From positions 1 through 64,000 of the forward strand of contig JAGVAP010000120.1 of assembly GCA_020060215.1 (NCBI GenBank): DNA of 64,000 bases, in the 5' to 3' direction. Below, piece after piece: positions 1 to 64,000 of this stretch. This DNA comes from Deltaproteobacteria bacterium (GTDB lineage Bacteria; Desulfobacterota; DSM-4660; Desulfatiglandales; HGW-15). Every line of letters starts with the position of its first letter. Position 1 is the stretch's first letter. Position numbers and translations under genes: made by a program. Below the pieces are notes generated by a model. It ran no database searches. It saw only the letters and a program-made list of their open reading frames with translations, and was not told the origin of the DNA.

Positions 1-852
1 CATGGCGTTCACGCTTTCCGTGAGATCCTTCCATGTGCCGGAGACGCCTTTGACATCGGCCTGACCCCCTAGCTTTCCGTCCGTGCCTACCTCCCGCGCT
101 ACTCGAGTTACTTCGGCCGCAAATGCGCTGAGCTGGTCCACCATCCGGTTTTTGGTTTCCTTTATCTGCAGGATTTCGCCGTGCGCCTCGACCGTTATCC
201 TTTGCGTGAGGTCGCCGCTTACCACGGCGTTTGCCACCTTAAACACGTCGCGCAATTGAGCAGTGAGGTTCGCGGCCATCTGATTGACACTATCGGTAAG
301 ATCCTTCCATGTGCCGAGTACCCCTTCAATGCTGGCCTGCCCCCCCAGTTTTCCCTCGGTGCCCACCTCACGGGCCACCCTGGTTACCTCGGAGGAGAAA
401 GATCTGAGCTGCTCCACCATCCTGTTGAGCAGTCTGGAGGTTTTCAGAAATTCACCTGCAAGGGGCCTTCCACTAATCTCCTCGTCCATGAATTGGGAAA
501 GGTCCCCGCGACTCACTGCTCCTATCACCCTGGCGATCTCGTTGGTAGGCTGGACAAGGTCATCAATCAGGGAGTTGACGGATTCCATTAGCGCTCTCCA
601 ACCCCCGCCCATATCTCCCAATGCCACCCTTTCGCTGGTCTTCCCTTCCCGGCCCAACAGCGCTCTGATGCGGTTCATCTCATCAAGCACGCGCTGATTG
701 TGTTCCATCATCCGATTGAAGCTATCGGCTGCCTTGCCGTTGATCCCGGTCCAGTCCAGTGGCAGACGAACCGAAAAATCACCTTTCTCTGCAGCAGAAA
801 GAGCCTTGACCAACTCCGCCGTATCCATTGAAGTCACCCCTGGTGTATCCAT
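1..852 (-). CDS. HAMP-repeat sensor histidine kinase, N-terminal part
   Basis: The first 284 residues of a large kinase that continues past the left edge. At least three HAMP-type repeats are visible, each with a GTWKDLT-SVN segment and an [19 protein letters not shown] segment, as in Nik1-type hybrid kinases. There is no membrane segment or signal peptide, so this part is cytoplasmic. The ATG at 850-852 follows an AAGGAGA site. Domain order beyond the repeats (HisKA, HATPase, receivers) is expected from the family but not seen here. Confidence 0.85.
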
Positions 853-1356
853 TGCCGCATGTCTCCTTTCATGATTGAAAATCGATGACTTTCCATCGAA
901 CCGTCGATTCGATTGAGGGACTAAGCAGAAGATCCAACGTCCCACCCCTGGCTGCCTTGAGAAGCAACTCCCGGGAAGGGGCCTCCGAGACATGAGGCGT
1001 TTGGATCAGTAAAGTAAATGGCCGTATCCTTAGCACATTAACCTCACCTCCGTCAATGCACCCCAAAAGACGATGCTTGATCCCGACGTTCGATGGGACC
1101 ATCCTTTCATGTGGGATTTGTGGAATTGGGAGAGATTAGAATTAATATTGACTACGGCATGAGAAAGGAAAGAAGACAAAGTGATAGAAAAACCAGGCTA
1201 TCACACCAAGTGTTTGACATAATTCTGCCGATATCGTAAAGGAACAGGATAAAGCCAAACCCTGAGGAATCAGGGGACGGAAAGCCACGGGTCTCAGGAG
1301 AAGACGGCCGGGTTGCCAGGAAGGTGATCCGGCTCTTGTTTTTGGGCACTTCACCG
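853..1356. other. intergenic, no supported gene
   Basis: Upstream region of the HAMP-repeat kinase (minus strand) and of the small Cys protein (plus strand). A 77-codon minus-strand frame at 869-1102 has no recognisable domain and lacks a convincing ribosome binding site. I see no RNA gene. Confidence 0.4.
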
Positions 1357-1614
1357 ATGCCGAAGAGAACCATAATGGGGACCGCAGGAAACACCGCGTT
1401 GGAAGCAAAGACCGCGAACCCATCCCAGGGGCGGGGGAAACGTAACGTCTTTTGTCCTTATTACTCCGAATGCCTTGACTTCGCCATCAGGAACGGTTGG
1501 ATGCAATGGAGCTGTACGAAATGCCGGGAGCGATTCAACAAGGAGGCGGAGCCTGAACTCCTGACGAACGTAGGTTACGCCATCGCCTACTACGAGCTTT
1601 CCAGAAAACCTTGA
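1357..1614 (+). CDS. small Cys-pair protein, putative zinc binding
   Basis: An 85-residue protein from the ATG at 1357; a GTG at 1324 is in frame. The second half carries C-P-Y-Y-S-E-C followed about 16 residues later by C-T-K-C, with aromatic residues between (W-M-Q-W), which suggests a small zinc-ribbon fold. Similar short proteins occur in sulfate reducers (from memory). No partner gene is obvious: a kinase remnant lies downstream on the opposite strand. Function unknown. Confidence 0.6.
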   Translation: MPKRTIMGTAGNTALEAKTANPSQGRGKRNVFCPYYSECLDFAIRNGWMQWSCTKCRERFNKEAEPELLTNVGYAIAYYELSRKP

Positions 1615-1816
1615 GACCGTCCCCACACGCCCGCCCCTCATCCAACCCTTTCAAGGTGATAACGTTCTGATTCTATTCCGTCATTCCAGGAAGTCCGCTC
1701 ACCTTGAGAATATTGCTTCGAAGGCTATCGGGAACTCTAACAACCGGTGATACGAGCACCTTGAAAGGGCTGCCCCCTCATCCCAATAAACTTCCGCCGA
1801 CGGTCTATGACTCCTT

Positions 1817-2311
1817 CTAAAATCGGTCCAGAGGCAGGGTCACGATAAATGGACCCCTTCCCGACGGTGCTCTTCGCGGTGATCGATCCCCCGTGGCGCT
1901 CCACGATCTTCCTGCATACGGCCAGTCCGATGCCGGTCCCCGGGAACTCCTCTTTTCCGTGGAGTATTTGAAAGGGCTTGAAGATCTTGTCCAGGTATTT
2001 TTCGTCGAACCCCGCCCCGTTATCTTCCACGAAGATGCGGCAAGTGCCGTCGCTCTCCTTTCCATGGACCCGGATGGAGGGTTTCACATCGGAGCCGCAA
2101 TACTTGAGCGAATTGGATAGAAGATGAGAAAGGAGCGATTGACCTCCAGGATCTCCAGGGTCCGGCCATCCAGGATAACGAGGGCATCCGAAATGCCGTC
2201 CAGGATTGCGTCTCTTTCCGGGTCTCTCTCAAGAAGCTCCTTCTCGGCGGCGTGCCTGCTCACTCTTCGCGGTCCTCCCGGGGCGGAAAAACGCCCACAG
2301 TTTAATACCAC
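1817..2311 (-). pseudogene. histidine kinase remnant, PAS joined to HATPase
   Basis: Reading on the minus strand, a PAS-like start (ILDGISDALVILDG, LEILEVN) runs directly into the HATPase N box (LLSNSLKYCG) in another frame, then VEDNGAGFD, FKPFQ and GTGIGLAVCRKIVERHGG. The rest of PAS and the whole HisKA region are missing. A second frame change near 1850 restores the usual ending FIVTLPLDRF and stop. An internal deletion plus two frame changes make this a decayed kinase. Confidence 0.75.
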
Positions 2312-2505
2312 ACCGTGGCATGCTCACCATCACGTAAAAACATTACGTATTTTGCTTGGCGATGCCCGTTTGCCATCGCGCTGGATCCATCCGGGTTGCC
2401 CCTCTTAGACATTTCACGGATTCTTCGCCCCCTCCAACTTCCTCGGAAGCCTTGCCTCCAGACGCCGGTCGGGTTTGTTGACGGGGGCACCGATTTTAGA
2501 TATCA

Positions 2506-2670
2506 ATGAACTCCATGACCAAGGATCAGCTCATCGAAACCATTAAGAAGATACTTTCTACCGAGAACGATCTCAGCTTCCTCCTGAAGCTCGAGAAACC
2601 CGAACTCGAGACGTTGGTAGCATCCATCAGGGGAAGAATGGATCGGGAGACTCATCCTCCAAGAAACTGA
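2506..2670 (+). CDS. 54-residue acidic helical protein
   Basis: ATG at 2506, stop at 2668-2670. The sequence (LIETIKKIL, DLSFLLKLEKPELETLV) predicts two amphipathic helices and resembles small conserved proteins of sulfate-reducing bacteria as far as I recall. No ribosome binding site stands out. In the +1 frame the reading continues past the stop to a Cys-rich end (DEECCPCFA, stop near 2731), so a frame change close to the 3' end is possible. Function unknown. Confidence 0.5.
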   Translation: MNSMTKDQLIETIKKILSTENDLSFLLKLEKPELETLVASIRGRMDRETHPPRN

Positions 2671-2967
2671 GTCGGCTTCCGTTCTTTACCAATCAGTGTT
2701 TCCGGGCGATGGACGAAGAATGCTGCCCCTGCTTCGCCTAGGCCACGTCAGAAGCCATCCGGTGATTTCTTGGGAAGACGGCCAAAGCAGCTCCGCCTCG
2801 GGAAATCGAGATCGGATCCTATGGCTTGGCTGCACGGGATCCATGAAAACACGGTTGGAGAATTCAATACCGATTCCACCGACAAGGATACAGGATCACG
2901 CCGATACTTTTAAGCACCTCTGTTGCTTATTGTGGCCAGTGCTTATCTGTAAAAGAGGAGGGGTGAC

Positions 2968-3281
2968 ATGGCCTCTAATTTTCGAGCTGTTGTCAGCCGC
3001 GAGGGCGGCACACTTCACCTTACGCTGGAAGGGGACTTCGATGGCAGCTCGGCTCTTGAACTGATTGCCGTTCTCCTGGAAAACTGCAGTTCAGCCAGTC
3101 GCGTAATGATCCATACGAAGGTTTAAATGAGGTTCACCCTTTCGGCAAAGCAGTGCTCCAAAGGCGTTTACCGACGGTCGGGAAGCTGAACCTGCCCATT
3201 ATCTTCATCGGAGAACATGCCGAGAAAATCGCACCCTGCTGTTCCGAAGGAAACGCGTTTCCTCAGATTTCCATTCAATAG
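2968..3281 (+). pseudogene. STAS-like small protein, frameshifted
   Basis: An AGAGGAGGGG site precedes the ATG at 2968. Frame 1 gives a STAS-like beta-rich start (GGTLHLTLEGDFDGSSALEL, SRVMIHTK) and stops at 3124-3126. Adding one G in the AAGGTTTAA run near 3120 restores GLNEVHPFGKAVLQ and LNLPIIFIGEHAEKIAP up to the stop at 3279-3281, giving about 104 residues. The fold resembles anti-sigma-factor-antagonist domains. One missing base could be real decay or an assembly error. Confidence 0.6.
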
Positions 3282-3632
3282 GCCACCGAGCAGCGAAGAG
3301 GTGATCGGGCAAGGCCCTATGGCATTCATCAGGTCGCTTCGGCTCGTCTCTCCTTGGCCTCAGAAACCGAAGATGAGGGCACAAGCAACAACGAGAGTAT
3401 GTACTGCCACATCGGCTCTACCCTCCGTCCTTGCCAAGCCTGGATTAGGAAATACCGCTCATCCTTTCAATAGCCTAAGGCCGCGGAAAAGAGACCGGGG
3501 AACCGGGTTCCGGCGAACTTGAAAGGGAAGCTGTAATGACTACCTTGATGATAAATGACGGCAACAGGAGGGAGACCAAAGCCAAATCCGGTGCCAGTGG
3601 AGAAATTGGAGGCGGGCACAAAGGAGGATGCT
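3282..3632. other. intergenic before the DUF302 gene
   Basis: No convincing gene. An upstream in-frame extension of the DUF302 gene starts at 3555 but lacks a ribosome binding site. No hairpin terminator or RNA gene was recognised. Confidence 0.35.
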
Positions 3633-4034
3633 ATGAAGGGGCCTGAAGCGATGTTGTTTGAAGTTCAGAGCGAAAAAAACATGGATCAAGTGTGTCAGGA
3701 TCTCGAAAAGGCTACCGCGATCCACAAGTTCGGTGTGATGACGATCCACGATCTCAAGGAGACCATGAAGAGAAAGGGGGTTGAGTTCGATCGGGAGTGC
3801 CGTATCTTCGAGGTATGTAACCCTCAACAGGCCAAGAAGGTTCTCGAAAAGAACATGCGGATTTCCACTGCTCTTCCCTGCCGCATCTCGGTCTTCACCG
3901 AAGGCGGGAAGGTCAAGCTCGCAACGCTCAAGCCGACTGCTCTCATTTCATATTACCGTACGCCGGATCTCCGGTCCGTGGCCGAAGAGGTTGAGGATAC
4001 GATCGTCCGGATCATGAGGGAAGCCGCCGCTTGA
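3633..4034 (+). CDS. DUF302 domain protein
   Basis: Start chosen at the ATG 3633 because AAAGGAGG lies eight bases upstream; the in-frame start at 3555 has none. The 133-residue product matches the DUF302 family: an N-terminal stretch (DLEKATAIHKFGVMTIHDL), the conserved FEVCNPQQAKKVL segment, and LPCRISVFTEGGKVKLATL with a single Cys. The family is widespread, small and soluble. A metal- or redox-linked role is often proposed but unproven. Confidence 0.85.
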   Translation: MKGPEAMLFEVQSEKNMDQVCQDLEKATAIHKFGVMTIHDLKETMKRKGVEFDRECRIFEVCNPQQAKKVLEKNMRISTALPCRISVFTEGGKVKLATLKPTALISYYRTPDLRSVAEEVEDTIVRIMREAAA

Positions 4035-4117
4035 ACGATCCTCAGTAGGGCTTCCTCTTCAGCTCCCCTCACGGCAGACTTTCCCCGGGCACAGCTTTCC
4101 GAAGACGGAGTGCGGGC

Positions 4118-4942
4118 ATGAATAGAACCACTAAGAAGGCGCTCATCGCCTTCCTGCTACTCGCCATCAGCTATATCCACTACAGGACCCAGGCACACCA
4201 CTCCGTTTTGCACCTGATCCACCGGGAGCTATACCTCATCCCCATCCTTCTTGCCGCTTACTGGTTCGGGAAAAAGGGAGGGCTGATCGTTGCCGTGCTC
4301 TCGTCCCTCATGTTCCTACCGAAGGTCCTGGCGGTGGATCGAGTCTCGAGCGCATACGGCATCAACAATATCCTGGAGATCCTGACCTTTTTTATCTTCG
4401 CCTATCTGCTGGGACACATCCAGGATATCCGGCACTCCCACTGGAGGGCCTTCTTCCGCTCGCCCCGGCCGACAACCGGGCGGTTTCAAACGAGACAGGG
4501 GTGCAAGGTGATGATATGCATCGACAACTCGCCCACTGCCTCGAAAACGGCTCAATACGTGGTGGATACCTTCCTCAAACTCGAGAACACGGATGTGACC
4601 GTCGTGGGTTTCATCCGAGATCCCTCCGGGGATGCCTTTTCCAGTACGGAGCAGTACGAAAAGGCGAGGGCGGAGAACGAGAGAGCCGTCATGGGACTGG
4701 TCGAGGAGGCCCGCCGGATCCTCGTGGAAGGAGGGTTCCCCGGGAAGGCGGTAAGTACCAGGACCGTCCGAATGCAGAGGGAAAGTCTCGCGGCCAGGAT
4801 CATCGAGGAGCAGCGGAGATCGCCATGCGACACGGTCGTGCTGCCCGGGACCAGGATGAGCAAGACGGAAGAGTTCATTCTCGGCAATCCGGCCGTTAAG
4901 CTCGTAAGAGAAGCGGATTTCTCGGTTGTGACCGTATTTTGA
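4118..4942 (+). CDS. membrane module fused to UspA domain
   Basis: A 274-residue protein. Residues 1-105 form three to four membrane helices of the type at the N terminus of DUF4118-like sensor kinases (YIHYRTQAHHSV, LYLIPILLAAYWFGKKGG). Residues about 128-274 form a universal-stress-protein domain (VMICIDNSPTASKTAQYVV near its start, G-x-R-M-S near VVLPGTRMSKTEEFILGNP, ending SVVTVF). The kinase part normally attached to this module is replaced by UspA, so it may be a membrane-tethered nucleotide-binding stress protein. The same membrane module occurs in two broken genes of this window. Confidence 0.85.
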   Translation: MNRTTKKALIAFLLLAISYIHYRTQAHHSVLHLIHRELYLIPILLAAYWFGKKGGLIVAVLSSLMFLPKVLAVDRVSSAYGINNILEILTFFIFAYLLGHIQDIRHSHWRAFFRSPRPTTGRFQTRQGCKVMICIDNSPTASKTAQYVVDTFLKLENTDVTVVGFIRDPSGDAFSSTEQYEKARAENERAVMGLVEEARRILVEGGFPGKAVSTRTVRMQRESLAARIIEEQRRSPCDTVVLPGTRMSKTEEFILGNPAVKLVREADFSVVTVF

Positions 4943-5086
4943 TTCTGACGTCTCCTTTGATCCTTTCCGGTTCCTCTTGCGAGACTGATTTTCAGCCATA
5001 AGTTTTTGGCGAAATTACTCTCTCCCCTTCCTTTGATCCCCCTCCTGTCGAGGGAGGAACATGGCAAGGACAAGGGGAATTTGTGG

Positions 5087-6071
5087 ATGGGAAAAGCTTG
5101 TCGCATGCTTGAAAAAGAGATCAGAGAAAGAGTCGAACGGTACAGCAGATATCCACCCCGCCGAATCCGGGTGATCAAGGACACCAGCCAGTTTATGGAA
5201 ATCAATGCCGATGAACGTCCTGGAACTGGCCGGAGGGCATTACCTGGTGCGTGGCGACGAATTCGAACCCCGTTTCGGCCTGGAGGGAGACCCGAAATTC
5301 TGGGTTAAGAAGGCCATCGATCTCTCGGATGGCTCCTCCAAGATCATCAAGCTGGTCTTCCATGAGTCCTGCTACATGGGTATAGGGGAATTCCGAATCC
5401 GGTGCTACCGAAGCCCGGAAAAGGAAGCACGGGTCCTGGACAAGATGAGGGATGATCCATCCTTCATGCGCGGCACCACGGTGATGGACGACGCAGGGAA
5501 CGCAGTCCGTATCGTGGATCGGATCAGGGGACCTTCGCTTTACAGTTTCATGCAAACATTCAGGATGGACCATCAAACCTATCTCCGGGATCATCTCCCC
5601 GGGCTGCTCAGGAGCCTCATGACCAGCATGGAGGCAATCGGAAGGCTCCATGAGGCGGGGGAGGTTCACGGGGATATCCGAACCGACCACATCATCATCG
5701 AACGGGACACCCAGGTTTTTCGATGGATCGACTTCGATTTTGCCTATGAGTGGACCGAGAACCCGTTGGGGATAGACATCCTCGGGCTCGGCAACGTCCT
5801 CCTTTTCGTCCTGGGGAAGGGGTTCTACGATGACTACGACCTGAGGGCCTGCGGCCCGGAGGGGTTGTCCATGCTCTCGTCACTTACGGAGAGCGACTAT
5901 TCCCTTTATTCAAGACAACGGATAGCCAATCTGAAGAAGCTTTTTTCCTATTTTCCCGAGTGCTTCAACGAGGTGCTTCTCCGCTTCTCGCAAGGGACGG
6001 AAGTCTTCTATGAGAAGGTGGGAGAGCTGCTGGACGATCTGAGCGTCTGCCGGACCTCCTTGGCCGGTTGA
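5087..6071 (+). CDS. kinase-fold protein, frameshifted near start
   Basis: The main frame from 5205 encodes 288 residues of a protein-kinase/aminoglycoside-kinase fold. It has a possible beta-strand lysine (KIIKLVFHE), a catalytic-loop-like HGDIRTDHIIIE, and a metal-binding-like WIDFDFAY. A separate frame from ATG 5087 (AAGGGGA upstream) or 5105 supplies the natural N terminus (EKEIRERVERYSRYPP, TSQFMEINAD). Removing one A near 5212 joins the two. The substrate is unknown. The single extra base may be an assembly error. Confidence 0.65.
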
Positions 6072-6303
6072 AACGAAGGACGTATTTTCGACCAGGGGCA
6101 AACAACCTGTCGAGGTAGTCACGGCCGCACTCATTCAGGGGTATCCCGGACCTGTTTACCAGGAGATCGCCGTCCGGGTTTCTGAAAGCATACGATAGAG
6201 CCAAGACCCCGCAATAAGCAAAGGGAGGGACACCGATTCCACGCCGGAAGTGAAGATGGGGACCCACCGCAGGTGGGGTGTCCGTGGTTGCACGGACAAA
6301 TCA

Positions 6304-8214
6304 TCAGGTTCGATCGTGCTTTGCAGGGGTCATAACGGTTCTAAACCCGACTTCCTTGAATGCCTCCCAGGGGAGACGACCGATCCCCTCCGGAAGAACA
6401 CCATACCGACTCCCGCCTTTCGCCTGCGAAGTTTTGTCTGACGGCATGGTCCCCCATTCATCGACATTTCCGTCGAGCCCCCGGACGCCGTAACGGTTTG
6501 GGGGCAACTGCGTAACTGAAAACGGCCTCTCAGTCCGAATTTGCTCCGCTGAAGGTTTCTGCTTTTGATTGCGCGTCATGTCCATATGTGAGTCGGGCTG
6601 TTGAGAATCGGCAGGAGAGGCGCTCTGCCTTCGGTCGTTTCCAGTCTCCTCCGCGTGGAACCATTCCGCCGCGGTCGGCAGACGCCGTCCATAGTGCGCC
6701 GCATAAGACGCAGCGCCTTCCGCGGTCACCCGAACAACCGGGTGGGAATGGTAAATAGGGTCTTTGATCACGAACATTCCATCTTTGAAGATGATGGGTT
6801 CGTATCCCTTGACAACTTCACCCAGAAGCAGCCAGACGCTGCCGTCCCCTTTGACCACCCCTTCTTCGACGCGGATCCTCTTGAGAACGCGGTTCAGAAA
6901 TTCGACATACTGGTGGTTTGTCACCTCGGTTTCATCCATATAGAACGGTTCCACCCTCACGGGCTTTCCGGATGTTCCCGACAGCTCCTTCGGAAGCAAT
7001 TGACCTCCCGGGATAAGGTAAAGCGTGGCATCGTCTTTTCCGGTCAGGGCGCCCGGTAAAGGGTCGGCTGGATCCGGGGCTGCGGGAAGCTCATTGGGCG
7101 GATCAGGCGGTTTGACATGGGACACGGGAGCAGAGGAACCGGCGGCCTTTCTGAAGGCAGACTTCCCCGGTTCGCCCAAGAGATGCCACATCGTCATTGC
7201 GAGGACCAAAATGACCGCAGTGGCGACGCCGGCCCAAATCCATTTAGGTCTCGAAAGCAATGCGGGCAATGTGTGCTCCGCGACCCGTCCGATCTCCTTG
7301 CCGGACCCAATTGAAGCGAAGGAGCCGACGATGGAAGACTGAAATTCCTCTACAGAATCGAATCGCTCGTTTCGATCTTCTGCGGTGGCCTTCCGGATGA
7401 TCCGGTCGAGCTCCTGAAAAAATAGAGACTCCGTCTTTCGGAGGGTTGCGCTCTTTAGCGGAATAATACCAGGCCCTATCTTGCCGTCTATGGCCTCAAA
7501 GAGCATTTTGCCCAGAGAGTAGATGTCGGACCTATGGTCCGCCCGCTTCAGGTCCATGAAGTGCTCGGGCGACATGTAGGCAGGCGTCCCTTTGATGTCC
7601 GTGGACATGGTCATCGAAACTATACGTGCCGACCTGGCCAAACCGAAATCGGCGATCCTGGGGGTATGTCCGTCAAGGAGTATATTTCCCGGTTTCAGAT
7701 CCCGATGAACGATTCCGGATGCATGTAGTGCCCGGACGCCGTCGAGCACAGGCAGAAAATACCTTTCCAGCCATTCCTTTGTCAGTTCCTCTTCCGGGTA
7801 GAAGCCCTCCTCCGACATGGTGGAGAGGAGAGTTCCGCCCGGAACGTATTCCATGGCGATGTATTCGAATTCCAGCGGCTTCTGATCTTTCTTGATGCAA
7901 AACAAGCCGTGATCGTAGATCTGGAGGATGTTGGGGTGGCGGACCTGGGCCATGGCGAGGACTTCAATGCGGAACCGCTGAAGGCCGGACTTCAGCTCGT
8001 CCTCATTCTCCTCAACGGATTCCAGCCATTCCCTGGAGATGATTTTGATGGCTATGTCCCGCCTCAAGTTTACCTGATGGGCGCGATAGACCTCCCCCAT
8101 CCCTCCCTTGCCGAGGAATTCCAGGATGACCCACTTGTCGTGAATGACGGTCCCTATCTGTAAGGTTTGTTGGTCTTGACCGATCATGGCCTGCTCAACA
8201 AAATTCTCTCTCAA
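6304..8214 (-). CDS. Ser/Thr protein kinase with FGE/SUMF domain
   Basis: A 636-residue PknB-type kinase. Residues about 25-300 carry the glycine loop (LGKGGMGEVYRAH), lysine in IAIKII, HRDLKPGNILL, DFGLAR and the activation-segment end TPAYMSPEH, so it should be active. A single membrane helix (WIWAGVATAVILVLAMTMW) follows near 330. The exported C-terminal part is a formylglycine-generating-enzyme-like domain (VRVEPFYMDETEVTNHQYVE, RRLPTAAEW, YGVRGLDGNVDEW). It lies 16 bases after the PP2C gene, its likely antagonist. The start is a TTG at 8214; an ATG at 8187 is an alternative. Confidence 0.9.
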   Translation of the reverse strand: MRENFVEQAMIGQDQQTLQIGTVIHDKWVILEFLGKGGMGEVYRAHQVNLRRDIAIKIISREWLESVEENEDELKSGLQRFRIEVLAMAQVRHPNILQIYDHGLFCIKKDQKPLEFEYIAMEYVPGGTLLSTMSEEGFYPEEELTKEWLERYFLPVLDGVRALHASGIVHRDLKPGNILLDGHTPRIADFGLARSARIVSMTMSTDIKGTPAYMSPEHFMDLKRADHRSDIYSLGKMLFEAIDGKIGPGIIPLKSATLRKTESLFFQELDRIIRKATAEDRNERFDSVEEFQSSIVGSFASIGSGKEIGRVAEHTLPALLSRPKWIWAGVATAVILVLAMTMWHLLGEPGKSAFRKAAGSSAPVSHVKPPDPPNELPAAPDPADPLPGALTGKDDATLYLIPGGQLLPKELSGTSGKPVRVEPFYMDETEVTNHQYVEFLNRVLKRIRVEEGVVKGDGSVWLLLGEVVKGYEPIIFKDGMFVIKDPIYHSHPVVRVTAEGAASYAAHYGRRLPTAAEWFHAEETGNDRRQSASPADSQQPDSHMDMTRNQKQKPSAEQIRTERPFSVTQLPPNRYGVRGLDGNVDEWGTMPSDKTSQAKGGSRYGVLPEGIGRLPWEAFKEVGFRTVMTPAKHDRT

Positions 8215-8230
8215 TGCACCCCATGGGGTT

Positions 8231-8998
8231 TCAGACGTAAACTACGATGACGGTGACGTTGTCCCGGCCTCCTCCTTTGATCGCTTCCTCAACCAACCGA
8301 TCGCAGGCGCCCTTCTCCGGAGAAGAGGATTCGAGGATCTCTTTAATCTTACGGTCGGAAACCCCATGGTGCAACCCGTCCGTGCACAGTAGAAATACAT
8401 CGCCTTCAGCGGCCTTCTCTATCCTGGTCTGTACCTTTTCAAACCCTTGCCCCACGACATCCGTCAGGAAATGCCGCTGAGGGTGGATCGCGGCTTGTTC
8501 CTCGTCCATATAGCCCATCTCAACGGAAAGCTGAGCCATTGTGTGATCCCGCGTGAGCTTTTCAAGGCGATGGTCTCGCAAGCGGTAGATTCTGCTGTCT
8601 CCCACGTGGGCAATGAGGGCTGTATCCTTTGTGAGGACCAAAACGGAAAGAGTCGTTCCCATTCCCTCAAGCTCTTTTCTTGTCAAGGACAAATCGCGGA
8701 TATGGGAGTCCACCCGGTGAAAGGCCTCTTTCAGCACCTTGACGCTGGAGCGTGCAAAATCTCCGGGGTCTTCCGGACCGGATTGTTGGCCGTAATAGTA
8801 ATCGAGGAGCCCTTCACAGGCCATACGGCTTGCCTCGGCCCCGCCCTTGTGACCGCTGACACCGTCGGCAACGGCCAGAAGTCTCCCTAAAGAACCCGTG
8901 CCGTAGCGATGGTCCTGGTCTTCAAGAACAAGAAAGTGATCTTCATTCTCCTTCCGCCGAAGGCCTTGATCTGTTTTGACGCAAATCCTGGGATGCAA
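8231..8998 (-). CDS. PP2C-family Ser/Thr phosphatase
   Basis: A 255-residue single-domain PPM/PP2C phosphatase. The metal-binding motifs are complete: KENEDHF, AVADGVSGHKGG, GTTLSVLVL, HVGDSRIYRLR, LLCTDGLHHGVSD and GGRDNVTVIVV. No membrane segment. It is the first gene of a two-gene minus-strand operon with the kinase at 6304-8214 and probably dephosphorylates that kinase and its targets. Confidence 0.93.
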   Translation of the reverse strand: MHPRICVKTDQGLRRKENEDHFLVLEDQDHRYGTGSLGRLLAVADGVSGHKGGAEASRMACEGLLDYYYGQQSGPEDPGDFARSSVKVLKEAFHRVDSHIRDLSLTRKELEGMGTTLSVLVLTKDTALIAHVGDSRIYRLRDHRLEKLTRDHTMAQLSVEMGYMDEEQAAIHPQRHFLTDVVGQGFEKVQTRIEKAAEGDVFLLCTDGLHHGVSDRKIKEILESSSPEKGACDRLVEEAIKGGGRDNVTVIVVYV

Positions 8999-9493
8999 TC
9001 GTGGACGAACCCTCTCCGGTTGAATAAACCTGTTATGGTTTTGCCTCGATCCAGCGCACGATGTCCGAGAAAAGGCGCTCCCTCACCATGCGTCATCCTG
9101 CCGACCGGATATTCCCTACGGTTTTTCGGGCGATGTTAGGACCCATGATCCGGACTGCCAAAGAATTGAGAATGTCGAATGCAAATCCCACCACCGGATG
9201 GCCCGGCCTCATGTGTTCGAGAAGCAGTCCCTACGCCGACTTCGAGCGCTCTGCCTGAAACCTCCTCCCGGAGTCGTGATTAAACCCGGTCAACCTCATT
9301 GTACTTAAGGATCCAGGTCATTTTAAGAGGAAGAAATGGAGAGGCAGCTCAGTGATGAAGCCTGGACCCTTTATTCAAAGCCGAAAAAAAGCGTCGGCCC
9401 CGTAGCATGGAACGGACCAGATGAGGCAACGCTCAGGGCGGCCCGGCTTGGGACAACTGATCAGATGACCATTCTCGATGTCACCAATGGGCG
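8999..9493. other. intergenic, no supported gene
   Basis: About 500 bases between the PP2C start and the stop of the outer-membrane protein gene, both minus strand. Short frames in both directions have no domain signature and no ribosome binding site. Confidence 0.35.
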
Positions 9494-10267
9494 TCAGAAT
9501 CGCCACGTAATGCCTGCGAGTATGGAGAAGTCATTCTCCGATTCATTCAACCCGATCTTGGCACCCAGGTCGAGATCCAGATTCTCTTTTGGGGAATAAA
9601 TCAGCCCGCCCAGGAAAAAAAGGGGATGCGTATCGGAGAGGTTCTCGGGATTCCTCTCCTGCCCCAAATTGGCCACGGCCTTGAGGCCCGGCGCGACCTC
9701 CAGTTCCGATGCAATGGAAACATGCCAGATATCCTCTCTTTCATCCAAAGTGTTTTCATGGCGGAAATACCCCAGGTTCAGGTGAAACGCCCAGGGATCC
9801 ATGGTCCTCGAGGAAATGAAAAAGATGCTGTATCCTGCCTTTCCGGTGCCCAAGCCCTCTTCCTCTTTCCCGGTAGGAAGGGAGATCCCGGGTTTCAACG
9901 CGAGCCCCCACCCGTTCTTTTCAAAGAACCGCCATTTTAACTCAAGGGAGAAGTCCGATAGACCGTTTTCGCGCTGGATTGTTGTGCCGTCTTCCTCCAC
10001 CCTGAGCCATTGGTACGGCGCTGTGAAAACCAAGTCTGTATTATCGGTCAATCCCACCGAAATGATGGAAGCGATCTCTCCTGCCGTCTCCCGGGTCGAG
10101 ATCCCCTCAGAGGATTCTTCCTCACGGGAATACTCGGCATTCCCTTCGATTTGGACTTTCCCCTTTCCCTGTGTTCCCGCATCGTCGGTAATCAGCGGGT
10201 GGGCGGCAAAGGATGAAGTGGCCAGGAACATTGCCAGTACGGGGCAAAGTAATGCCTCTCTAACCAT
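9494..10267 (-). CDS. MetA-type outer-membrane protein
   Basis: Start set at the ATG 10267, preceded by GGAGGGAAGGAC; the longer frame to 10702 has no such site. The 257-residue product has a signal peptide (VLAMFLATSSFAAHPL), then LITDDAGTQGKGKVQIE, typical of the Phenol_MetA_deg family of small beta-barrel proteins. It alternates strands throughout and ends ITWRF with a terminal Phe, the usual mark of outer-membrane insertion. It neighbours a metal-efflux operon, so a role in metal or hydrophobic-substrate transport is plausible but unproven. Confidence 0.85.
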   Translation of the reverse strand: MVREALLCPVLAMFLATSSFAAHPLITDDAGTQGKGKVQIEGNAEYSREEESSEGISTRETAGEIASIISVGLTDNTDLVFTAPYQWLRVEEDGTTIQRENGLSDFSLELKWRFFEKNGWGLALKPGISLPTGKEEEGLGTGKAGYSIFFISSRTMDPWAFHLNLGYFRHENTLDEREDIWHVSIASELEVAPGLKAVANLGQERNPENLSDTHPLFFLGGLIYSPKENLDLDLGAKIGLNESENDFSILAGITWRF

Positions 10268-10511
10268 TGTCCTTCCCTCCACTTTACATTGGATGGGGTA
10301 TGATGACTGACATTGAACACTTATGGGGGGGGCTGTCAAATACATCTGTGATGTCAGGGATCCGAGCGAGTTGGGACGGGACCGGTCGCAATGCTTGCTC
10401 CTTCCCAGCAAGAGGACGCCGCTCATCCTTAAGCCGGCTATCACACGGGAAAAGTAGGACTTGACACGGGATAAAACGGTTGGCATATTCTGCAACAAGG
10501 CAAGATTTCGC

Positions 10512-10940
10512 ATGAGGAAACTTCGAAGACATATAGCGATACAAGTTTTGGCCGTCTTAGCCCTCATCAGCGTTTCTTCAGGCCAGGGGTTCGGGTCAAA
10601 CACCGTATTTTGCATCAGCGGAGCGGAACACGCCGTATTCGAGCCTGTACATAATGGGGGCCACGGCCCCCGTCCGGGAAAACTAAAAGACAACCCTCGC
10701 ATCTACGAGCTTTCTCCGGGGCCCGGCTCCGATCCATGTTCCGACATACCGATTTTCAAGATCGATTCATACCAAAGGCCGTCTTTTGAAGGAAATCCGA
10801 TCCCGGGAAATCCTTCCCTCTTATCTGCTGCGCAGGGAGTGGTTTCGGATTCCTTCATCCATTCCACGCAGACCCCCAGAACCACCGATCTTCTCTCCTC
10901 TGCCATCCAGTCCCTGAGGACCATAGTTCTTATCATTTAA
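10512..10940 (+). CDS. small exported protein of metal-efflux locus
   Basis: ATG at 10512. A signal peptide (MRKLRRHIAIQVLAVLALIS) precedes a mature part with a Cys/His-containing start (FCISGAEHAVFEPVHN) and a second Cys in PCSDIPIF. It ends LRTIVLII, an ending I recall from short proteins encoded next to heavy-metal RND operons. It may bind metal in the periplasm. The 3' end lies in a segment duplicated at about 20.7 kb. The true start could be a little further upstream. Confidence 0.7.
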   Translation: MRKLRRHIAIQVLAVLALISVSSGQGFGSNTVFCISGAEHAVFEPVHNGGHGPRPGKLKDNPRIYELSPGPGSDPCSDIPIFKIDSYQRPSFEGNPIPGNPSLLSAAQGVVSDSFIHSTQTPRTTDLLSSAIQSLRTIVLII

Positions 10941-11020
10941 ATCGCCCTCCTTAAGCACGCAAGGCCAGTCTGATCTTTGTCCACTGTCTCCGAAAGTGGA
11001 AGGCCAAGCGGATAGTACAG
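10895..11020 (+). repeat. direct repeat, copy 1
   Basis: About 125 bases that recur at 20661-20781. Shared blocks include CATCCAGTCCCTGAGGACCA and AGTCTGATCTTTGTCCAC. It covers the last 15 codons of the exported protein gene and its 3' flank, just ahead of the RND operon. Confidence 0.8.
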
Positions 11021-11158
11021 CATTCCTCTTATTTCCCTGAAGGAGACAGCTGATTATAGGTTGATCAACGGCTTAGGGAATGCGTCTTCCAACAGCCCTG
11101 TGATCCTGGACCCTCTGGCTGTGCGAGTTCTTATCGATTTCCCGTAAAGGAGGCTGAT

Positions 11159-12535
11159 ATGCGAAAAAATCATCGAAAAGTCCTGCTTCTTGTATTCCCC
11201 CTGTTCGTCGTTTCGCTCTGCAGCTGCGCCGCACCACCGGTTGCAAACACACTATCGCCCGATCCCCGTCCCCTTGGAAGAGATCTCGCTGTATACCAGG
11301 CGCCGCACGATCCTGAAAACGCGACCGCCGAGATGACGGATGAAGAAGATGCGACCGGAGTCATTGTTCTCCGCCAAGCCTTGGCGCTTGCGCTCATGCG
11401 AAACCCGGAGCTTGCCGCATTCTCCTGGGAGGTCCGTGCCAAAGAGGCAGAGATCATCCAGGTCGGGCTCCTTCCTAATCCGGAGGTGGGGGCGCAGTTG
11501 GAGGAGTTCGCGGGATCCGGCGAGCGAAGGGGGCTCGATACCGCGCAAAGCACCCTTCAGATCGGACAAACCATCCTTCTTGGCGGGAAAAGGGAGAAGC
11601 GGGTCCGGCTTTCGGTTTTGGAGCGCGATCTTGCAGGATGGGATTATGAAGCCAAGCGACTGGATGTTCTCACGGAGGTGACGAAGGCATTCGTGGATGT
11701 ACTGGCTGCTCAGGAGCAGGTGGCCTTGTCCGGGGAGTTGGTCGGGGTGGCAAGCGGCGTGCTCGAGTCCGCTGCGGAGCGGGTGAAGGCGGGCAAGGTT
11801 CCCCCTCTTGCGGAGACCAAGGCCTCGGTGGAGTTGACGAACGCCCGCATCGGTTTGGAGACTTCCCGGAAAATTCTGGCCGCCGCCAGAAAAAGGCTCT
11901 CCAATCTATGGGGGCAGGCAGGAGCCGCCTTCACAAGGGCTGAGGGTTCATTGGCGGACATCGGCCCCATTCCTTCGCTGGACCGGATCGAGCGTCTCAT
12001 CGCCCAGAATCCGGATGTGGCCCGGTGGGTCAAGGAAATGGAACAGCGATCCGCTGCCCTGGAGCTTGAAAAGGCCAATGCCGTCCCCGATGTGAGCGTG
12101 AGCGCCGGCTGGCAGCGGTTCAACGACAATGATGATAACGCCGCCATCGTGGGAATCTCCATACCCCTCCCCCTGTTCAACCGGAACCAGGGCGCGATCC
12201 TCGATGCAAAACGACGGCAGGCAAAGGCGAAGCAGGAGTCCAGGGCCGCGGAGGCGAATGCCCACACCGCCATGGCCGATTCATATCAATCCCTGGCATC
12301 CTCCTTTGTAACGGCTACCGAGATCAGAGACCAAGTCCTTCCCTCGGCTCAGCTGGCCTTCCAGACCGCCCAGGAAGGCTATCGAGAGGGGAAATTCGAT
12401 TTCCTGGAGGTGCTGGATGCCGAGCGTACCCTGTTTGAGACCAGGGGCAAGTTCATCGTGACCCTCGCCGACTACCACAAGGCCCGAGCCGATGTGGAAC
12501 GGTTGATCGGTGAGAGGCTGGAGGACTTGAAATAA
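11159..12535 (+). CDS. czcC: TolC-family outer-membrane efflux lipoprotein
   Basis: A 458-residue CzcC/CusC-type outer-membrane channel. A lipoprotein signal ends at FVVSLCSC. Two OEP repeats of long helices follow (ALALMRNPELAAFSWEVRA, then LERDLAGWDYEAKRLDVL; second repeat IAQNPDVARWVKEMEQRSA). The start is supported by AAGGAGG ahead of the ATG. It is the first gene of a collinear operon with the adaptor and pump and would form the exit duct of the tripartite system. The gene symbol is by homology only. Confidence 0.9.
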   Translation: MRKNHRKVLLLVFPLFVVSLCSCAAPPVANTLSPDPRPLGRDLAVYQAPHDPENATAEMTDEEDATGVIVLRQALALALMRNPELAAFSWEVRAKEAEIIQVGLLPNPEVGAQLEEFAGSGERRGLDTAQSTLQIGQTILLGGKREKRVRLSVLERDLAGWDYEAKRLDVLTEVTKAFVDVLAAQEQVALSGELVGVASGVLESAAERVKAGKVPPLAETKASVELTNARIGLETSRKILAAARKRLSNLWGQAGAAFTRAEGSLADIGPIPSLDRIERLIAQNPDVARWVKEMEQRSAALELEKANAVPDVSVSAGWQRFNDNDDNAAIVGISIPLPLFNRNQGAILDAKRRQAKAKQESRAAEANAHTAMADSYQSLASSFVTATEIRDQVLPSAQLAFQTAQEGYREGKFDFLEVLDAERTLFETRGKFIVTLADYHKARADVERLIGERLEDLK

Positions 12536-12563
12536 GTACCCCAACAAAGAAAGGAAGCATGCA

Positions 12564-13835
12564 ATGCGCATTATGACAAAGAGCATCCTCTTCGTGCCGG
12601 CCACTCTGGCGGTTATCGGGTGGATATCCTTGGCCGCACCGGCCGGCAAGGATAAGAACGGTCATTCATCCGAAAATAAGCGGACCCAAACCACCGATCA
12701 AGCCAAAAAGCCCGATGCCCCTTCGCCCCGGGAGCCCGAGGGAGAGAAGGGCCACGAGGAGGAAAACATCGTCAAGCTTAGCGAAGCCGAGATGCGCAAA
12801 TTCGGCATCGAGGTCGCCACGGCCGGTTCCGGCAATATGGGCAGCGAATTGAGCCTCCCTGGTGAGATCGTAGTCAACACGGATCGGGCGGCTCACATCG
12901 TTCCCCGGGTGCCCGGGGTGGTTCGTGAGGTGCGAAAGACCCTTGGGGATACGGTGAAGCGAGGAGAGGTCATGGCCGTGATCGAAAGCCGGGAGCTGGC
13001 CAGCGTCAAGGCCGATTACCTGGCGGCCATGGAGAAGGCCTCTCTGGCGGAGACCAAATACGTCCGGGAGGAAACCCTTTGGAAGAAAAAGATCTCCGCA
13101 GAGATGGATTATCTGGACGCTAAGCAGGCATGGGCCGAGGCAAGAATCACGCTCCGATCCGAGGAACAGAAGCTCCATGCCCTGGGTTTTTCCCACGATT
13201 ACCTGAAGCGGCTTCCTCAGATGCCGGATGAGTCATTCACCCGGTTCGAGATCGTGGCGCCTTTTGACGGCACGGTCATCGAGAAGCACATCACCCTAGG
13301 AGAAGTCCTGAAGGAAGAGACGGACACCTTTCAAGTCGCGGATCTCAGCAGTGTGTGGGTAAACGTCAGCGTGTATCAGAAAGACCTTCAAGTCGTCCGC
13401 AAAGGGCAGGCGGTGAGCATCTCCACCGGCCATGACGGGAACCCTGCAAGGAGCCCCGCAAAAGCGGAAATCGCGTTCGTGAGTCCCCTCGTGAAGGAGG
13501 AGACGCGCACGGCCCTGGCCAGGGTCATCCTGCCGAACCCGGCGGGATATTGGCGTCCGGGGACGTTCGTCAACGTGAAGGTAACGGTGGAGGAGTCCTC
13601 CGTGCCGGTGGTGGTCCCCAAGAGCGCGCTTCAGACCCTGGAGGACCGGACGGTGGTATTCGTCCAAGACGAGGACGGCTTCGAGCCCAGGCCGGTGAAG
13701 ACGGGCCGATCCACGAACGACCAGGTGGAGATCCTCTCCGGGCTTTCCCCTGGGGAGCAATTCGTTACCAAGGGCGCCTTCACATTGAAAGCCCAACTGT
13801 CCAAAGCCGCATTCGGCGACGGGCATGGCCATTGA
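12564..13835 (+). CDS. czcB: RND efflux periplasmic adaptor (CzcB type)
   Basis: A 423-residue membrane-fusion protein. It has an N-terminal signal/anchor, a charged linker (residues about 30-70), a lipoyl-like half (HIVPRVPGVVREVRKTLGD), a helical hairpin (KADYLAAMEKASLAETKYV), the returning half (FEIVAPFDGTVIEKHITLG), and beta-barrel and membrane-proximal parts. It lies 28 bases after czcC and 20 bases before czcA. The linker is not as His-rich as in CusB/CzcB of some species, so metal preference cannot be read from it. Confidence 0.92.
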   Translation: MRIMTKSILFVPATLAVIGWISLAAPAGKDKNGHSSENKRTQTTDQAKKPDAPSPREPEGEKGHEEENIVKLSEAEMRKFGIEVATAGSGNMGSELSLPGEIVVNTDRAAHIVPRVPGVVREVRKTLGDTVKRGEVMAVIESRELASVKADYLAAMEKASLAETKYVREETLWKKKISAEMDYLDAKQAWAEARITLRSEEQKLHALGFSHDYLKRLPQMPDESFTRFEIVAPFDGTVIEKHITLGEVLKEETDTFQVADLSSVWVNVSVYQKDLQVVRKGQAVSISTGHDGNPARSPAKAEIAFVSPLVKEETRTALARVILPNPAGYWRPGTFVNVKVTVEESSVPVVVPKSALQTLEDRTVVFVQDEDGFEPRPVKTGRSTNDQVEILSGLSPGEQFVTKGAFTLKAQLSKAAFGDGHGH

Positions 13836-13855
13836 CTTTGGAGGGATTCTAAATA

Positions 13856-16800
13856 ATGAGCAGGCTCATCCATTTCGTACTGCAAAACAGATTGTTCATG
13901 ATCGTATTAGGCGCCCTCGTCCTCGCTGCCGGCTATGCCGGGTTTCGCCGCCTTCCGGTGGATGCCTTTCCGGATGTCACCCCGGTGCTGGTCCAGGTGT
14001 TCACCGAGACGAGAGGTCTGGCCCCCGAAGAAGTGGAGCAATACGTGACATACCCCGTAGAAGTGGCCATGAACGGGCTTCCCAGACTCAAGGAGGTCCG
14101 GTCGACCTCCAATTTCGGCCTCTCGGTGGTGAACGTCTATTTTGAGGACGGCACGGACATCTATTTTGCCAGGCAGCTCGTGAACGAGAGGCTTCAGCTC
14201 GCGCGGGACCAGATCAACGAGGCGTTCGGCGAGCCCGAGATGGGTCCTATTTCCACTGGGCTGGGGCAGATCCTTTTCTATCTTCTGGAGGATGAGTCGG
14301 GAAAGCGGGGACCCGAAGAGGTTCGGGAGATACAGGACTGGCTCATCAAGACCAATCTCCAGACCGTTCCGGGTGTAACGGAGGTCCTCTCCCTTGGGGG
14401 AGAGGTCAAGCAGTTCCAGGTCCAGATACGGCCATCGGACCTCTTGCGGTTCAGGCTTTCCATAAAGGATGTGGTCGAGGCGGTCAAGGCCAACAACTCC
14501 AATGTGGGTGCCCAGTATATCGTCAAGAACGCCGAGCAGTACCTGGTCCGGTCCGTCGGATTGGCCAGGGGGATCGAGGACCTGAAGAACATCGTGGTCA
14601 AGGCTGAGGACGGCGCCCCGGTTTACCTTCACCAGGTGGCCGACGTGGTGATCGGCGGGGAGCTGCGCCAGGGGCTGGCGACAAAGGACGGCCATGGGGA
14701 GGCCGTGGTCGGCATGGTCCTGAAGCTTATAGGGACCAACAGCTCCAGGGTCATCGCCGACACCAAGGCCCGCATGGCCGAGATCAACAAGGTGCTCCCG
14801 CCCGGGGTGAAGGTCATCCCTTACTATGATCAGGCCACCCTGGTGGCCAAGTGCATCAAGACCGTCACCGACGCCCTGGTGGAAGCGGTGGTCCTCGTGG
14901 CAGCGGTCCTGTTGGCCTTTATGGGCGGGCTCAGGCCGAGCCTGGTGGTGGCCATATCCATACCGTTTTCCATCCTGTTCACTTTTATCGTCATGAACAT
15001 TGTGGGCCTTTCCGCCAACCTCATGTCCATGGGGGGGCTGGCCATAGCCATCGGCATGATGGTGGACGGGACCATCGTCATGGTGGAGAATGTGGACCGG
15101 ATGCTGCGCCAGGCCGACCCCACTGAGTCGCGAAGGGACGTGGTCCTCCGGGCCTGCGCCGAGGTGGGCCGTCCTATCTTCTTTTCGATCTCCATCATCA
15201 TCATTGTTTTCCTGCCCCTGTTCACCCTCCAGGGCGTGGAGGGGAAGACCTTCAAGCCTCTGGCATTTACGGTTGCGCTGGCCATGGTAGGTTCACTCCT
15301 TTTCGCCATGCTTCTGGCGCCGGTTGCTGCCGAGTTGGCCATGAAACGGCCAAAGACAACCCATAAGGGGAATCCTGATGGGGAACCCTTCCTTATCCGG
15401 ATGCTCCTGAGGCTCTACGATCCCGTGATTTCTTTATTCGTTCGCCGCCGCTTTGCAGCGGTCGTTATGGCATTGGTCATGCTCCATGCGGGTCTCCTGA
15501 TCTTTCCTCGACTGGGATCGGAATTCGTTCCCAGGCTCAACGAAGGGGACCTCCTGGTGCGATCCACCATGGCGCCCTCCATTTCACTCGATGAGGCCAG
15601 GGACACCATGCTCCGCTTCGAGAAACAGCTCATGGAACGGTTTCCGGAGGTCGCCCGCATCGTCACCAGGGTTGGACGCGGCGAGGTGGGCGCCCATGCG
15701 GACCCGGTAAACAGCGCCGAGTCCTTCGTGGCACTCAAGCCCCGGGATCAATGGATCTCGGCCGGGAGTCCGGAAGATCTTTACGCCATGATGAGCGAGG
15801 CCTTCGAGAGCTTCCCCGGGGTCCAGTTCAACTTCACCCAGCCCATTGCCGCTGCAGTGGATGAGCTCCTCACCGGGACGCGGGCCGAACTGGCGGTGAA
15901 GATCTTCGGCCCCGACACGGAGGTCCTCAAGGAGAAGGCCGCGCGGTTGGAGGCGGCGATCCGGAAGGTGAGGGGCGCCGCGGACGTGCAGAAGGACCAG
16001 GCGACCGGCACCCCCCAGGTCCGCATCTCCATGAAGCACGAGACCCTGGCCCGATACGGCATCAACGTGGCGGACGTCCAGGAGGCGATCCGCTCGGCCG
16101 TGGGCGGTGAGAAGGCGGGCCAGATCTTTGAAGGGATCCGACGCTTCGACATCGTCGTCTGGTACGAACCGCAAAGCCGGCAGACAGCGGAGGCTATCGG
16201 CCACATCCTGGTTAGATCTCCCAAAGGGGTCGAGGTCCCCCTGGATGAGCTCACGACCATCGAGGAGATCGTGGGGCCGAGGCAGATCACACGGGAGAAC
16301 AACCAGCGGTTCATCGCGGTGCAGTGCAACGTGCGAGGCCGGGACATCGGATCCTTCGTAAAGGATGCGCAAGGGATCATCGATCGTGAGCTCAAACTGC
16401 CGCCGGGGTATATCGTTACCTGGGGAGGACAGTTCCAGCTTCAGCAGGAGGCGAATAGGAGGCTGGCTGTGGTCGTTCCCGTGACGATCTTCATCGTGTT
16501 CCTGTTCCTCTTCAGCAGCTTCAAATCGCTCAAAAACTCCCTCCTCATCCTCCTCAACATCCCGCTCGCCCTGGTCGGAGGGGTGGTTGCCCTCTGGGCC
16601 ACGGGGCAGAACCTATCGGTCCCCTCTTCGGTTGGATTCATCGCACTCTTTGGAATTGCCATCGAGAACGGGTTGGTGCTTGTCACCTATCTCAATCAAT
16701 TGCTGGCAGACGGCGTGCCGATGGACGAGGCGTCCGTCAAAGGGGCGCGCCTCCGGCTCCGGGCCGTGCTCATGACCGCGATCACGACGGCCCTTGGCCT

Positions 16801-16984
16801 GATCCCCCTTCTGTTCTCCACCGGAACCGGGAGCGAGGTGCAGCGGCCTCTGGCAACCGTGGTCATTGGAGGTCTCGTGACATCTACCACCTTAACCTTG
16901 CTGGTCATTCCGGCCGTTTACAAATGGTTCGCCATTGGAGTTGAGCCCGAAACATATGCACGAGAGAAAGGAAGGAGCGAATGA
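13856..16984 (+). CDS. czcA: heavy-metal efflux RND pump (CzcA/CusA type)
   Basis: A 1042-residue inner-membrane proton antiporter with twelve predicted helices and two large periplasmic loops. The N terminus is typical (LPVDAFPDVTPVLVQVFTET). TM4 reads AIAIGMMVDGTIVMVEN, which differs from the classic CzcA zinc form and the CusA copper form and is closer to the less characterised HME groups. The substrate is therefore a guess (a divalent metal). The stop overlaps the start of the PII-like gene by four bases, implying translational coupling. Confidence 0.93.
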   Translation: MSRLIHFVLQNRLFMIVLGALVLAAGYAGFRRLPVDAFPDVTPVLVQVFTETRGLAPEEVEQYVTYPVEVAMNGLPRLKEVRSTSNFGLSVVNVYFEDGTDIYFARQLVNERLQLARDQINEAFGEPEMGPISTGLGQILFYLLEDESGKRGPEEVREIQDWLIKTNLQTVPGVTEVLSLGGEVKQFQVQIRPSDLLRFRLSIKDVVEAVKANNSNVGAQYIVKNAEQYLVRSVGLARGIEDLKNIVVKAEDGAPVYLHQVADVVIGGELRQGLATKDGHGEAVVGMVLKLIGTNSSRVIADTKARMAEINKVLPPGVKVIPYYDQATLVAKCIKTVTDALVEAVVLVAAVLLAFMGGLRPSLVVAISIPFSILFTFIVMNIVGLSANLMSMGGLAIAIGMMVDGTIVMVENVDRMLRQADPTESRRDVVLRACAEVGRPIFFSISIIIIVFLPLFTLQGVEGKTFKPLAFTVALAMVGSLLFAMLLAPVAAELAMKRPKTTHKGNPDGEPFLIRMLLRLYDPVISLFVRRRFAAVVMALVMLHAGLLIFPRLGSEFVPRLNEGDLLVRSTMAPSISLDEARDTMLRFEKQLMERFPEVARIVTRVGRGEVGAHADPVNSAESFVALKPRDQWISAGSPEDLYAMMSEAFESFPGVQFNFTQPIAAAVDELLTGTRAELAVKIFGPDTEVLKEKAARLEAAIRKVRGAADVQKDQATGTPQVRISMKHETLARYGINVADVQEAIRSAVGGEKAGQIFEGIRRFDIVVWYEPQSRQTAEAIGHILVRSPKGVEVPLDELTTIEEIVGPRQITRENNQRFIAVQCNVRGRDIGSFVKDAQGIIDRELKLPPGYIVTWGGQFQLQQEANRRLAVVVPVTIFIVFLFLFSSFKSLKNSLLILLNIPLALVGGVVALWATGQNLSVPSSVGFIALFGIAIENGLVLVTYLNQLLADGVPMDEASVKGARLRLRAVLMTAITTALGLIPLLFSTGTGSEVQRPLATVVIGGLVTSTTLTLLVIPAVYKWFAIGVEPETYAREKGRSE

Positions 16985-17322
16985 AGGAGATCAAGGCATA
17001 CATCAAACCGCATCGTTTGTATGACGTCGTCCTCTCCCTCCATAAGATAGACGGACTGACGGGTATGAGTGTGACCAAGGTGCTGGGTTTCGGCCGGGGC
17101 CGCGCAAAAGGGGAAAAGGACAAGGTGAGCGAGGGCGGCGTGGATATGGTCCCTCACCTGAAGATCGAGATCGTCTGCCGGGACGATCTGGCGGAGGAGA
17201 TCGTATCGGCGATTGAAAAGGCCGCTCATACCGGTCTTCGGGGAGACGGGAAGATTTATGTCCTGGAAGTGACGGATGCCGTCCGCATCAGCACAGGGGA
17301 GCGGGGGGAGCGTGCCGTCTGA
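16981..17322 (+). CDS. PII-like protein of the metal-efflux operon
   Basis: A 113-residue GlnB/GlnK-fold protein (MKEIKAYIKPHRLYDVVLSL, GFGRGRAKGEK in the T-loop position, LKIEIVCRDDLAEEIVSAIE, GDGKIYVLEVTDAVRI with the C-loop Arg). The T-loop lacks the uridylylated Tyr of classic PII. Its ATGA overlap with czcA suggests it binds or senses something for the pump, perhaps metal or nucleotide, rather than nitrogen status. Confidence 0.85.
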   Translation: MKEIKAYIKPHRLYDVVLSLHKIDGLTGMSVTKVLGFGRGRAKGEKDKVSEGGVDMVPHLKIEIVCRDDLAEEIVSAIEKAAHTGLRGDGKIYVLEVTDAVRISTGERGERAV

Positions 17323-17398
17323 TCAAAGGCGGAGAGCGAATCGGTCCCGGGTGGTGAAAGGTCCTCTCATGGCCCTCATGGGCAGAAAGGAGAAGGCA

Positions 17399-17986
17399 AT
17401 GAACGGTTTTTCAAAGAGCGCTTTCACAATACTTGCGGTCTTGTTCGCCGCTGGATGTGCCGGGGCAAGGACCGAGATCATGAACAGGTCGCAGAGCGAG
17501 AGGACGGATGTCTTCTCTGAGGTTTCCGAAAATGCTCCACCCGCAAAGGGTCTCGTTGACCTGACCGTAAAGGCATCGGTGAAAACCCACGTGGAGGGAC
17601 GTTATCTCATCGAGTCCTCCGATACCCTCCACGGCGCCTTGGAGTACCCTTTTGTCCTGAACATAGACGGCCAGGCCGTAACTTGGATAGTCTCGGGCAA
17701 GCCTGAGCGGACGCCCCACAGCGAGAAAGAAGGAGAGCACGCGGAAGGAGGAGATGGCGTGAGATACGAATTGCAACGAGAAATCAGGTTAAAGCCGGGC
17801 GCCCACACGGTGTTCTTCGCGCTTCCAGGCGAAGATGTCTCAACGGAGATAACGGTAAACCTGCGGGAAGGCAGGCATTCAGTCCTTGAAATCGTCCCCG
17901 TTTACAGGCGTTATCGTTATGAGGGCCCCCGCTTCGACAGAGGTGTGGACAGGCTGGAAACTCACTTGAAGGAGAAGCCGTCATGA
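17399..17986 (+). CDS. lipoprotein, RND-operon associated
   Basis: Start at ATG 17399 with AAAGGAGAAGG upstream. The 195-residue product begins with a lipoprotein signal (ILAVLFAAGCAGA). The mature part contains VDLTVKASVKTHVEGRYLIE, LKPGAHTVFFALPGEDVSTE and ends with a basic-acidic tail. It looks like a beta-rich periplasmic domain. No family recognised. It overlaps the next lipoprotein gene by four bases, so it belongs to the operon. Confidence 0.75.
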   Translation: MNGFSKSAFTILAVLFAAGCAGARTEIMNRSQSERTDVFSEVSENAPPAKGLVDLTVKASVKTHVEGRYLIESSDTLHGALEYPFVLNIDGQAVTWIVSGKPERTPHSEKEGEHAEGGDGVRYELQREIRLKPGAHTVFFALPGEDVSTEITVNLREGRHSVLEIVPVYRRYRYEGPRFDRGVDRLETHLKEKPS

Positions 17987-18453
17987 AAACAAAAATCCGA
18001 TCAAAATGTTTCGCTGCCCTTATCCTTCTGCTGCTGGGTTTGATTCCGGCCGGATGTACATACAACCGTGTGCAACTGGCCAGTGGAAAAACGTTTTCAG
18101 TTGAACGTCTTCCGTCCAACCCCATCCATGTCTCCTGGATACATGCCGCGGAAGAAAACGATGGGATGATCGTGAAAGGACTTTTAAGAACGGATTCTTC
18201 CCATGCAGACGGCACCGGTCACGTGGACGTTGCCGTTATTGGTCCAGGAGGCGAATTATTGGGTCAGACCAGCACGGATTACGCCCCGAAGAATTTCCGA
18301 AAGTACAGGAGAGAGGCCCGATTTGAAGCCCGGTTCCCCTTTGTTCCCCCCGAGGGGAGCAGGATTCGTGTGGCCCTGCACCAATTGCAGAGGCTCGAGA
18401 AGGGAAATTCCGATTGCGGCAACAATCGGGCGGCAAAGGAGAGTGCGGCATGA
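17983..18453 (+). CDS. second lipoprotein of the operon
   Basis: A 156-residue protein whose signal ends LGLIPAGCTYN, a good lipobox. The mature part (HVSWIHAAEENDGMIVKGLL, HVDVAVIGPGGELLGQTSTD, RFPFVPPEGSRIRVALH) suggests a beta-sandwich. Its ATGA overlaps the previous stop and its own stop overlaps the next ATG. Function unknown, but the tight coupling points to work with the efflux pump in the periplasm. Confidence 0.75.
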   Translation: MKTKIRSKCFAALILLLLGLIPAGCTYNRVQLASGKTFSVERLPSNPIHVSWIHAAEENDGMIVKGLLRTDSSHADGTGHVDVAVIGPGGELLGQTSTDYAPKNFRKYRREARFEARFPFVPPEGSRIRVALHQLQRLEKGNSDCGNNRAAKESAA

Positions 18454-18839
18454 GAAAATCCTCCTTTCTGGGAATCGGCCTGATCCTGGAGGCCCTGATT
18501 ATCGCAGCGCCGGTTCATGCCGGGAATCCCCGGAATCTATCGGTGGTCTTGAAAGAGTTCTCCTGCGATCAAGGGAAGTACCGCATCGAGTTCGGGGTGA
18601 TCAACAAGAATACCTACGATAGACACCCCACCGTTGCCCTCAAGGTTATTGAAGGCGGCAAGCCAGTGGCATGCGCGCGGCTTACCCTGAACGTTCCTGC
18701 CGGATCGGACGGCTCGGCGCTTCAGGAAATCACTGTGGACGCGCCTTGTGCGGAGGGAGAAGCCAAAGTGGAAGCCATGCTTTTTGATGGAAGAAACCGG
18801 GACAGGGCAGGACCCTGGTTGTCGGATTGCCCCCGATAA
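18450..18839 (+). CDS. small exported protein of the operon
   Basis: Start at ATG 18450, overlapping the preceding TGA. The signal peptide ends around IIAAPVHAG. The mature 105 residues contain FSCDQGKYRIEFGVINKNTY and a second and third Cys (VACARL, DAPCAEGEAKVEAMLFDGR). No known family. It is the last clear gene of the czcCBA run. Confidence 0.7.
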   Translation: MRKSSFLGIGLILEALIIAAPVHAGNPRNLSVVLKEFSCDQGKYRIEFGVINKNTYDRHPTVALKVIEGGKPVACARLTLNVPAGSDGSALQEITVDAPCAEGEAKVEAMLFDGRNRDRAGPWLSDCPR

Positions 18840-18868
18840 AGGCATGCTATTAAGGAGGGGTAGTTTTG

Positions 18869-19018
18869 TTGCGTGTTAATAAAAAATTCAAAATCAGCTT
18901 GATCGTTTTCCTGGTTGCCGGCATCACGGTTTTTCACTACTCGACCAAGCTCAGCCAGCACCACCTGCACATCATTCACCAGGTAAGTACCAAGAAAGGT
19001 CGCACCCATGCGAGATGA
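18869..19018 (+). pseudogene. truncated sensor membrane module
   Basis: TTG start at 18869 with AAGGAGGGG eight bases upstream. It encodes 49 residues, among them ISLIVFLVAGITVFHYSTKL and HHLHIIHQ. This matches the first helix of the DUF4118-like module seen intact at 4118-4942, then diverges and stops. It overlaps the start of the CDF gene, so it may now serve only as a translational leader. Confidence 0.6.
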
Positions 19019-20012
19019 TCAAAACTACAGTGCTGGCCGGTGTGAGCCTGCAAATAGATCGAGCCCTGCTTGTTTGGATAATTCAGAGTGTCAACTCGAA
19101 GGGACCGCTTCCATCTTGGGGACAAGAGCACCGTCCGCCATGGGCCGGCACAGGCGAGCGCTCTGGATCACCTTCACCCTGACCTTTACGTATTTCATTG
19201 TGGAAGTCATCGGGGGGATTCTCACCAACAGCCTGGCCCTCCTTGCCGACGCTGCGCACATGCTGACGGACGTCGGGGGGCTCGCCCTGGCCCTCTTTGC
19301 CTCCTGGATGGCTTCGAAGCCGGCGACTGCAGGGAAGAGTTACGGCTACTATCGTGTGGAAATTCTGGCCGCCCTGATCAATGGGGTCGTTCTATTCTTA
19401 GTCTCTTTCTACATCCTTTATGAGGCATGTCGAAGATTTCAGTCACCCCCCGAGGTGGCGAGCTTTCCCATGCTTGGAGTCGCCGTGATGGGGCTCGCTG
19501 TGAACCTGTTCGGCATATGGATCCTTCGTCGAGGATCTGAGGAGAGTCTTAACATCCAGGGCGCCTTCCTCGAAGTGGTGAGCGATACCCTTGGCTCTCT
19601 CGGGGTCATTGCCGCTGCGGGGATCATGGCGGCGACGGGCTGGTATTATGCGGATCCGATTTTCAGCGTTCTTATCGGGCTTTTCATCCTCCCTCGCACA
19701 TGGAAACTGATGAGCCGGGCCGTGCACATCCTTCTTGAGGGAACGCCCGCCCACCTCGACCTGAAAGCGCTTCAGGGGGCGATGTGCTCCGTGCCCGGCG
19801 TCCGGATGGTGCATCATCTTCACGTCTGGACCATCACATCGGGCATGCACGCGCTCAGCGGGCATGTTGTCCTCACGAATGGAATCCCGTCCCACGAGGC
19901 TCAGAGAATCCTTGAGGAAGTTCACGCCCGGCTGAGGAAAGAGTTCGACCTTGGGCACACGACTATCCAGGTCGAATACACGCCTCTGTCGGAAAAAGAA
20001 CCGGGGCCGTGA
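19008..20012 (+). CDS. czcD: CDF-family metal exporter (CzcD type)
   Basis: A 334-residue cation diffusion facilitator with six helices. The metal site is conserved in TM2 (ALLADAAHMLTDVGGLALAL; H-x3-D) and TM5 (EVVSDTLGSLGVI; D-x3 position). The cytoplasmic C-terminal domain has VHHLHVWTITSGMHALSGHV. A 45-residue N-terminal extension precedes the first helix; an in-frame ATG at 19140 would remove it. Probably exports Zn, Cd or Co into the periplasm, where the RND system takes over. Confidence 0.9.
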   Translation: MRDDQNYSAGRCEPANRSSPACLDNSECQLEGTASILGTRAPSAMGRHRRALWITFTLTFTYFIVEVIGGILTNSLALLADAAHMLTDVGGLALALFASWMASKPATAGKSYGYYRVEILAALINGVVLFLVSFYILYEACRRFQSPPEVASFPMLGVAVMGLAVNLFGIWILRRGSEESLNIQGAFLEVVSDTLGSLGVIAAAGIMAATGWYYADPIFSVLIGLFILPRTWKLMSRAVHILLEGTPAHLDLKALQGAMCSVPGVRMVHHLHVWTITSGMHALSGHVVLTNGIPSHEAQRILEEVHARLRKEFDLGHTTIQVEYTPLSEKEPGP

Positions 20013-20173
20013 AGCGCATTTTGACCCCTGGGTTTTTCAAACAGGAAAATGCACTCTCTTTGCAGAATGAATATCCAGTCCGTCGGAAAATGAACCCGAC
20101 CGCGATAGCTGTGATGGGTTGGCGGAGTTCAATGTTTCAAGACCCTGTGGAGGCGGTCATCCTCCGCACCGTA

Positions 20174-20229
20174 GTGAGGCTCCACCAGCAGAGCTGGTGG
20201 CCTCAGGTGACCCCCTGAAAGGGGGTTTA
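20174..20229 (+). terminator. two stacked hairpins after the CDF gene
   Basis: A first hairpin has arms CCACCAG/CTGGTGG around CAGAG, extended by GAGG/CCTC. A second has perfect arms ACCCCC/GGGGGT around TGAAA, followed by TTAT. It lies 160 bases after the stop. It could end transcription, but the T-run is short, so a repeat-type element is equally likely. Confidence 0.4.
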
Positions 20230-20240
20230 TGCGCAGTGAA

Positions 20241-20510
20241 AAATATAAATTCGAAATCCGAGGCACGAAACCCGAAACAATATCAAATGATCAAAATCCA
20301 AATGCTCAAAACGTGGAAACCAGAGACTCTGTTCTCGCGCAGTGACCAAAGGAGCGAAACCATAAAAGCTGTGGACCTCTGAACGGGGGAACCCCGGAGC
20401 AAGTCCGAGGCAGGCTCTGAGCTTTTTCACCCCTTCTTACTGTTTTGAACATTGGAGCTTCGGGTTTTGGATTTGTTTCGAATTTCGGATTTCGATATTC
20501 GGATTTTGAA
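20241..20510. repeat. inverted intergenic repeat
   Basis: Arm 1 (20241-20312) and arm 2 (20441-20510) are divergent inverted copies of a low-complexity sequence built on CGAAATCCGA and CGAAACAA blocks and ending ATG-TCAAAAC. Such sequences are common between genes in Desulfobacterota genomes and give false proteins in translation. The loop of about 130 bases holds no gene. Confidence 0.65.
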
Positions 20511-20660
20511 CCCTCACCCCGGATCGGTCGAACCTTTCCGGGTCCTCCACTGGAAGTTGAGGGTTTAGCGAGCACTAAGACTCTTGCTCTCTGAAAGCGA
20601 TGTGTCGGTGGTGGGGTACTTCTTTGTCCCCGAGCCCACGAGATTCGATTCGTAAATTTC

Positions 20661-20781
20661 TTCTCCACTGGCATCCAGTCCCTGAGGACCACATTCTTTA
20701 AGTCGCTTCGTTGAGCACGTAAGGCTAGTCTGATCTTTGTCCACCTTCTTCCCGAAATGAGGAGGCCATGGGGTAGAAAGC
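20661..20781 (+). repeat. direct repeat, copy 2
   Basis: Matches 10895-11020. In one frame it still reads GIQSLRTTFF, a decayed form of the 3' end of the exported protein gene at 10512-10940, followed by the same 3' flank. It lies just ahead of the second outer-membrane protein gene. Confidence 0.75.
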
Positions 20782-20870
20782 TCTTGTTGGCCACGGCACC
20801 TTTGAGAAAAAAGAAGTCTGGCTGTAGACAAATGACGCGACCGGCCTTATTTATCAAAGAATATTGGAAG

Positions 20871-21740
20871 ATGGTGGTGAGGACGATGGGCGGATGGTCG
20901 GCTTCGATTTTTTGCCGGGGTTTCTTGGCGGGGTGGATTTTGTTTCTTGTAGCCCCGTCAACCGGGCTTGCCGATGAACTGAAAAAGATCGAGGACAATT
21001 CCTTCCTGATCGAAGAGGCCTACAACCAGGAGCCGGGGGTTATCCAGCATATCCAGTCATTCCAGTACATGAGGGATAAACAATGGGCGTACATCTTTGT
21101 CCAGGAATGGCCGGTCCCCGGCCGAACCCATCAGTTCTCCTATAACATCCCCGTATTTCGTTTGGATCTCGAAGACGAAGGGAGAAGCACGGGCATCGGC
21201 GACGTGCAGTTGAACTACCGTTACCAGCTTGTTGACAAAGAGGATTATATGGCGATGGCGCCCCGGCTCTCCTTAATCCTCCCTACCGGCGACTACCATG
21301 AGGGCTTCGGCAGAGGCGCGGTCGGGTACCAGACCAATATCCCTCTCAGCCTGACACTTTCGGAGAAATGGGTGAACCACTGGAATGCAGGGATGACCTT
21401 CACCCCGAATGCCGAGGGAAGTGAAAGAGGGAAGAGAGATACCCTCGATTTCAATGCCGGGACCGGTTTCATTTATCTTCTCGCAGATAATATCAACCTC
21501 ATGCTGGAGACGGCATGGAATGCCGCCCAGTCTGTGGATGGGGGGAGGGAACATTCCCTGTTCATCAACCCGGGCTTTCGTTTCGCAATCAACTTCGACT
21601 CTGGACTCCAGATTGTCCCCGGAATAGGCTTTCCCATCGGCATCGGACCTTCGAGCGGGGAGTACGGTATATTTTTCTACCTCTCTTTTGAACACCCCTT
21701 CCGCTTTCTTTATCAAAAAAAACGTTTGGCCAAGCCGTAG
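20871..21740 (+). CDS. MetA-type outer-membrane protein, second copy
   Basis: Start placed at ATG 20871; an ATG at 20886 with GAGGA close by is possible, and the frame is open to 20757. The product (289 residues) has a signal peptide ending VAPSTGLADE, then repeated amphipathic strands (GDVQLNYRYQLV, APRLSLILPTGDYHEGFG, FINPGFRFAINFDSGLQIVP). The family resembles the protein at 9494-10267. Role in metal or organic solute passage is inferred from the neighbourhood. Confidence 0.8.
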   Translation: MVVRTMGGWSASIFCRGFLAGWILFLVAPSTGLADELKKIEDNSFLIEEAYNQEPGVIQHIQSFQYMRDKQWAYIFVQEWPVPGRTHQFSYNIPVFRLDLEDEGRSTGIGDVQLNYRYQLVDKEDYMAMAPRLSLILPTGDYHEGFGRGAVGYQTNIPLSLTLSEKWVNHWNAGMTFTPNAEGSERGKRDTLDFNAGTGFIYLLADNINLMLETAWNAAQSVDGGREHSLFINPGFRFAINFDSGLQIVPGIGFPIGIGPSSGEYGIFFYLSFEHPFRFLYQKKRLAKP

Positions 21741-21892
21741 CGTATCCCCGACTTCTTCATCCGGTTTCTGAGCGTGCTCGGTTTCATTGCGGGCAGCCGC
21801 CCCGCACCATTTCTTCCCTCGATCCTTCCGCCGGACAATAAATGACCAGGAAAGCGGCCGTCGCCTCAGACAGGATTTTTTTCTTGCGCAAA

Positions 21893-21914
21893 ATACTATA
21901 GGGGGGTATACTAT
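21893..21914 (+). promoter_or_regulatory. CsoR/RcnR-type operator
   Basis: ATACTATA-GGGGGG-TATACTAT: A/T-rich arms around a run of six G, the arrangement bound by RcnR/CsoR/DmeR-type repressors. It lies 26 bases before the dmeR start, so it probably gives autoregulation and metal induction of dmeR-dmeF. Confidence 0.8.
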
Positions 21915-21939
21915 TAAAAATGCTCATGGGAGGCGGCTC

Positions 21940-22218
21940 ATGTTTCACACCGTACGCGATCGGAAGAAGCTGCTCAATCGCATCCGCCGCATCCGCGGGC
22001 AGCTCGAAGGAATCGAAAAGGCGCTGGAGGATGACAAGGACCCTTTCCTTGTGCTTCAGACCGCAGCCTCCTGTCGCGGCGCGCTGAACTCGCTCATGGC
22101 CGAGATCATCGAGGGGCATATCCGGTTCCACGTGCTGGATCCAACACGCGCGGCGTCCTCCGAGCAGGTCGAAGCGAGCCAGACGCTCATCGACATCGTT
22201 CGAACATTTCTGAAGTGA
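21940..22218 (+). CDS. dmeR: metal-sensing repressor, CsoR/RcnR family
   Basis: Start at ATG 21940, with GGGAGG upstream. A 92-residue all-helical repressor (RKKLLNRIRRIRGQLEGIEK, LQTAASCRGALNSLMAEIIE, GHIRFHVLD). The conserved Cys (AASCRG) and the following His residues (EGHIRFH) fit the W-X-Y-Z metal site of the Ni/Co-type sensors. Only 12 bases separate it from the CDF gene, matching the dmeRF arrangement known in rhizobia. Confidence 0.88.
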   Translation: MFHTVRDRKKLLNRIRRIRGQLEGIEKALEDDKDPFLVLQTAASCRGALNSLMAEIIEGHIRFHVLDPTRAASSEQVEASQTLIDIVRTFLK

Positions 22219-22230
22219 ATCGAGGAGTCA

Positions 22231-23211
22231 ATGACACACCATACGGATACCGCGGCCTTCGGCCACGATCATGTCTTCGGGCAGGATGAACGCCGGTCCG
22301 GCGAAACGCGCACGCTTGTCGTCATTGCCGTCACGGCCGTGACCATGATCCTGGAGATCGGCTCGGGGCTCGTATTCGGCTCCATGGCGCTCCTGGCAGA
22401 CGGCATGCACATGGGCAGCCACGCATCGGCGCTGGCGATCTCCGCATTCGCGTACTACTACACGCGCCGCCATGCCGACGATTCGCGGTTCAATTTCGGC
22501 ACCGGCAAGGTCAACTCCCTGGCCGCCTTTGCCAGCGCGGTCATGCTCGTCCTCTTCGCGATCGTCATGGTGTGGGAGAGCGTCGAGCGCTTCATCTCGC
22601 CGGTCCCCATCGGGTTCAACCAGGCGATCTTCGTGGCGGTTCTAGGCCTGGTCGTCAACGGCATCTGCCTGCTCGTCCTGGGCGGAGACGAACACTCCCA
22701 TGGCGAGCACGACCATCCTCACGGCCTCGAACATCATCACGGCGAACATCACCATCATGAAAGCAGGCACAGTGACCACAATCTTTGGTCTGCTTATCTC
22801 CACGTGGCGGCGGATGCCGTGACCTCGGTCCTCGCCGTCATCGCCCTTTTGGGGGGGAAGTACCTTGGACTGAACTGGCTGGATCCTTTCATGGGGATCG
22901 TGGGCGCCGCGCTCGTGGTCAACTGGTCGAGGGGACTGTTGCGGTCTTCCGCGGCGGTTTTGCTCGACATGCAGCCCTCGGAAAAGGTGAGGGAGGGTGT
23001 CAGGAACGCTCTTGAGTCGAACGGCGATCGTGTCTGCGACCTCCACGTCTGGTCCGTCGGACCGGGTATCTACGCAACCTCGATTGCCCTGGTCTCTTCC
23101 CATCCGATGGATACGGAGGAGTACCACAAGCGGTTGCCTAAGCGATTGGGAATCGTGCACGCAACGGTGGAGAAGCGCCATTGCCCGGCCGAAGCAGAGT
23201 GCGCTGCGTAA
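22231..23211 (+). CDS. dmeF: CDF-family Ni/Co exporter (DmeF type)
   Basis: A 326-residue CDF transporter with six helices (ALLADGMHMGSHASALAISA in TM2, H-x3-H-type site; AYLHVAADAVTSVLAVIALL in TM5). A His-rich loop of more than 25 residues (EHSHGEHDHPHGLEHHHGEH) sits between TM4 and TM5, a hallmark of DmeF. C-terminal domain VCDLHVWSVGPGIYATSIAL. Coupled to dmeR. Confidence 0.92.
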   Translation: MTHHTDTAAFGHDHVFGQDERRSGETRTLVVIAVTAVTMILEIGSGLVFGSMALLADGMHMGSHASALAISAFAYYYTRRHADDSRFNFGTGKVNSLAAFASAVMLVLFAIVMVWESVERFISPVPIGFNQAIFVAVLGLVVNGICLLVLGGDEHSHGEHDHPHGLEHHHGEHHHHESRHSDHNLWSAYLHVAADAVTSVLAVIALLGGKYLGLNWLDPFMGIVGAALVVNWSRGLLRSSAAVLLDMQPSEKVREGVRNALESNGDRVCDLHVWSVGPGIYATSIALVSSHPMDTEEYHKRLPKRLGIVHATVEKRHCPAEAECAA

Positions 23212-23255
23212 CGGATACGGCTGTCATCTGCGATTGTGCGGGCGAGACGACCTAT

Positions 23256-23352
23256 TCAGGAGAGAGCCCTTTTCTTTTCCTCGAACTTCCTGCTTGTCGA
23301 TTTCCCCGCGGGCATAGCGCTCCTTGAGGATATCAAGGGCTCGGATTGAGCA
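23256..23352 (-). pseudogene. SHOCT-domain remnant
   Basis: The minus strand reads ALDILKERYARGEIDKQE, then after one extra base FEEKKRAL and a stop. This is the C-terminal SHOCT domain of a small membrane protein, cut off at its N-terminal side by the cooC 3' end. Confidence 0.6.
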
Positions 23353-23372
23353 GGATAACTTCCTGGGGTCTT

Positions 23373-24131
23373 TCACGCGCTCTTTACCATCCGGTCGAAG
23401 ATGTCAAACGCCTGCCGGACGACGGGCGTTCCCAGCGGCAGCTCGATGGTCGACTTGCCTTGAAGGTCGTAATCGTACAGGGTTTGATCCTCATAAACAG
23501 TTCCAATACATTCAAGACCGGAATCACGAATCACTGTAATGAATGAATCGGGCGGCTCGCCCTTGGCCTGGTTGATGACCAGGTAGGATTTGCCGACGCC
23601 GATGTCGAGCCCGCGAGCGAGCGCATCGATGCGCACCGCGGCCTGAAGGCCCCTTCGGGAAGCATCTGCGACGATCAGCATGATATCCACGTTTCGGGTC
23701 GTGAGCCGGCTGATGTGTTCCATTCCTGCTTCATTGTCCATGACAAGGTAAGGATAGTTGCCCGCGAGCTGAGCGAGGAAGCGGGCGAGAAGCGAGTTGG
23801 CCGCGCAGTAGCATCCTGCCCCTTCCGGCTGTCCCATCACGATCAGATCGAAGCCCTCGTGCTCGATGATCGCATCCTCCATTCGCATGGAGAGGAAAAC
23901 GTCCTTGGTTATTCCACTCGGAACTTTCCCCTTTTTCATGTCCTCTCGCGCATCGCCCAGGGTTGAGGTCATTTCAACGCCGAGAACCTCGTTCAAGTTG
24001 GAATTGGAGTCTGCATCCACAGCCAGGATAGGGGTCTTTTCATGGATGAGGAGGTATTTGATCAACAACGCGGCTATTGTGGTTTTGCCGGTACCGCCTT
24101 TCCCGGCAAGGGCAATGGAATACGGCTTCAT
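23373..24131 (-). CDS. cooC: CooC-type nickel-insertion ATPase
   Basis: Start at ATG 24131 because AAAGGAGGACACCCG precedes it; the frame is open to 24236. The 252-residue MinD/ParA-like ATPase has the deviant Walker A (ALAGKGGTGKTTIAALLIKY), a DADSNSNLNEVLG switch, and the C-x-C pair (GAGCYCAANS) that binds metal at the CooC dimer interface. The family matures the Ni-Fe-S cluster of carbon monoxide dehydrogenase. No CODH gene is in this window. Confidence 0.9.
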   Translation of the reverse strand: MKPYSIALAGKGGTGKTTIAALLIKYLLIHEKTPILAVDADSNSNLNEVLGVEMTSTLGDAREDMKKGKVPSGITKDVFLSMRMEDAIIEHEGFDLIVMGQPEGAGCYCAANSLLARFLAQLAGNYPYLVMDNEAGMEHISRLTTRNVDIMLIVADASRRGLQAAVRIDALARGLDIGVGKSYLVINQAKGEPPDSFITVIRDSGLECIGTVYEDQTLYDYDLQGKSTIELPLGTPVVRQAFDIFDRMVKSA

Positions 24132-24210
24132 CGGGTGTCCTCCTTTTTCAAAGTTGTTTACCATCGATTGATTGTTTGTCTGTGAAGGGTAGAATGGACG
24201 GATCAAAACC

Positions 24211-24230
24211 TGTATGATTTCAATCATACA
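24211..24230. promoter_or_regulatory. Fnr-like palindrome, site 1
   Basis: TGTATGAT-TTCA-ATCATACA, perfect eight-base arms. It lies between the divergent cooC and Crp/Fnr genes. The core TGAT-N4-ATCA is the Fnr-type half-site arrangement. The inner twelve arm bases recur at 25434-25449. Confidence 0.7.
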
Positions 24231-24385
24231 CTCCAAGGTTTTTTGAGGTTAACTTTGACCCCAAAATATTGGACCTGTGCGCTCAGGTTTCGGGTATCAT
24301 GTTTTAGATGCAGCCCACCCAGTTGCCGCAACTTCTGAACGGTGAACCCCTGAACCTTTAAACCTTTGTGAAAAGGAGATCGGCG

Positions 24386-25033
24386 ATGCTCGAGCAGCTG
24401 CCAATTTTTGCAAGCCTTCCCGAAGAGCACCTGCACCGGTTGGAGGTGATTTCAAGACAGGTCTTTGCGGAGAAGGGATCGATCCTGTTTTCTCCGGGAG
24501 ATGCCACGCAGGGCTTCTATGGTATCCTGGAAGGGGCTGTCCGAGTCTACCGGGTCTCCCCAAAGGGGAAGGAGATTTCTTTGGAGATCGTCGGCGCTGG
24601 AAGTATCGTGGCCGGGGCGAGCCTTTTCTCCGACATCTACCACTGTTACGCGGAAACCCTGAAGGAGAGCACGGTTTGCCTGGTGCGAAAGGAGCCCTTT
24701 TTGCGAATGATTCAAACGGACATCCGGTTTGCCGCCGAATGGATCCGCGTCCTTTCACTGGAGGTCATGTACCTTCATCAGCGGTTGGGAGAGCTCACCT
24801 TGAAATCCCCCAAGGCACGAATCGCAAGCTACATCCTTTTGCTCTGCGAGATGCAAAATGGCGATTCCGCCATGCTCCCCGTTCATCGGAAATCCATCGC
24901 AACTCTTCTCGGCATGACCCATGAGACCTTTTACCGAACGGCAAAGGAGCTCGAGGAGGAAGCCATGGTGCGCTTCGACGGGCAACGGATCGAGATCGTG
25001 AATCGGCCAGTCCTGGAAGAGACCATGGAATAA
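24386..25033 (+). CDS. Crp/Fnr-family transcription regulator
   Basis: Start at ATG 24386 with AAAAGGAGATCGGCG upstream. The 215-residue protein has an N-terminal cyclic-nucleotide-type sensor barrel ([39 protein letters not shown]), a long dimer helix, and a winged helix ([20 protein letters not shown]). There is no N-terminal Cys cluster as in Fnr, so it is closer to DNR/CooA/HcpR-like sensors; the ligand is unknown. A palindrome with Fnr-like core lies upstream. Confidence 0.9.
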
Positions 25034-25053
25034 TCGGGGATCACCGGAGGAAA

Positions 25054-25383
25054 ATGGAGCAAGCGAAATCTGTCATGTACTTTGTTCTTGCCGGACTCTG
25101 CGAAATTGGCGGCGGCTATCTTATATGGCTCTGGCTGCGGGAACAAAAAAGCATCTGGTATGCGGTCTTGGGGGCATTCGTTCTCATCCTCTATGGTGTG
25201 GTTCCAACCTTTCAACCGGCCAATTTCGGACGCGTTTACGCAGCCTATGGCGGGGTGTTCATTGTGCTGTCCATCCTCTGGGGTTGGAAAATCGACGGCG
25301 TGGTTCCGGATAGATTCGACATCGTCGGAGGAATGGTATCACTGATCGGCGTAGCAATCATCATGTATTGGCCCCGGAGCTGA
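25054..25383 (+). CDS. ynfA: YnfA/UPF0060 membrane protein
   Basis: A 109-residue protein with four membrane helices and all the family marks ([43 protein letters not shown] at the end). It lies 20 bases after the Crp/Fnr gene and is probably cotranscribed. Family function is unsettled (proposed small multidrug-resistance-like exporter). A broken second copy sits at about 27.1 kb. Confidence 0.92.
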
Positions 25384-25431
25384 GTCAAACCTTTCGAAGT
25401 CTTTCCCCATAGAACCTGCAAAAAGATCGCT

Positions 25432-25451
25432 CATATGATCCTGATCATATG
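25432..25451. promoter_or_regulatory. Fnr-like palindrome, site 2
   Basis: CATATGATC-CT-GATCATATG, perfect nine-base arms. The inner part TATGAT-N4-ATCATA is identical in arms to the site between cooC and the Crp/Fnr gene. It lies about 240 bases before the Cys-rich peptide gene, in a 308-base gap with no other recognised gene. Confidence 0.65.
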
Positions 25452-25691
25452 CAAAGGGCATCCTTCCTTCCATACTGACGAACAACAATGACCCGCTGAA
25501 ACGCTCACGAAGCAGGTTTAAGGCACTGCAATGTGCTTCGGATGAAGTCATCTGCTTTGGAAAGGAGGTAGAGAAAATTATGCGAAAGCAAACCTTTATA
25601 ATGGTCTTGGGATTTGCCGAGTTTACTGTAATGGCCGACAACGGGAAACCTTTGAACACCTGCATCTTACTTGGAAAGGAGGTGAAGAAAG

Positions 25692-25811
25692 ATGTGCACA
25701 TGTTGCTGCGAACAACCGGTAAAGCTCAAGGGAAAACCCGAGGAGTGCACTCTTGAACAGATCAAGGAGTGCCACGGGGAGACGAAGCCCTGCGAGAGCG
25801 AGAAGAAATGA
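25692..25811 (+). CDS. 39-residue Cys-rich peptide
   Basis: A strong AAGGAGGTGA site precedes the ATG at 25692. The peptide starts MCTCCCEQPVKLKGKPEEC and ends ECHGETKPCESEKK: seven Cys and one His in 39 residues, strongly suggesting a metal-binding peptide. I recall similar short proteins in sulfate reducers. It stands alone, between an Fnr-like palindrome and the Rieske gene on the opposite strand. Confidence 0.65.
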   Translation: MCTCCCEQPVKLKGKPEECTLEQIKECHGETKPCESEKK

Positions 25812-25869
25812 GAAACGGGTGATTACAAGGGCGAAAGGCGTGCGCGGACCAGCTGCCGCGCCCCTTTCA

Positions 25870-26274
25870 TCAAACGACAATAATCAGTTGGTCGCCCTCC
25901 ACGTGAGAGGCATACGGCTGAATCGGTCCTTTGGCAGGTCCGCTCAGTTTGGCCCCTTGATAGTCGAAAGAGGAGTGCATGACGCTGCAACACCGGATTG
26001 CAGGGTTGCCCTTGACTGGATCGAGTCTGCGACCCATGTGCGTGCAGCGATTGGGGAAACAGTGATAATTGTCGTCGTAGCCCCTGACTATGAGAATCGA
26101 TGTCTCAAGACCTTTCCCGCGAAGATAGACAGCTCCTCCCGCCCTCTGCAATTCCGGGACATCTCCGACACTTACAACAACCCTGTTTCCCTGCGATTCC
26201 CAATGGCTTATGCCCAGGGGCTGCGTCTCGCAAATACCTGCCAGCGCTTTGAGAAAATCCATCAAAAGTGACAT
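25870..26274 (-). CDS. Rieske-type [2Fe-2S] protein, atypical motif
   Basis: A 134-residue soluble protein with a Rieske fold pattern: VVVSVGDVPELQRAGGAVYL, then CTHMGRRLDP for box 1 and RCCSVMHSSFDYQG for box 2, then GPAKGPIQPY. Box 1 is normal (C-x-H). In box 2 the spacing from the second Cys to His is three residues, not two, with two adjacent Cys. The cluster may be bound differently or lost. An AGAGG site precedes the ATG. No oxygenase or cytochrome partner is adjacent. Confidence 0.78.
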   Translation of the reverse strand: MSLLMDFLKALAGICETQPLGISHWESQGNRVVVSVGDVPELQRAGGAVYLRGKGLETSILIVRGYDDNYHCFPNRCTHMGRRLDPVKGNPAIRCCSVMHSSFDYQGAKLSGPAKGPIQPYASHVEGDQLIIVV

Positions 26275-26315
26275 GGAAGAACCTCTTCTGGAAAACTCTC
26301 GGAATACCTATCGAG

Positions 26316-26720
26316 TCAAGCCAGCCATTCTATCCTGACCTCGTTTTCAAGCTTCTTAAACTCCGGGTCGCCCGTCACGACCTTTGTGTCCAGTCGATTG
26401 GCGAGGGCCGCAGCAAAGCAGTCGGCGTATGCGATTGGATGGCTCGCCTTGAGTCGTCCCGCAAACACGGCGAGGTCCTTGTCTGCGTCCACGACCGATA
26501 TGGGAAGCTGCTCGATGATGGTCAACGTCTCGTCGGCCTTGTCTGGCCCCCGTTCGCGAAGGGCGCTGTAATAGATCTCACCCAGGTTTACCGCACAGAG
26601 GTGGAGGGTAGTCTTCCTTGCCCGGGCAGCCTTCAGGAGTTCTTCTACCTTTTCGGCCTCCGGCTCCTGTTCGAAGTGGGCAATGAGGGCATAGCTGTCC
26701 AGGACGTATCCCTTATCCAC
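26316..26720 (-). CDS. vapC: PIN-domain toxin, VapC family
   Basis: A 134-residue PIN-domain RNase toxin: YVLDSYALIAHFEQEPEAEK with the first catalytic Asp, GEIYYSA with Glu, and ADCFAAALANRLDTKVVTGD with the later acidic residues. It overlaps the antitoxin gene by eight bases, the usual coupling. Confidence 0.9.
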   Translation of the reverse strand: MDKGYVLDSYALIAHFEQEPEAEKVEELLKAARARKTTLHLCAVNLGEIYYSALRERGPDKADETLTIIEQLPISVVDADKDLAVFAGRLKASHPIAYADCFAAALANRLDTKVVTGDPEFKKLENEVRIEWLA

Positions 26721-26952
26721 GCCCTGCCTCCTCTTTTCGATCCTTGAGAAGGGCCTTCAGGATGGATGTCTTCCCCTTGAGCATCCCTTTGGACGCTTTG
26801 ATAGGGTCATCAGGAAGGGGTCTGAGAAGGATGACGCCCTCGTCTCGTCCCTCGGACACGCTCACCCTCGTCCCTTTGGTGATCCCGTATTTCTTTCTCA
26901 ACTTTGCGGGTATGATCACTTGACCCTTTACAGTAGCCTTTACAATAGGCAT
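26713..26952 (-). CDS. vapB: AbrB/MazE-type antitoxin, VapB family
   Basis: A 79-residue swapped-hairpin DNA-binding protein (VKATVKGQVIIPAKLRKKYG, TKGTRVSVSEG) with a C-terminal toxin-binding tail. Likely autorepresses the vapBC pair. GAGAGGC precedes the ATG. Confidence 0.88.
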   Translation of the reverse strand: MPIVKATVKGQVIIPAKLRKKYGITKGTRVSVSEGRDEGVILLRPLPDDPIKASKGMLKGKTSILKALLKDRKEEAGRG

Positions 26953-27042
26953 AGTAGCCTCTCTTTCGAAATGTTATACCATTATGCTAGAATGATATCC
27001 CTGATTTGTCAATTGTCATCCTTTTGTCTGGTATCGGGGTAC

Positions 27043-27210
27043 TCAGAGTCTGCTCATTCCGGCGAGCCCGAGTAAACCTACACCCCCTCCGATGAGACCA
27101 TGTCGTTGGGCACGAGTTATCCACCTGCCAGCCCCCCAGGAGATGGAGAGGACGATGAAGAGGCCCCCTAAGCGGCGTAGACGCGGCAGAAATGCGCCGA
27201 CTGCAAGGTG
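27043..27210 (-). pseudogene. ynfA remnant
   Basis: The minus strand reads FCRVYAA, a TAG stop in the place of the conserved Tyr, then GGLFIVLSISWG and GLIGGGVGLLGLAG. This is the C-terminal half of a second YnfA protein; the first half is gone. Confidence 0.7.
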
Positions 27211-27250
27211 TGAGCCTGAAAGATGCATTTATCGAATTGTGGGCATCGGC

Positions 27251-28066
27251 TCAATGGCGGTTGATGGGCACCCGGCCGGGGTCTCCTACGAAGGGCAGGA
27301 TGAGAAGCCATGGCAGGGTCAGCCTCTTGGAGTTCCGGAGATGGGCAAGCCCGATGGTCATCCCGAGGTGCCCCTGTTCCGGCTGGGCCTTGTAGGTGCC
27401 GAACAGCCGGTCCCAGCAGGGCAGATTGAAGCCGTAGTTGCTGTTCGTCTCCCGGATGATGACGGAGTGATGAACCCGGTGCATGTCGGGAGTCACGACG
27501 AGCATTCGGAGAATCCGATCCAGGCCTTCCGGCATGCGGAGGTTGCTGTGATTGAACAAAGTGGTGGAGTTGAGCGCAACCTCGAAGATGAGGACGGCCA
27601 GGGCGGAAGGCCCAAGTGCGGCCACGGCCGCGATCTTGATGGCTAGAGAAAAGAGGATCTCGATGGGGTGGAAACGCATCCCGGTAGTCACATCGATGTC
27701 GAGGTCCGAGTGGTGCATCATGTGAAAACGCCACAGGAGCGGCACCGCATGATGGAGCACGTGCTGAAGATAGATCACGAAGTCCAGAATGACGACCCCG
27801 ACGACCACCTCAATCCAGTAGGGAAGTTCCAAGTTGTTGAGCAACCCCCATTGGCGCTCCTGAGCGATGAGGGCCATACCGACCGGAACGACCGGGAAGA
27901 CCAGGCGGACCGAGAGGGGATTGAGGGCGATGATCACGAGATTGGCAAACCAGCGGCCCTTCCTGGATACGGTCAGGGTTCGTCTCGGGCTCAGGATCTC
28001 CATGACCGCTACGAGGGCAAAAGTGCCCAGGAAAAATGCAAGGCGTATCTTGGCTTCACCGATCAC
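27251..28066 (-). CDS. sterol desaturase/fatty-acid hydroxylase family protein
   Basis: A 271-residue membrane protein from a GTG start. The di-iron histidine boxes are present: QHVLHH, FHMMHHSDLD, NHSN and HRVHHSVIIRETNSNYG. At least four hydrophobic helices precede or flank them. The family hydroxylates or desaturates lipids using O2 and an electron donor. The substrate is not known. Its presence implies at least occasional oxygen exposure. Confidence 0.9.
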   Translation of the reverse strand: MIGEAKIRLAFFLGTFALVAVMEILSPRRTLTVSRKGRWFANLVIIALNPLSVRLVFPVVPVGMALIAQERQWGLLNNLELPYWIEVVVGVVILDFVIYLQHVLHHAVPLLWRFHMMHHSDLDIDVTTGMRFHPIEILFSLAIKIAAVAALGPSALAVLIFEVALNSTTLFNHSNLRMPEGLDRILRMLVVTPDMHRVHHSVIIRETNSNYGFNLPCWDRLFGTYKAQPEQGHLGMTIGLAHLRNSKRLTLPWLLILPFVGDPGRVPINRH

Positions 28067-28163
28067 TGATCACCGCTCTTCATCCTGTTATCGGCTTCAG
28101 AGAAGATCTATCGCGTAGCTTTACCCAATACTATCGGGTATTTCCCTCTCTGAGTTCCGACGA

Positions 28164-28802
28164 TCAGGGTTTTCCTCCGCGAATAACTACAAATGAGCCC
28201 TCTCCATAGCCCGGCTTGGGTGGATCGGCCACCTTCATTTCCGCAGGGGCTTTGAAGACCGTCTGTCGAATTGAGAAATCTTCAAAACCGGCTTGCTTCA
28301 ATTGACGCAGGAGTTCATCCGCGGACAGGAATGTGGCGTTCCTGTAGAAGGGATTGTCCTTCTTATTTGCTTCGTAGATCTTGCCAAGTGGACTCTCGCG
28401 GTCTATGAAGCCGATCAGAATCTGTCCATCTTCTCTGAGGACCCGGCAGGCTTCCTTGAGTGCAGCGGGCACGTCATAGAGGAAACAGATCGTGGTAATC
28501 ATGAGAAGAACATCCAGGCTCCCCTGCTTGAAAGGGATATCTTCGCCTACCCCCAGAACTACCTCTATACCACGCTTGGATGCGGCCTTGCCCATATTGT
28601 AGGATGGGTCCACACCGAAACGCACGCCCAGGGAGGCGGCAAAGCGGCCCGTTCCCACCCCGATCTCCACTCCTTTTTCGAATCTCGGAAGCAGCGCCCG
28701 AACCGCCTCGAGTTCCGATTGAAAGACAGGCAAATTCCTGTCGAACCAGGAGTCATACCTGTCGACATGACGGGCAAAGGGATCAGTCCTGGACACTCTC
28801 AA
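28164..28802 (-). CDS. SAM-dependent class I methyltransferase
   Basis: A 212-residue methyltransferase: motif I GVEIGVGTGRFAASLGV, acidic residue in FGVDPS, motif II region VGEDIPFKQGSLDVLLMITT, and EACRVLREDGQILIGFID after it. It is of the methyltransferase-11 type. The C-terminal part (SFVVIRGGKP) is intact. No neighbour tells the substrate. Confidence 0.88.
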   Translation of the reverse strand: MRVSRTDPFARHVDRYDSWFDRNLPVFQSELEAVRALLPRFEKGVEIGVGTGRFAASLGVRFGVDPSYNMGKAASKRGIEVVLGVGEDIPFKQGSLDVLLMITTICFLYDVPAALKEACRVLREDGQILIGFIDRESPLGKIYEANKKDNPFYRNATFLSADELLRQLKQAGFEDFSIRQTVFKAPAEMKVADPPKPGYGEGSFVVIRGGKP

Positions 28803-28907
28803 TCTCCGCCTGGCAAGCGAATAACGCCAACAACCGGCAGGCAGTACCCGCCTCTTCCAACCCTAAAAGGAGATGACTTCATCCGCTTAATTTCAAGCAC
28901 ATGAAGG

Positions 28908-29609
28908 TCATCCATCCAGGGCTCCCCCTTTTGGCGTCTTCAACTTCCCGACAATCTTGGGAATGAAAAAAGAAAAGACAAAGAGCGCTATCGAGAAGAA
29001 GACCTGAGGGCTCAGTAACTCGCCCCACTCGCCCATTAGCCAGACCTGTTTCAGCGTACCCACGAAAAAGGTGAAGATGAAGGTCCCAACGAGAATCCCC
29101 AGTCCTGTTCCGGCGAAGTAATCCCGGAACCGCACCTTGGTCAGCCCCATGCCGAAGTTTAACGGCGTGAAAGGAAAGTACAGGAGACGCAGGTAGAGGA
29201 CCGTGGCAAAGCCGTTTCGTTCAATGGCATCATCGTATTTCCTCAGTTTGTCTCCGATCAGAGAAGCGGCGAAGTCCCTGCCAAGAGTGCGTCCGATAAG
29301 AAATGCCGCACTCCCTCCGAGCATGGCGCCAAGCCAGACATAGACAAAGCCCCAATAGGCCCCGAAGAGGATCGCCCCAATGGCGCCCAAGACCGTGCCG
29401 GGAACGAACATGCAGACGCATGCCGCATAGATCAACACAAAGGCAAATGGAGCCCAAGAACCCGCGGATTCCAAAAAGCGTCCCAGTCGATCAGCGCTCA
29501 GGAATCCCATGACCGGAGTAAATCGAACCACCAGAAAGGCGGCGATGATGAACCCCAATAAAAGGGCGGCTTTTATTGCCCCTCTTCGGGGGACGTTTCC
29601 TTCACGCAT
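28908..29609 (-). CDS. TVP38/TMEM64 (SNARE-associated) membrane protein
   Basis: A 233-residue protein with about six membrane segments and the family core (PGTVLGAIGAILFGAYWGF, GSAAFLIGRTLGRDF, RLLYFPFTPLNFGMGLTKVR). Related to DedA proteins; transport of lipid or small solutes is suspected for the family. It is the last gene of the minus-strand selenoprotein operon, 37 bases after the preceding stop. Confidence 0.88.
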   Translation of the reverse strand: MREGNVPRRGAIKAALLLGFIIAAFLVVRFTPVMGFLSADRLGRFLESAGSWAPFAFVLIYAACVCMFVPGTVLGAIGAILFGAYWGFVYVWLGAMLGGSAAFLIGRTLGRDFAASLIGDKLRKYDDAIERNGFATVLYLRLLYFPFTPLNFGMGLTKVRFRDYFAGTGLGILVGTFIFTFFVGTLKQVWLMGEWGELLSPQVFFSIALFVFSFFIPKIVGKLKTPKGGALDG

Positions 29610-29646
29610 TGGGTTTTCTCAAATCCTGAATCCAGGGGCCGTCCTC

Positions 29647-29925
29647 TTACGGGCGTGCTGTTCTTCGGATCTTTGCCTGAATGGCCGATTCAAGCGCATC
29701 CAAGGAAATATCGGCCTTTTCCACCAGCACCTCTTCCCCCACCATGATAGCCGGCGCAACAGGAAGGCCCAGCTTTGCATAGGCCTCCGATGCGTATTCT
29801 TCCCTCGGCTTGGAGACGACGTCTACATCGATCCCGTATTTCTCACCCAGACCGGGCAACATCTCCTTGAAGTGCATTCAGGTTTTTCCGTTCGGTTCAT
29901 TGAGAAAAAATTTGACCTTCAACAT
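29647..29925 (-). CDS. thioredoxin-fold selenoprotein A (in-frame UGA)
   Basis: Read from ATG 29925 through a UGA at 29878-29880 the gene gives 92 residues: strand LKVKFFLNEPNGKT, Sec16, helix MHFKEMLPGLGEKYG, strand IDVDVVSKP, then a cis-Pro loop LPVAPAIMVGEEVL. This is a glutaredoxin/thioredoxin fold with one Sec at the active-site place and no resolving Cys. The next gene upstream is a paralogue with UGA at exactly codon 16. A hairpin with loop GGUCU starts 18 bases after the UGA. Automated callers would start at 29877 and lose the active site. Sec is inferred, not proven. Confidence 0.8.
29843..29859 (-). promoter_or_regulatory. SECIS-like hairpin of selenoprotein A
   Basis: UUGCCC-GGUCU-GGGUGA: six pairs and a five-base loop. 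The loop GGUCU equals the one in the E. coli fdhF SECIS recognised by SelB. It begins 18 bases after the UGA. Confidence 0.7.
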
Positions 29926-29948
29926 CTCTTCGCTCCCTTCTCTACTTT

Positions 29949-30272
29949 TTATGCGTTCTTTCTCAAGAGACGGCCCAGGAACCCGCGTTTCTGCTCCTCC
30001 ACTGGGGGGAGCCCCAGGCCCTTTCGGATAGCGGCCTCGAGCTTTTCCTCGTTCACGTCGGAACCCTCGACCAGGATCTCTTCTCCCACCATCACCGCCG
30101 GGGCGACGGGCAGATCCAACTCGAAGTATTCATCCGTCTGATACTGGTCTTTCGGCTTCGAGATGGTCTCGATCTCTATCTCGTATTTTACGCCCAACCT
30201 GGGCATCATCACCTTGAAATGTTTTCAGGGTTTCCCGTTGGGTTCGTTGAGGAAGAATCTTACCTTGAGCAT
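29949..30272 (-). CDS. thioredoxin-fold selenoprotein B (in-frame UGA)
   Basis: Read from ATG 30272 through UGA 30225-30227 the gene gives 107 residues: LKVRFFLNEPNGKP, Sec16, KHFKVMMPRLGVKYE, IEIETISKP, LPVAPAVMVGEEILVEG, and a basic tail ending LGRLLRKNA. It is about half identical to selenoprotein A with the UGA in the same codon. No Cys is present at all, so Sec would be the only thiol-like residue. It starts 19 bases after the rhodanese-CcdA gene. A 6-bp hairpin with loop AGGUU follows the UGA at 18 bases. Confidence 0.8.
30190..30206 (-). promoter_or_regulatory. SECIS-like hairpin of selenoprotein B
   Basis: AUGCCC-AGGUU-GGGCGU: six pairs (one U-G), five-base loop with GGU. It begins 18 bases after the UGA, the same geometry as in selenoprotein A although the bases differ. 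Confidence 0.68.
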
Positions 30273-30291
30273 AAGTTCGTTTTCTCCTTTT

Positions 30292-32043
30292 TCATCTTGA
30301 AGTTTTCTTGATCTCGGCCATGCGGCCGAGGAACTGATCGGGGGGAAGATAATCCACCAGCCGCAAATCCCGCCTCTCATTCCCGTTTCGGTCTATGAAG
30401 ACAACCGTCGGAACCCCCTTGATTCCGTAATCCCGAAGCAATCGTTCGTGTACCGGGTCGCCTCCCCTGGTTACATCCACCTTGAGCATGATGAAGTCAC
30501 CTCCCGCCTGGTTTACGATGGATGCGTCATGAAAGGTGACCTCTTCGAGCTCCCGGCACGGCGTGCACCATGTGGCGTAGAAATCGATAATCACCGGCAC
30601 CCCTTTTCTTTGGGCCTCCTGCAGCAGCCCTTCCGAGTAGGGCTTCCAGGCGACGCCGGGGCCTTTCACAGCCCAGGAGGCGACCAGGAAGGTGGCGAGA
30701 ACCAGGCAGGCCACCCCGACTCCTGATTTGAGCCAGGGGAAGGCCCGGAAATTGGCCTGGTTCTTATCGATCCATCCAAGATGGAGCCCGGCAGCCAAGG
30801 CGACAGCGGCAAGGAGGATAGTCGCCAAGGACCCCGGGAGAATCGGTCTTGTGAAGTGCACCGCCATGCCGACCAATACCCATCCCATGAGCTTTCTCAC
30901 CCAAATCATCCACCCGCCCGAGCGGGGGAGCTTCTCGATCTGACCTGAAAACATGGCAAGGAGAAAAAGCGGCACACCAAGGCCCAGGCTCAGGGTGAAG
31001 AATATGATAAATCCGAGCCACGGGCTTCCCATGCCGGCAACCCAGGTGAGGAGCCCCAGCACAAAGGGACCGATGCAGGGCGCCGCGACCACGCCGAGGG
31101 TCAGCCCCATGAAGAGGCTTCCGAAGTAGCCGGTGTAGGACTTTGAGGCGGCGCGGGTGAGCCCCATCGGGAGGCGCAGTTCCCAGAGTCCAAAGAGGCT
31201 CGATGCAAAGAGAATCAGAATCATCGCCACAACGATCAGGACGATCGGGTTCTGGAGCATCGCACCCATCAGCCCGCCTGTGAGGGCGGCGAATACCCCC
31301 AGCACGGAATTGGTCACAGAAAGACCGAGCATATAGGACAAACCATGCGCTACCAGGTTGCCCCTGCCCTGGCCTCCCTTTGCGGCCTGTCCGCCGAAGT
31401 AGGAGACCGTAACGGGGATCAGGGGATAGACGCAGGGCGTGAGGTTCAGGGCCATGCCGCCTGCAAAAATGCCTAGAAGCGTCCAGATCATGGCCCAGCC
31501 ATACAGGGGCCGTGCCGTTTCAGGCTCAGGCGCGGATGAGGCAAGTCCCGCCGGGGCGCTTTCGACAGGCATACCCTGCGCCTGCCATTCAGGGTATCCT
31601 TTGGGGTCGCGATAGACGTTCTTGTAACCGAGCTTTACGGCCACCCGGGCCGCCGAGTCGCTTCGGACTCATGTCAGGCCCGCTCAGTAGAATATGATCG
31701 TACGGTTTTTATCCGGTCCTAAGAGTGCTTCGAGCGCCGAACCCTTGCGCCACCTGGACCACCAGGTGGGCTCCATGGGGAAATAGACAGCGCTCTTGAT
31801 GTGGCCTGTGCGGTACTCCCATTCCTGTCGCGTATCCACCAGGAGGAGACCCGCAGGGTCCTTCCGATATAGATCACTTAGATCCTCCGTGCTCATGATC
31901 CGGTATCCTCCGGCTTTTGCTTCAGCCAGAACATCAGCCCATGTAGCGTCCTTGGGGGTGACCGCCCGGCTGGTAAGCCACAGGGCGCCTGCCGTTATGA
32001 GAACGGCCGCAGCTGCAAAGATAATGGATCTTTTTCCATCCAT
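30292..32043 (-). CDS. rhodanese-CcdA-thioredoxin fusion, two in-frame UGA
   Basis: Read as one frame of 583 residues from ATG 32043 (which overlaps the previous TGA). An N-terminal anchor (residues 5-24) is followed by a rhodanese domain (LLVDTRQEWEYRTGHIKSAV) whose active loop reads IIFY-Sec120-AGLT-Sec125-VRSDSAA; both UGA stand where Cys occurs in relatives. Then a DsbD/CcdA membrane domain (about 185-430; NLTPCVYPLIPVT, AAPCIGPFVLG) and a thioredoxin domain with WCTPC near 492. The layout suggests electrons pass from the cytoplasm to a periplasmic seleno-rhodanese. Conventional calling splits it into two genes at 31684 and 31644. Confidence 0.82.
31637..31653 (-). promoter_or_regulatory. 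SECIS-like hairpin of the rhodanese fusion
   Basis: GCGGCC-CGGGU-GGCCGU: six pairs, five-base loop containing GGU. It begins 15 bases after the second UGA (31669-31671) and 30 bases after the first (31684-31686). Confidence 0.6.
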
Positions 32044-32741
32044 CACTTTTCCTTTCCTTGTCCGATTCCCGGCAATGGCCGCAGGGACTGTCGATGAAAG
32101 GTCAAGGCCTTCTTCGGACATGTCTCCACACAATAGGAACATTTGAGACAGTCACAGTGATTAACCACACCCGCCTCTCTATAGGAGCCGGGATAGATCT
32201 GCATACGGCACACCTTCTCGCAATTCCCGCAACTCGAGCAGGACTGGTCCACTCTCAGCAGGCTCTTGCCGCGACCAAGCCAGTTCGCCATTGTTCCCAT
32301 GGGGCAGAACATGCACCAGATGCGTTGATTGTAGATCGTTCCCAGCGTCAGCCCCACAATGGTAGTAACGGTCAGAATCATCACAAAGGGGGCCCCCATC
32401 CGATAGAAATCTCCCCACACGGGCTCCAGGTTCACGGCAAGCATAATCATCAAGACCGCCAACCAGAACAACCGAAACGAAACGCTTCGAAAGAAGCGGG
32501 GCACCTTTGCATTGCGGCTCAGGCGGCTGAGGTACTTGTCCCAAAAGCTGCCCCTCGGGCACATCCAGTCACACCAATTTCTTCCCTTGGCAAAACCGAT
32601 CCCCATGGCCATCAGCATGCAGAAAAGGAGAAAGTAGCCCAATGGATGGTAGAACCATCCCCCGATCAGCAGGGCTACGAAAAAAAGGCCGTTGATTATC
32701 TGTAAGGGACCGTTGCCGAGCGCTGCAGTTCGAGCACTCAT
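32043..32741 (-). CDS. NapH/YccM-like 4Fe-4S membrane protein
   Basis: A 232-residue membrane ferredoxin. Helices at about 15-50, 85-105 and 120-140 carry CDWMCPRG and CMFCPMG on the cytoplasmic side. Two C-terminal ferredoxin clusters follow (CSSCGNCEKVC; CDCLKCSYCVETCP). Such proteins pass quinol or cytoplasmic electrons to periplasmic partners. GGAAGGAGG precedes the ATG. The TGA/ATG overlap with the rhodanese-CcdA gene argues for a direct redox partnership. Confidence 0.88.
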   Translation of the reverse strand: MSARTAALGNGPLQIINGLFFVALLIGGWFYHPLGYFLLFCMLMAMGIGFAKGRNWCDWMCPRGSFWDKYLSRLSRNAKVPRFFRSVSFRLFWLAVLMIMLAVNLEPVWGDFYRMGAPFVMILTVTTIVGLTLGTIYNQRIWCMFCPMGTMANWLGRGKSLLRVDQSCSSCGNCEKVCRMQIYPGSYREAGVVNHCDCLKCSYCVETCPKKALTFHRQSLRPLPGIGQGKEK

Positions 32742-32745
32742 AAGC

Positions 32746-33204
32746 TTACCTCCTTCCTAATCTCCCCTCTCTTCTGAGCTTCGAAAGGAGAAAGTTAGCA
32801 CCCCTCATGGAGAGCCCCAATTTTCGGGCAAGCTCTCCAGGGTCAAGGGAGCCGTGGGTCTTGATGACGGAAGTGACCTCCTCTTCCAGTTCCTCCAGCC
32901 AGTCCTCAAAGAGCACGAGAATCTCCGGGTCCGTGATAGCCATCAGCTGTTTGGACTGGGCAACCTTGTCCACGAGGCTTTGGCACATCTCTGTCGGGTC
33001 GACACCTTCGCCCATGCACTCGGCCAGTCAGAGATGAACGAGGCTCGATACCTTGTCCCCTCGCGATTCCCCGGTGAGCTCCATGAGAAATCTGGTGCGG
33101 GCCTCTTCGTCCAGGAGCGGGAAGAGCGCTTTCAATCCTTTGGCCATCTCAGCCGAAGCCTGTTTCGGGTCCATCCGTGTAATCAATTTCAGTATCTCTT
33201 CCAT
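32746..33204 (-). CDS. small helical protein with in-frame UGA
   Basis: Start at ATG 33204 with AAGGAG seven bases upstream. Read through UGA 33028-33030 it gives 152 residues: N-terminal helices (ILKLITRMDPKQASAEMAKG), SSLVHL-Sec59-LAECMGEGVDP, a linker, then a winged-helix-like end (GSLDPGELARKLGLSMRGAN). Frame and helical periodicity continue smoothly across the UGA. A hairpin with loop AGGUG follows. No family recognised. Sec is plausible, but a plain stop followed by a second gene at 33015 cannot be ruled out. Confidence 0.65.
32996..33013 (-). promoter_or_regulatory. SECIS-like hairpin, small helical protein
   Basis: GGGCGA-AGGUG-UCG(A)CCC: six pairs with one bulged A and a five-base loop containing GGU, starting 14 bases after the UGA. 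Weaker than the other three. Confidence 0.45.
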
Positions 33205-33215
33205 GGGGGGCTCCT

Positions 33216-33575
33216 TCAAAAGGTTTGCCGCGAGGACAAGAGATCGCTTGCCAAGGCGTTCAACATGCGAACCACATCCATGATTCTCGGTTCGGAGAGC
33301 TCGTAGTATATAAATGGCCCGATCCGCTCGATCTTGACCAGCAGAGACCGTTTTAACTCCTTAAGATGGTGAGAAACGAGAGGTTGAGAAAGCCCGAGTT
33401 CCTCAACAATGCTGGTAACCGACTTCTTCTCACGGCTGACGCATGCGAGGATCCGCAACCGGTTTTCGTCGGAAAGGCTCTTGGAGAGAAAGGCCACGGA
33501 ATGAAACTGGGGATCTTCAACCACTTGCGATGCTTTTTCCGGGGATACTTGTACGTTTCTCAATGATTTTTTCAC
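33216..33575 (-). CDS. ArsR-family repressor of the selenoprotein operon
   Basis: A 119-residue winged-helix repressor (SKSLSDENRLRILACVSREK, TSIVEELGLSQPLVSHHLKE, GPFIYYELSEPRIMDVVRML). The GTG at 33575 with GGGGAAGG is chosen; an in-frame ATG at 33662 would place the start inside the A/T palindrome that looks like its operator. One Cys (ILACV) lies near the recognition helices. It starts the run of same-strand genes to 28908, 11 bases before the small helical protein. Its inducer could be a thiol-reactive metal, metalloid or persulfide. Confidence 0.85.
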   Translation of the reverse strand: MKKSLRNVQVSPEKASQVVEDPQFHSVAFLSKSLSDENRLRILACVSREKKSVTSIVEELGLSQPLVSHHLKELKRSLLVKIERIGPFIYYELSEPRIMDVVRMLNALASDLLSSRQTF

Positions 33576-33660
33576 GGCTGCCTTCCCCAAAGGGTTCTTT
33601 CCTGCCGTTGCCCGGCAAGCGGAGGAGCAGAAACGCGGGTTTGCCGAGCCGGACAAACAC

Positions 33661-33672
33661 ATAAATATTTAT
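33661..33672. promoter_or_regulatory. A/T palindrome, probable ArsR operator
   Basis: ATAAATATTTAT, a perfect palindrome within an A/T-rich stretch (33661-33690) in otherwise G+C-rich DNA, about 85 bases before the chosen arsR start. ArsR-type repressors commonly bind such sites. Confidence 0.5.
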
Positions 33673-33812
33673 TTATATATCTATTTGGAAAATGTCAACA
33701 GGGATCGTTCAAGAAATGTCGGCAGAAAGTTTGGTGGAGGTCGGGGGGAGCGAGTCACTGAAAAGGGAATGGCTCCCTGGGATGATCCGGTGCGAGACCC
33801 TCGAGGCGTGTG

Positions 33813-34301
33813 TTAATGAGAGTGTGAACTGGGAGATTCCGGCTCGGGCCTGGAAAAGGTTCTTGTCCAGAGCTTCTTCGTGCGGGAATCTCCCGTCTCC
33901 AAGCTGAGGTGAAACATCGTCTCCCCTTCAAAGAGTTCTGCGTTCAGGAAGACGGGAAAAGCGCCGTGAGCCTGACTTAAAGCTTCTTCCCCGTCGAGCA
34001 CTTTCCACTTACCCCCAGAGCGAAGCGCTTCGAGCAGGAGACTTCGAAATCTCCCCTCCTGGATGAACTTTCCTCTGACTCTTGCGTTATCCACCACAAT
34101 GGTGTCGTAGAGTCCCAGATTTCCAGAAAGAGCGGCACTCCCTTCTCGAGCCAAATCCCGCACGACCGCTTCGACCTTTGGATCACCGGACTTGGAATCT
34201 TTGGCAAGCATTGGACCCATCATGAAAGGCATCATGATAGGACAGCCGGAGAGAACAAGGAGAAGGAGCAGACTAAAGAAGGTTTGCAGAATCCTCTTCA
34301 T
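33813..34301 (-). CDS. lipoprotein of unknown function
   Basis: Start at ATG 34301 with GGGGGAGAG upstream. A lipoprotein signal (FFSLLLLLVLSGCPIMMPF) is followed by about 140 residues, including DPKVEAVVRDLAREGSAALS, KFIQEGRFRSLLLEALRSGG and LFEGETMFHLSLETGDSRTK. The pattern resembles small periplasmic proteins of the LPP20/curli-accessory kind, but I do not recognise the family. The 5' end overlaps the tail of a kinase remnant. Confidence 0.7.
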   Translation of the reverse strand: MKRILQTFFSLLLLLVLSGCPIMMPFMMGPMLAKDSKSGDPKVEAVVRDLAREGSAALSGNLGLYDTIVVDNARVRGKFIQEGRFRSLLLEALRSGGKWKVLDGEEALSQAHGAFPVFLNAELFEGETMFHLSLETGDSRTKKLWTRTFSRPEPESPSSHSH

Positions 34302-34847
34302 ACTCTCCCCCTGCGGAGACGCCATTTTGAAAAGGCGGCTTGTTCTTCAAAGGAAGTGTCACTCTGAAGGTAACGCCCTTGTCGTTATTCGGATAAAAAG
34401 AGATTTTCCCGCCATGAGCAATCACGATCTTCTTGGCAATCTCTCGGACCTGAGCCTTGCCCGCTGTTCCCGCACCTTCGATTCGGCAAGATATCCGAGG
34501 ATGAAGGTGATCAGGAAAAAAAGGCCTCCCTCCACAAGCTGGTGATAGCTGCGGGCAAACCCTTCCCATTGGTCGATCCCGTGGGGAAGGTAGAGTAGGA
34601 AAATGATTATGGAGGTAAGGGTGGCGCCCCAGAACCCGAACCAGAAGGTCGCCAGGATGAGAGGGATATAGAAGAACATCCGGTAGACCTCGTGGTGAAT
34701 CGCCATCCTGTGGGCGGTTGAATAGTGAAGACCCAGCACGAGGAATATAAGGAGGGAGATGAGAAAGATCTTGAGCTTCCCTCCGCGGGTCACCCCCCCA
34801 GCAGAGGCCCGTAATTCCCGAACGACGGCTGAAAAGGGATAGAACAC
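34273..34847 (-). pseudogene. sensor kinase remnant, membrane module joined to HATPase tail
   Basis: The first part (34422-34847) is a four-helix DUF4118-like module (FLVLGLHYSTAHRMAIHHEV, FFYIPLILATFWFGFWG). Close to its end the sequence passes, in another frame, straight to the last part of a HATPase domain (AKKIVIAHGGKISFYPNNDK, VTFRVTLPLKN) and stops at 34273. The HisKA domain and most of HATPase are missing. The first part could still give a 141-residue membrane protein. Confidence 0.7.
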
Positions 34848-35083
34848 CAGTCGCTTTCTCCTCTCGTTCGTTGTCTCCGGGGATTTCCGGAGAGGGTTGG
34901 AGGTTAGAACCGTTCTTCGAAAACCTCCATGATGCCCCGACAGCGGAAACCCGCGTCCCGCACACCACTGAAGTTAAGGATAACAAGCGAAAAGTACAAG
35001 TATACTGGGAAATTATGAATACTCTGTGAAATCGTTCAATCAACCCGCAGGGTCGATCGACTGGGGTTGCGGGATGCTCCTTC

Positions 35084-36121
35084 TTATTCGGGATTTCGGA
35101 GCGCCCATGTGAAAAGGGATTTGAGAAATCCCAGGAAGGTCAGGCTCCAGGCCAGGAGGGCTGCGTAGATGAAGTATCGGGGAACCGCAAACAGGAAGTC
35201 CAACCCTGTTGCCTGGGCCAACCGGTAAGTGCAGGCGGTATACATGCCCAGGGGAAAAACCATGCCCCAATACTGGGGGTCATAGGTAAACCTGACACGT
35301 CGGATGAGATAACGCCATGCGCCTAGGAGCAGGAGGAACGGAATCCACCAGGTACCGAACGCCCAGAAAAGGAGGGAGAATCCCGTCGTCACCGGAACCA
35401 ACCGCTCCAGGAATTCGACCCCGGGGCTGTGAAGGATGATGACGGCGCCGGCGAGCGAGGAAATCGCGACGGCGCCCATGTTGATCCAGTAGGGAGGGGT
35501 CAATACGTCGGGATTGAGTGGGAAGAACATGAACCTGTAGAAGAGCAGGGTGATGATCAGGATATACAGCACGCCGCCGGTCAGAAACATGCAGTAGGCG
35601 AAGAACAGGAACAGATCCCTGAGTGGAAGCTGAGGGGCCAACAAAGCGGCAAGAACGGCGACGGACTGCGTGGCCACCACTGCGACAAGCCATAGACCGC
35701 TGATCCCCTCCTGGATGGGAGGCTTCTCCGCCTTGACCGTCAGGATGGTGAAGATACCATAGATCAGGATACCCCAGAGAATCCCTCCAGTGACCAGCAG
35801 GATCAGGGCGAGGCGCAATGCCTGTTCCATGAGAAACAACTGGGTCCCCAGGACGCACGTGCCGGCAACCGTCGTGAAGAAGCCGACACCCTGAAGATGG
35901 TCGGACAGGTCACGGACGAACCTTCCGGGATACAAAATGATTCGGAAGATCGTGAGGCACCACAACGCGATGTAAAAAAGCACATTCAACCAGAGGAGGG
36001 GCTTTGCAAAGATTCTCAGCTCCAGCAGATACGAGCCGATGGAAACGATCCCCGTGGCCATGACCATGGAGAAATAGGAGGGCGGGAGGTTTTTTATGGC
36101 GTTTGTCAACCGCGTCGGCAT
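35084..36121 (-). CDS. TDT/TehA-family membrane transporter
   Basis: A 345-residue protein with ten predicted helices. The N-terminal [20 protein letters not shown] is the signature of the tellurite-resistance/dicarboxylate transporter (TDT) family that includes TehA and SLAC1-type channels. Start at ATG 36121. It may pass small anions such as nitrite, sulfite or formate. The neighbouring nar genes make an anion role plausible, but the sequence does not settle it. Confidence 0.85.
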
Positions 36122-36175
36122 GTAGTGCCACCTGCCTTCTGAGTTTCGGATCGTCACAAGTCTACCAGAGTCGGT

Positions 36176-36664
36176 ACCCAGTCCTGGACGTGTCGCATGG
36201 ATTCCCGCCCAGGGACTGCGGGAATGACGGACTCATAAAGTTCTGGATCCCCGCTCCCCGCCTGCTGCCTGCGGGGACAGGCTGCGCGGGAATAAAACGA
36301 AAAACACTCCGTCGTTCCCGCACGAAACCGCCCCCTCGTTTTCCAGAACAACACTCCTGTCGTTCCCGCAATCTTTAGGCGGGAACCCAGTCCTGGACGT
36401 GTCGCGTGGATTCCCGCCAAGGGACTGCGGGAATGAGGGACTCATAAAGTTCTGGATCCCCGCTCCCCGCCTACTGCCTGCGGGGACAGGTTCTGCACGG
36501 GAACGACACATCAAAAGTATTCGTCGTTCCCGCAATTTTTAGGCGGGAACCCAGGGTCAACGGCTCATCGCATGGATTCCCGCCAAAAGACTGCGGGAAC
36601 GACGGGTGATTTTGTGCGGTGTCCTTTATCAGTCATTCCCGCAGTCCCTAAGCGGGAATCCAGG
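36176..36664. repeat. palindromic intergenic repeats, block 1
   Basis: Two to three units of a composite repeat. Each has hairpins with arms ATTCCCGC/GCGGGAAT and GTTCCCGC/GCGGGAAC, and a G+C-rich spacer (CCCCGCCTACTGCCTGCGGGG). Units repeat after about 190-220 bases. It separates the transporter gene from narI. Confidence 0.85.
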
Positions 36665-36676
36665 TTCTCGGTGCCC

Positions 36677-37342
36677 TCAGCAGTAACTCCTGAATACGAT
36701 GAACCTGCGGATCAGGTAGGTCAGCGGAACGCTCCAGATATGGACCAGCCTCGTAAAAGGGGAAAACCCCAGGATGGCAAGACCGCTGATCACATGCAGC
36801 TTGTAGCTGAAAGGAACCGGAACCATGAGCGCAGGTTCGGGCCTGAGAATCACGACGCTTCGGATCCAGGGGGCGATGCTGTCAAGCACGTTGTAATGGC
36901 CGAGTATTACATTGTAGAGACCGGTGCCGATGGCGATGAAGAGCAGAATGAGCGTCACGAACTGGTTCACGGTCGTGGCCGCCCGGACCCGATGGTGGGT
37001 GAACCGCCTCTTCAAGAGAAGAAATATCCCTGCGAATGCAGCGAGACCGATCAGCAATCCTCCGCCCAGGGCTATTCGGATGTGGAGCTCGCTGCCTACC
37101 CTTGCGAGATCGTAGAGGCTCTGAGGGATGAGCATTCCCCCTGCGTGTCCGACAAGGGTCAGGAGGATCCCCCAATGGAAAAGGGTGATCCCCACCTTGA
37201 GACCCTTCCTGTCCAGGATTTCGCTCGAGCGCGCGGCCCAGCCGTAGCGGTCCGTGGCGTAGCGGTATGAATGGCCCAGGACAAAGACGGTGATCACGAT
37301 ATAGGGATAGACGGCGAAGGCCAGGGTATGGATTGCGTCCAT
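36677..37342 (-). CDS. narI: nitrate reductase gamma subunit (cytochrome b)
   Basis: Start at ATG 37342 with GAGGGG upstream. A 221-residue membrane protein with five helices and heme-ligating His residues (VLGHSYRYATDRYGW, FHWGILLTLVGHAGG, YKLHVISGLAILGFSPFTRL VH). It takes electrons from quinol and passes them to NarH. 123 bases after narJ. Confidence 0.9.
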   Translation of the reverse strand: MDAIHTLAFAVYPYIVITVFVLGHSYRYATDRYGWAARSSEILDRKGLKVGITLFHWGILLTLVGHAGGMLIPQSLYDLARVGSELHIRIALGGGLLIGLAAFAGIFLLLKRRFTHHRVRAATTVNQFVTLILLFIAIGTGLYNVILGHYNVLDSIAPWIRSVVILRPEPALMVPVPFSYKLHVISGLAILGFSPFTRLVHIWSVPLTYLIRRFIVFRSYC

Positions 37343-37465
37343 GTCATTCCCCTCAACTCGGGAATCGTTCGTGAGACGTGTACATATTAAGGTAATTGGA
37401 ACCCTTGATCCGCGATCGTTTTCAGTGAAACACGGGCCGATTGAATGCAACGTGAGGGCCAACCC

Positions 37466-37969
37466 TCATTTCGGGCAAAAGAATTCCGCGACCAGGCCGA
37501 GCAACCCGGCGTAGCTGCTCCCCTGCTTCTTTAATCTGCCCGCCAGTCCATGGATCTCTTCACGGTAGTCGTTCATGATCGCTCCAGCCGCCCCGTCGGG
37601 GCAGACCGCCAGGAATTCGAGGACAAGGGGCAGGTAGTCAGGCAGCTCCCCGGTGCTCATCTCAAAGCCGGCAGCCTGGTACAGGCCGGAAAGAGCCGCC
37701 AGCGCCTTGCCCCGCTCGCGATCATCCCCCTGCTTGTGATGGCTCAGGTTGAGACACATGGAGGGGTCCAGATCAAGAATTCGGGTGTACTCCTCCTGCA
37801 CATCCAGAAGCGGTGTCCGCCTGAGGTAATCCAGGAACCCCGAGCACACCTTCCTTGCGCCCTCCTGCTCCAGCTCGGAGACCGCCGCTTCCACCTCGCT
37901 CAAACCCTCAATGAGGTCCTCGTCGGGATACTGGAGAAGAAGCGAAATCATTTTTGGAAATGGATCCAT
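37466..37969 (-). CDS. narJ: nitrate reductase assembly chaperone
   Basis: Start at ATG 37969; the longer frame runs into repeat DNA. A 167-residue all-helical NarJ/TorD-type chaperone (ISLLLQYPDEDLIEGLSEVE, EEYTRILDLDPSMCLNLSHH, LPLVLEFLAVCPDGAAGAIM). Needed for molybdenum cofactor insertion in NarG. It is separated from narH by two repeat blocks and a nuclease gene, which is unusual. Confidence 0.88.
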   Translation of the reverse strand: MDPFPKMISLLLQYPDEDLIEGLSEVEAAVSELEQEGARKVCSGFLDYLRRTPLLDVQEEYTRILDLDPSMCLNLSHHKQGDDRERGKALAALSGLYQAAGFEMSTGELPDYLPLVLEFLAVCPDGAAGAIMNDYREEIHGLAGRLKKQGSSYAGLLGLVAEFFCPK

Positions 37970-38003
37970 TTTGGCCGGGGAGACTTCTCTGAAAGTAAAA
38001 GAT

Positions 38004-38204
38004 TGGATTCCCGCCAAGAAACTGCGGGAATGACACGAAAAACACTTCGTCGTTCCCGCAGTCTTTAGGCGGGAACCCAGTCCTGGACGTGTCGCGTGGA
38101 TTCCCGCCCAAGGAATTGCGGGAATGACGCACCAGACAACCAAATGCAACGTCGTTTCCGCGAAGCCTGTCCCCGCAGGATGTAGGCGGGGAGCGGGAAC
38201 CCGG
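38004..38204. repeat. palindromic intergenic repeats, block 2
   Basis: Same family as the block at 36.2 kb (GGATTCCCGCC, GTTCCCGCAGTCTTTAGGCG). It lies between narJ and the GIY-YIG gene. Confidence 0.82.
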
Positions 38205-38220
38205 AACATGGGCGACGTAA

Positions 38221-38514
38221 TCAAGCCACGATTCTCTCATACAGGTCATCCCAATGTGGGTTATCTCTTTCGATAAGCCGGATTTTCCACGCTCGCTCCC
38301 ATTTCTTTATCTGCTTCTCTCTGGTGATAGCCGCCTCCGCACTATCGTGTACTTCATAGTAGACGAGGATCTTTACCCCATATTTCCTTGTGAAGCCCTC
38401 GACAAGATCTTGTTTGTGCTCCCATGTGCGCTTGATGAGATCCGAAGTGACTCCGACATAAAGGGTGCCGTTGCGTTTGCTGGCAAGGATGTACACGTAG
38501 AACTGCCTGCTCAT
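38221..38514 (-). CDS. GIY-YIG nuclease, single domain
   Basis: A 97-residue UPF0213-type nuclease (FYVYILASKRNGTLYVGVTS with the Y-V-Y and Y-V-G strands, DLIKRTWEHKQ with Arg and His, and the late Glu in AAITREKQIKKWERAWK). Palindromic repeats stand on both sides and the whole cassette sits within the nar cluster. Its substrate is unknown. Confidence 0.92.
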   Translation of the reverse strand: MSRQFYVYILASKRNGTLYVGVTSDLIKRTWEHKQDLVEGFTRKYGVKILVYYEVHDSAEAAITREKQIKKWERAWKIRLIERDNPHWDDLYERIVA

Positions 38515-38582
38515 TAGACTTCACCAACGGAATGATCAAGGATCATCCCTCCGAGGGGCTCATGGCGCCCCCTTTGAAATTC

Positions 38583-38894
38583 TGGATTCCCGCCCCCCGC
38601 CTACTGCCTGCGGGGACAGGCTGCGCGCGAATGACACGAAAAACACTCCTTCGTTCCCGCAATTTTCAGGCGGGAACGCAGTCCAAGCCGTGTCGCATGG
38701 ATTCCCGCCAAGGGACTGCGGGAATGACGGACTCATAAAGTTCTGGATCCCTGCTCCCCGCCCCATGCCTCCGCGGGGGCATGCACTGGGCGGGAATGAC
38801 ACGAAAAACACTCCGTCGTTCCCGCACGAAACCGCCCCCTCGTTTCCCAAAACAACACTCCTGTCGTTCCCGCAATCTTCAGGCGGGAACCCAG
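38583..38894. repeat. palindromic intergenic repeats, block 3
   Basis: Same family as the blocks at 36.2 and 38.0 kb and nearly identical over long stretches to the first unit at 36.2 kb (for example GAAACCGCCCCCTCGTTT). It lies between the GIY-YIG gene and narH. Confidence 0.83.
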
Positions 38895-38971
38895 GTTTCT
38901 TGAGCCAGGCCATTGAAGCTCCCCGGCAGCAAACTGCGGGGTTAGCGCTCACTGTTTCGGTTCATCCAGCC

Positions 38972-40384
38972 TCAACCTTCATACCCCCTCGTCCCTTTCG
39001 TGACATGGGCGTCTTCCGTGTATTCTCTCCTGACGGCGGGGATCACATACCGGTCTCCGTGTTTGGCTATGGCCAGGAGCCGGTACATCTCTTCAGCCGT
39101 TCGCAAGTCCAGGCCGGCCTTCTCCAGCCCGGCCGTGTCCGGTTTTCCCTCCACGCGGACCGACCGCATGTGGGCGCGCAAGGCCGTAAGCCGTTCCAGG
39201 GCCAGCCGCACCGGCGCCTCATCGCCGGCGGTCAGGAGGTTTGCAAGGTACCTGAGCGGTATCCTCATTTTCCCCGGGTCGGCCGCTCCGCTCGACTCAG
39301 CGTCGCGGAGCATGGGGCTGAGGGGGGGCACATACCAGACCATGGGGAGCGTGCGAAATTCGGGATGGGGAGGAAAGGCCAGCCGCCATGTCTTGATGAG
39401 CTTGTAGACGGGCGATCTTTTCGCAGCATCGAGATAAGAAGCCGCCACCCCGCCGGCAAGGGCATGCGCAGAGACCTCCGGGTCATGTGGATCCAGGATC
39501 GTCTCCAGGTGACCCGTGTACACGTCCTTTTGGTCCCTGGAGGCCGCCTCCCTGATCCGGTCCGCGTCGTAGAGGACGATGCCGATGTACCGGATGCGTC
39601 CCACACAGGTCTCCGCACAGAGGGTGGGGAGTCCCGCCTCGACCCTCGGGTAGCAGAAGATGCACTTCTCGCTCCTCCCGCTCTTCCAGTTGTAATAAAC
39701 CTTCTTGTAAGGGCATCCCGACACGCAGAAGCGCCACCCCCGGCACCTTTCCTGGTCCACCAGAACGATCCCGTCCTCCTCCCGTTTGTAAAGTGCCCCC
39801 GAGGGGCACGACGCCACGCATGCCGGGTTCAGGCAGTGCTCGCAGATGCGGGGGAGATAGAACATGAAAACATCCCGGAATCGGAGGTACCTCTGGTAAT
39901 CCAGGTCACGGAAGTTGACATCCCCCTTTCCGGTCGCGTTGACACCGCCCAGGTCGTCTTCCCAATTCGGTCCCCATTGGATCCGCATGTTTTCATCCGT
40001 GATCAGGGACTTGGGCCGGATGGAGGGCTGGTGTTTCCTCGTCGGACTGGAGGTGAGCTTCTGATAGTCGTAGGTCCATGGCTCGTAGTAGTCGTCCAGG
40101 CGGGGCATGTCGGGATTGTGGAAAATGGTGAGGAGCTTCCTGGTCCTGCCGCCGGCCTTAAGGGAGATTCTCCCGTCCCCGGATTCCCAGCCGCCGCGAT
40201 ACCCGTCCTGATCCTCCCACCCCTTCGGATAGCCGATGCCGGGCTTTGTCTCGACGTTGTTGTACCAGATGTACTCAGACCCTGCTTTGCCGGTCCAGAC
40301 GTTCTTGCAGGGGATGCTGCAGGTGTGGCACCCGATGCATTTGTCCAGGTTCATGACCATGGCCATTTGGGCCTTAATCCTCAT
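38972..40384 (-). CDS. narH: nitrate reductase beta subunit
   Basis: A 470-residue ferredoxin-type subunit with four Fe-S cluster motifs: CIGCHTCSIPCKNVW, CEHCLNPACVASCP, CRGWRFCVSGCPYKK (Trp giving the [3Fe-4S] type), and CIFCYPRVEAGLPTLCAETC. Length and motifs fit NarH. It overlaps narG by 11 bases and should form the electron wire between NarI and NarG. Confidence 0.95.
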   Translation of the reverse strand: MRIKAQMAMVMNLDKCIGCHTCSIPCKNVWTGKAGSEYIWYNNVETKPGIGYPKGWEDQDGYRGGWESGDGRISLKAGGRTRKLLTIFHNPDMPRLDDYYEPWTYDYQKLTSSPTRKHQPSIRPKSLITDENMRIQWGPNWEDDLGGVNATGKGDVNFRDLDYQRYLRFRDVFMFYLPRICEHCLNPACVASCPSGALYKREEDGIVLVDQERCRGWRFCVSGCPYKKVYYNWKSGRSEKCIFCYPRVEAGLPTLCAETCVGRIRYIGIVLYDADRIREAASRDQKDVYTGHLETILDPHDPEVSAHALAGGVAASYLDAAKRSPVYKLIKTWRLAFPPHPEFRTLPMVWYVPPLSPMLRDAESSGAADPGKMRIPLRYLANLLTAGDEAPVRLALERLTALRAHMRSVRVEGKPDTAGLEKAGLDLRTAEEMYRLLAIAKHGDRYVIPAVRREYTEDAHVTKGTRGYEG

Positions 40385-43300
40385 ACCAGTTCACCTCTCC
40401 CGCCTTTCTTACGATGACGACCTCATCGCGCTGCGCTCCGGTCGGCCCGTAATAATTGAACCCATAGCTGAGTTGCGCATAGCCGCCGATCATCTGGGTG
40501 GGCTTCACCAGGATACGGGTAAGGCTGTTGTGGGTCCCTCCGCGCTTGCCGGAGACCTCGGATCCCGGGGTATTGATCAGCCTCTCCTGCGCATGATACA
40601 TGAACGCCTTTCCCCGCGGGATGCGGTGACTGACGACCGATTTCGCTACGACCGCGCCGTTGACGTTGAAACACTCCAGCCAATCGTTGTCCCTGATCCC
40701 GATGGAGGCTGCGTCCTCGTCGTTGATCCAGATGGCCTCGCCTCCCCGGAACAGGGTCAGCATGATCAGGGTGTCGGAATAGGTGCTGTGGATGGACCAC
40801 TTGGAATGGGGGGTCAGGTAATTCAAAACCAGCTCGGGTGCCTCCGGTCTCTCAAGGCGTGTGGATCCGAGCAGCACCATGTCCAGCGGGGGTCGGAAGA
40901 TGGGGAGCCCCTCCCCGAAGTCGCGCACCCATTCGTGGTCGAGGTAAAGCTGCGCCCGTCCCGTCAGGGTCCGGAAGGGGACCCTCTCTTCGATATTCAC
41001 GGTGAACGGGGAATACGAACGGCCCTCCTCCTCAACTCCGCTCCAGATGGGGGAGGTAATGACCCGTCGGGGCTGCGCATCCAGATCGGCAAACGTGAAG
41101 CGCTCCGCTGCGCGGTCCCTTGCCAGGTGAGTCAGGTCCAGACCGGTCTTTCCGGAGAGTGCGGCCCACGCCTTCACCGCCGATCGGCCGTTGGTCTCCG
41201 GCGAGAGGGCGAGGATCGCCTCGGCCACCTGCCTTCCGGTAGTCAAGTCGGGCATGGACCGGCCGATTCCATCGGATGCGGTCCCAAGTCTTCCCTTCAG
41301 CCACTCGTATTCCTCGGCCGCCTCCCAGGTGATCCCCTTTGCGCCGACACCGAAGCGCTCCACCAGTGGGCCGAGGGCGGTCATCATCCTGTAGGTTTCA
41401 GGGTAGTCCCGGTCCAGCACCTTCAGCGCCGGCATCGTCTTGCCGGGGATCGGCTCCGCGTCTCCCCTCTTCCAGTCCTTCACGGAGGACTGGGCGATCT
41501 CCGAGGGCGTGTCATGCATGAGCGGCGTGGAGACCAGGTCTTTCCGGCCGCCGAGATGGGTCTCCGCCATCTCCGAGAATTTTCGGGCGATCGTCTTGAA
41601 CTGATCCCAGTTGGTCCTGCTCTCCCAGACAGGGTCAATTGCCGGGTTGAACGGGTGGATGAAGGTGTGGAGGTCGGTAGTGCTCAGATCATGCATCTCG
41701 TACCATCCGGCCGCAGGCAGGACCACGTCCGAATATAGAGCGCTCGTGGACATCCGGAGCTCCATGGTGACAAGGAGGTCGAGCTTTCCTTCTGGAGATT
41801 TCTCTCTCCACAAGATCTCTTCGGGCCTCGCTGCGCTCTCTTCGGCGAATACGGCGTGTTCGGCGCCCAGGAGGTGCTTGAGAAAATACTCATGCCCTTT
41901 GCCGCTCGCACCGAGGAGATTGGCACGCCAGAGCAGAAGCACACGCGGAAAATTGTCCGGGTGATCCGGGTCCTCCACGGCAAATCGGACTTCCCCGTCC
42001 TTGATCTTTCCGACCACGCGCTTGATGATCTCTTCTTCGGAACGTGCGCCTTCATCAACGGCTTCTCGGCAGAGGTCAAGCGGGTTCCGGTTGAATTGCG
42101 GGTAGAAGGGGAGCCATCCGAGCCTGGCGGCGACCGCGTTATAGTCGGCGAGGTGGCTCTTGGGCCGGCCGTTTGCCAGTGGTGACGCGATCATTTTGGC
42201 ATCCAGGTTTTCGTACCGCCATTGGTTCGTCGCGAAATAGTAAAAGGAGGTGCCGTTCTGAAACCTGGGGGGCCTGAGCCAATCCAGCGCGAAGGCAACC
42301 GTGGACCATCCGGTAAGGGGCCTTACCTTCTCCTGCCCGACATAGTGGGCCCAGCCGCCTCCACTCACCCCCTGGCACCCGCAGAGGGTGGTGAGATTGA
42401 GGATGGTCCGGTAGATCATATCGCAGTGGTACCAGTGGTTGGTCCCCGCGCCCAGGAAGATCATGGATTTCCCACGGGTCTTCTCGGCATTTTGAGCAAA
42501 CTCCCGTGCCACGCGGACGGCGTCTTCCCGGGGGACGGATGTGATCTTCTCCTGCCACGCGGGCGTATAGGGAACAGGGTCATCATAACCTCCGGCAGTA
42601 TCTCCACCGCGGCCCCTGTCGATGCCGAGGTTGGCGGCCATGAGATCGAAGACCGTGGCCACAATGATCTCGCTTCCATTCGTTCTGATTCGCTTCACCG
42701 GCACCGACCCGGTCTTCGTCCTCGAACCGCCCTCCTCAAAAATTGGGAAGAGGACCGAGACCCACGGCTCGTTTTCCCCCTCGAAGCTCAATAAAGGGTT
42801 CACCGCCTCCTGATTTTCGGAATTCTTCCGATGGAGATTCCAGCACCCTTCCTCCCCCCATCGAAATCCGATGCTGCCGTTCGGGACCACGAAACCCCCG
42901 CCTGCAGCGTCGAAATAGACAGTCTTCCACTCGTCCCCTTCTCCTTTGGCGCCCAAGTCGGATGCGCGGAGAAATCGGCCCGCAACATAGGCTTCGCCCT
43001 TTTTCTCAAGAACCACGGCAAAGGGAAGATCTGTGTAGCTCTTTGCGTACTCGGCAAAATACTCGGACCGGCGGTCCAGGTAGAACTGCTTCAGGATGAC
43101 GAAGGTCATGGCCATGGCCAAGGCCGAATCGGTCCCGGCCTTTGCCGGGAGCCAGGTGTCCGCGAACTTCACGTACTCCGCATAGTCGGGCGCCACCGCC
43201 GCGACCTTCGCGCCGCGGTAGCGGGCCTCCGTGTAGAAGTGGGCGTCGGGGCTCCTGGTCATGGGGAGATTGGTCCCCCAGACGATCATGTAGGAGGCAT

Positions 43301-44039
43301 TGTACCAGTCCGCGCTCTCGGGAACGTCCGTCTGCTCTCCCCAGACCTGTGGCGATGCCGGGGGAAGATCGCAGTACCAGTCGTAAAAGCTGATCATGGA
43401 GGCCCCGATCAGGGAAAGGAATCTGGCGCCCGAGGCGTAGCAGACCATGGACATGGCGGGGATGGGGGTGAAACCGAAGATCCTGTCCGGACCGTATCGC
43501 TTGATGGAGTAAATCAGGGAGGCGGCGATCAGGGTCGAGGACTCTTCCCAGGACACCCGGACCAGCCCTCCTTTTCCCCGCGACCGCTGATAGGCCCCCC
43601 TTCTTTCAGGGTCGGAGACGATGCTCTCCCAGGCGGCCACCGGATCGGGCCGGGCTGCAATCGCATCCCTCCACATCTCCAGGAGCGAGGATCTCACGTA
43701 GGGGTACTTCACGCGGACAGGGCTGTAGGTGTACCATGTGTAGGAAGCCCCGCGGGGGCAGCCGCGCGGCTCGTGATCCGGCAGATCAGGGCCGTTGCCC
43801 GGGTAATCCCCCCTCTGGGCGTCCCAGACGATGATCCCGTCCTTGACATAGACGTTCCAGGAGCAGGAGCCGGTGCAGTTGACCCCATGGGTGGAGCGCA
43901 CCCGCTTGTCGTACTGCCACCTCCTCCGGTAGTAATCCTCCCAAGTCCTGCCTCCGCAACGGACCTCCGCCGCCGGTCCCACCGCCTTTCTCCGGAAGAA
44001 ACGAAGAGAGGATAGGAGATCATTGTGACGTGCTCGCAT
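40374..44039 (-). CDS. narG: nitrate reductase alpha subunit (molybdopterin)
   Basis: A 1221-residue catalytic subunit from ATG 44039. The N-terminal Fe-S site is H-x3-C-x3-C (HGVNCTGSCSWNVYVKDG); the Mo-ligand region is present (FYDWYCDLPPASPQVWGEQ), as are the C-terminal cofactor segments (LNYLTPHSKWSIHSTYSD). No twin-arginine signal is visible, so it faces the cytoplasm as in ordinary NarG. A role as nitrite oxidoreductase is possible from sequence type but less likely with narJ and narI adjacent. Confidence 0.94.
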   Translation of the reverse strand: MRARHNDLLSSLRFFRRKAVGPAAEVRCGGRTWEDYYRRRWQYDKRVRSTHGVNCTGSCSWNVYVKDGIIVWDAQRGDYPGNGPDLPDHEPRGCPRGASYTWYTYSPVRVKYPYVRSSLLEMWRDAIAARPDPVAAWESIVSDPERRGAYQRSRGKGGLVRVSWEESSTLIAASLIYSIKRYGPDRIFGFTPIPAMSMVCYASGARFLSLIGASMISFYDWYCDLPPASPQVWGEQTDVPESADWYNASYMIVWGTNLPMTRSPDAHFYTEARYRGAKVAAVAPDYAEYVKFADTWLPAKAGTDSALAMAMTFVILKQFYLDRRSEYFAEYAKSYTDLPFAVVLEKKGEAYVAGRFLRASDLGAKGEGDEWKTVYFDAAGGGFVVPNGSIGFRWGEEGCWNLHRKNSENQEAVNPLLSFEGENEPWVSVLFPIFEEGGSRTKTGSVPVKRIRTNGSEIIVATVFDLMAANLGIDRGRGGDTAGGYDDPVPYTPAWQEKITSVPREDAVRVAREFAQNAEKTRGKSMIFLGAGTNHWYHCDMIYRTILNLTTLCGCQGVSGGGWAHYVGQEKVRPLTGWSTVAFALDWLRPPRFQNGTSFYYFATNQWRYENLDAKMIASPLANGRPKSHLADYNAVAARLGWLPFYPQFNRNPLDLCREAVDEGARSEEEIIKRVVGKIKDGEVRFAVEDPDHPDNFPRVLLLWRANLLGASGKGHEYFLKHLLGAEHAVFAEESAARPEEILWREKSPEGKLDLLVTMELRMSTSALYSDVVLPAAGWYEMHDLSTTDLHTFIHPFNPAIDPVWESRTNWDQFKTIARKFSEMAETHLGGRKDLVSTPLMHDTPSEIAQSSVKDWKRGDAEPIPGKTMPALKVLDRDYPETYRMMTALGPLVERFGVGAKGITWEAAEEYEWLKGRLGTASDGIGRSMPDLTTGRQVAEAILALSPETNGRSAVKAWAALSGKTGLDLTHLARDRAAERFTFADLDAQPRRVITSPIWSGVEEEGRSYSPFTVNIEERVPFRTLTGRAQLYLDHEWVRDFGEGLPIFRPPLDMVLLGSTRLERPEAPELVLNYLTPHSKWSIHSTYSDTLIMLTLFRGGEAIWINDEDAASIGIRDNDWLECFNVNGAVVAKSVVSHRIPRGKAFMYHAQERLINTPGSEVSGKRGGTHNSLTRILVKPTQMIGGYAQLSYGFNYYGPTGAQRDEVVIVRKAGEVNWYED

Positions 44040-44382
44040 GGACAACCCGCCTCTGTAGTAAATTCGTCGTAAGACGCTAATGGACAGGAAGAAAAGGATA
44101 CTACATTGCCTTTCCATTGCGCAAGGTTCTGCAAACTGCCGCTGAGACCTCCCCCCATTTCCACGGTTCTCGGATCGATTTACGAAGGATCGCCTGGGGA
44201 CATGGAGGAGATGGCTTCAACGCATAGCGTTCCTGTTCCAATCCCGATTTGCAGGCCGGCCGCACCCTATAATTTCTTTGACGAAACTCATGTCCTTTTG
44301 CCTTTCAAATTCGAAGAAGAACCCATTCGAAAGCGGGCGTAGAGTGAGCATCTTCTTTTTATTTCTTTGGAGGAGGCTCGTG
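44040..44382. other. divergent promoter region narG / binding protein
   Basis: About 340 bases between narG (minus) and the binding-protein gene (plus). No gene is supported. Both promoters must lie here, but I cannot single out -35/-10 pairs with confidence. A GGAGGAGG site marks the binding-protein start. Confidence 0.4.
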
Positions 44383-45339
44383 ATGGTTGCGACGAATTAC
44401 GCGTTGTTGTTGTTCCTGCCATTTGCAACGATGATCGCCCTCGGCGGTTCGGTCGTGGAGGCCCGCGCCCCTTACCCGCCCTGGAATGGGGAGAGAAACC
44501 CATCCCGGGACAAAGGGACGGTATTCGATGTGCGGGAGATCGACAACATGCCCGATTTTCACGGCAACCCGCTCGACGCGAAGCTCGTGATCTTCGCAGG
44601 GGGAAATTACTTCTTCGCCCTCGACGACCTCGTGGCCGCGTTCGAGAAGGTGAACCCGGAGATAAGGGGAAGGGTGTTCTATGAAACCATTCCGCCCGGG
44701 ATCGTCGCAAGGCAGCTGGAGACGAACAACACGATCACCGTAGGGAATCTGACGCTCACCGTTCAGCCCGATGTCGTCCAGGCAGGAAGAGAGCAGATCG
44801 GGGAATTGGCATCCAAAGGGCTGCTCCAGGGAACTCCCGTAGATTTCATCAGGAATCGACTCATCATCATGACGAAGAGGGGAAACCCTTCAAAGATCCG
44901 GTCGCTCGCCGACCTGGCGAAACCCGGGGTGCGCCTCGCCAACCCGAATCCGGTAACCGAAGGGATTGCAAAGAAGATCAAACAGGCCCTGAGGAACGCA
45001 GGGGGAGAAGACCTGGCTACGGAGGTCTATGAAAACAAGGTAAACAGGGGGGAGGCCTTCATCACAGAGATCCACCATCGTCAGACCCCCTTGTGGATCC
45101 TGCAGGGAAAGGCGGACGCGGGGGTCGTGTGGCTGAGCGAGGTGAGGTTCCAGGAGCGGATCGGTCACCCGATCGAGGGCGTCGAGATAGAAGACGCTCA
45201 TAACGAGGAGGGAACCGAGACCGCCGCCATCGCGAAGAATGCGGCGAACCCTCGGATTGCGGAGAAGTGGCTCACCTTCATAAGGACGGATGCGGCAAGA
45301 TCGATCCTCGCAAAATACGGCATGGAGGCTCCGGATTGA
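44383..45339 (+). CDS. periplasmic molybdate/anion-type binding protein
   Basis: Start at ATG 44383. A signal peptide (ALLLFLPFATMIALGGSVVE) precedes a type II periplasmic-binding fold (LVIFAGGNYFFALDDLVAAF, RLIIMTKRGNPSKIRSLADL, GVRLANPNPVTEGIAKKIKQ, GKADAGVVWLSEVRFQERIG). This is the ModA-like layout. No permease or ATPase gene follows. Standing back to back with narG, it may bring molybdate or sense an oxyanion. Confidence 0.82.
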   Translation: MVATNYALLLFLPFATMIALGGSVVEARAPYPPWNGERNPSRDKGTVFDVREIDNMPDFHGNPLDAKLVIFAGGNYFFALDDLVAAFEKVNPEIRGRVFYETIPPGIVARQLETNNTITVGNLTLTVQPDVVQAGREQIGELASKGLLQGTPVDFIRNRLIIMTKRGNPSKIRSLADLAKPGVRLANPNPVTEGIAKKIKQALRNAGGEDLATEVYENKVNRGEAFITEIHHRQTPLWILQGKADAGVVWLSEVRFQERIGHPIEGVEIEDAHNEEGTETAAIAKNAANPRIAEKWLTFIRTDAARSILAKYGMEAPD

Positions 45340-45367
45340 GAATCCTTCAAAGGGGAAAGACAGCACA

Positions 45368-45719
45368 ATGAAGATGAAGGCGGTGATTCATCTGGACCTG
45401 GAGGACCCATCCAGGCTGGGGACCGCCCTGGGGGAACATCAGGAACCTCCTCGATGAGATCTCTTCGGAGGGGTCGGACATAAGGGTTGTGGCCCACAGC
45501 AGCGCGGTGAAGCTCTTCCGAAAGGACGGCGACGCCGGTCTTGCTTTGGAAATGGACGAGCTTACGAGAGAGGGAGTGAGATTCCCTATCTGCAACAATT
45601 CCCTTGCCAAATTGAAGATCGACCGGGCCGGGCTCCTGGAACTTGCCGAGGTGGTGCCGGCCGGGATCGTTGAGCTGATCCGACTTCAGCAGGAAGGCTT
45701 TGCCTATGTCAAAACCTAA
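45368..45719 (+). pseudogene. DsrE-family protein, frameshifted
   Basis: From ATG 45368 the frame gives MKAVIHLDLEDPSRLGTALG, then an extra G in a GGGGG run near 45433 shifts it. The other frame continues NIRNLLDEISSEGSDIRVVA, VKLFRKDG, VRFPICNNSLAK (DsrE Cys) and VVPAGIVELIRLQQEGFAYV to the stop at 45719. With one base removed it is an intact 116-residue DsrE/DsrF-like sulfur-relay protein. Sequence error or recent decay. Confidence 0.7.
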
Positions 45720-46033
45720 CTCTCACGTGGAAGTAGCCTTTGCTCGTATCTATGCCAAGGAGTTCGCTCAAAGGACATGTTCTGGTTATGGCGGTCGCGG
45801 CTATGAGGGCGCCGCTTAGCATCGCCGCAAGCCCCGAATGATGGATAGGCGTGCACCAGCAGGAAGCGTCTGCCGCCATGCGAATCTATCGGTTATGCCG
45901 CATCTTGCTTGATCTATTGAATCATGGAACGATGTCAATGCATGAATGTTTTTCGACCTGCGCTGAAATGCGTTGTTCTTGGCTTGCGGGCAGTCAGCAA
46001 TCCAAAGCCGCATACGGGTAACAGAATCCACGC
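45720..46033. other. intergenic, no supported gene
   Basis: About 310 bases between the DsrE-like gene and the lpd stop. Short frames have no domain signature. No terminator or RNA gene is evident. Confidence 0.35.
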
Positions 46034-47467
46034 CTACCCGTGCAGGGCCCGGTCAGCGGCTTTAAGGGCCGCCTCGGCCATTATTTCTGAAAGTGTCGGA
46101 TGTGCGTGGATCGTGCCGGCCATTTCATTAACGGTCAGGCCATGTTGCACGGCCAAAGCTCCTTCGGCGATTAAATCCGTAGCATGAGCGCCGATCAGGT
46201 GAACTCCCAAGATTTTTCCACTGCCTGCCTCGGAGATAATCTTGGCATGACCGGCCAATTCATTGATGACCTGGGCTTTGCCCATGGACCGGTAAAGCAC
46301 TGTGTCGGATCGGGCCGCGATACCCATTTCAGCCGCCCGTGATTCAGAGATCCCGACCGTGGCTACCTCCGGGATGGTGAAAATGGCGTTCGGAATCACA
46401 CGGTAGTCCATCGTTTTTTCTCCGCCCATAGCATTTTCAGCCGCGACTTGGGCTTCAGCCGAAGCGGCATGGGCGAGCATTATCTTTTCCGGACCCAAAA
46501 TGTCGCCGATGGCATAAACGCCGGGAGCGCTCGTCCGCATATGGTCATCGACCTGAATCCATCCTTTTTCGGTGACAGCTACGCCGATACCGGCAAGCCC
46601 GACACCGGAAGTCGCTGGGCTCCGACCGATAGACACCAGAACCCTGTCCACCGACACGACAAAAGGCTCTTTTTTCTTTTCCCTCAAATCTACCGAAAAG
46701 GGGGATGGCCCGATGGTTACTGCCGTGCCGCTTGTGGTCTTGGTAACCTCCATCACGGTCCGATTGACATGAATATCGATCTTGCGCTTTTTCATCTCTC
46801 TCTGGAGCACTTTGGAACATTCGGCGTCTACTGATGGAAGCGGTAGTAGCCTGTCGAGAGTCTCCACCACCGTCACCCGTGATCCAAAAGCTGATAGGAT
46901 GCAGGCGAACTCACAGCCAATCACGCCGCCTCCCACAATGAGGATCGATTCCGGGACTTCCGCCAGCTCCAGAATATCGTTGCTTGATAGAATCCGCTCA
47001 CCGTCGAACGGAAAGGACGGTATGTTTGCCGGTGTCGATCCCATCGCAAGGATCAAGCGGTCAAAGGAAAGGGTGTTATTTTCACCTGATATCGTAGTTA
47101 TGGTGGCAACCCCGGGCCCCTCTATCACACCCTTGCCCTTCAGCAACCGGATTTTGTGGTGGCTTAACAGCATTTCGATTCCCTTAATCTGCGCATTAAT
47201 CACAGCAGCCTTCCGAGCCATTAGCCGAGCCATGTCCAGACGTGTCACCTCATTCACGGAAATCCCGAATTTTGCCGCCTGATTTATTTTGTCTAAAAGA
47301 TCGGCCGAGGTCTTCATAATTTTGGATGGAATGCAGCCCCGGTTGAGGCAGGTTCCTCCAACATTATCTTTCTCAACCAGCGTCACCTCGCCACCCAACT
47401 GAGCCGCCCGTACCGCAGCCACATAGCCACCGGGGCCTGCTCCGAGTACCAAAATTTTTTTAGTCAC
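46034..47467 (-). CDS. lpd: dihydrolipoyl dehydrogenase
   Basis: A 477-residue flavoprotein. FAD-binding GAGPGGYVAAVRAAQLGG, redox-active GGTCLNRGCIPSK, NAD-binding IVGGGVIGCEFACILSAFGS, and the C-terminal interface with His-Glu (GTIHAHPTLSEIMAEAA). It reoxidises the lipoyl group of GcvH (L protein). It lies downstream of gcvPB, with the TetR gene on the other strand between them. Confidence 0.95.
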   Translation of the reverse strand: MTKKILVLGAGPGGYVAAVRAAQLGGEVTLVEKDNVGGTCLNRGCIPSKIMKTSADLLDKINQAAKFGISVNEVTRLDMARLMARKAAVINAQIKGIEMLLSHHKIRLLKGKGVIEGPGVATITTISGENNTLSFDRLILAMGSTPANIPSFPFDGERILSSNDILELAEVPESILIVGGGVIGCEFACILSAFGSRVTVVETLDRLLPLPSVDAECSKVLQREMKKRKIDIHVNRTVMEVTKTTSGTAVTIGPSPFSVDLREKKKEPFVVSVDRVLVSIGRSPATSGVGLAGIGVAVTEKGWIQVDDHMRTSAPGVYAIGDILGPEKIMLAHAASAEAQVAAENAMGGEKTMDYRVIPNAIFTIPEVATVGISESRAAEMGIAARSDTVLYRSMGKAQVINELAGHAKIISEAGSGKILGVHLIGAHATDLIAEGALAVQHGLTVNEMAGTIHAHPTLSEIMAEAALKAADRALHG

Positions 47468-47542
47468 GAGGCCTTCTCCTTCTGTTATCGATTTGTTGAT
47501 TATTTTCCATAAACGAGTTACTTAGGGACATCTTTCAGTAAA

Positions 47543-47557
47543 AAGATCATTAATCTT
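47543..47557. promoter_or_regulatory. small inverted repeat between lpd and tetR
   Basis: AAGAT-CATTA-ATCTT in the A/T-rich space between the divergent lpd and TetR genes. Position fits an operator, but the arms are short. Confidence 0.3.
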
Positions 47558-47729
47558 AAAAACGGGTGACGAAGGAGATTCCGCTTTTCGCCCAGGAATT
47601 GAACAGCTTGCACTCGTTATATCCTCGATCCATGGTAACCATCGAACCAGGAGCGGCCTTTACTTTAGACAATTGAACTTCGTTCTAAGAAACATCCAAT
47701 CCGGACATCAAATCAGGAGAAATACCAAA

Positions 47730-48410
47730 TTGATAAATCTTAAGAAGTTCTCTCTCCGAGAAAGAAAAAAAGCCCAAACCCGTTTATCCATATTGGATTC
47801 TGTCATCAAACGTCTATATGACAAACCTCTCGTCAACATTACCATTGAAGAGATTTGCGATGATGTACAGATCTCCAGGGGCACCTTTTTTCAATATTTT
47901 CCTCAAAAAACGGATGTATTCGTCTTGTATGGCCTGCTTTGGAACCTCGAAGCCCTCTGGCTTGCAACAAAGACACCCAATATTTCTCCGGGGATTAATG
48001 CCCTTGAGTATGTCTTTAAAAAGCATAGTCAAAAGGTAGATGAGCATCCAAGGCTTTGGATGGAAATTATTGCGATTAGAGCGCTTGAACCTCATACATT
48101 CGCTCAAATGGGCAGTAGAGAAAGAGATAAAATAAGTCCTGCTGAACGCGCTATTCGGTTTCCGGACTATAAAGGGATAGAATCTATTCCAGAAGGAAAT
48201 TTTAAAAGGCTCTTCCAGGGTAATCTAAAAGCTGCCATCGAAAAAGGAGAGCTGCCTGAAAGCACGGACGTAAAATCTGCTTATTTGTCTTTAGCTTGCA
48301 TTTTTTATGGCGTTCCCCTGATGTCTTTTGATAAGCCCAAGATGAACTGTGCAAGCGCTTATCAAAAACAGCTTCGCATTCTATGGAAAGGACTGGGAGC
48401 TAGCGTATAA
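47730..48410 (+). CDS. TetR-family regulator of the glycine module
   Basis: Start set at the TTG 47730 because AGGAGA lies upstream; the frame is open to 47673. The 226-residue product has the TetR helix-turn-helix (ERKKAQTRLSILDSVIKRLY, ITIEEICDDVQISRGTFFQY F) and a ligand domain of six or more helices. Its A/T content is clearly higher than that of its neighbours, a sign of separate origin. Placed within the gcv genes, it probably controls them and may sense glycine or a conjugate. Confidence 0.85.
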   Translation: MINLKKFSLRERKKAQTRLSILDSVIKRLYDKPLVNITIEEICDDVQISRGTFFQYFPQKTDVFVLYGLLWNLEALWLATKTPNISPGINALEYVFKKHSQKVDEHPRLWMEIIAIRALEPHTFAQMGSRERDKISPAERAIRFPDYKGIESIPEGNFKRLFQGNLKAAIEKGELPESTDVKSAYLSLACIFYGVPLMSFDKPKMNCASAYQKQLRILWKGLGASV

Positions 48411-48484
48411 GACCAATTGCTCCAGGCTCCTTTTCTATCTGCTGGGACGTGATCCGGTCGGGACGGATCTGAAATCTTCTGGCA

Positions 48485-49948
48485 TCAACAGCCCGACAGG
48501 CAAGGATTGCGTGCTGCCCCGGTCTCGTCCAGACGCCGGACCTTGGTGACGGTTGGTGCGGCAAAAAGTTTTTCCGGGTTTTCTGCGGCCTCCTCGGCGA
48601 TCCGGATCATCGCGTCGATGAACCGGTCGATGTCCTCCTTGGATTCACTCTCCGTGGGCTCGATCATGATGGCGCCGTGCACGACGAGAGGGAAGTAAAT
48701 CGTTGGCGGATGAAATCCCATGTCCATCAACCGCTTGGCTACGTCCAGCGTGGAGATCTTGTAAGGCGTGAGTAGCTTGTCCGAAAACACGCACTCGTGC
48801 ATGCAGGGTCGATCATAGGCCAAATGATAGACGCCCTTTAAGCGTTCTTTGACGTAATTGGCGCTCAGAACCGCGTACTGGCTGACCTTTTTAAGCAACG
48901 CACCCAGCGACAGGATGTAACTGTATGCCCTGACTTGAACACCGAAATTCCCATAGAAGGCGTGGAGCTTGCCGATGGATTGAGGAACATCTTCCATGAG
49001 GACGTACTTCTCACCGTCCTTCACCACCCGCGGAACCGGCAGAAACGGTGCAAGCTTTTCAACAACGCAAATCGGGCCGCTACCGGGACCGCCACCGCCG
49101 TGGGGGGTTGAGAAGGTCTTATGAAGATTCAAGTGCATGACGTCCACACCAGTCGCCTTCAGGTTTACGATTCCCATAATGGCGTTCATGTTGGCGCCGT
49201 CGCCGTAAACGAGCCCACCTTTCGCATGAACGATTTCGGCCACCTGGCGGATGTTCTCTTCGAAAATACCCAGGGTGTTGGGGTTAGTGATCATGATGCC
49301 GGCAGTGTCCTCGTCCATCAGTTCGACCACCGCTTCCGGGGAGAGCACACCCTGATCATTGCTTTTGAGCGGAACGGCTTTAAAACCACACAAGGCCGCG
49401 CTGGCAGGGTTGGTTCCGTGAGCCGTGTCGGGGATCAGCACCTTGCTGCGCGGCTTGCCGAGGCTTTTATGGTAGGCCGAAAAGATCAGCATGCCTGCCA
49501 GCTCCCCTTGGGAGCCAGCGGAAGGCTGAAGGCTGACGGCGTCCATCCCGGTAACCTCGGACAGATAGCGTTCGAGATCGTATATCAGCTTGAGAGACCC
49601 CTGGCTCAGTTCAACCGGCAGCAGCGGATGAGCGCCCGCCATCCCTGCAAGTGCGGCCTGACGGTCATTGGTCTTGGGGTTGTACTTCATGGTGCAAGAC
49701 CCCAGCGGGTACATACCGCTTTCAACTCCGAAATTCCATTGCGAGAGACGCGTGAAGTGCCGCGTTACCTCGAGCTCGGATAGATCCGGGAAATCGGGCC
49801 CCGCACCTTTTAGGGACGCATCGAGCGAGGCCGCCTCTACATCCCGTCTGGGAAGAGAGAAGCCGCACCGCCCTCTGGCCCCTTTTTCCCACAGCAGGGG
49901 CTCGTTGAAGATCAAGCCCGTAGTACCAACGAATGGATTCATGCGCAC
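48485..49948 (-). CDS. gcvPB: glycine dehydrogenase (decarboxylating) subunit 2
   Basis: A 487-residue PLP enzyme. PLP lysine in LNLHKTFSTPHGGGGPGSG; also GSCTMKYNPKTND near the start and LQPSAGSQGELAGMLIFSAY. This is the C-terminal half of the P protein in the two-subunit form. With GcvPA it decarboxylates glycine and loads aminomethyl onto GcvH. Overlaps gcvPA by ten bases. Confidence 0.95.
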   Translation of the reverse strand: MRMNPFVGTTGLIFNEPLLWEKGARGRCGFSLPRRDVEAASLDASLKGAGPDFPDLSELEVTRHFTRLSQWNFGVESGMYPLGSCTMKYNPKTNDRQAALAGMAGAHPLLPVELSQGSLKLIYDLERYLSEVTGMDAVSLQPSAGSQGELAGMLIFSAYHKSLGKPRSKVLIPDTAHGTNPASAALCGFKAVPLKSNDQGVLSPEAVVELMDEDTAGIMITNPNTLGIFEENIRQVAEIVHAKGGLVYGDGANMNAIMGIVNLKATGVDVMHLNLHKTFSTPHGGGGPGSGPICVVEKLAPFLPVPRVVKDGEKYVLMEDVPQSIGKLHAFYGNFGVQVRAYSYILSLGALLKKVSQYAVLSANYVKERLKGVYHLAYDRPCMHECVFSDKLLTPYKISTLDVAKRLMDMGFHPPTIYFPLVVHGAIMIEPTESESKEDIDRFIDAMIRIAEEAAENPEKLFAAPTVTKVRRLDETGAARNPCLSGC

Positions 49949-51276
49949 ACCTCCTTGACCAGATGATCGAGATCCTCTCTGCTGCTCGTTTCCGTAACGC
50001 AGAAAAGATAATGATCGGAAAGCTCCGGATAATATGCAGCCAGAGGCAGGCCTGCCACGATTTTCTTCTCTATCAGGCTCCGGTAGGTAGCATCAAAGCC
50101 CTTAGGGAACTGGACAACGAACTCGTTGAAAGTGGGGGCTGCGAAGGGTAGAGCGAATCCGGCATTCGCAAAGGCGTTTTTCAGATACTCGGCCTTGTCG
50201 CGGTTGAGCGTCGCCAGCTCCCCAACACCCGTGCCGCCCACCGAGGCCATGTACATAACGCTCATCGTGGCGCAAAGGCCCTGGTTGGAGCAGATGTTCG
50301 AGGTCGCTTTCTCGCGGCGGATATGTTGCTCCCGGGTAGCAAGCGTCAGCACAAACCCGCGTTTTCCGTCCAAATCCTTCGTCAGGCCGACAAGCCGTCC
50401 TGGCATGTTGCGAACATATTGCATCTTGGAGGCGAACATCCCGAGGCCCGGCCCCCCGAAAGACTGTGGGATGCCGAGACTCTGCCCCTCGCCGCAAGCG
50501 ATATCGGCCCCAAGGCTCCCTGGGTTTTTCAGCAGGCCATAGGCGAGCGGCTCGCTGAAGGCTGTGACGAACAACGTCTTGGGGTCGTCATGGATGGCGA
50601 CGTCAGCTTTTTTCAAATCCTCGATGCAGCCGAAAAAATTGGGGGACTGAACGGCCACGGCGGCGAGTTCAGCCAAACCAGCGATGGCGGAAAGATCAGT
50701 CCGGCCGTCTTTGAGGTAAGGGATCTCGACGATTTCGAAGCCAGTGGGCCTGAAATAGGTTTCTACCACCCGGCGGTAAAGAGGGTGGATTGCCTTAGAG
50801 ACGGCGACCCTCCTGCGGCGACTTATGCGAGTAGACATAAGAAGGGCTTCGGCAAGTGCTGATGCGCCGTCGTACATAGACGCATTGGCGACTTCCAACC
50901 CTAACAAGCGGCACACCAGGGTCTGGTATTCAAATATGGCCTGAAGGGTGCCCTGACTGATCTCGGGCTGATACGGAGTATATGCGGTGTATACCTCGCT
51001 TCTTCCGGCAAGATAGGGAACGACGGCTGGAATAAAATGGCTGTAACTGCCGGCCCCAATGTAAATTTTATATTCGGGTGATACGGCGTTTTCTCGGGCA
51101 AGCCCTTCCATATGTCGGTTCAATTCCCATTCCGTCAATGGCTCGGGCAACTTCATTTCATCCTTTCTACGGCAGTCTTCCGGTATGGCGGCGAATAAAT
51201 CCTCGATGCTCTTTGCGCCAACGGTCGCGAGCATCGCCGTGATGTCCTCAGCGGTTTGCGGCAGGTATCGCATCAT
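49939..51276 (-). CDS. gcvPA: glycine dehydrogenase (decarboxylating) subunit 1
   Basis: A 445-residue P-protein subunit (YIGAGSYSHFIPAVVPYLAG, TPYQPEISQGTLQAIFEYQT, ASMYDGASALAEALLM, GGPGLGMFASKMQYVRNMPG). Its ATG overlaps the gcvH stop by four bases. It pairs with GcvPB. Confidence 0.95.
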   Translation of the reverse strand: MMRYLPQTAEDITAMLATVGAKSIEDLFAAIPEDCRRKDEMKLPEPLTEWELNRHMEGLARENAVSPEYKIYIGAGSYSHFIPAVVPYLAGRSEVYTAYTPYQPEISQGTLQAIFEYQTLVCRLLGLEVANASMYDGASALAEALLMSTRISRRRRVAVSKAIHPLYRRVVETYFRPTGFEIVEIPYLKDGRTDLSAIAGLAELAAVAVQSPNFFGCIEDLKKADVAIHDDPKTLFVTAFSEPLAYGLLKNPGSLGADIACGEGQSLGIPQSFGGPGLGMFASKMQYVRNMPGRLVGLTKDLDGKRGFVLTLATREQHIRREKATSNICSNQGLCATMSVMYMASVGGTGVGELATLNRDKAEYLKNAFANAGFALPFAAPTFNEFVVQFPKGFDATYRSLIEKKIVAGLPLAAYYPELSDHYLFCVTETSSREDLDHLVKEVCA

Positions 51277-51677
51277 CGTTTTCCTTTCACCATTTCTAAA
51301 TAAGCGGCATGGTCCATCAGCCCTTTTTGATCGGATGGGGTCTCCGGCTTCAACTTGATCAGCCAGCCCTCTCCATATGGATCGGTATTGATCAATGCAG
51401 GAGTGTCTTGAAGGGCCTCGTTAATGGCGATGATTTCACCAGCGACCGGTATATAAACTTCGGAAACGGCCTTAACGGATTCCAGCGTTCCAAATGGCTG
51501 TCCTTGGATGAAGGAATCTCCGACAGTAGGCAATTCCGCAAACACAATGTCACCCAACTGATCTTGAGCGTAGTCGGAAATGCCGATGACAAATTCACTT
51601 CCCATTTGACGCACCCATTCATGATTACGACTGTATAAAACGTCGTTGGGTAAAACGAGCTTGTCGAGTTCTTTCAT
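51273..51677 (-). CDS. gcvH: glycine cleavage H protein
   Basis: A 134-residue lipoyl carrier (HEWVRQMGSEFVIGISDYAQ, LGDIVFAELP, FGTLESVKAVSEVYIPVAGE). The lipoylated Lys is the one in ESVKAVSE. It shuttles aminomethyl between P and T proteins and electrons to Lpd. Confidence 0.96.
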   Translation of the reverse strand: MKELDKLVLPNDVLYSRNHEWVRQMGSEFVIGISDYAQDQLGDIVFAELPTVGDSFIQGQPFGTLESVKAVSEVYIPVAGEIIAINEALQDTPALINTDPYGEGWLIKLKPETPSDQKGLMDHAAYLEMVKGKR

Positions 51678-51770
51678 GGTCTGACCTCCTGGTCGGTTAG
51701 CGACGGCAGTTGTCCCCGTTAATGAGTGAACTGGAAACTAATTAGTTTTGCTTGATTCAAAATCCTACCT

Positions 51771-53036
51771 CTACACCATCTCGTGGATAGGGCGCCGAGC
51801 CGTGCGATCCGGCCGAATGTCCCGGACGATTTCGACTTCAATTTTTCGGCGGGAATCCACAAGTAGGATTCGCTCTCCGGGCGTCAATGCATTTATAGTC
51901 TTGACGAAACCGCAGGAGATTCCCTTGGCGCTGAATCCCTCGGGTTTGTCCGGACTGGCAAGGCTGAAGATGCGTTCCCCCACCCGGCCGATCGCCATGT
52001 CCGTGACACAGGTGAGCACGGTGCCGATCTCGTTTCCTGACAGATCCGCCACTTTGGCTGGGAGGGATACTTTTCGCAGATCGAACCCTGCAAAGGGAAG
52101 CGTATATTCCGGGCTTTGAACGTTTAACAGGGCTTTTGCCCCGAGGAAGTCCTTAGAAAAGCCTTTGCCCTTCCCGGTCAAAGGTAGCGCAAACTCCCAG
52201 GGGGTGTTGATAAACTGCCAGGTTCCAATGTCCTGATGGGACAGGGGCAGCACAGCACCGGTGCGAAGGGAATCGCGTGCCGCCAAGCCGCACGCGATGA
52301 GGCCGAACTGCTTTCCGGCATCAAGCGCCGTTTTCCAGAGAGAGACGACCTTACCCGGATGGATAAAAATCTCGAAACCGAATTCACCGGTGTAGCCTGT
52401 ACGGGATAAAAGGACCGGCGTGCCATCGGTGAGCCTAACCACAGCGGCGCTCGGATCCGTCGGGTCAAAATGACCCTTGAACGAAAAGTAAGGCATCCGA
52501 CTCAGAACCGATTCCGAATTGAAAATAATCTTCTTGATGATTCTGGCCGCCGCCCGTCCCTGGATGTCAACCTTCCCCACCTGATCCGTGAGATCCGAGA
52601 TGGTGACTCTTCGGCCATCCTTCTGCCGGTTGAGGTGCTCTGCAATAGGCCTGCCCATACCGGCGTTCACCACCAGCATATAGTTGTCAGGAGCTATCTG
52701 GCTTACAATGCTGTCATCGATCACCCAGCCCTTTTCGTTGAGGAACGCGCCATATACGCATCTGCCAGGGGAGAGAGGCTCTTTTTTCGATCCCGTGCAG
52801 ACGAACAGATCCTGGGTAAAGCAATATTGCAACAACTCCAGGGCATTTGGCCCTGAGACAAGCAGGACGGCCATGTGGCTCGTGTCGAAAAGGCCGGCTG
52901 CGTTGATCACGGCCAGGTGCTCATTCTTGGCGGAGGCGTACCACAACGGCATGTCATATCCACCGAAGGTTGCAATGTTGGCGCCGTTAGCGACATGCCA
53001 ACCATAGAGGGGGGTTTTATTTAGCACCTTTTCCAT
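51771..53036 (-). CDS. gcvT: glycine cleavage T protein (aminomethyltransferase)
   Basis: A 421-residue tetrahydrofolate-dependent aminomethyltransferase (NAAGLFDTSHMAVLLVSGPN, LLSRTGYTGEFGFEIFIHPG, CGLAARDSLRTGAVLPLSHQ, RKVSLPAKVADLSGNEIGT V). It is longer than the usual 360-370 residues, with a Cys-containing insert near 80. It is the first gene of gcvT-H-PA-PB on the minus strand. No glycine riboswitch is visible in the short A/T-rich leader. Confidence 0.93.
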   Translation of the reverse strand: MEKVLNKTPLYGWHVANGANIATFGGYDMPLWYASAKNEHLAVINAAGLFDTSHMAVLLVSGPNALELLQYCFTQDLFVCTGSKKEPLSPGRCVYGAFLNEKGWVIDDSIVSQIAPDNYMLVVNAGMGRPIAEHLNRQKDGRRVTISDLTDQVGKVDIQGRAAARIIKKIIFNSESVLSRMPYFSFKGHFDPTDPSAAVVRLTDGTPVLLSRTGYTGEFGFEIFIHPGKVVSLWKTALDAGKQFGLIACGLAARDSLRTGAVLPLSHQDIGTWQFINTPWEFALPLTGKGKGFSKDFLGAKALLNVQSPEYTLPFAGFDLRKVSLPAKVADLSGNEIGTVLTCVTDMAIGRVGERIFSLASPDKPEGFSAKGISCGFVKTINALTPGERILLVDSRRKIEVEIVRDIRPDRTARRPIHEMV

Positions 53037-53165
53037 ATGTATCTCTCCAAAATATTAACTTAACGATCATAAAAATATAAGCAAATAACCATACTATAGT
53101 CTAATATTTTACTTGACATCATATTTGAACCACAATATGAAAATGGAAGATACCCGCGAAGAGAA

Positions 53166-53793
53166 GGCACTGTCAACTGTTTTGTGTGAAACTGTTCTGA
53201 GCCAAACATTTGAGGAAAGGCAGCTTCGTAGACACTTTTCCTATGGGTTTAGACCTCCAAGTCAGTCCATTTTCAGACAGATAAGAGGCAGCAACGTGTA
53301 GCAGGACGTCGTTCCTGCGACGATTTTCATAGGTTTGGTTTGGTTCAAACTTTTTGTTGACCCTTTCAATTATGAAGACCCGCTCCAAACCGCTAAGGCC
53401 ATCCATAATTCCAGGAGTAATCATGCTCCCGGCAAGACATCTTCCTTTCATGTCCCTGACCTCACGCCAGTTGGATGCGGGTACCTTATCTCCGGCCTGC
53501 AGGCCCAACACTGTCCGCCGTCCCTCCGTAGTCACTCCGATGGACACAAAAACAGGGACCTTCTCGACCGAACCCTTAACTCCTCATGGAGAAATTGGTT
53601 CCATTCACAGAGATGTACTTGATCGGCTCTTTGGACAGATCGCCTTCGCGCCAGGCCTCAACGGCCTCAGTTGGTTGCTGACCTTGCTCACTTCGGCGGC
53701 GGAGACCTCTTCACCGACGCCTTTTAGGGTGAGATCCCGGGGGTAGGAGCCATTGGGGTGATTGGACTTACCTTTCACTTCATTGCGAGACAC
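53166..53793 (-). mobile_element. IS256-family element remnant
   Basis: The minus strand carries pieces of an IS256/Mutator-type transposase in two frames: SIGVTTEGRRTVLGLQAGDK, MKGRCLAGSMITPGIMDGLS, then after an internal deletion the C-terminal end (WRSKPIGKVSTKLPFLKCLA, FTQNS). Next to the stop is an end-like sequence (GGCACTGTCAACTGTTTTG, 53166-53184) typical for the family. The N-terminal third and the other end are gone. It separates gcvT from the DUF5058 operon. Confidence 0.75.
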
Positions 53794-53846
53794 TGGAGGC
53801 TACTTAACCATTTAACTCAAACGGTCAAAAAAAGGAGGAAACGTCG

Positions 53847-54572
53847 ATGGAACCTGAATGGCTGAAGTATGCTACTGGCTTTGGTATGTGGTTTATCGGA
53901 TGCTTAACTGCCGGCAACGCGTTACTCCTCTCGTTCATAGTTTATAAGAAGGCGTATCGCTATGGCCGCAAAATGGGTTTGAAAGAACATAACATTCGGG
54001 AATCGGTCAAGGCATCTTTGATTACCGCGCTCGGCCCTTCTATGGGGATTTTTGTGGGAATGACCGTTTTAGTCATCGCGATGGGGGGAGCGGTGGCCTT
54101 CATTCGTGAATCCGCCGGCGTGGGCTCGATCATGTTTGAGTTGATCTCATCCCGGTCCGGAGCAGAAGCTGCGGGCGTGCAACTGACCCGCGAGGGGATG
54201 ACTGCCATGGGTCTATCGACGATCCTGTGGACTATGGCTACCGGATCGGTTGCTTGGGTGCTCGTCGGTGGGGTTTTCACCCGCTGGTTGCCCAAGTTGA
54301 GAGATTTAATGGGTCAGGGAAACCCAAAGCAGATGGCTGTGATCTCGGCAGCGATCATGCTGGCAGCGTTTGGCCGGCTCTTTATATCCGATGGAATCGT
54401 TCCTTTGGTAAAAAAGGGGACGGTTGCGCCCTTCGCTGGAGCAGTTGTCTCTCTGGTTGTCGGCATCGGATGGTTGCTCTGGGCGGATAAGCTCAAGAAA
54501 CCGGAGATGAAGGAATATTTTCTGCTGGTTGCAATGATAGTGGGGATGGCCGTTGCTCAGGTGATACGCTGA
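53847..54572 (+). CDS. DUF5058-type membrane protein
   Basis: A 241-residue protein with about six helices (MWFIGCLTAGNALLLSFIVY, LITALGPSMGIFVGMTVLVI, LSTILWTMATGSVAWVLVGG, VVSLVVGIGWLLWADKLKKP). A strong AAAGGAGG site precedes the ATG. It matches my memory of the DUF5058 family, often encoded with a second membrane protein and a peptidase. Together they are probably a transporter for a peptide or amino-acid derivative. Confidence 0.78.
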   Translation: MEPEWLKYATGFGMWFIGCLTAGNALLLSFIVYKKAYRYGRKMGLKEHNIRESVKASLITALGPSMGIFVGMTVLVIAMGGAVAFIRESAGVGSIMFELISSRSGAEAAGVQLTREGMTAMGLSTILWTMATGSVAWVLVGGVFTRWLPKLRDLMGQGNPKQMAVISAAIMLAAFGRLFISDGIVPLVKKGTVAPFAGAVVSLVVGIGWLLWADKLKKPEMKEYFLLVAMIVGMAVAQVIR

Positions 54573-54617
54573 AAGCTTAGAGCCTATGAAACTGCACATG
54601 AATCATGGAGGTAGGGA

Positions 54618-55337
54618 ATGAATGAGAAAGCTGAGAAATATCATGGCATGAGCTCGCTGCCGGACGAACAAAAGGAAGCAATCATTAAAAATGAATACGG
54701 TTCCGAGATACATACCTGGGGCTTGACCTTGAGCTTGATCCATGCACTGATCATCTTCCTGCCCGCGCTGTTCCTATTCTTTGTGTATGATTTGTTCCCC
54801 GGCTGGGCAACCATAGGAAAGGCCTTTGCCTCCACAGCCGCAGTCGTTGGTCCCTACTGGTTTATAGAGCCGGTTTCATATTTCTTGGTCCTGGGGATTG
54901 GAGGAACCTACATTTCATTTTTGGGAGGAAATATCTCCAACATGCGGCTGCCCGTCTCAGCGGTAGCGCAGGAAGTGGCAGGTGTACGTGAGGGATCTCC
55001 GGAGGGTGAAATCATCGGAGCCATTGGGATCTCTGTCTCTCAGGTGATACTGACGGTTGCCGTGCTGGCAGGTGCCGTGCTGGTGACCTTAATCATCGAT
55101 ATCCTCCCCAAAAGCGTCACCGGCGCTTTCGATTTCCTTCTGCCGTGTTTGTGGGGGGCCATCTTTGGCCAGTTTGCCATTCGGGGGCTGCCATATGCTA
55201 TCATTGCCCTGATAGTTGGCATACCGATGGTACTGTTTTCGGGTATTCCAGCTTGGACCCAAATTCCCATCATGGTGTTTGGGCTTGCCATTCTGTCCCT
55301 CGTTCTGTTCAAGAAGGGGATCTGGATGCCGAACTAA
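54618..55337 (+). CDS. partner membrane protein of the DUF5058 gene
   Basis: A 239-residue protein with about six helices (LIHALIIFLPALFLFFVYDL, SYFLVLGIGGTYISFLGGNI, VILTVAVLAGAVLVTLIIDI, IMVFGLAILSLVLFKKGIWM) and a 35-residue acidic N terminus. It sits 45 bases after the DUF5058 gene with GGAGGTAGGG at the start. No named family recognised. Most likely the second half of the same transporter. Confidence 0.72.
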   Translation: MNEKAEKYHGMSSLPDEQKEAIIKNEYGSEIHTWGLTLSLIHALIIFLPALFLFFVYDLFPGWATIGKAFASTAAVVGPYWFIEPVSYFLVLGIGGTYISFLGGNISNMRLPVSAVAQEVAGVREGSPEGEIIGAIGISVSQVILTVAVLAGAVLVTLIIDILPKSVTGAFDFLLPCLWGAIFGQFAIRGLPYAIIALIVGIPMVLFSGIPAWTQIPIMVFGLAILSLVLFKKGIWMPN

Positions 55338-55586
55338 CAACTGACCCTTCTCGTCTCACGAGGTTGGCATTCCCACGGGTGTCATCCGGATAGAAATTCG
55401 GTGTCGGATTCCAGAGAACATGTTAATGCCGAGCCCTGAGACAGCCCTGAGACAACCGCTGGTTTCAGTTAAGTTCCACTAGATGAGCTGCGAATTCATG
55501 GATTGTTTTCCTGGGCATGGGTCCCATTGTCTATCAAACGTCGCGGCTTTCGTTAAGCCGGAGGAGGTGGCGTAATTAACTCGATC

Positions 55587-56732
55587 TTGGCTGAGGTATC
55601 CAAAACGATGAATCAAATGATGGCTTGGCGCCATCATCTACATAAAAACCCTGAAACGGCGTTTGGAGAAATAAAAACTGCGGAATTTGTTGCGCTGCTG
55701 CTCGAATCGTGGGGATATGAGGTTTGTACCGGAGTCGGAAAAACTGGAGTAGTAGCATCACTCAGGTCCGGACAAGGTCGTAAAGCCATCGGTTTGCGGG
55801 CGGATATGGATGCGCTGCCGGTCTCCGAACAAGTTGAAAGTGAATACAAAAGCCGAATTGCCGGGAAGATGCATGCCTGCGGTCATGATGGCCACATCGC
55901 TATGCTGCTGGGGGCCGCCCAGTACCTATCCGAAAAGAGAGACTTTAATGGAACGGTGCGGCTGATTTTCCAACCTGCCGAGGAGATCATGGGCGGCGCC
56001 CCGGCCATGATCAAGGATAGGTTTTTCGAGCGCTTCCCGGTAGACGCCATTTTTGGCTTACACAACATGCCCGGAGTAGAACAGGGAAAGCTTTACTTCA
56101 GGTCCGGCCCGATGATGGCCGCTGTGGATAACTGGGAAGTTGAGCTGACCGGCAGAGGCAGCCATGGCTCCGTGCCGGAAAAGAGCCTCGACCCAATCGT
56201 TGCCGGATCATCACTGGTGATGGCGCTGCAGACGATTGTGTCCAGGAACGTGGCCCCCCTGCAGTCCGCTGTTGTCTCCGTGGGAGCCTTTCTCGCGGGT
56301 GAGGCCGCTAACGTGATCCCGCAAAGCGCGATTTTGCGTCTGAGTATCCGAAGCAGCACGCAAACCACCCGCGACCTGGTATTGAACAGGGTCAAAGCAG
56401 TTATTGCCGCACAAGCTCAATCGTTTGGAGTGAGCTACGAGGTTCGGGAAGGTCCTCCTGGCGCCATACTCGTTAATGATGCTGTCCAGACAGCGTTTGC
56501 TGCCCAAGTGGCGAAAGATCTGCTTGGAGAAGATCAGGTATCGACAGAGGGGGCCACTTACATGGGCAGTGAAGATTTTGCGGTTTTCACCGAGCAAAAA
56601 CCTGGCACTTACTGCATCATAGGAAACGGTGACACCCCGATGGTTCACAACCCAACGTATGTGTTTGAAGACAAGAACCTCACTATTGGATGCGCCTATT
56701 GGATCGCGTTAACTGAGGCCTTCTTAAAATAA
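55587..56732 (+). CDS. M20-family amidohydrolase
   Basis: A 381-residue zinc amidohydrolase of the hippurate hydrolase/N-acyl-amino-acid type: GLRADMDALPVSE, KMHACGHDGHIAMLLGAAQY with metal-binding Cys/His, IFQPAEEIMGGA with catalytic Glu, dimer domain with GRGSHGSVPEKSLDPI, and TYMGSEDFAVF. Starts at a TTG (55587), or at ATG 55608. It would hydrolyse the substrate brought in by the two membrane proteins. If that is an N-acylglycine, the released glycine fits the adjacent cleavage system (inference). Confidence 0.9.
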   Translation: MAEVSKTMNQMMAWRHHLHKNPETAFGEIKTAEFVALLLESWGYEVCTGVGKTGVVASLRSGQGRKAIGLRADMDALPVSEQVESEYKSRIAGKMHACGHDGHIAMLLGAAQYLSEKRDFNGTVRLIFQPAEEIMGGAPAMIKDRFFERFPVDAIFGLHNMPGVEQGKLYFRSGPMMAAVDNWEVELTGRGSHGSVPEKSLDPIVAGSSLVMALQTIVSRNVAPLQSAVVSVGAFLAGEAANVIPQSAILRLSIRSSTQTTRDLVLNRVKAVIAAQAQSFGVSYEVREGPPGAILVNDAVQTAFAAQVAKDLLGEDQVSTEGATYMGSEDFAVFTEQKPGTYCIIGNGDTPMVHNPTYVFEDKNLTIGCAYWIALTEAFLK

Positions 56733-57085
56733 CCATCTGCGGCGCATTTTAGGTGAGCTGCAAGTAGCGTGCTTATGAGAGCCAGGGAGTTCTTTAGGGC
56801 AAGGGTTATGTAAATACCTTTCACAGAAGCTTCCGAATAGCGTCCGAGACCGAAAATCCATACTCCCATGAGAGGGCTGTGCGCTGTAAGGTCCTGGTGT
56901 GGGTGTACGAACGTATCCCTGCAGCAGCTAATTGTAGGCTGCATGCAAGGGAGACTTGCCGAAGGTCAGCTTAACCGATGATGTAAACGGTAACGGGCCT
57001 ACACCGTCAAAATAGAATGACGACCTTGGGCGGGTCCGACTCATCGTGACATGCCATAGAAGCAAAAAGTCTGGCGCAAATCAGT
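56733..57085. other. intergenic, no supported gene
   Basis: About 350 bases between the M20 gene and a receiver gene. Base composition moves back to that of the right part of the window. No domain, repeat or RNA gene recognised. Confidence 0.35.
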
Positions 57086-57517
57086 ATGCCTGGTCAAAGC
57101 AAACCCGTGATTCTTGCGGCCGAAGACGATCAGGATGATCGATTGCTCTTTGAGGAGACTATGGCGCCTTTCATGGGCTTTCTGGATCTCCGATTTGCAG
57201 AAGACGGAGAGAAATTGATGGAGTATTTGCATTCTGCGACCCGAGGGAAGAACCCTGAAATCCCCTTGCCCCAACTGATTATCCTGAATTTGAATATGCC
57301 CAGGAAAAACGGCTGCCAGGCCCTGATAGAAATAAATGACGACCCCAAGCTCAAGCACATCCCTGTTGTCGTTTTGACGACCTCTTCCATAGAGGAAGAG
57401 AAACGTTTCTGTATCGAAGCAGGCGCCAGAGCCTTTTTTACGAAACCAAACGCTTTTCCCGAGCTCCAATCGGCCGTCAGGAGTATCGTCGAAGAATGGT
57501 TTCCGCTTCCATCCTAA
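57086..57517 (+). CDS. single-domain receiver with Asp-to-Asn change
   Basis: A 143-residue CheY-like protein of the Rcp1 type. The acidic pocket (ILAAEDDQDDRLLFEE), Thr (VVVLTTSSIEEEKR) and Lys (AFFTKPNAF) are present, but the phosphoacceptor position reads LIILNLNMPRKNG, with Asn where Asp is expected. It may work without phosphorylation, or the change is recent loss. Confidence 0.85.
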   Translation: MPGQSKPVILAAEDDQDDRLLFEETMAPFMGFLDLRFAEDGEKLMEYLHSATRGKNPEIPLPQLIILNLNMPRKNGCQALIEINDDPKLKHIPVVVLTTSSIEEEKRFCIEAGARAFFTKPNAFPELQSAVRSIVEEWFPLPS

Positions 57518-57857
57518 AGACGCAAACTCATAGGAGTCGCCCTTGACCCTCCTGAAGGATCTTATACGGGTTTTCCTGTATTCGGAGCCCCCTTGTTCGA
57601 TTGAGACTTCCCGCCACCGGGCTGATTATGTTAAGCCTCTGCACAAACGAGCAATGCGACGCCAGCCCCTCCTTCGGTCTCTGCATCTCGGAGAAACTCC
57701 TCTGTGATAGGGAGACCGTCCCTATACGGCCCCATCGTCTGATGCGTTTGGACGCTCTCCAATTTCTTCACACTCCTCCGCCTCCATCCATCAGACGTGG
57801 GGCACCCGCCTGTACTTCCGCCCCAACGGAATCAAGCTTGCCAATTCCGCCGCTCGC

Positions 57858-58814
57858 ATGGGCGACCTGTCGGAAAGGCCGACCTGTTATGGCATCACGC
57901 ACAGAAGGGCCACTCCCTGCGACGGTACGGAGCATACCTGCCCCCTGCAGGAAGTCAAGAAGACCGGGAAGCCCGTTTCGGTCGAGCATATCCACTACGA
58001 TAAAGAAGGGAACGCGAGGAACGTTGAAGTCAGCGCCTACCCGATCCTCGATGAAGAAGGAAACGTCGTCCGCATGATTGAATATATGCTGGACATTACC
58101 GAGCGCAGGAGGCTTGAAAAGGAACTGGAAGGCTATGCCGAGAGGGTGAAGCTCTTTGCATACTCCGTATCCCATGATCTCAAGAACCCGATCATGGCAA
58201 TACACGGACTGACAAGACTCCTCTGCAAGAGGGAAGGCGAAACTCTGAACGACACTACGCGGGCGTACTGCAACCGGATCCTGAAGACGTCCCAACAGGC
58301 TTTGACCCTGATAGAAGAGATCAACGCCTTCATCCGGGCGAAGAAAGCGGTTCTCAATCTGGAACCGTTCCCGCCGAAAGAGGTCTTTGCGCAGGTGAAG
58401 ACCGAATTCCGGGACTCTATGGCCGGCCGCGGCATAAGATGGTCGGAGCCGGCAAACGTACCTGAGATCAAAGCGGACAAGACGTCCATGATCAGAGTCT
58501 TCAGGAATCTCGTCGATAACGCGCTGAAGTACGGCGGCAAAGACATGCGGGAGATCAAAGTCGAATACAAGGAGGAGGAAGGCCTGCACCTCTTTTCCAT
58601 ATACAACGACGGCGCGGGCATTGACAGACAAAATTCAGAGAAGATCTTCGAGACGTTTCAGCGAAGCGACAAGTCCGGCGGAGTGGAAAGCACGGGCTTG
58701 GGGCTCTCCATTGTCAGGGAGATAGCGGAAAAGCACGGGGGAAGGGCCTGGGTTGAAAGCGAGGGTGGGAAGGGGGTGACTTTCTATGTATCGATCTCGA
58801 GTCGCCTGGGGTAA
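57858..58814 (+). CDS. PAS histidine kinase, N-terminally shortened
   Basis: A 318-residue kinase: end of a PAS domain with PAC (VEVSAYPILDEEGNVVRMIE), HisKA with phosphoacceptor His (LFAYSVSHDLKNPIMAIHGL), and HATPase (LVDNALKYGGK, NDGAGIDRQ, STGLGLSIVREIAEKHGG). Ahead of the ATG the same frame continues open to about 57706 and still reads PAS-like (RLYFRPNGIKLANSAAR), so part of the domain lacks a start codon. The gene is probably descended from a longer kinase. Confidence 0.75.
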   Translation: MGDLSERPTCYGITHRRATPCDGTEHTCPLQEVKKTGKPVSVEHIHYDKEGNARNVEVSAYPILDEEGNVVRMIEYMLDITERRRLEKELEGYAERVKLFAYSVSHDLKNPIMAIHGLTRLLCKREGETLNDTTRAYCNRILKTSQQALTLIEEINAFIRAKKAVLNLEPFPPKEVFAQVKTEFRDSMAGRGIRWSEPANVPEIKADKTSMIRVFRNLVDNALKYGGKDMREIKVEYKEEEGLHLFSIYNDGAGIDRQNSEKIFETFQRSDKSGGVESTGLGLSIVREIAEKHGGRAWVESEGGKGVTFYVSISSRLG

Positions 58815-58898
58815 GAGCCGGAGTGAGAATCGGGATCGGTTCTTTCAACCGTTCATTGCCATGGCCACATCGTCCCCACGCTCCGGCGCCTCACCCCC

Positions 58899-59084
58899 TC
58901 ACAGCGGGAGCCACTTCCTGACGATCGCGCCTACGGCAGATACCAGTTCCTCGAAGCTTGCGGGCTTTGTGACAAACCCTTCCGCGCCCGCCTCCCTGCA
59001 GAGGCAAATGTCCTCCTCCATCGAGGAGGTGGTCCAGATCACTACCGGGATATGTTTCAATTCATCGTCCTGCTTGATTTCCAC
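58899..59084 (-). pseudogene. receiver domain fragment
   Basis: The last 61 residues of a CheY-like receiver (DDELKHIPVVIWTTSSMEED, GFVTKPASFEELVSAVGAIV). The acidic pocket and phosphoacceptor are absent: the fragment begins right after the stop of the PAS kinase at 59094. It resembles the C-terminal half of the receiver at 57.1 kb. Confidence 0.7.
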
Positions 59085-59093
59085 AAACCGATT

Positions 59094-60329
59094 CTATTTC
59101 TCTCCTTGTCGTACGGGCAGGGTGACGACAAAGGTGGATCCTTTCCCCGGCGCGCTCCTGGCCCTGATGCTGCCCCCATGGCGCTCAGCCACCCTCGCGC
59201 AAATGGCGAGCCCCATCCCTATGCCGTCGTATTCGGCTCTTCCATGGAGACGCTGGAAGGGCTTGAAAATTCGATCCATGTATTTCTCGTCAAAGCCGAT
59301 GCCGTTATCCTCTATGTATATTTCGTACTCCCGCCTGGGAGAGATTTCATTCCGTGCATAGATTCTCACCCTGGGCTCTTCCCCGTTCTTGCGGAACTTC
59401 AAGGCATTCCCGATGAGATTCTGAAAGAGCTGTCGAATTTGTCCGGTATCGGCCTCGATCACAGGCAGGTTCCCCACCTCGACGGTCGCCTCTGAATCCC
59501 GGATCTGGATTTCCAGGTCCGCTAAAACCTCCTGCACAATCTGCTGCAGCTGAACGGGTCCGAAGGGTTGGGCCTTGGAAATCAGCCTTGAGTATGCCAA
59601 GAGCGATTGGAGGATCTGTTTCATCCTCCCGGCCGTCTCCCGCATCCGGTTCAGGTAGTCGCGACCTTCCTCCACGATCGAATCGCCGCATCTGCATGTG
59701 AGAAGATCGGCAAACGTCTGGATCTTCCTCAATGGCTCCTGGAGATCGTGAGAGGCGACAAAGGCGAAGCTCTCCAGCTCCCGGTTGCTGAACTCGAGCT
59801 TCCTGACATAGGAGGCGATCTTCGCCTCGGCCGCTTTGCGCTCCGTGATGTCCATCACCACCGCGCATGCCACGATGATGTCGTCCAGCCGGAGGGGGCG
59901 GATGGAAAAATGGACAGGGACTTGCGTCCCTCCCGCTATGGCCAGGGAAACCTCACCCGTTCCGAGGTCCTTCTTGCCTCGTTCGAAGATCTCCCGAAGA
60001 CGCTCCTTATCGCCCCCACAGACCCAATGGAAGATGGAGGTACCCGGGATCCTCTCGCTCGGGCCTTTGACGATCTCCGCAAACCGCCGGTTGCAAAAGT
60101 AGATGGTTCCTTCGGCCGTGAGGGACAGGGCCCCCTCGTTCATGGTCTCGATAAAGACCCTGTATGGCTCGTCCGCGCTCTTGAGGGTATAGATCCTCTC
60201 CCCGTCCCTCCCCGAGATCAGGAGCGCATCCACCTCCCCTTCACGTATGGCGCGGAGGGTCTCCTCCGCCTCCTCGGCGCGGCTGCGCCAGGTCTCTATT
60301 TCGCGCAACAACCGGGGTTGATATTTCAT
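59094..60329 (-). CDS. PAS histidine kinase of the kai operon
   Basis: A 411-residue soluble kinase: N-terminal coiled coil, a PAS domain (EPYRVFIETMNEGALSLTAE), PAC ending VMDITERKAAEAK, HisKA (ESFAFVASHDLQEPLRKIQT), HATPase (FQNLIGNALKFRK, YIEDNGIGFDEKYMDRIFKP, GMGLAICARVAERHGG). The phytochrome/SasA-like HisKA and its place 20 bases after kaiB suggest output or input of the Kai proteins. Confidence 0.9.
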   Translation of the reverse strand: MKYQPRLLREIETWRSRAEEAEETLRAIREGEVDALLISGRDGERIYTLKSADEPYRVFIETMNEGALSLTAEGTIYFCNRRFAEIVKGPSERIPGTSIFHWVCGGDKERLREIFERGKKDLGTGEVSLAIAGGTQVPVHFSIRPLRLDDIIVACAVVMDITERKAAEAKIASYVRKLEFSNRELESFAFVASHDLQEPLRKIQTFADLLTCRCGDSIVEEGRDYLNRMRETAGRMKQILQSLLAYSRLISKAQPFGPVQLQQIVQEVLADLEIQIRDSEATVEVGNLPVIEADTGQIRQLFQNLIGNALKFRKNGEEPRVRIYARNEISPRREYEIYIEDNGIGFDEKYMDRIFKPFQRLHGRAEYDGIGMGLAICARVAERHGGSIRARSAPGKGSTFVVTLPVRQGEK

Positions 60330-60349
60330 GAGCCACGAACCCTCAACGT

Positions 60350-60688
60350 CTATTTCTTCCTGAGATCCAATCCCAGGAGGATCTTTTCGGAATCCGAGAG
60401 ATCCCCGATGAACTTTCTCAATGGCGATGGGAGCATCTTGATGAGCGTAGGGATCGCAACGATCTGGTCCCCCTTGGCGAGGGAGGGCTGCTGGTACACG
60501 TCGATGATCTCCAGTTCGTAATTGTCCGGAAGATGCTCCTCGCAGATCTTCCTGATGTTTTCAATGGCCCGGATGCTTCGGCGGGTGGTTCCTGTAACAT
60601 AGAGACGCAACAGATGCTTTTCCCGCTTCTTCTTTGCGATAGCCTTTTCGTACTTCTCGGTGGAGACTCCCGTCTTTCGTTTTGCCAT
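60350..60688 (-). CDS. kaiB: KaiB-family protein, copy 1
   Basis: A 112-residue KaiB with a basic N-terminal extension of about 25 residues, then the thioredoxin-like core (LLRLYVTGTTRRSIRAIENI, NYELEIIDVYQQPSLAKGDQ, IVAIPTLIKMLPSPLRKFIG D). KaiB changes fold to bind KaiC. Second kaiB gene in the operon. Confidence 0.92.
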   Translation of the reverse strand: MAKRKTGVSTEKYEKAIAKKKREKHLLRLYVTGTTRRSIRAIENIRKICEEHLPDNYELEIIDVYQQPSLAKGDQIVAIPTLIKMLPSPLRKFIGDLSDSEKILLGLDLRKK

Positions 60689-60728
60689 AAGTGTCCTTTT
60701 TGCGCTGAATACCTATTTCAGGTGGAAC

Positions 60729-61091
60729 TTAGCGCGGGAGGAGATCGAGGCCCACGAGCACTCGTTCCTCGTTTGAGAGATCGCCGATGATCTTTCTCAC
60801 GGGCTCCGGGAGCTTTCTCACCAGCGTGGGGATGGCCAGGATCTGGTCGCCGGAGGCAAGTTTGGGGTTTTCTATAAGATCGATCACCTCGATGCGATAC
60901 TTGCCCTTGAGGTTCTCCTCGCAAATCCTTTTGAGGTTGGAAAATGCCGTGATCGATTTGGGCGTCTGCCCCGCCACATAAAGCCTCAACTCCCAGAACT
61001 CCGATTCCCGTTTCCGCTCCCTTTCCTTTGCTGCCGACTCGGGCCTTGCGGATTTCCTTCTTGCGGATTGCAGCCGTGCTCTCTCCTTCAT
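60729..61091 (-). CDS. kaiB: KaiB-family protein, copy 2
   Basis: Start at ATG 61091 with GAGGGG upstream; the frame is open to 61121. A 120-residue KaiB with a strongly basic N-terminal extension (about 30 residues, [19 protein letters not shown]) and the core [60 protein letters not shown]. It follows kaiC by 90 bases. Confidence 0.92.
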
Positions 61092-61181
61092 CATATCCCC
61101 TCTCAATCGGGTGTTGTTCACCCTGTTGTTGCATTACCCGGCAGTGTTTGCGCGCGGCTGCTTTCTTGGCCCTCTTCTCAG

Positions 61182-62903
61182 TCATTCTTCTGTCCCTTCG
61201 GGCTTGTCCGCCTTGCGGAGCCGCGACATCCTGTCGCGAAACTCCAGAATCTTTTCTTCCCTGGTCTTCTCCTGCCGGTCGATCTTTCGGATTTCCTCCT
61301 CCTCCGCTTCCAACTGAGCCCGAATGGCCGCTATCTGCGACTCCGCAACCGCCCGTTTTCGTTCGAGCTCGCGCCTCTTCCGCTCGTGCTCCTGACGTCT
61401 TTCACTCTCTGCAGCCTTCTCGGCCGCCTCCTGAGCGGCCCGCGCTGCGCCGGCCAGGACCCCCGCCGGTCCGATGTAGACGTCTTCGAGCCTGATCCCC
61501 TCCCCGGTAATCCGGAATTCCCGTATCTGGTTGGAGTTTGCGGCCCCCCGTGCCTTCAGCACCATAATTCCGCGGTTTCGCTCCCCCGAGCTTTCAATGT
61601 CCCGAACAACCATCCATACGTCCATCAGGGAGGAGATGCCCACTTCCGACTGCTCGATCTCCCGGCCGCCCCTGGTGAGGCTGTTAAAAAGAGTGGTGAT
61701 CTGCTTTGCCTTGAAAAAGTCGATCATCCGCGTGAGCATGGACCGCACCTCGGTCTCTCTCCCCGCCCGGATGAAGTTGGTGATGGGGTCGACGATCACG
61801 ACGGAGGGTTTGAACTCCTCGACCGCCTTGTGCATCATCGTGAGATGCATCTCCAGCCCGAATGTGTCCGGCCGCCCCGCTGTGAACCTGAGGAGTCCCT
61901 TGTCAACATAAGGCTGCAGACGGATTCCGATCGACTCCATGTTTCGGACGATCTGCGCCTGGCTCTCCTCGTAGGCGAAATAGAGGCACCGCTCCCCGCG
62001 CTCGACGGTCGCCTTGGCGAAGGTGCAGGCAAGGCTGGTCTTCCCCGTACCCGCCGTGCCGGAGAGAAGAACCGAGCTCCCGCGGTAGAACCCCTTTCCC
62101 TCGAGCATGGCATCCAGGCGCGCAATGCCCGATGAGATGAATTCCCGCGAAACGTCGTAGCCCAAACCCACGGACGTGATCGGCAGCACGGAGAGGCCTT
62201 TATCCCCGATCAGGAAGGGGTATTCGTTCGTGCCATGAGACGAGCCGCGGTACTTGGCCACTCGCAGCCGCCTGGTCGAAATCTGCTCCTGGACCCGGTG
62301 ATCGAGTAGGACCACGCAGTCGGCCACGTACTCTTCCAGACCGTGGCGGGTAATGCCGTCCCTGCCGCGCTCCGCCGTGACGATGGTCGTGAGCTCCCGC
62401 TCCTTCAGCCACCGGAAGAGTCTCCGGAGCTCCGCCCGAAGGATGGCCTCGTTCGGGAGACCGGAAAAGAGCACTTCGACGGTATCCAGAACAACCCGTT
62501 TCGCCTTCACCTGATCGATGGCATAGGCCAGCCGTACGAACAACCCGTCCAGGTCGAACTCTCCGGTCTCCTGGATCTCGCTTCTCTCGATGTGAACATG
62601 GTCGATCGCCATCTTCTTGCCCTCGACCAAGTCCCGGATGTCGAACATGGATTGCGTGTTCTTCATCAGGTCCTTCGCCGTCTCTTCAAAGGCGACAAAG
62701 ACGCCTGGTTCCCCATATTCGCGTGCGCCGCGCACGATAAATTCCATTCCCATCAGCGTCTTTCCCGCGCCGGCCGACCCTGCCACCAGTGTAGGCCTCC
62801 CCCTGGGGAGACCGCCGCCTGTGATCTCATCGAATCCCTGGATGCCGGTGGGAGATTTCTCAAGAACATCCTCATTATTAGGAGATAGTGCCCCCTTGCC
62901 CAT
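61182..62903 (-). CDS. kaiC: KaiC-family double RecA ATPase
   Basis: A 573-residue protein with CI (Walker A GSAGAGKT, catalytic FEET) and CII (Walker A GTAGTGKT, YEES) domains. In CII the dual phosphorylation site reads GISSLMDVW, Ser-Ser in place of the cyanobacterial Ser-Thr. A C-terminal coiled coil of about 90 residues (rich in EAERKR repeats) replaces the KaiA-binding tail. No kaiA is present. It starts a minus-strand operon with two kaiB genes and a kinase. Confidence 0.94.
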   Translation of the reverse strand: MGKGALSPNNEDVLEKSPTGIQGFDEITGGGLPRGRPTLVAGSAGAGKTLMGMEFIVRGAREYGEPGVFVAFEETAKDLMKNTQSMFDIRDLVEGKKMAIDHVHIERSEIQETGEFDLDGLFVRLAYAIDQVKAKRVVLDTVEVLFSGLPNEAILRAELRRLFRWLKERELTTIVTAERGRDGITRHGLEEYVADCVVLLDHRVQEQISTRRLRVAKYRGSSHGTNEYPFLIGDKGLSVLPITSVGLGYDVSREFISSGIARLDAMLEGKGFYRGSSVLLSGTAGTGKTSLACTFAKATVERGERCLYFAYEESQAQIVRNMESIGIRLQPYVDKGLLRFTAGRPDTFGLEMHLTMMHKAVEEFKPSVVIVDPITNFIRAGRETEVRSMLTRMIDFFKAKQITTLFNSLTRGGREIEQSEVGISSLMDVWMVVRDIESSGERNRGIMVLKARGAANSNQIREFRITGEGIRLEDVYIGPAGVLAGAARAAQEAAEKAAESERRQEHERKRRELERKRAVAESQIAAIRAQLEAEEEEIRKIDRQEKTREEKILEFRDRMSRLRKADKPEGTEE

Positions 62904-63162
62904 CGCTCACGTGTCCCTTCTGTGGAGTCATTTGCGGAAGTGCCGGAAAAATCCCAGTATAGCTCATAAGAGCCCGGTTTCAATGAATTGGTTGGTAAGT
63001 TATTGAATTGTGGGTTTAATCTCTCCGGGGCTTCTACCCGTTCCCGATCGGGATCGTCCTGGCGGTCTCACATCGATCACCAGACATTTTGGGGAAAACG
63101 GTGGGCGGCAGCGTTCGCCTCCGGAGAGGGCCTGCATCGGCGGTGACCGGAGTGAACGCTCT

Positions 63163-63356
63163 CATTCACCTGTTAACGGGATCTGCAAATATGTGTTCCC
63201 GAACCCGAGAAGCCCCAAATGGCCGATGAGCAACAACGGTGTACTTTCTGCCCTGCGGCGTATGGGTTTTGAAAGGAGGAAATGACCGGACATGGGTTTC
63301 GGGCCACGGCTCGAACCATTCTTGACAAAATTTTACAGTTCAGATCCAGTACTTGA
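63163..63356 (+). pseudogene. tyrosine recombinase (integrase) C-terminal remnant
   Basis: Reads YVFPNPRSPKWPMSNNGVLS, ALRRMGFERRK and, after a frame change at 63282, MTGHGFRATARTILDKIL. This is the P4-type phage integrase region with the H-x-x-R of the active site (GHGFRA). It breaks off before the catalytic Tyr, next to the stop of the receiver gene on the other strand. The stretch 62904-63162 before it holds nothing I recognise. Confidence 0.7.
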
Positions 63357-63828
63357 TCTTATCCCAGAACTCCTTATCATGATCCTTCCAGTCAGGACCG
63401 AACATCTTGTCGTAGAACTTCCCCCATCTCTCCAGCCAGTTGGACCATAAATGGCTCCCTTCTGCCTTTTTTTTGAGGACCTCGCTCAGAAAAAGGGGGA
63501 GCTCGGTCAGCTTTTCTTTCGGCAGATAGGAGGCTGCCCCGCCCTTGAACGATTTCACAATGTTGTCCGGGCTTAACGCGTGCGCGGTCAGCATCACAGC
63601 GATCACGCTTCCCCTATTTGCCAGTTCGAGCAAGGCATACCCATCCACCCCCATGATGTCCAGGACGGCCAAGTCGAACCGCTCCTGTTCCAGGAGTCGC
63701 TTGGCGTCGGAAAAGCTGGCGGCGCCCCGGACTTCACACATGGTGAGAAGGGCTTCCACCATATGCGCCACATCCGGCTCGTCATCGACCACCAGCACCC
63801 TTTTCCCTTCCAGAATATCTACTCCCAT
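63340..63828 (-). CDS. response regulator with conserved C-terminal tail
   Basis: A 162-residue protein: receiver domain with VLVVDDEPDV acidic pocket, phosphoacceptor Asp in LAVLDIMGVDGYALL, Thr in VMLTAHALS and a Lys in SYLPKEKL. A 40-residue tail follows (WLERWGKFYDKMFGPDWKDH, KEFWDKI), found in a group of deltaproteobacterial receivers as I recall. No DNA-binding domain, so it acts through protein contact. Confidence 0.88.
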   Translation of the reverse strand: MGVDILEGKRVLVVDDEPDVAHMVEALLTMCEVRGAASFSDAKRLLEQERFDLAVLDIMGVDGYALLELANRGSVIAVMLTAHALSPDNIVKSFKGGAASYLPKEKLTELPLFLSEVLKKKAEGSHLWSNWLERWGKFYDKMFGPDWKDHDKEFWDKIKYWI

Positions 63829-64000
63829 AATCGCTCCTGCTGACGTTCAATAAGTGAATATGTCTTCACGTATAGCCCGACAGAAAACTTCGGATTGATT
63901 CCAGGGCATTCTTGGCTGTCGCACGGGCCTCCTACAAGACAGACTGGTTGTGAACCGGGCACGAAGACGAAACGACTGCGGCCAGAGACAGTTTGAAAAC

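Follow-up and report, generated by a model that had tools for sequence, protein, structure and literature searches.

The closest described system is Tso, the 'three selenoprotein operon', which the 2026 review PMC13188914 credits to Haft & Tolstoy 2025 (mSystems 10:e01417-24) and for which it gives the motifs LULAxC, UxxxxU and GxxU; the portion of that review consulted states no function for Tso. Literature searches for TsoA/TsoB, for the operon name and for the title of the naming paper returned this review alone, a search for TsoR found nothing, and one combining rhodanese, DsbD and selenoprotein added a single unrelated genome paper. The SAO system (Sec-assisted organometallic; PMC13188914) is likewise a multi-selenoprotein operon, with a proposed metal link, but its gene families, as presented in the same portion of the review, are unlike those of Tso.

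The window, meaning the whole stretch of 64,000 nucleotides analysed here, is probably from a sulfate-reducing bacterium, and contains on its minus strand (33575-28908) a unit of seven adjoining genes that is a member of the already named Tso operon. An NCBIfam profile search identified ORF 1 as TsoR, ORF 2 as TsoA, ORF 4 as TsoB and ORFs 5 and 6 as TsoC, all above cut-off. The original prediction of seven tightly spaced genes on one strand is borne out by spacings of 11, 4, -1, 19, 23 and 37 bases, and its suggestion of ArsR-type control is supported by the TsoR equivalog match and a predicted operator at 33659-33678. Its view that the gene set was not known as a system is not supported, five of the genes exceeding the NCBIfam cut-offs for the named operon. 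What the present analysis adds is a palindromic box tied to tso genes, the co-occurrence of TsoR and TsoA while the genes after them vary, the prediction that TsoA contains a helix-turn-helix, and the presence within the operon of a NapH-like ferredoxin. The components are as follows.

33659..33678, no strand assigned: predicted TsoR box, a palindrome differing from ATATAAAYNNNNRTTTATAT by 1 mismatch and lying 83 bases before the GTG start of tsoR
33216..33575, minus strand: tsoR, ArsR/SmtB-type regulator with GTG start (NF045707, 157 bits against a cut-off of 115)
32746..33204, minus strand: tsoA, LULAxC selenoprotein with one UGA, predicted all-alpha domain and C-terminal helix-turn-helix (NF045695, 231.7 against 170)
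32043..32741, minus strand: NapH-like membrane 4Fe-4S ferredoxin protein (Fer4_5 domain; four hydrophobic segments)
30292..32043, minus strand: tsoB, with two UGA; from the N-terminus a hydrophobic segment, a rhodanese (UxxxxU), the DsbD membrane core and a thioredoxin domain (NF045694, 1017 against 805)
29949..30272, minus strand: tsoC copy 1, NEPxGxxU selenoprotein with predicted thioredoxin fold, UGA at 30225-30227 (NF045708, 151 against 45)
29647..29925, minus strand: tsoC copy 2, UGA at 29878-29880 (NF045708, 133 against 45)
28908..29609, minus strand: VTT (TVP38-type) membrane protein (PF09335, 81.7 bits)
28164..28802, minus strand: class I methyltransferase from domain search, which may also belong to the unit (gap 105)

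Like described Tso operons, the window has tsoR, tsoA, tsoB and tsoC above cut-off with identical Sec motifs. It differs in carrying two tsoC copies, a duplication also present in many of the best 80 of 159 loci used for the locus comparisons, and in placing the NapH-like gene between tsoA and tsoB. The latter arrangement is seen in the gene orders of none of those 80 loci, several of whose contigs stop early; a 41-bit rhodanese match in locus L067 was not taken as tsoB in this comparison.

The in-frame TGA codons lie exactly where originally reported (lowest coordinates 33028 in gene 2, 31684 and 31669 in gene 4, 30225 in gene 5 and 29878 in gene 6), with the protein families continuing on either side, and none of the four interrupted frames contains TAA or TAG. 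The codons of tsoA and tsoB, together with the hairpins discussed below, are these; the two tsoC codons are given with their genes above.

33028..33030, minus strand: UGA (Sec59) of tsoA, from aligned loci
32995..33014, minus strand: SECIS-like hairpin of tsoA (family-level pairing and fixed codons)
31684..31686, minus strand: UGA (Sec120) of tsoB, from aligned loci
31669..31671, minus strand: UGA (Sec125) of tsoB, from aligned loci
31639..31651, minus strand: SECIS-like hairpin after the second tsoB UGA (conserved, with hardly any covariation)
30191..30205, minus strand: SECIS-like hairpin of tsoC copy 1 (single-sequence fold and family-level pairing)
29844..29858, minus strand: SECIS-like hairpin of tsoC copy 2 (family-level pairing)

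Judged from sequence, it is very likely that selenocysteine is inserted at all five UGA codons in the four genes, and the earlier proposal that four of the genes encode selenoproteins, with five Sec codons between them, is supported both by UGA conservation and by family membership. The pattern is not due to chance. Among the best 80 of 159 loci, the gene-2 site is TGA in 80 of 81 aligned matches and AGA in the remaining one, the gene-5/6 site is TGA in 72 of 72, and each of the gene-4 sites in 47 of 52. Where pieces of tsoB cover the loop, both sites are TGA in 46 of 51; the other five, each of at most 70 bits, were judged to be other rhodaneses. The same regularity is found in matches above the family cut-offs, with exactly one TGA in 20/20 for TsoA and two in 12/12 for TsoB genes, while TsoC matches have one in 23/24, the exception falling below cut-off. 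Sequencing error is ruled out because identical UGAs recur across dozens of loci, and general stop-codon recoding because tsoR, napH, tsoB and vtt terminate at true TGA stops, as had been noted for the neighbouring genes.

Homologues with Cys at the UGA positions, sought among the best 120 matches per protein, were found for TsoB (P0168 and P0235, both full length with Cys at both Sec positions among the matches listed) and for TsoC (23 of the 120 listed relatives, reading NEPxGxxC); for TsoA none of the 120 relatives listed has a Cys form. Other residues also occur: at both sites of the full-length TsoB relative P0180 the residue is neither Sec nor Cys, and the TsoC relative P0358 has Arg. 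Trp stands at the Sec site in 20 of the 120 listed TsoA relatives and in 23 of the 120 listed for TsoC by the NEP motif, with more having NLP; these homologues, available as protein sequences only, are taken as products of short metagenome contigs in which a table-4 gene caller translated TGA. Many database homologues do lack the upstream part, the LULAxC region being absent in 100 of 120 listed TsoA relatives and the loop in 117 of 120 listed for TsoB, as would be the case if translation stopped at the UGAs and the halves beyond them were proteins in their own right or fragments of pseudogenes. Such a reading is nevertheless extremely improbable, since both sides are conserved jointly in dozens of loci with no TAA or TAG seen at the position, and since hairpins, fixed codons and full-length Cys forms of TsoB and TsoC stand against it.

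The Sec machinery itself is represented by selB in all 30 Tso genomes searched (hand-picked from those of the best 80 of 159 loci, and used also for the box search) and in 23 of 23 TsoA genomes, a weak test given that selB is present in 221 of the 247 genomes sampled from the phylum. Within the window no sign of the machinery was seen, there being no tRNA and a riboswitch as the sole Rfam match.

After each UGA the synonymous codons are unusually fixed. In tsoA the codons GGC, GAA, GGT and GTC are invariant or nearly so in sequences having the respective amino acid (70/70, 79/79, 78/79 and 76/76), and the mean codon entropy of the hairpin region is 0.51 against 1.42 outside, with none of 53 other stretches equally low. 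Clear compensatory change is confined to the tsoA and tsoC hairpins: in 7 of 58 distinct tsoA sequences both partners of a G-C pair are changed, giving A-T, and the tsoC stem is paired in 96% of cells of the family alignment. Folding of the window sequence singly gave no significant result for tsoA (z 0.52) or tsoC copy 2 (z 0.81) and values of -0.33 and -0.90 for tsoB, such z-scores being uninformative overall. The structural alignment for TsoA combined the window and L081-L087 with 69 of 77 listed rows, and that for TsoC combined the two window copies with 66 of 68; from the alignment lists, L004, having no TGA, was dropped for TsoA, and for TsoC a single copy with two TGA was removed from both L072 and L056.

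TsoB resembles DsbD in its CcdA-type membrane core, with the Cys pair C204 and C323, and in its C-terminal CXXC thioredoxin domain (C493/C496), whose nearest matches of known structure are thioredoxin domains of DsbD. It departs from DsbD in having a two-Sec rhodanese at the N-terminus, where DsbD has its alpha domain, and in scoring below the curated DsbD cut-off (237.7 against 330). The original idea of a redox relay is supported as regards the anatomy of gene 4, with its rhodanese, DsbD core with Cys pair and CXXC thioredoxin domain. We consider it reasonably probable that in this tso operon, with its UGAs very likely encoding Sec, TsoB carries electrons from cytosolic thioredoxin to an external Sec pair. 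Upon derepression, electrons would pass from thioredoxin reductase to thioredoxin, and thence via Cys204/Cys323 of the DsbD core and Cys493/Cys496 of the thioredoxin domain to Sec120/Sec125 in the rhodanese loop, where the Sec pair would reduce a periplasmic sulfur-, selenium- or metalloid-thiol species in its oxidised form; our best guess for the substrate is sulfane sulfur. Of 64 loci, 8 have a TrxB gene upstream on the same strand at a distance of up to 2.5 kb, and a gene resembling SQR, scoring below its curated cut-off, is found in 6 of the best 80 of 159. TsoC, for its part, is predicted to have a thioredoxin-like alpha/beta fold (pLDDT 90, pTM 0.78), with thioredoxins as the top Foldseek hits (E 6e-4, TM about 0.5), and would act as a cytosolic single-Sec redoxin.

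Repression of the unit by TsoR is probable, with the palindrome at 33659-33678 as the predicted operator. The box associated with tso genes has the consensus ATATAAAY-N4-RTTTATAT, obtained from a motif search of 40 rounds on the real set against a control of 15 rounds on plain shuffles, and the window contains one match at up to 3 mismatches where 0.11 would be expected. In two of the loci with an upstream trxB, the box precedes that gene.

In related genomes TsoR and TsoA nearly always co-occur whatever genes come after, TsoR accompanying TsoA in 20 of 20 genomes irrespective of what lies downstream. TsoB is found in only 12 of these 20, broken in one of the 12; it is no obligatory companion of TsoA, and a single shared pathway for the two is therefore unproven. 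TsoA would be the partner of TsoR that binds a signal through Sec and Cys (Sec59, Cys63, Cys74), and not an enzyme belonging to one pathway. We offer only tentatively the proposal that TsoA is a Sec-based signal sensor for transcription, forming with TsoR a two-gene control module that would sense a soft electrophile via Sec59/Cys63/Cys74 and drive interchangeable cassettes. Candidate electrophiles are sulfane sulfur, a metalloid or an oxidant; the output cassettes are tsoB-tsoC-VTT, ArsM-like, SQR-NapH, TsoY and trxB, with a shared palindromic box. It is arguable, if somewhat short of probable, that TsoA is instead a redox enzyme, tied to TsoR through gene order only, with the helix-turn-helix serving as a protein-protein contact domain: the AlphaFold model is of low confidence (pTM 0.40) and has no beta wing beyond the helix-turn-helix, and Foldseek gave E values of 0.13 or worse, with plausible matches restricted to that C-terminal element. 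The constant company of TsoR, independent of downstream genes, argues against such an enzyme. Through the pairing, the interchangeable outputs, the common box and the predicted helix-turn-helix, an orphan selenoprotein set becomes a testable sensor/actor proposal. Cultured bacteria that carry tso include Desulfoprunum benzoelyticum DSM 28570 (locus L012) and Desulfoferrobacter suflitae DRH4 (locus L026). We know of no selenoprotein gene regulator that has been characterised. A literature search with a narrowly worded phrase turned up nothing on a transcription factor containing selenocysteine. The consulted portion of the review catalogues an FmdB-family 'putative regulatory protein' with UxxU (PMC13188914).

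TsoR itself has no well conserved cysteine (best column 40/76, next 12/76), and the metal-binding cysteines of ArsR sensors were not encountered in it, so that metal or persulfide sensing by TsoR is unsupported. This bears also on the rather unlikely alternative that Tso handles metalloids or soft metals (As, Hg, Cu), TsoA binding the metal by Sec59/Cys63/Cys74, TsoC and TsoB reducing metal or thiolates, and neighbouring methyltransferases and permeases disposing of the product. The ArsR type of the regulator is consistent with such a role, as are two distant non-Sec TsoA relatives having Met, in a Met-rich stretch, at the Sec and first Cys positions while keeping the last Cys, as expected for soft-metal ligands; near one of these lies an ArsP-like permease frame, named by eye. 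Of the best 80 of 159 loci, 7 have an arsenite-methyltransferase-like gene in the vicinity of tsoA, with 5 of its 8 copies on the same strand; the one example of this gene that was scanned best fits ArsM selenoprotein models, below their cut-offs. However, ArsM-like genes follow in only 4 of 55 loci, as do methyltransferases of the window type (4 of 55), and SQR-, DsrE- and OsmC-like neighbours favour sulfur.

Genes related to the window's own methyltransferase neighbour tsoA in 10 of the best 80 of 159 loci, 6 of these 10 having both on one strand; of 55 loci, 21 have a VTT gene no more than 5 kb downstream of tsoA. The NapH-like protein shares membrane segments and 4Fe-4S motifs with the NapH/MauN family, but at 58.8 bits falls far below the cut-off of 213 of its best curated model, TIGR02163, and is not a curated NapH. 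Relatives at 71-72% identity occur in 2 of 247 genomes. In the window strain the protein would serve as an additional Fe-S point at which electrons enter or leave; its closest relatives outside Tso are adjoined by DsrE- and OsmC-like frames, named by eye.

The minus-strand run at 33575-28908 (-) comprises seven genes with intergenic gaps of 11, 4, -1, 19, 23 and 37 bases, and it is an operon of a known kind. The original prediction regarded the gene set as not known as a system; in a review (PMC13188914), however, the set is already named Tso, a three selenoprotein operon credited to Haft & Tolstoy 2025, and the corresponding NCBIfam models are matched above their cut-offs.

Genes of the run at 33575-28908 (-)
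ORF 1 (-): TsoR; NCBIfam 157 bits, cut-off 115
ORF 2 (-): TsoA; NCBIfam 231.7, cut-off 170
ORF 3 (-): NapH-like 4Fe-4S membrane protein; score under the NapH cut-off
ORF 4 (-): TsoB; NCBIfam 1017, cut-off 805
ORF 5 and ORF 6 (-): TsoC, both; NCBIfam 151 and 133, cut-off 45
ORF 7 (-): VTT (TVP38-type) protein

The five predicted in-frame TGA codons proved exact in position (lowest coordinates 33028, 31684, 31669, 30225 and 29878, minus strand), TAA and TAG being absent from the frames concerned, and UGA is indeed an ordinary stop in tsoR, napH, tsoB and vtt. The same review gives the motifs as LULAxC for TsoA, UxxxxU for the TsoB rhodanese/DsbD fusion and NEPxGxxU for TsoC. We found no mention of a TsoR box, a TsoR-TsoA module or a NapH-like insertion in the literature searched, which did not extend to the operon's primary paper. 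At two loci, L088 and L089, DsrE-like frames adjoin the genes of the proteins nearest to the NapH-like one of the window (71-72%); L089 also has an OsmC-like frame.

Scanning public genomes with TsoA yielded 159 loci encoding a relative. The best 80 of these were analysed; most of their titles refer to Desulfobacterota lineages or 'Deltaproteobacteria', with one Nitrospirae and one Proteobacteria. Among these best 80 of 159, the TsoA site is TGA in 80 of 81 aligned matches (AGA in one), the TsoC site in 72/72 and each of the two TsoB sites in 47/52. Where the TsoB loop is covered, TGA occupies both sites in 46 of 51 pieces; the remaining five score no more than 70 bits and we take them to be other rhodaneses. 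The search for homologues with Cys at these positions succeeded for TsoB, through two full-length proteins with Cys at both sites (P0168 and P0235; 62% and 60% identity over 99%) among the 120 matches listed, and for TsoC, with NEPxGxxC in 23 of the 120 listed, but not for TsoA, where the 120 protein-database matches listed include no Cys form. The 120 listed matches also include a TsoB relative with Gly and Arg at the two Sec sites (P0180), Trp in 23 and Arg in one at the TsoC site, and Trp in 20 at that of TsoA. The Trp forms of TsoA and TsoC are probably TGA translated by table 4.

Synonymous-codon and pairing analysis shows the DNA behind the UGAs to be constrained beyond protein-level need. 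In tsoA the codons GGC GAA GGT GTC are fixed in 70/70, 79/79, 78/79 and 76/76 of sequences with the respective amino acid, and mean synonymous entropy is 0.51 as compared with 1.42 outside, a value matched by none of 53 other windows; equally low windows number 0/395 for both tsoB sites and 0/41 for tsoC. Pairing was counted on the very sequences from which the hairpin structures were derived, and reaches 99% of cells in tsoA, 96% in tsoC, and 97% and 95% in tsoB. In 7 of 58 distinct sequences one tsoA pair has A-T in place of G-C, both sides having changed, a double change not seen once the partner is slid. For tsoC there are 12 double-change cells (0 to 9 when slid), and for tsoB only 2 and 3 (0 to 2 when slid). 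When the tsoA and tsoC2 hairpins of the window itself are folded as single sequences, the result is unremarkable, which counts against the Sec reading. The selB gene is present in all 30 genomes searched that host 30 of the best 80 loci, and in 23/23 TsoA genomes of a 247-genome phylum sample, a co-occurrence that alone is weak support since 221 of the 247 carry selB; one genome (G072) has tsoC with UGA, yet no selB at E 1e-60. We infer that Sec is inserted in the window's organism.

In the same phylum sample TsoA occurs in 23 genomes, 19 above the cut-off, one below (G177, 133.9 bits) and three weak and divergent (G092, G245, G274), the genes of these last adjoining more distant ArsR-type genes. 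TsoR (E up to 1e-25) is found in 21/247, 19 above the cut-off, and accompanies TsoA in 20/20 genomes when the divergent three are set aside; the sole TsoR genome lacking TsoA, G163, has a TAA inside the gene. TsoB exceeds its cut-off in 12/247, 11 of them with TsoA (the exception being G035), and further TsoB occurs in two pieces in G112, which has TsoA, and as a partial copy adjoining tsoC in G072, which lacks it. TsoC exceeds its cut-off in 16/247, 13 with TsoA. TsoB is absent from 8 of 20 TsoR-TsoA genomes, although draft genomes may miss genes. Among the best 80 of 159 loci, the gene immediately upstream of tsoA is tsoR (>100 bits) in 74 of the 76 that leave room for it, in part through selection, the loci having been found through TsoA. 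The 5 kb downstream, in 55 loci, include tsoC (41), tsoB (37), VTT (21), OlsE-like (11), DnaJ-like (6), ArsM-like, SQR-like and a methyltransferase like the window's (4 each), this NapH (3), and TsoY and TrxB (2 each), with none of the counted types in 3. Genome co-occurrence and varying downstream genes thus indicate a nearly constant TsoR-TsoA pair with variable outputs.

The sequences upstream of tsoR yielded a palindromic motif, ATATAAAT....ATTTATAT, for which 46 of 76 of them score above 10 bits; three shuffles gave 12 or 13 of 76. Its sole match in the window is at 33659-33678. At no more than one mismatch, 29 sites occur in 22 of the 30 Tso genomes searched and none in the other 8, the reversed control giving 10 sites. 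Nineteen of the 29 are situated upstream of tsoR at a distance of up to about 500 bases, as partly expected from the motif's origin. Two precede trxB-tsoR-tsoA, one a TsoY-like reading frame that itself lies some 2 kb upstream from tsoA, and one, in G005, a VTT gene separate from tso (69% identity to the window's); six adjoin genes with no visible link to tso. The sites at trxB and at the separate VTT gene are not expected from the motif's origin and so support VTT and trxB as candidate members of a TsoR regulon, although the G005 gene is also bordered by a divergent ArsR-type gene. TsoR would repress the unit, with TsoA acting in sensing. An OlsE/sterol-desaturase-like gene downstream of the operon (27251-28066, minus strand; below the OlsE cut-off) has relatives near tso in 11 of the best 80 of 159 loci and another behind the separate VTT gene of G005, and may likewise be a regulon member.

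TsoA is predicted to be all-helical (pLDDT 77), its domain packing being unsure given a pTM of 0.40. The more confident part is a C-terminal helix-turn-helix with weak structural matches including AsnC, Z-alpha and ArsR; no wing strand follows it in the model. Sec59, Cys63 and Cys74 are each conserved in 75/77 sequences, one locus (L083) having Ser at the last; in the two non-Sec relatives, L081 and L082, these positions read Met, Met and Cys within a Met-rich region. The genes of these two (L081 5648-6061 and L082 7362-7736), Met-rich in their N-terminal halves, adjoin an ArsR-type gene, and frames named by eye as ArsP-like permease, XdhC-like and AhpD-like lie in the vicinity of that in L081. 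TsoC has a predicted thioredoxin fold (pLDDT 90, pTM 0.78) with Sec close to the start of helix 1. TsoB consists, in order, of an N-terminal hydrophobic segment, a rhodanese with U120 and U125, a DsbD membrane domain carrying C204 and C323, and a thioredoxin domain with C493-T-P-C496. Among solved structures, the best relatives of this last domain are thioredoxin domains of DsbD. Electrons would pass from thioredoxin through the DsbD core and the CXXC to the Sec pair. Arsenic as substrate is favoured by the ArsM-like genes that 7 of the best 80 of 159 loci have close to tsoA. Sulfur is favoured by SQR-like genes in 6 of the same 80, and by the DsrE- and OsmC-like frames that adjoin the nearest NapH relatives, which belong to two genomes where selB is not found at E 1e-60. 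We lean, without proof, towards sulfane sulfur.

Other features of the window
1245-1321 (+): c-di-GMP-I-GGC riboswitch aptamer (Rfam RF03167, 65.6 bits, threshold 59)
12564-23211: RND efflux-like genes and two cation-diffusion-facilitator-like genes (by eye), a metal-efflux neighbourhood
26316-26952 (-): PIN-domain-like gene and AbrB-like partner (by eye), probably a toxin-antitoxin pair
36677-44117 (-): frames resembling a narGHJI respiratory nitrate reductase set (by eye), separated from the tso operon by a few kb
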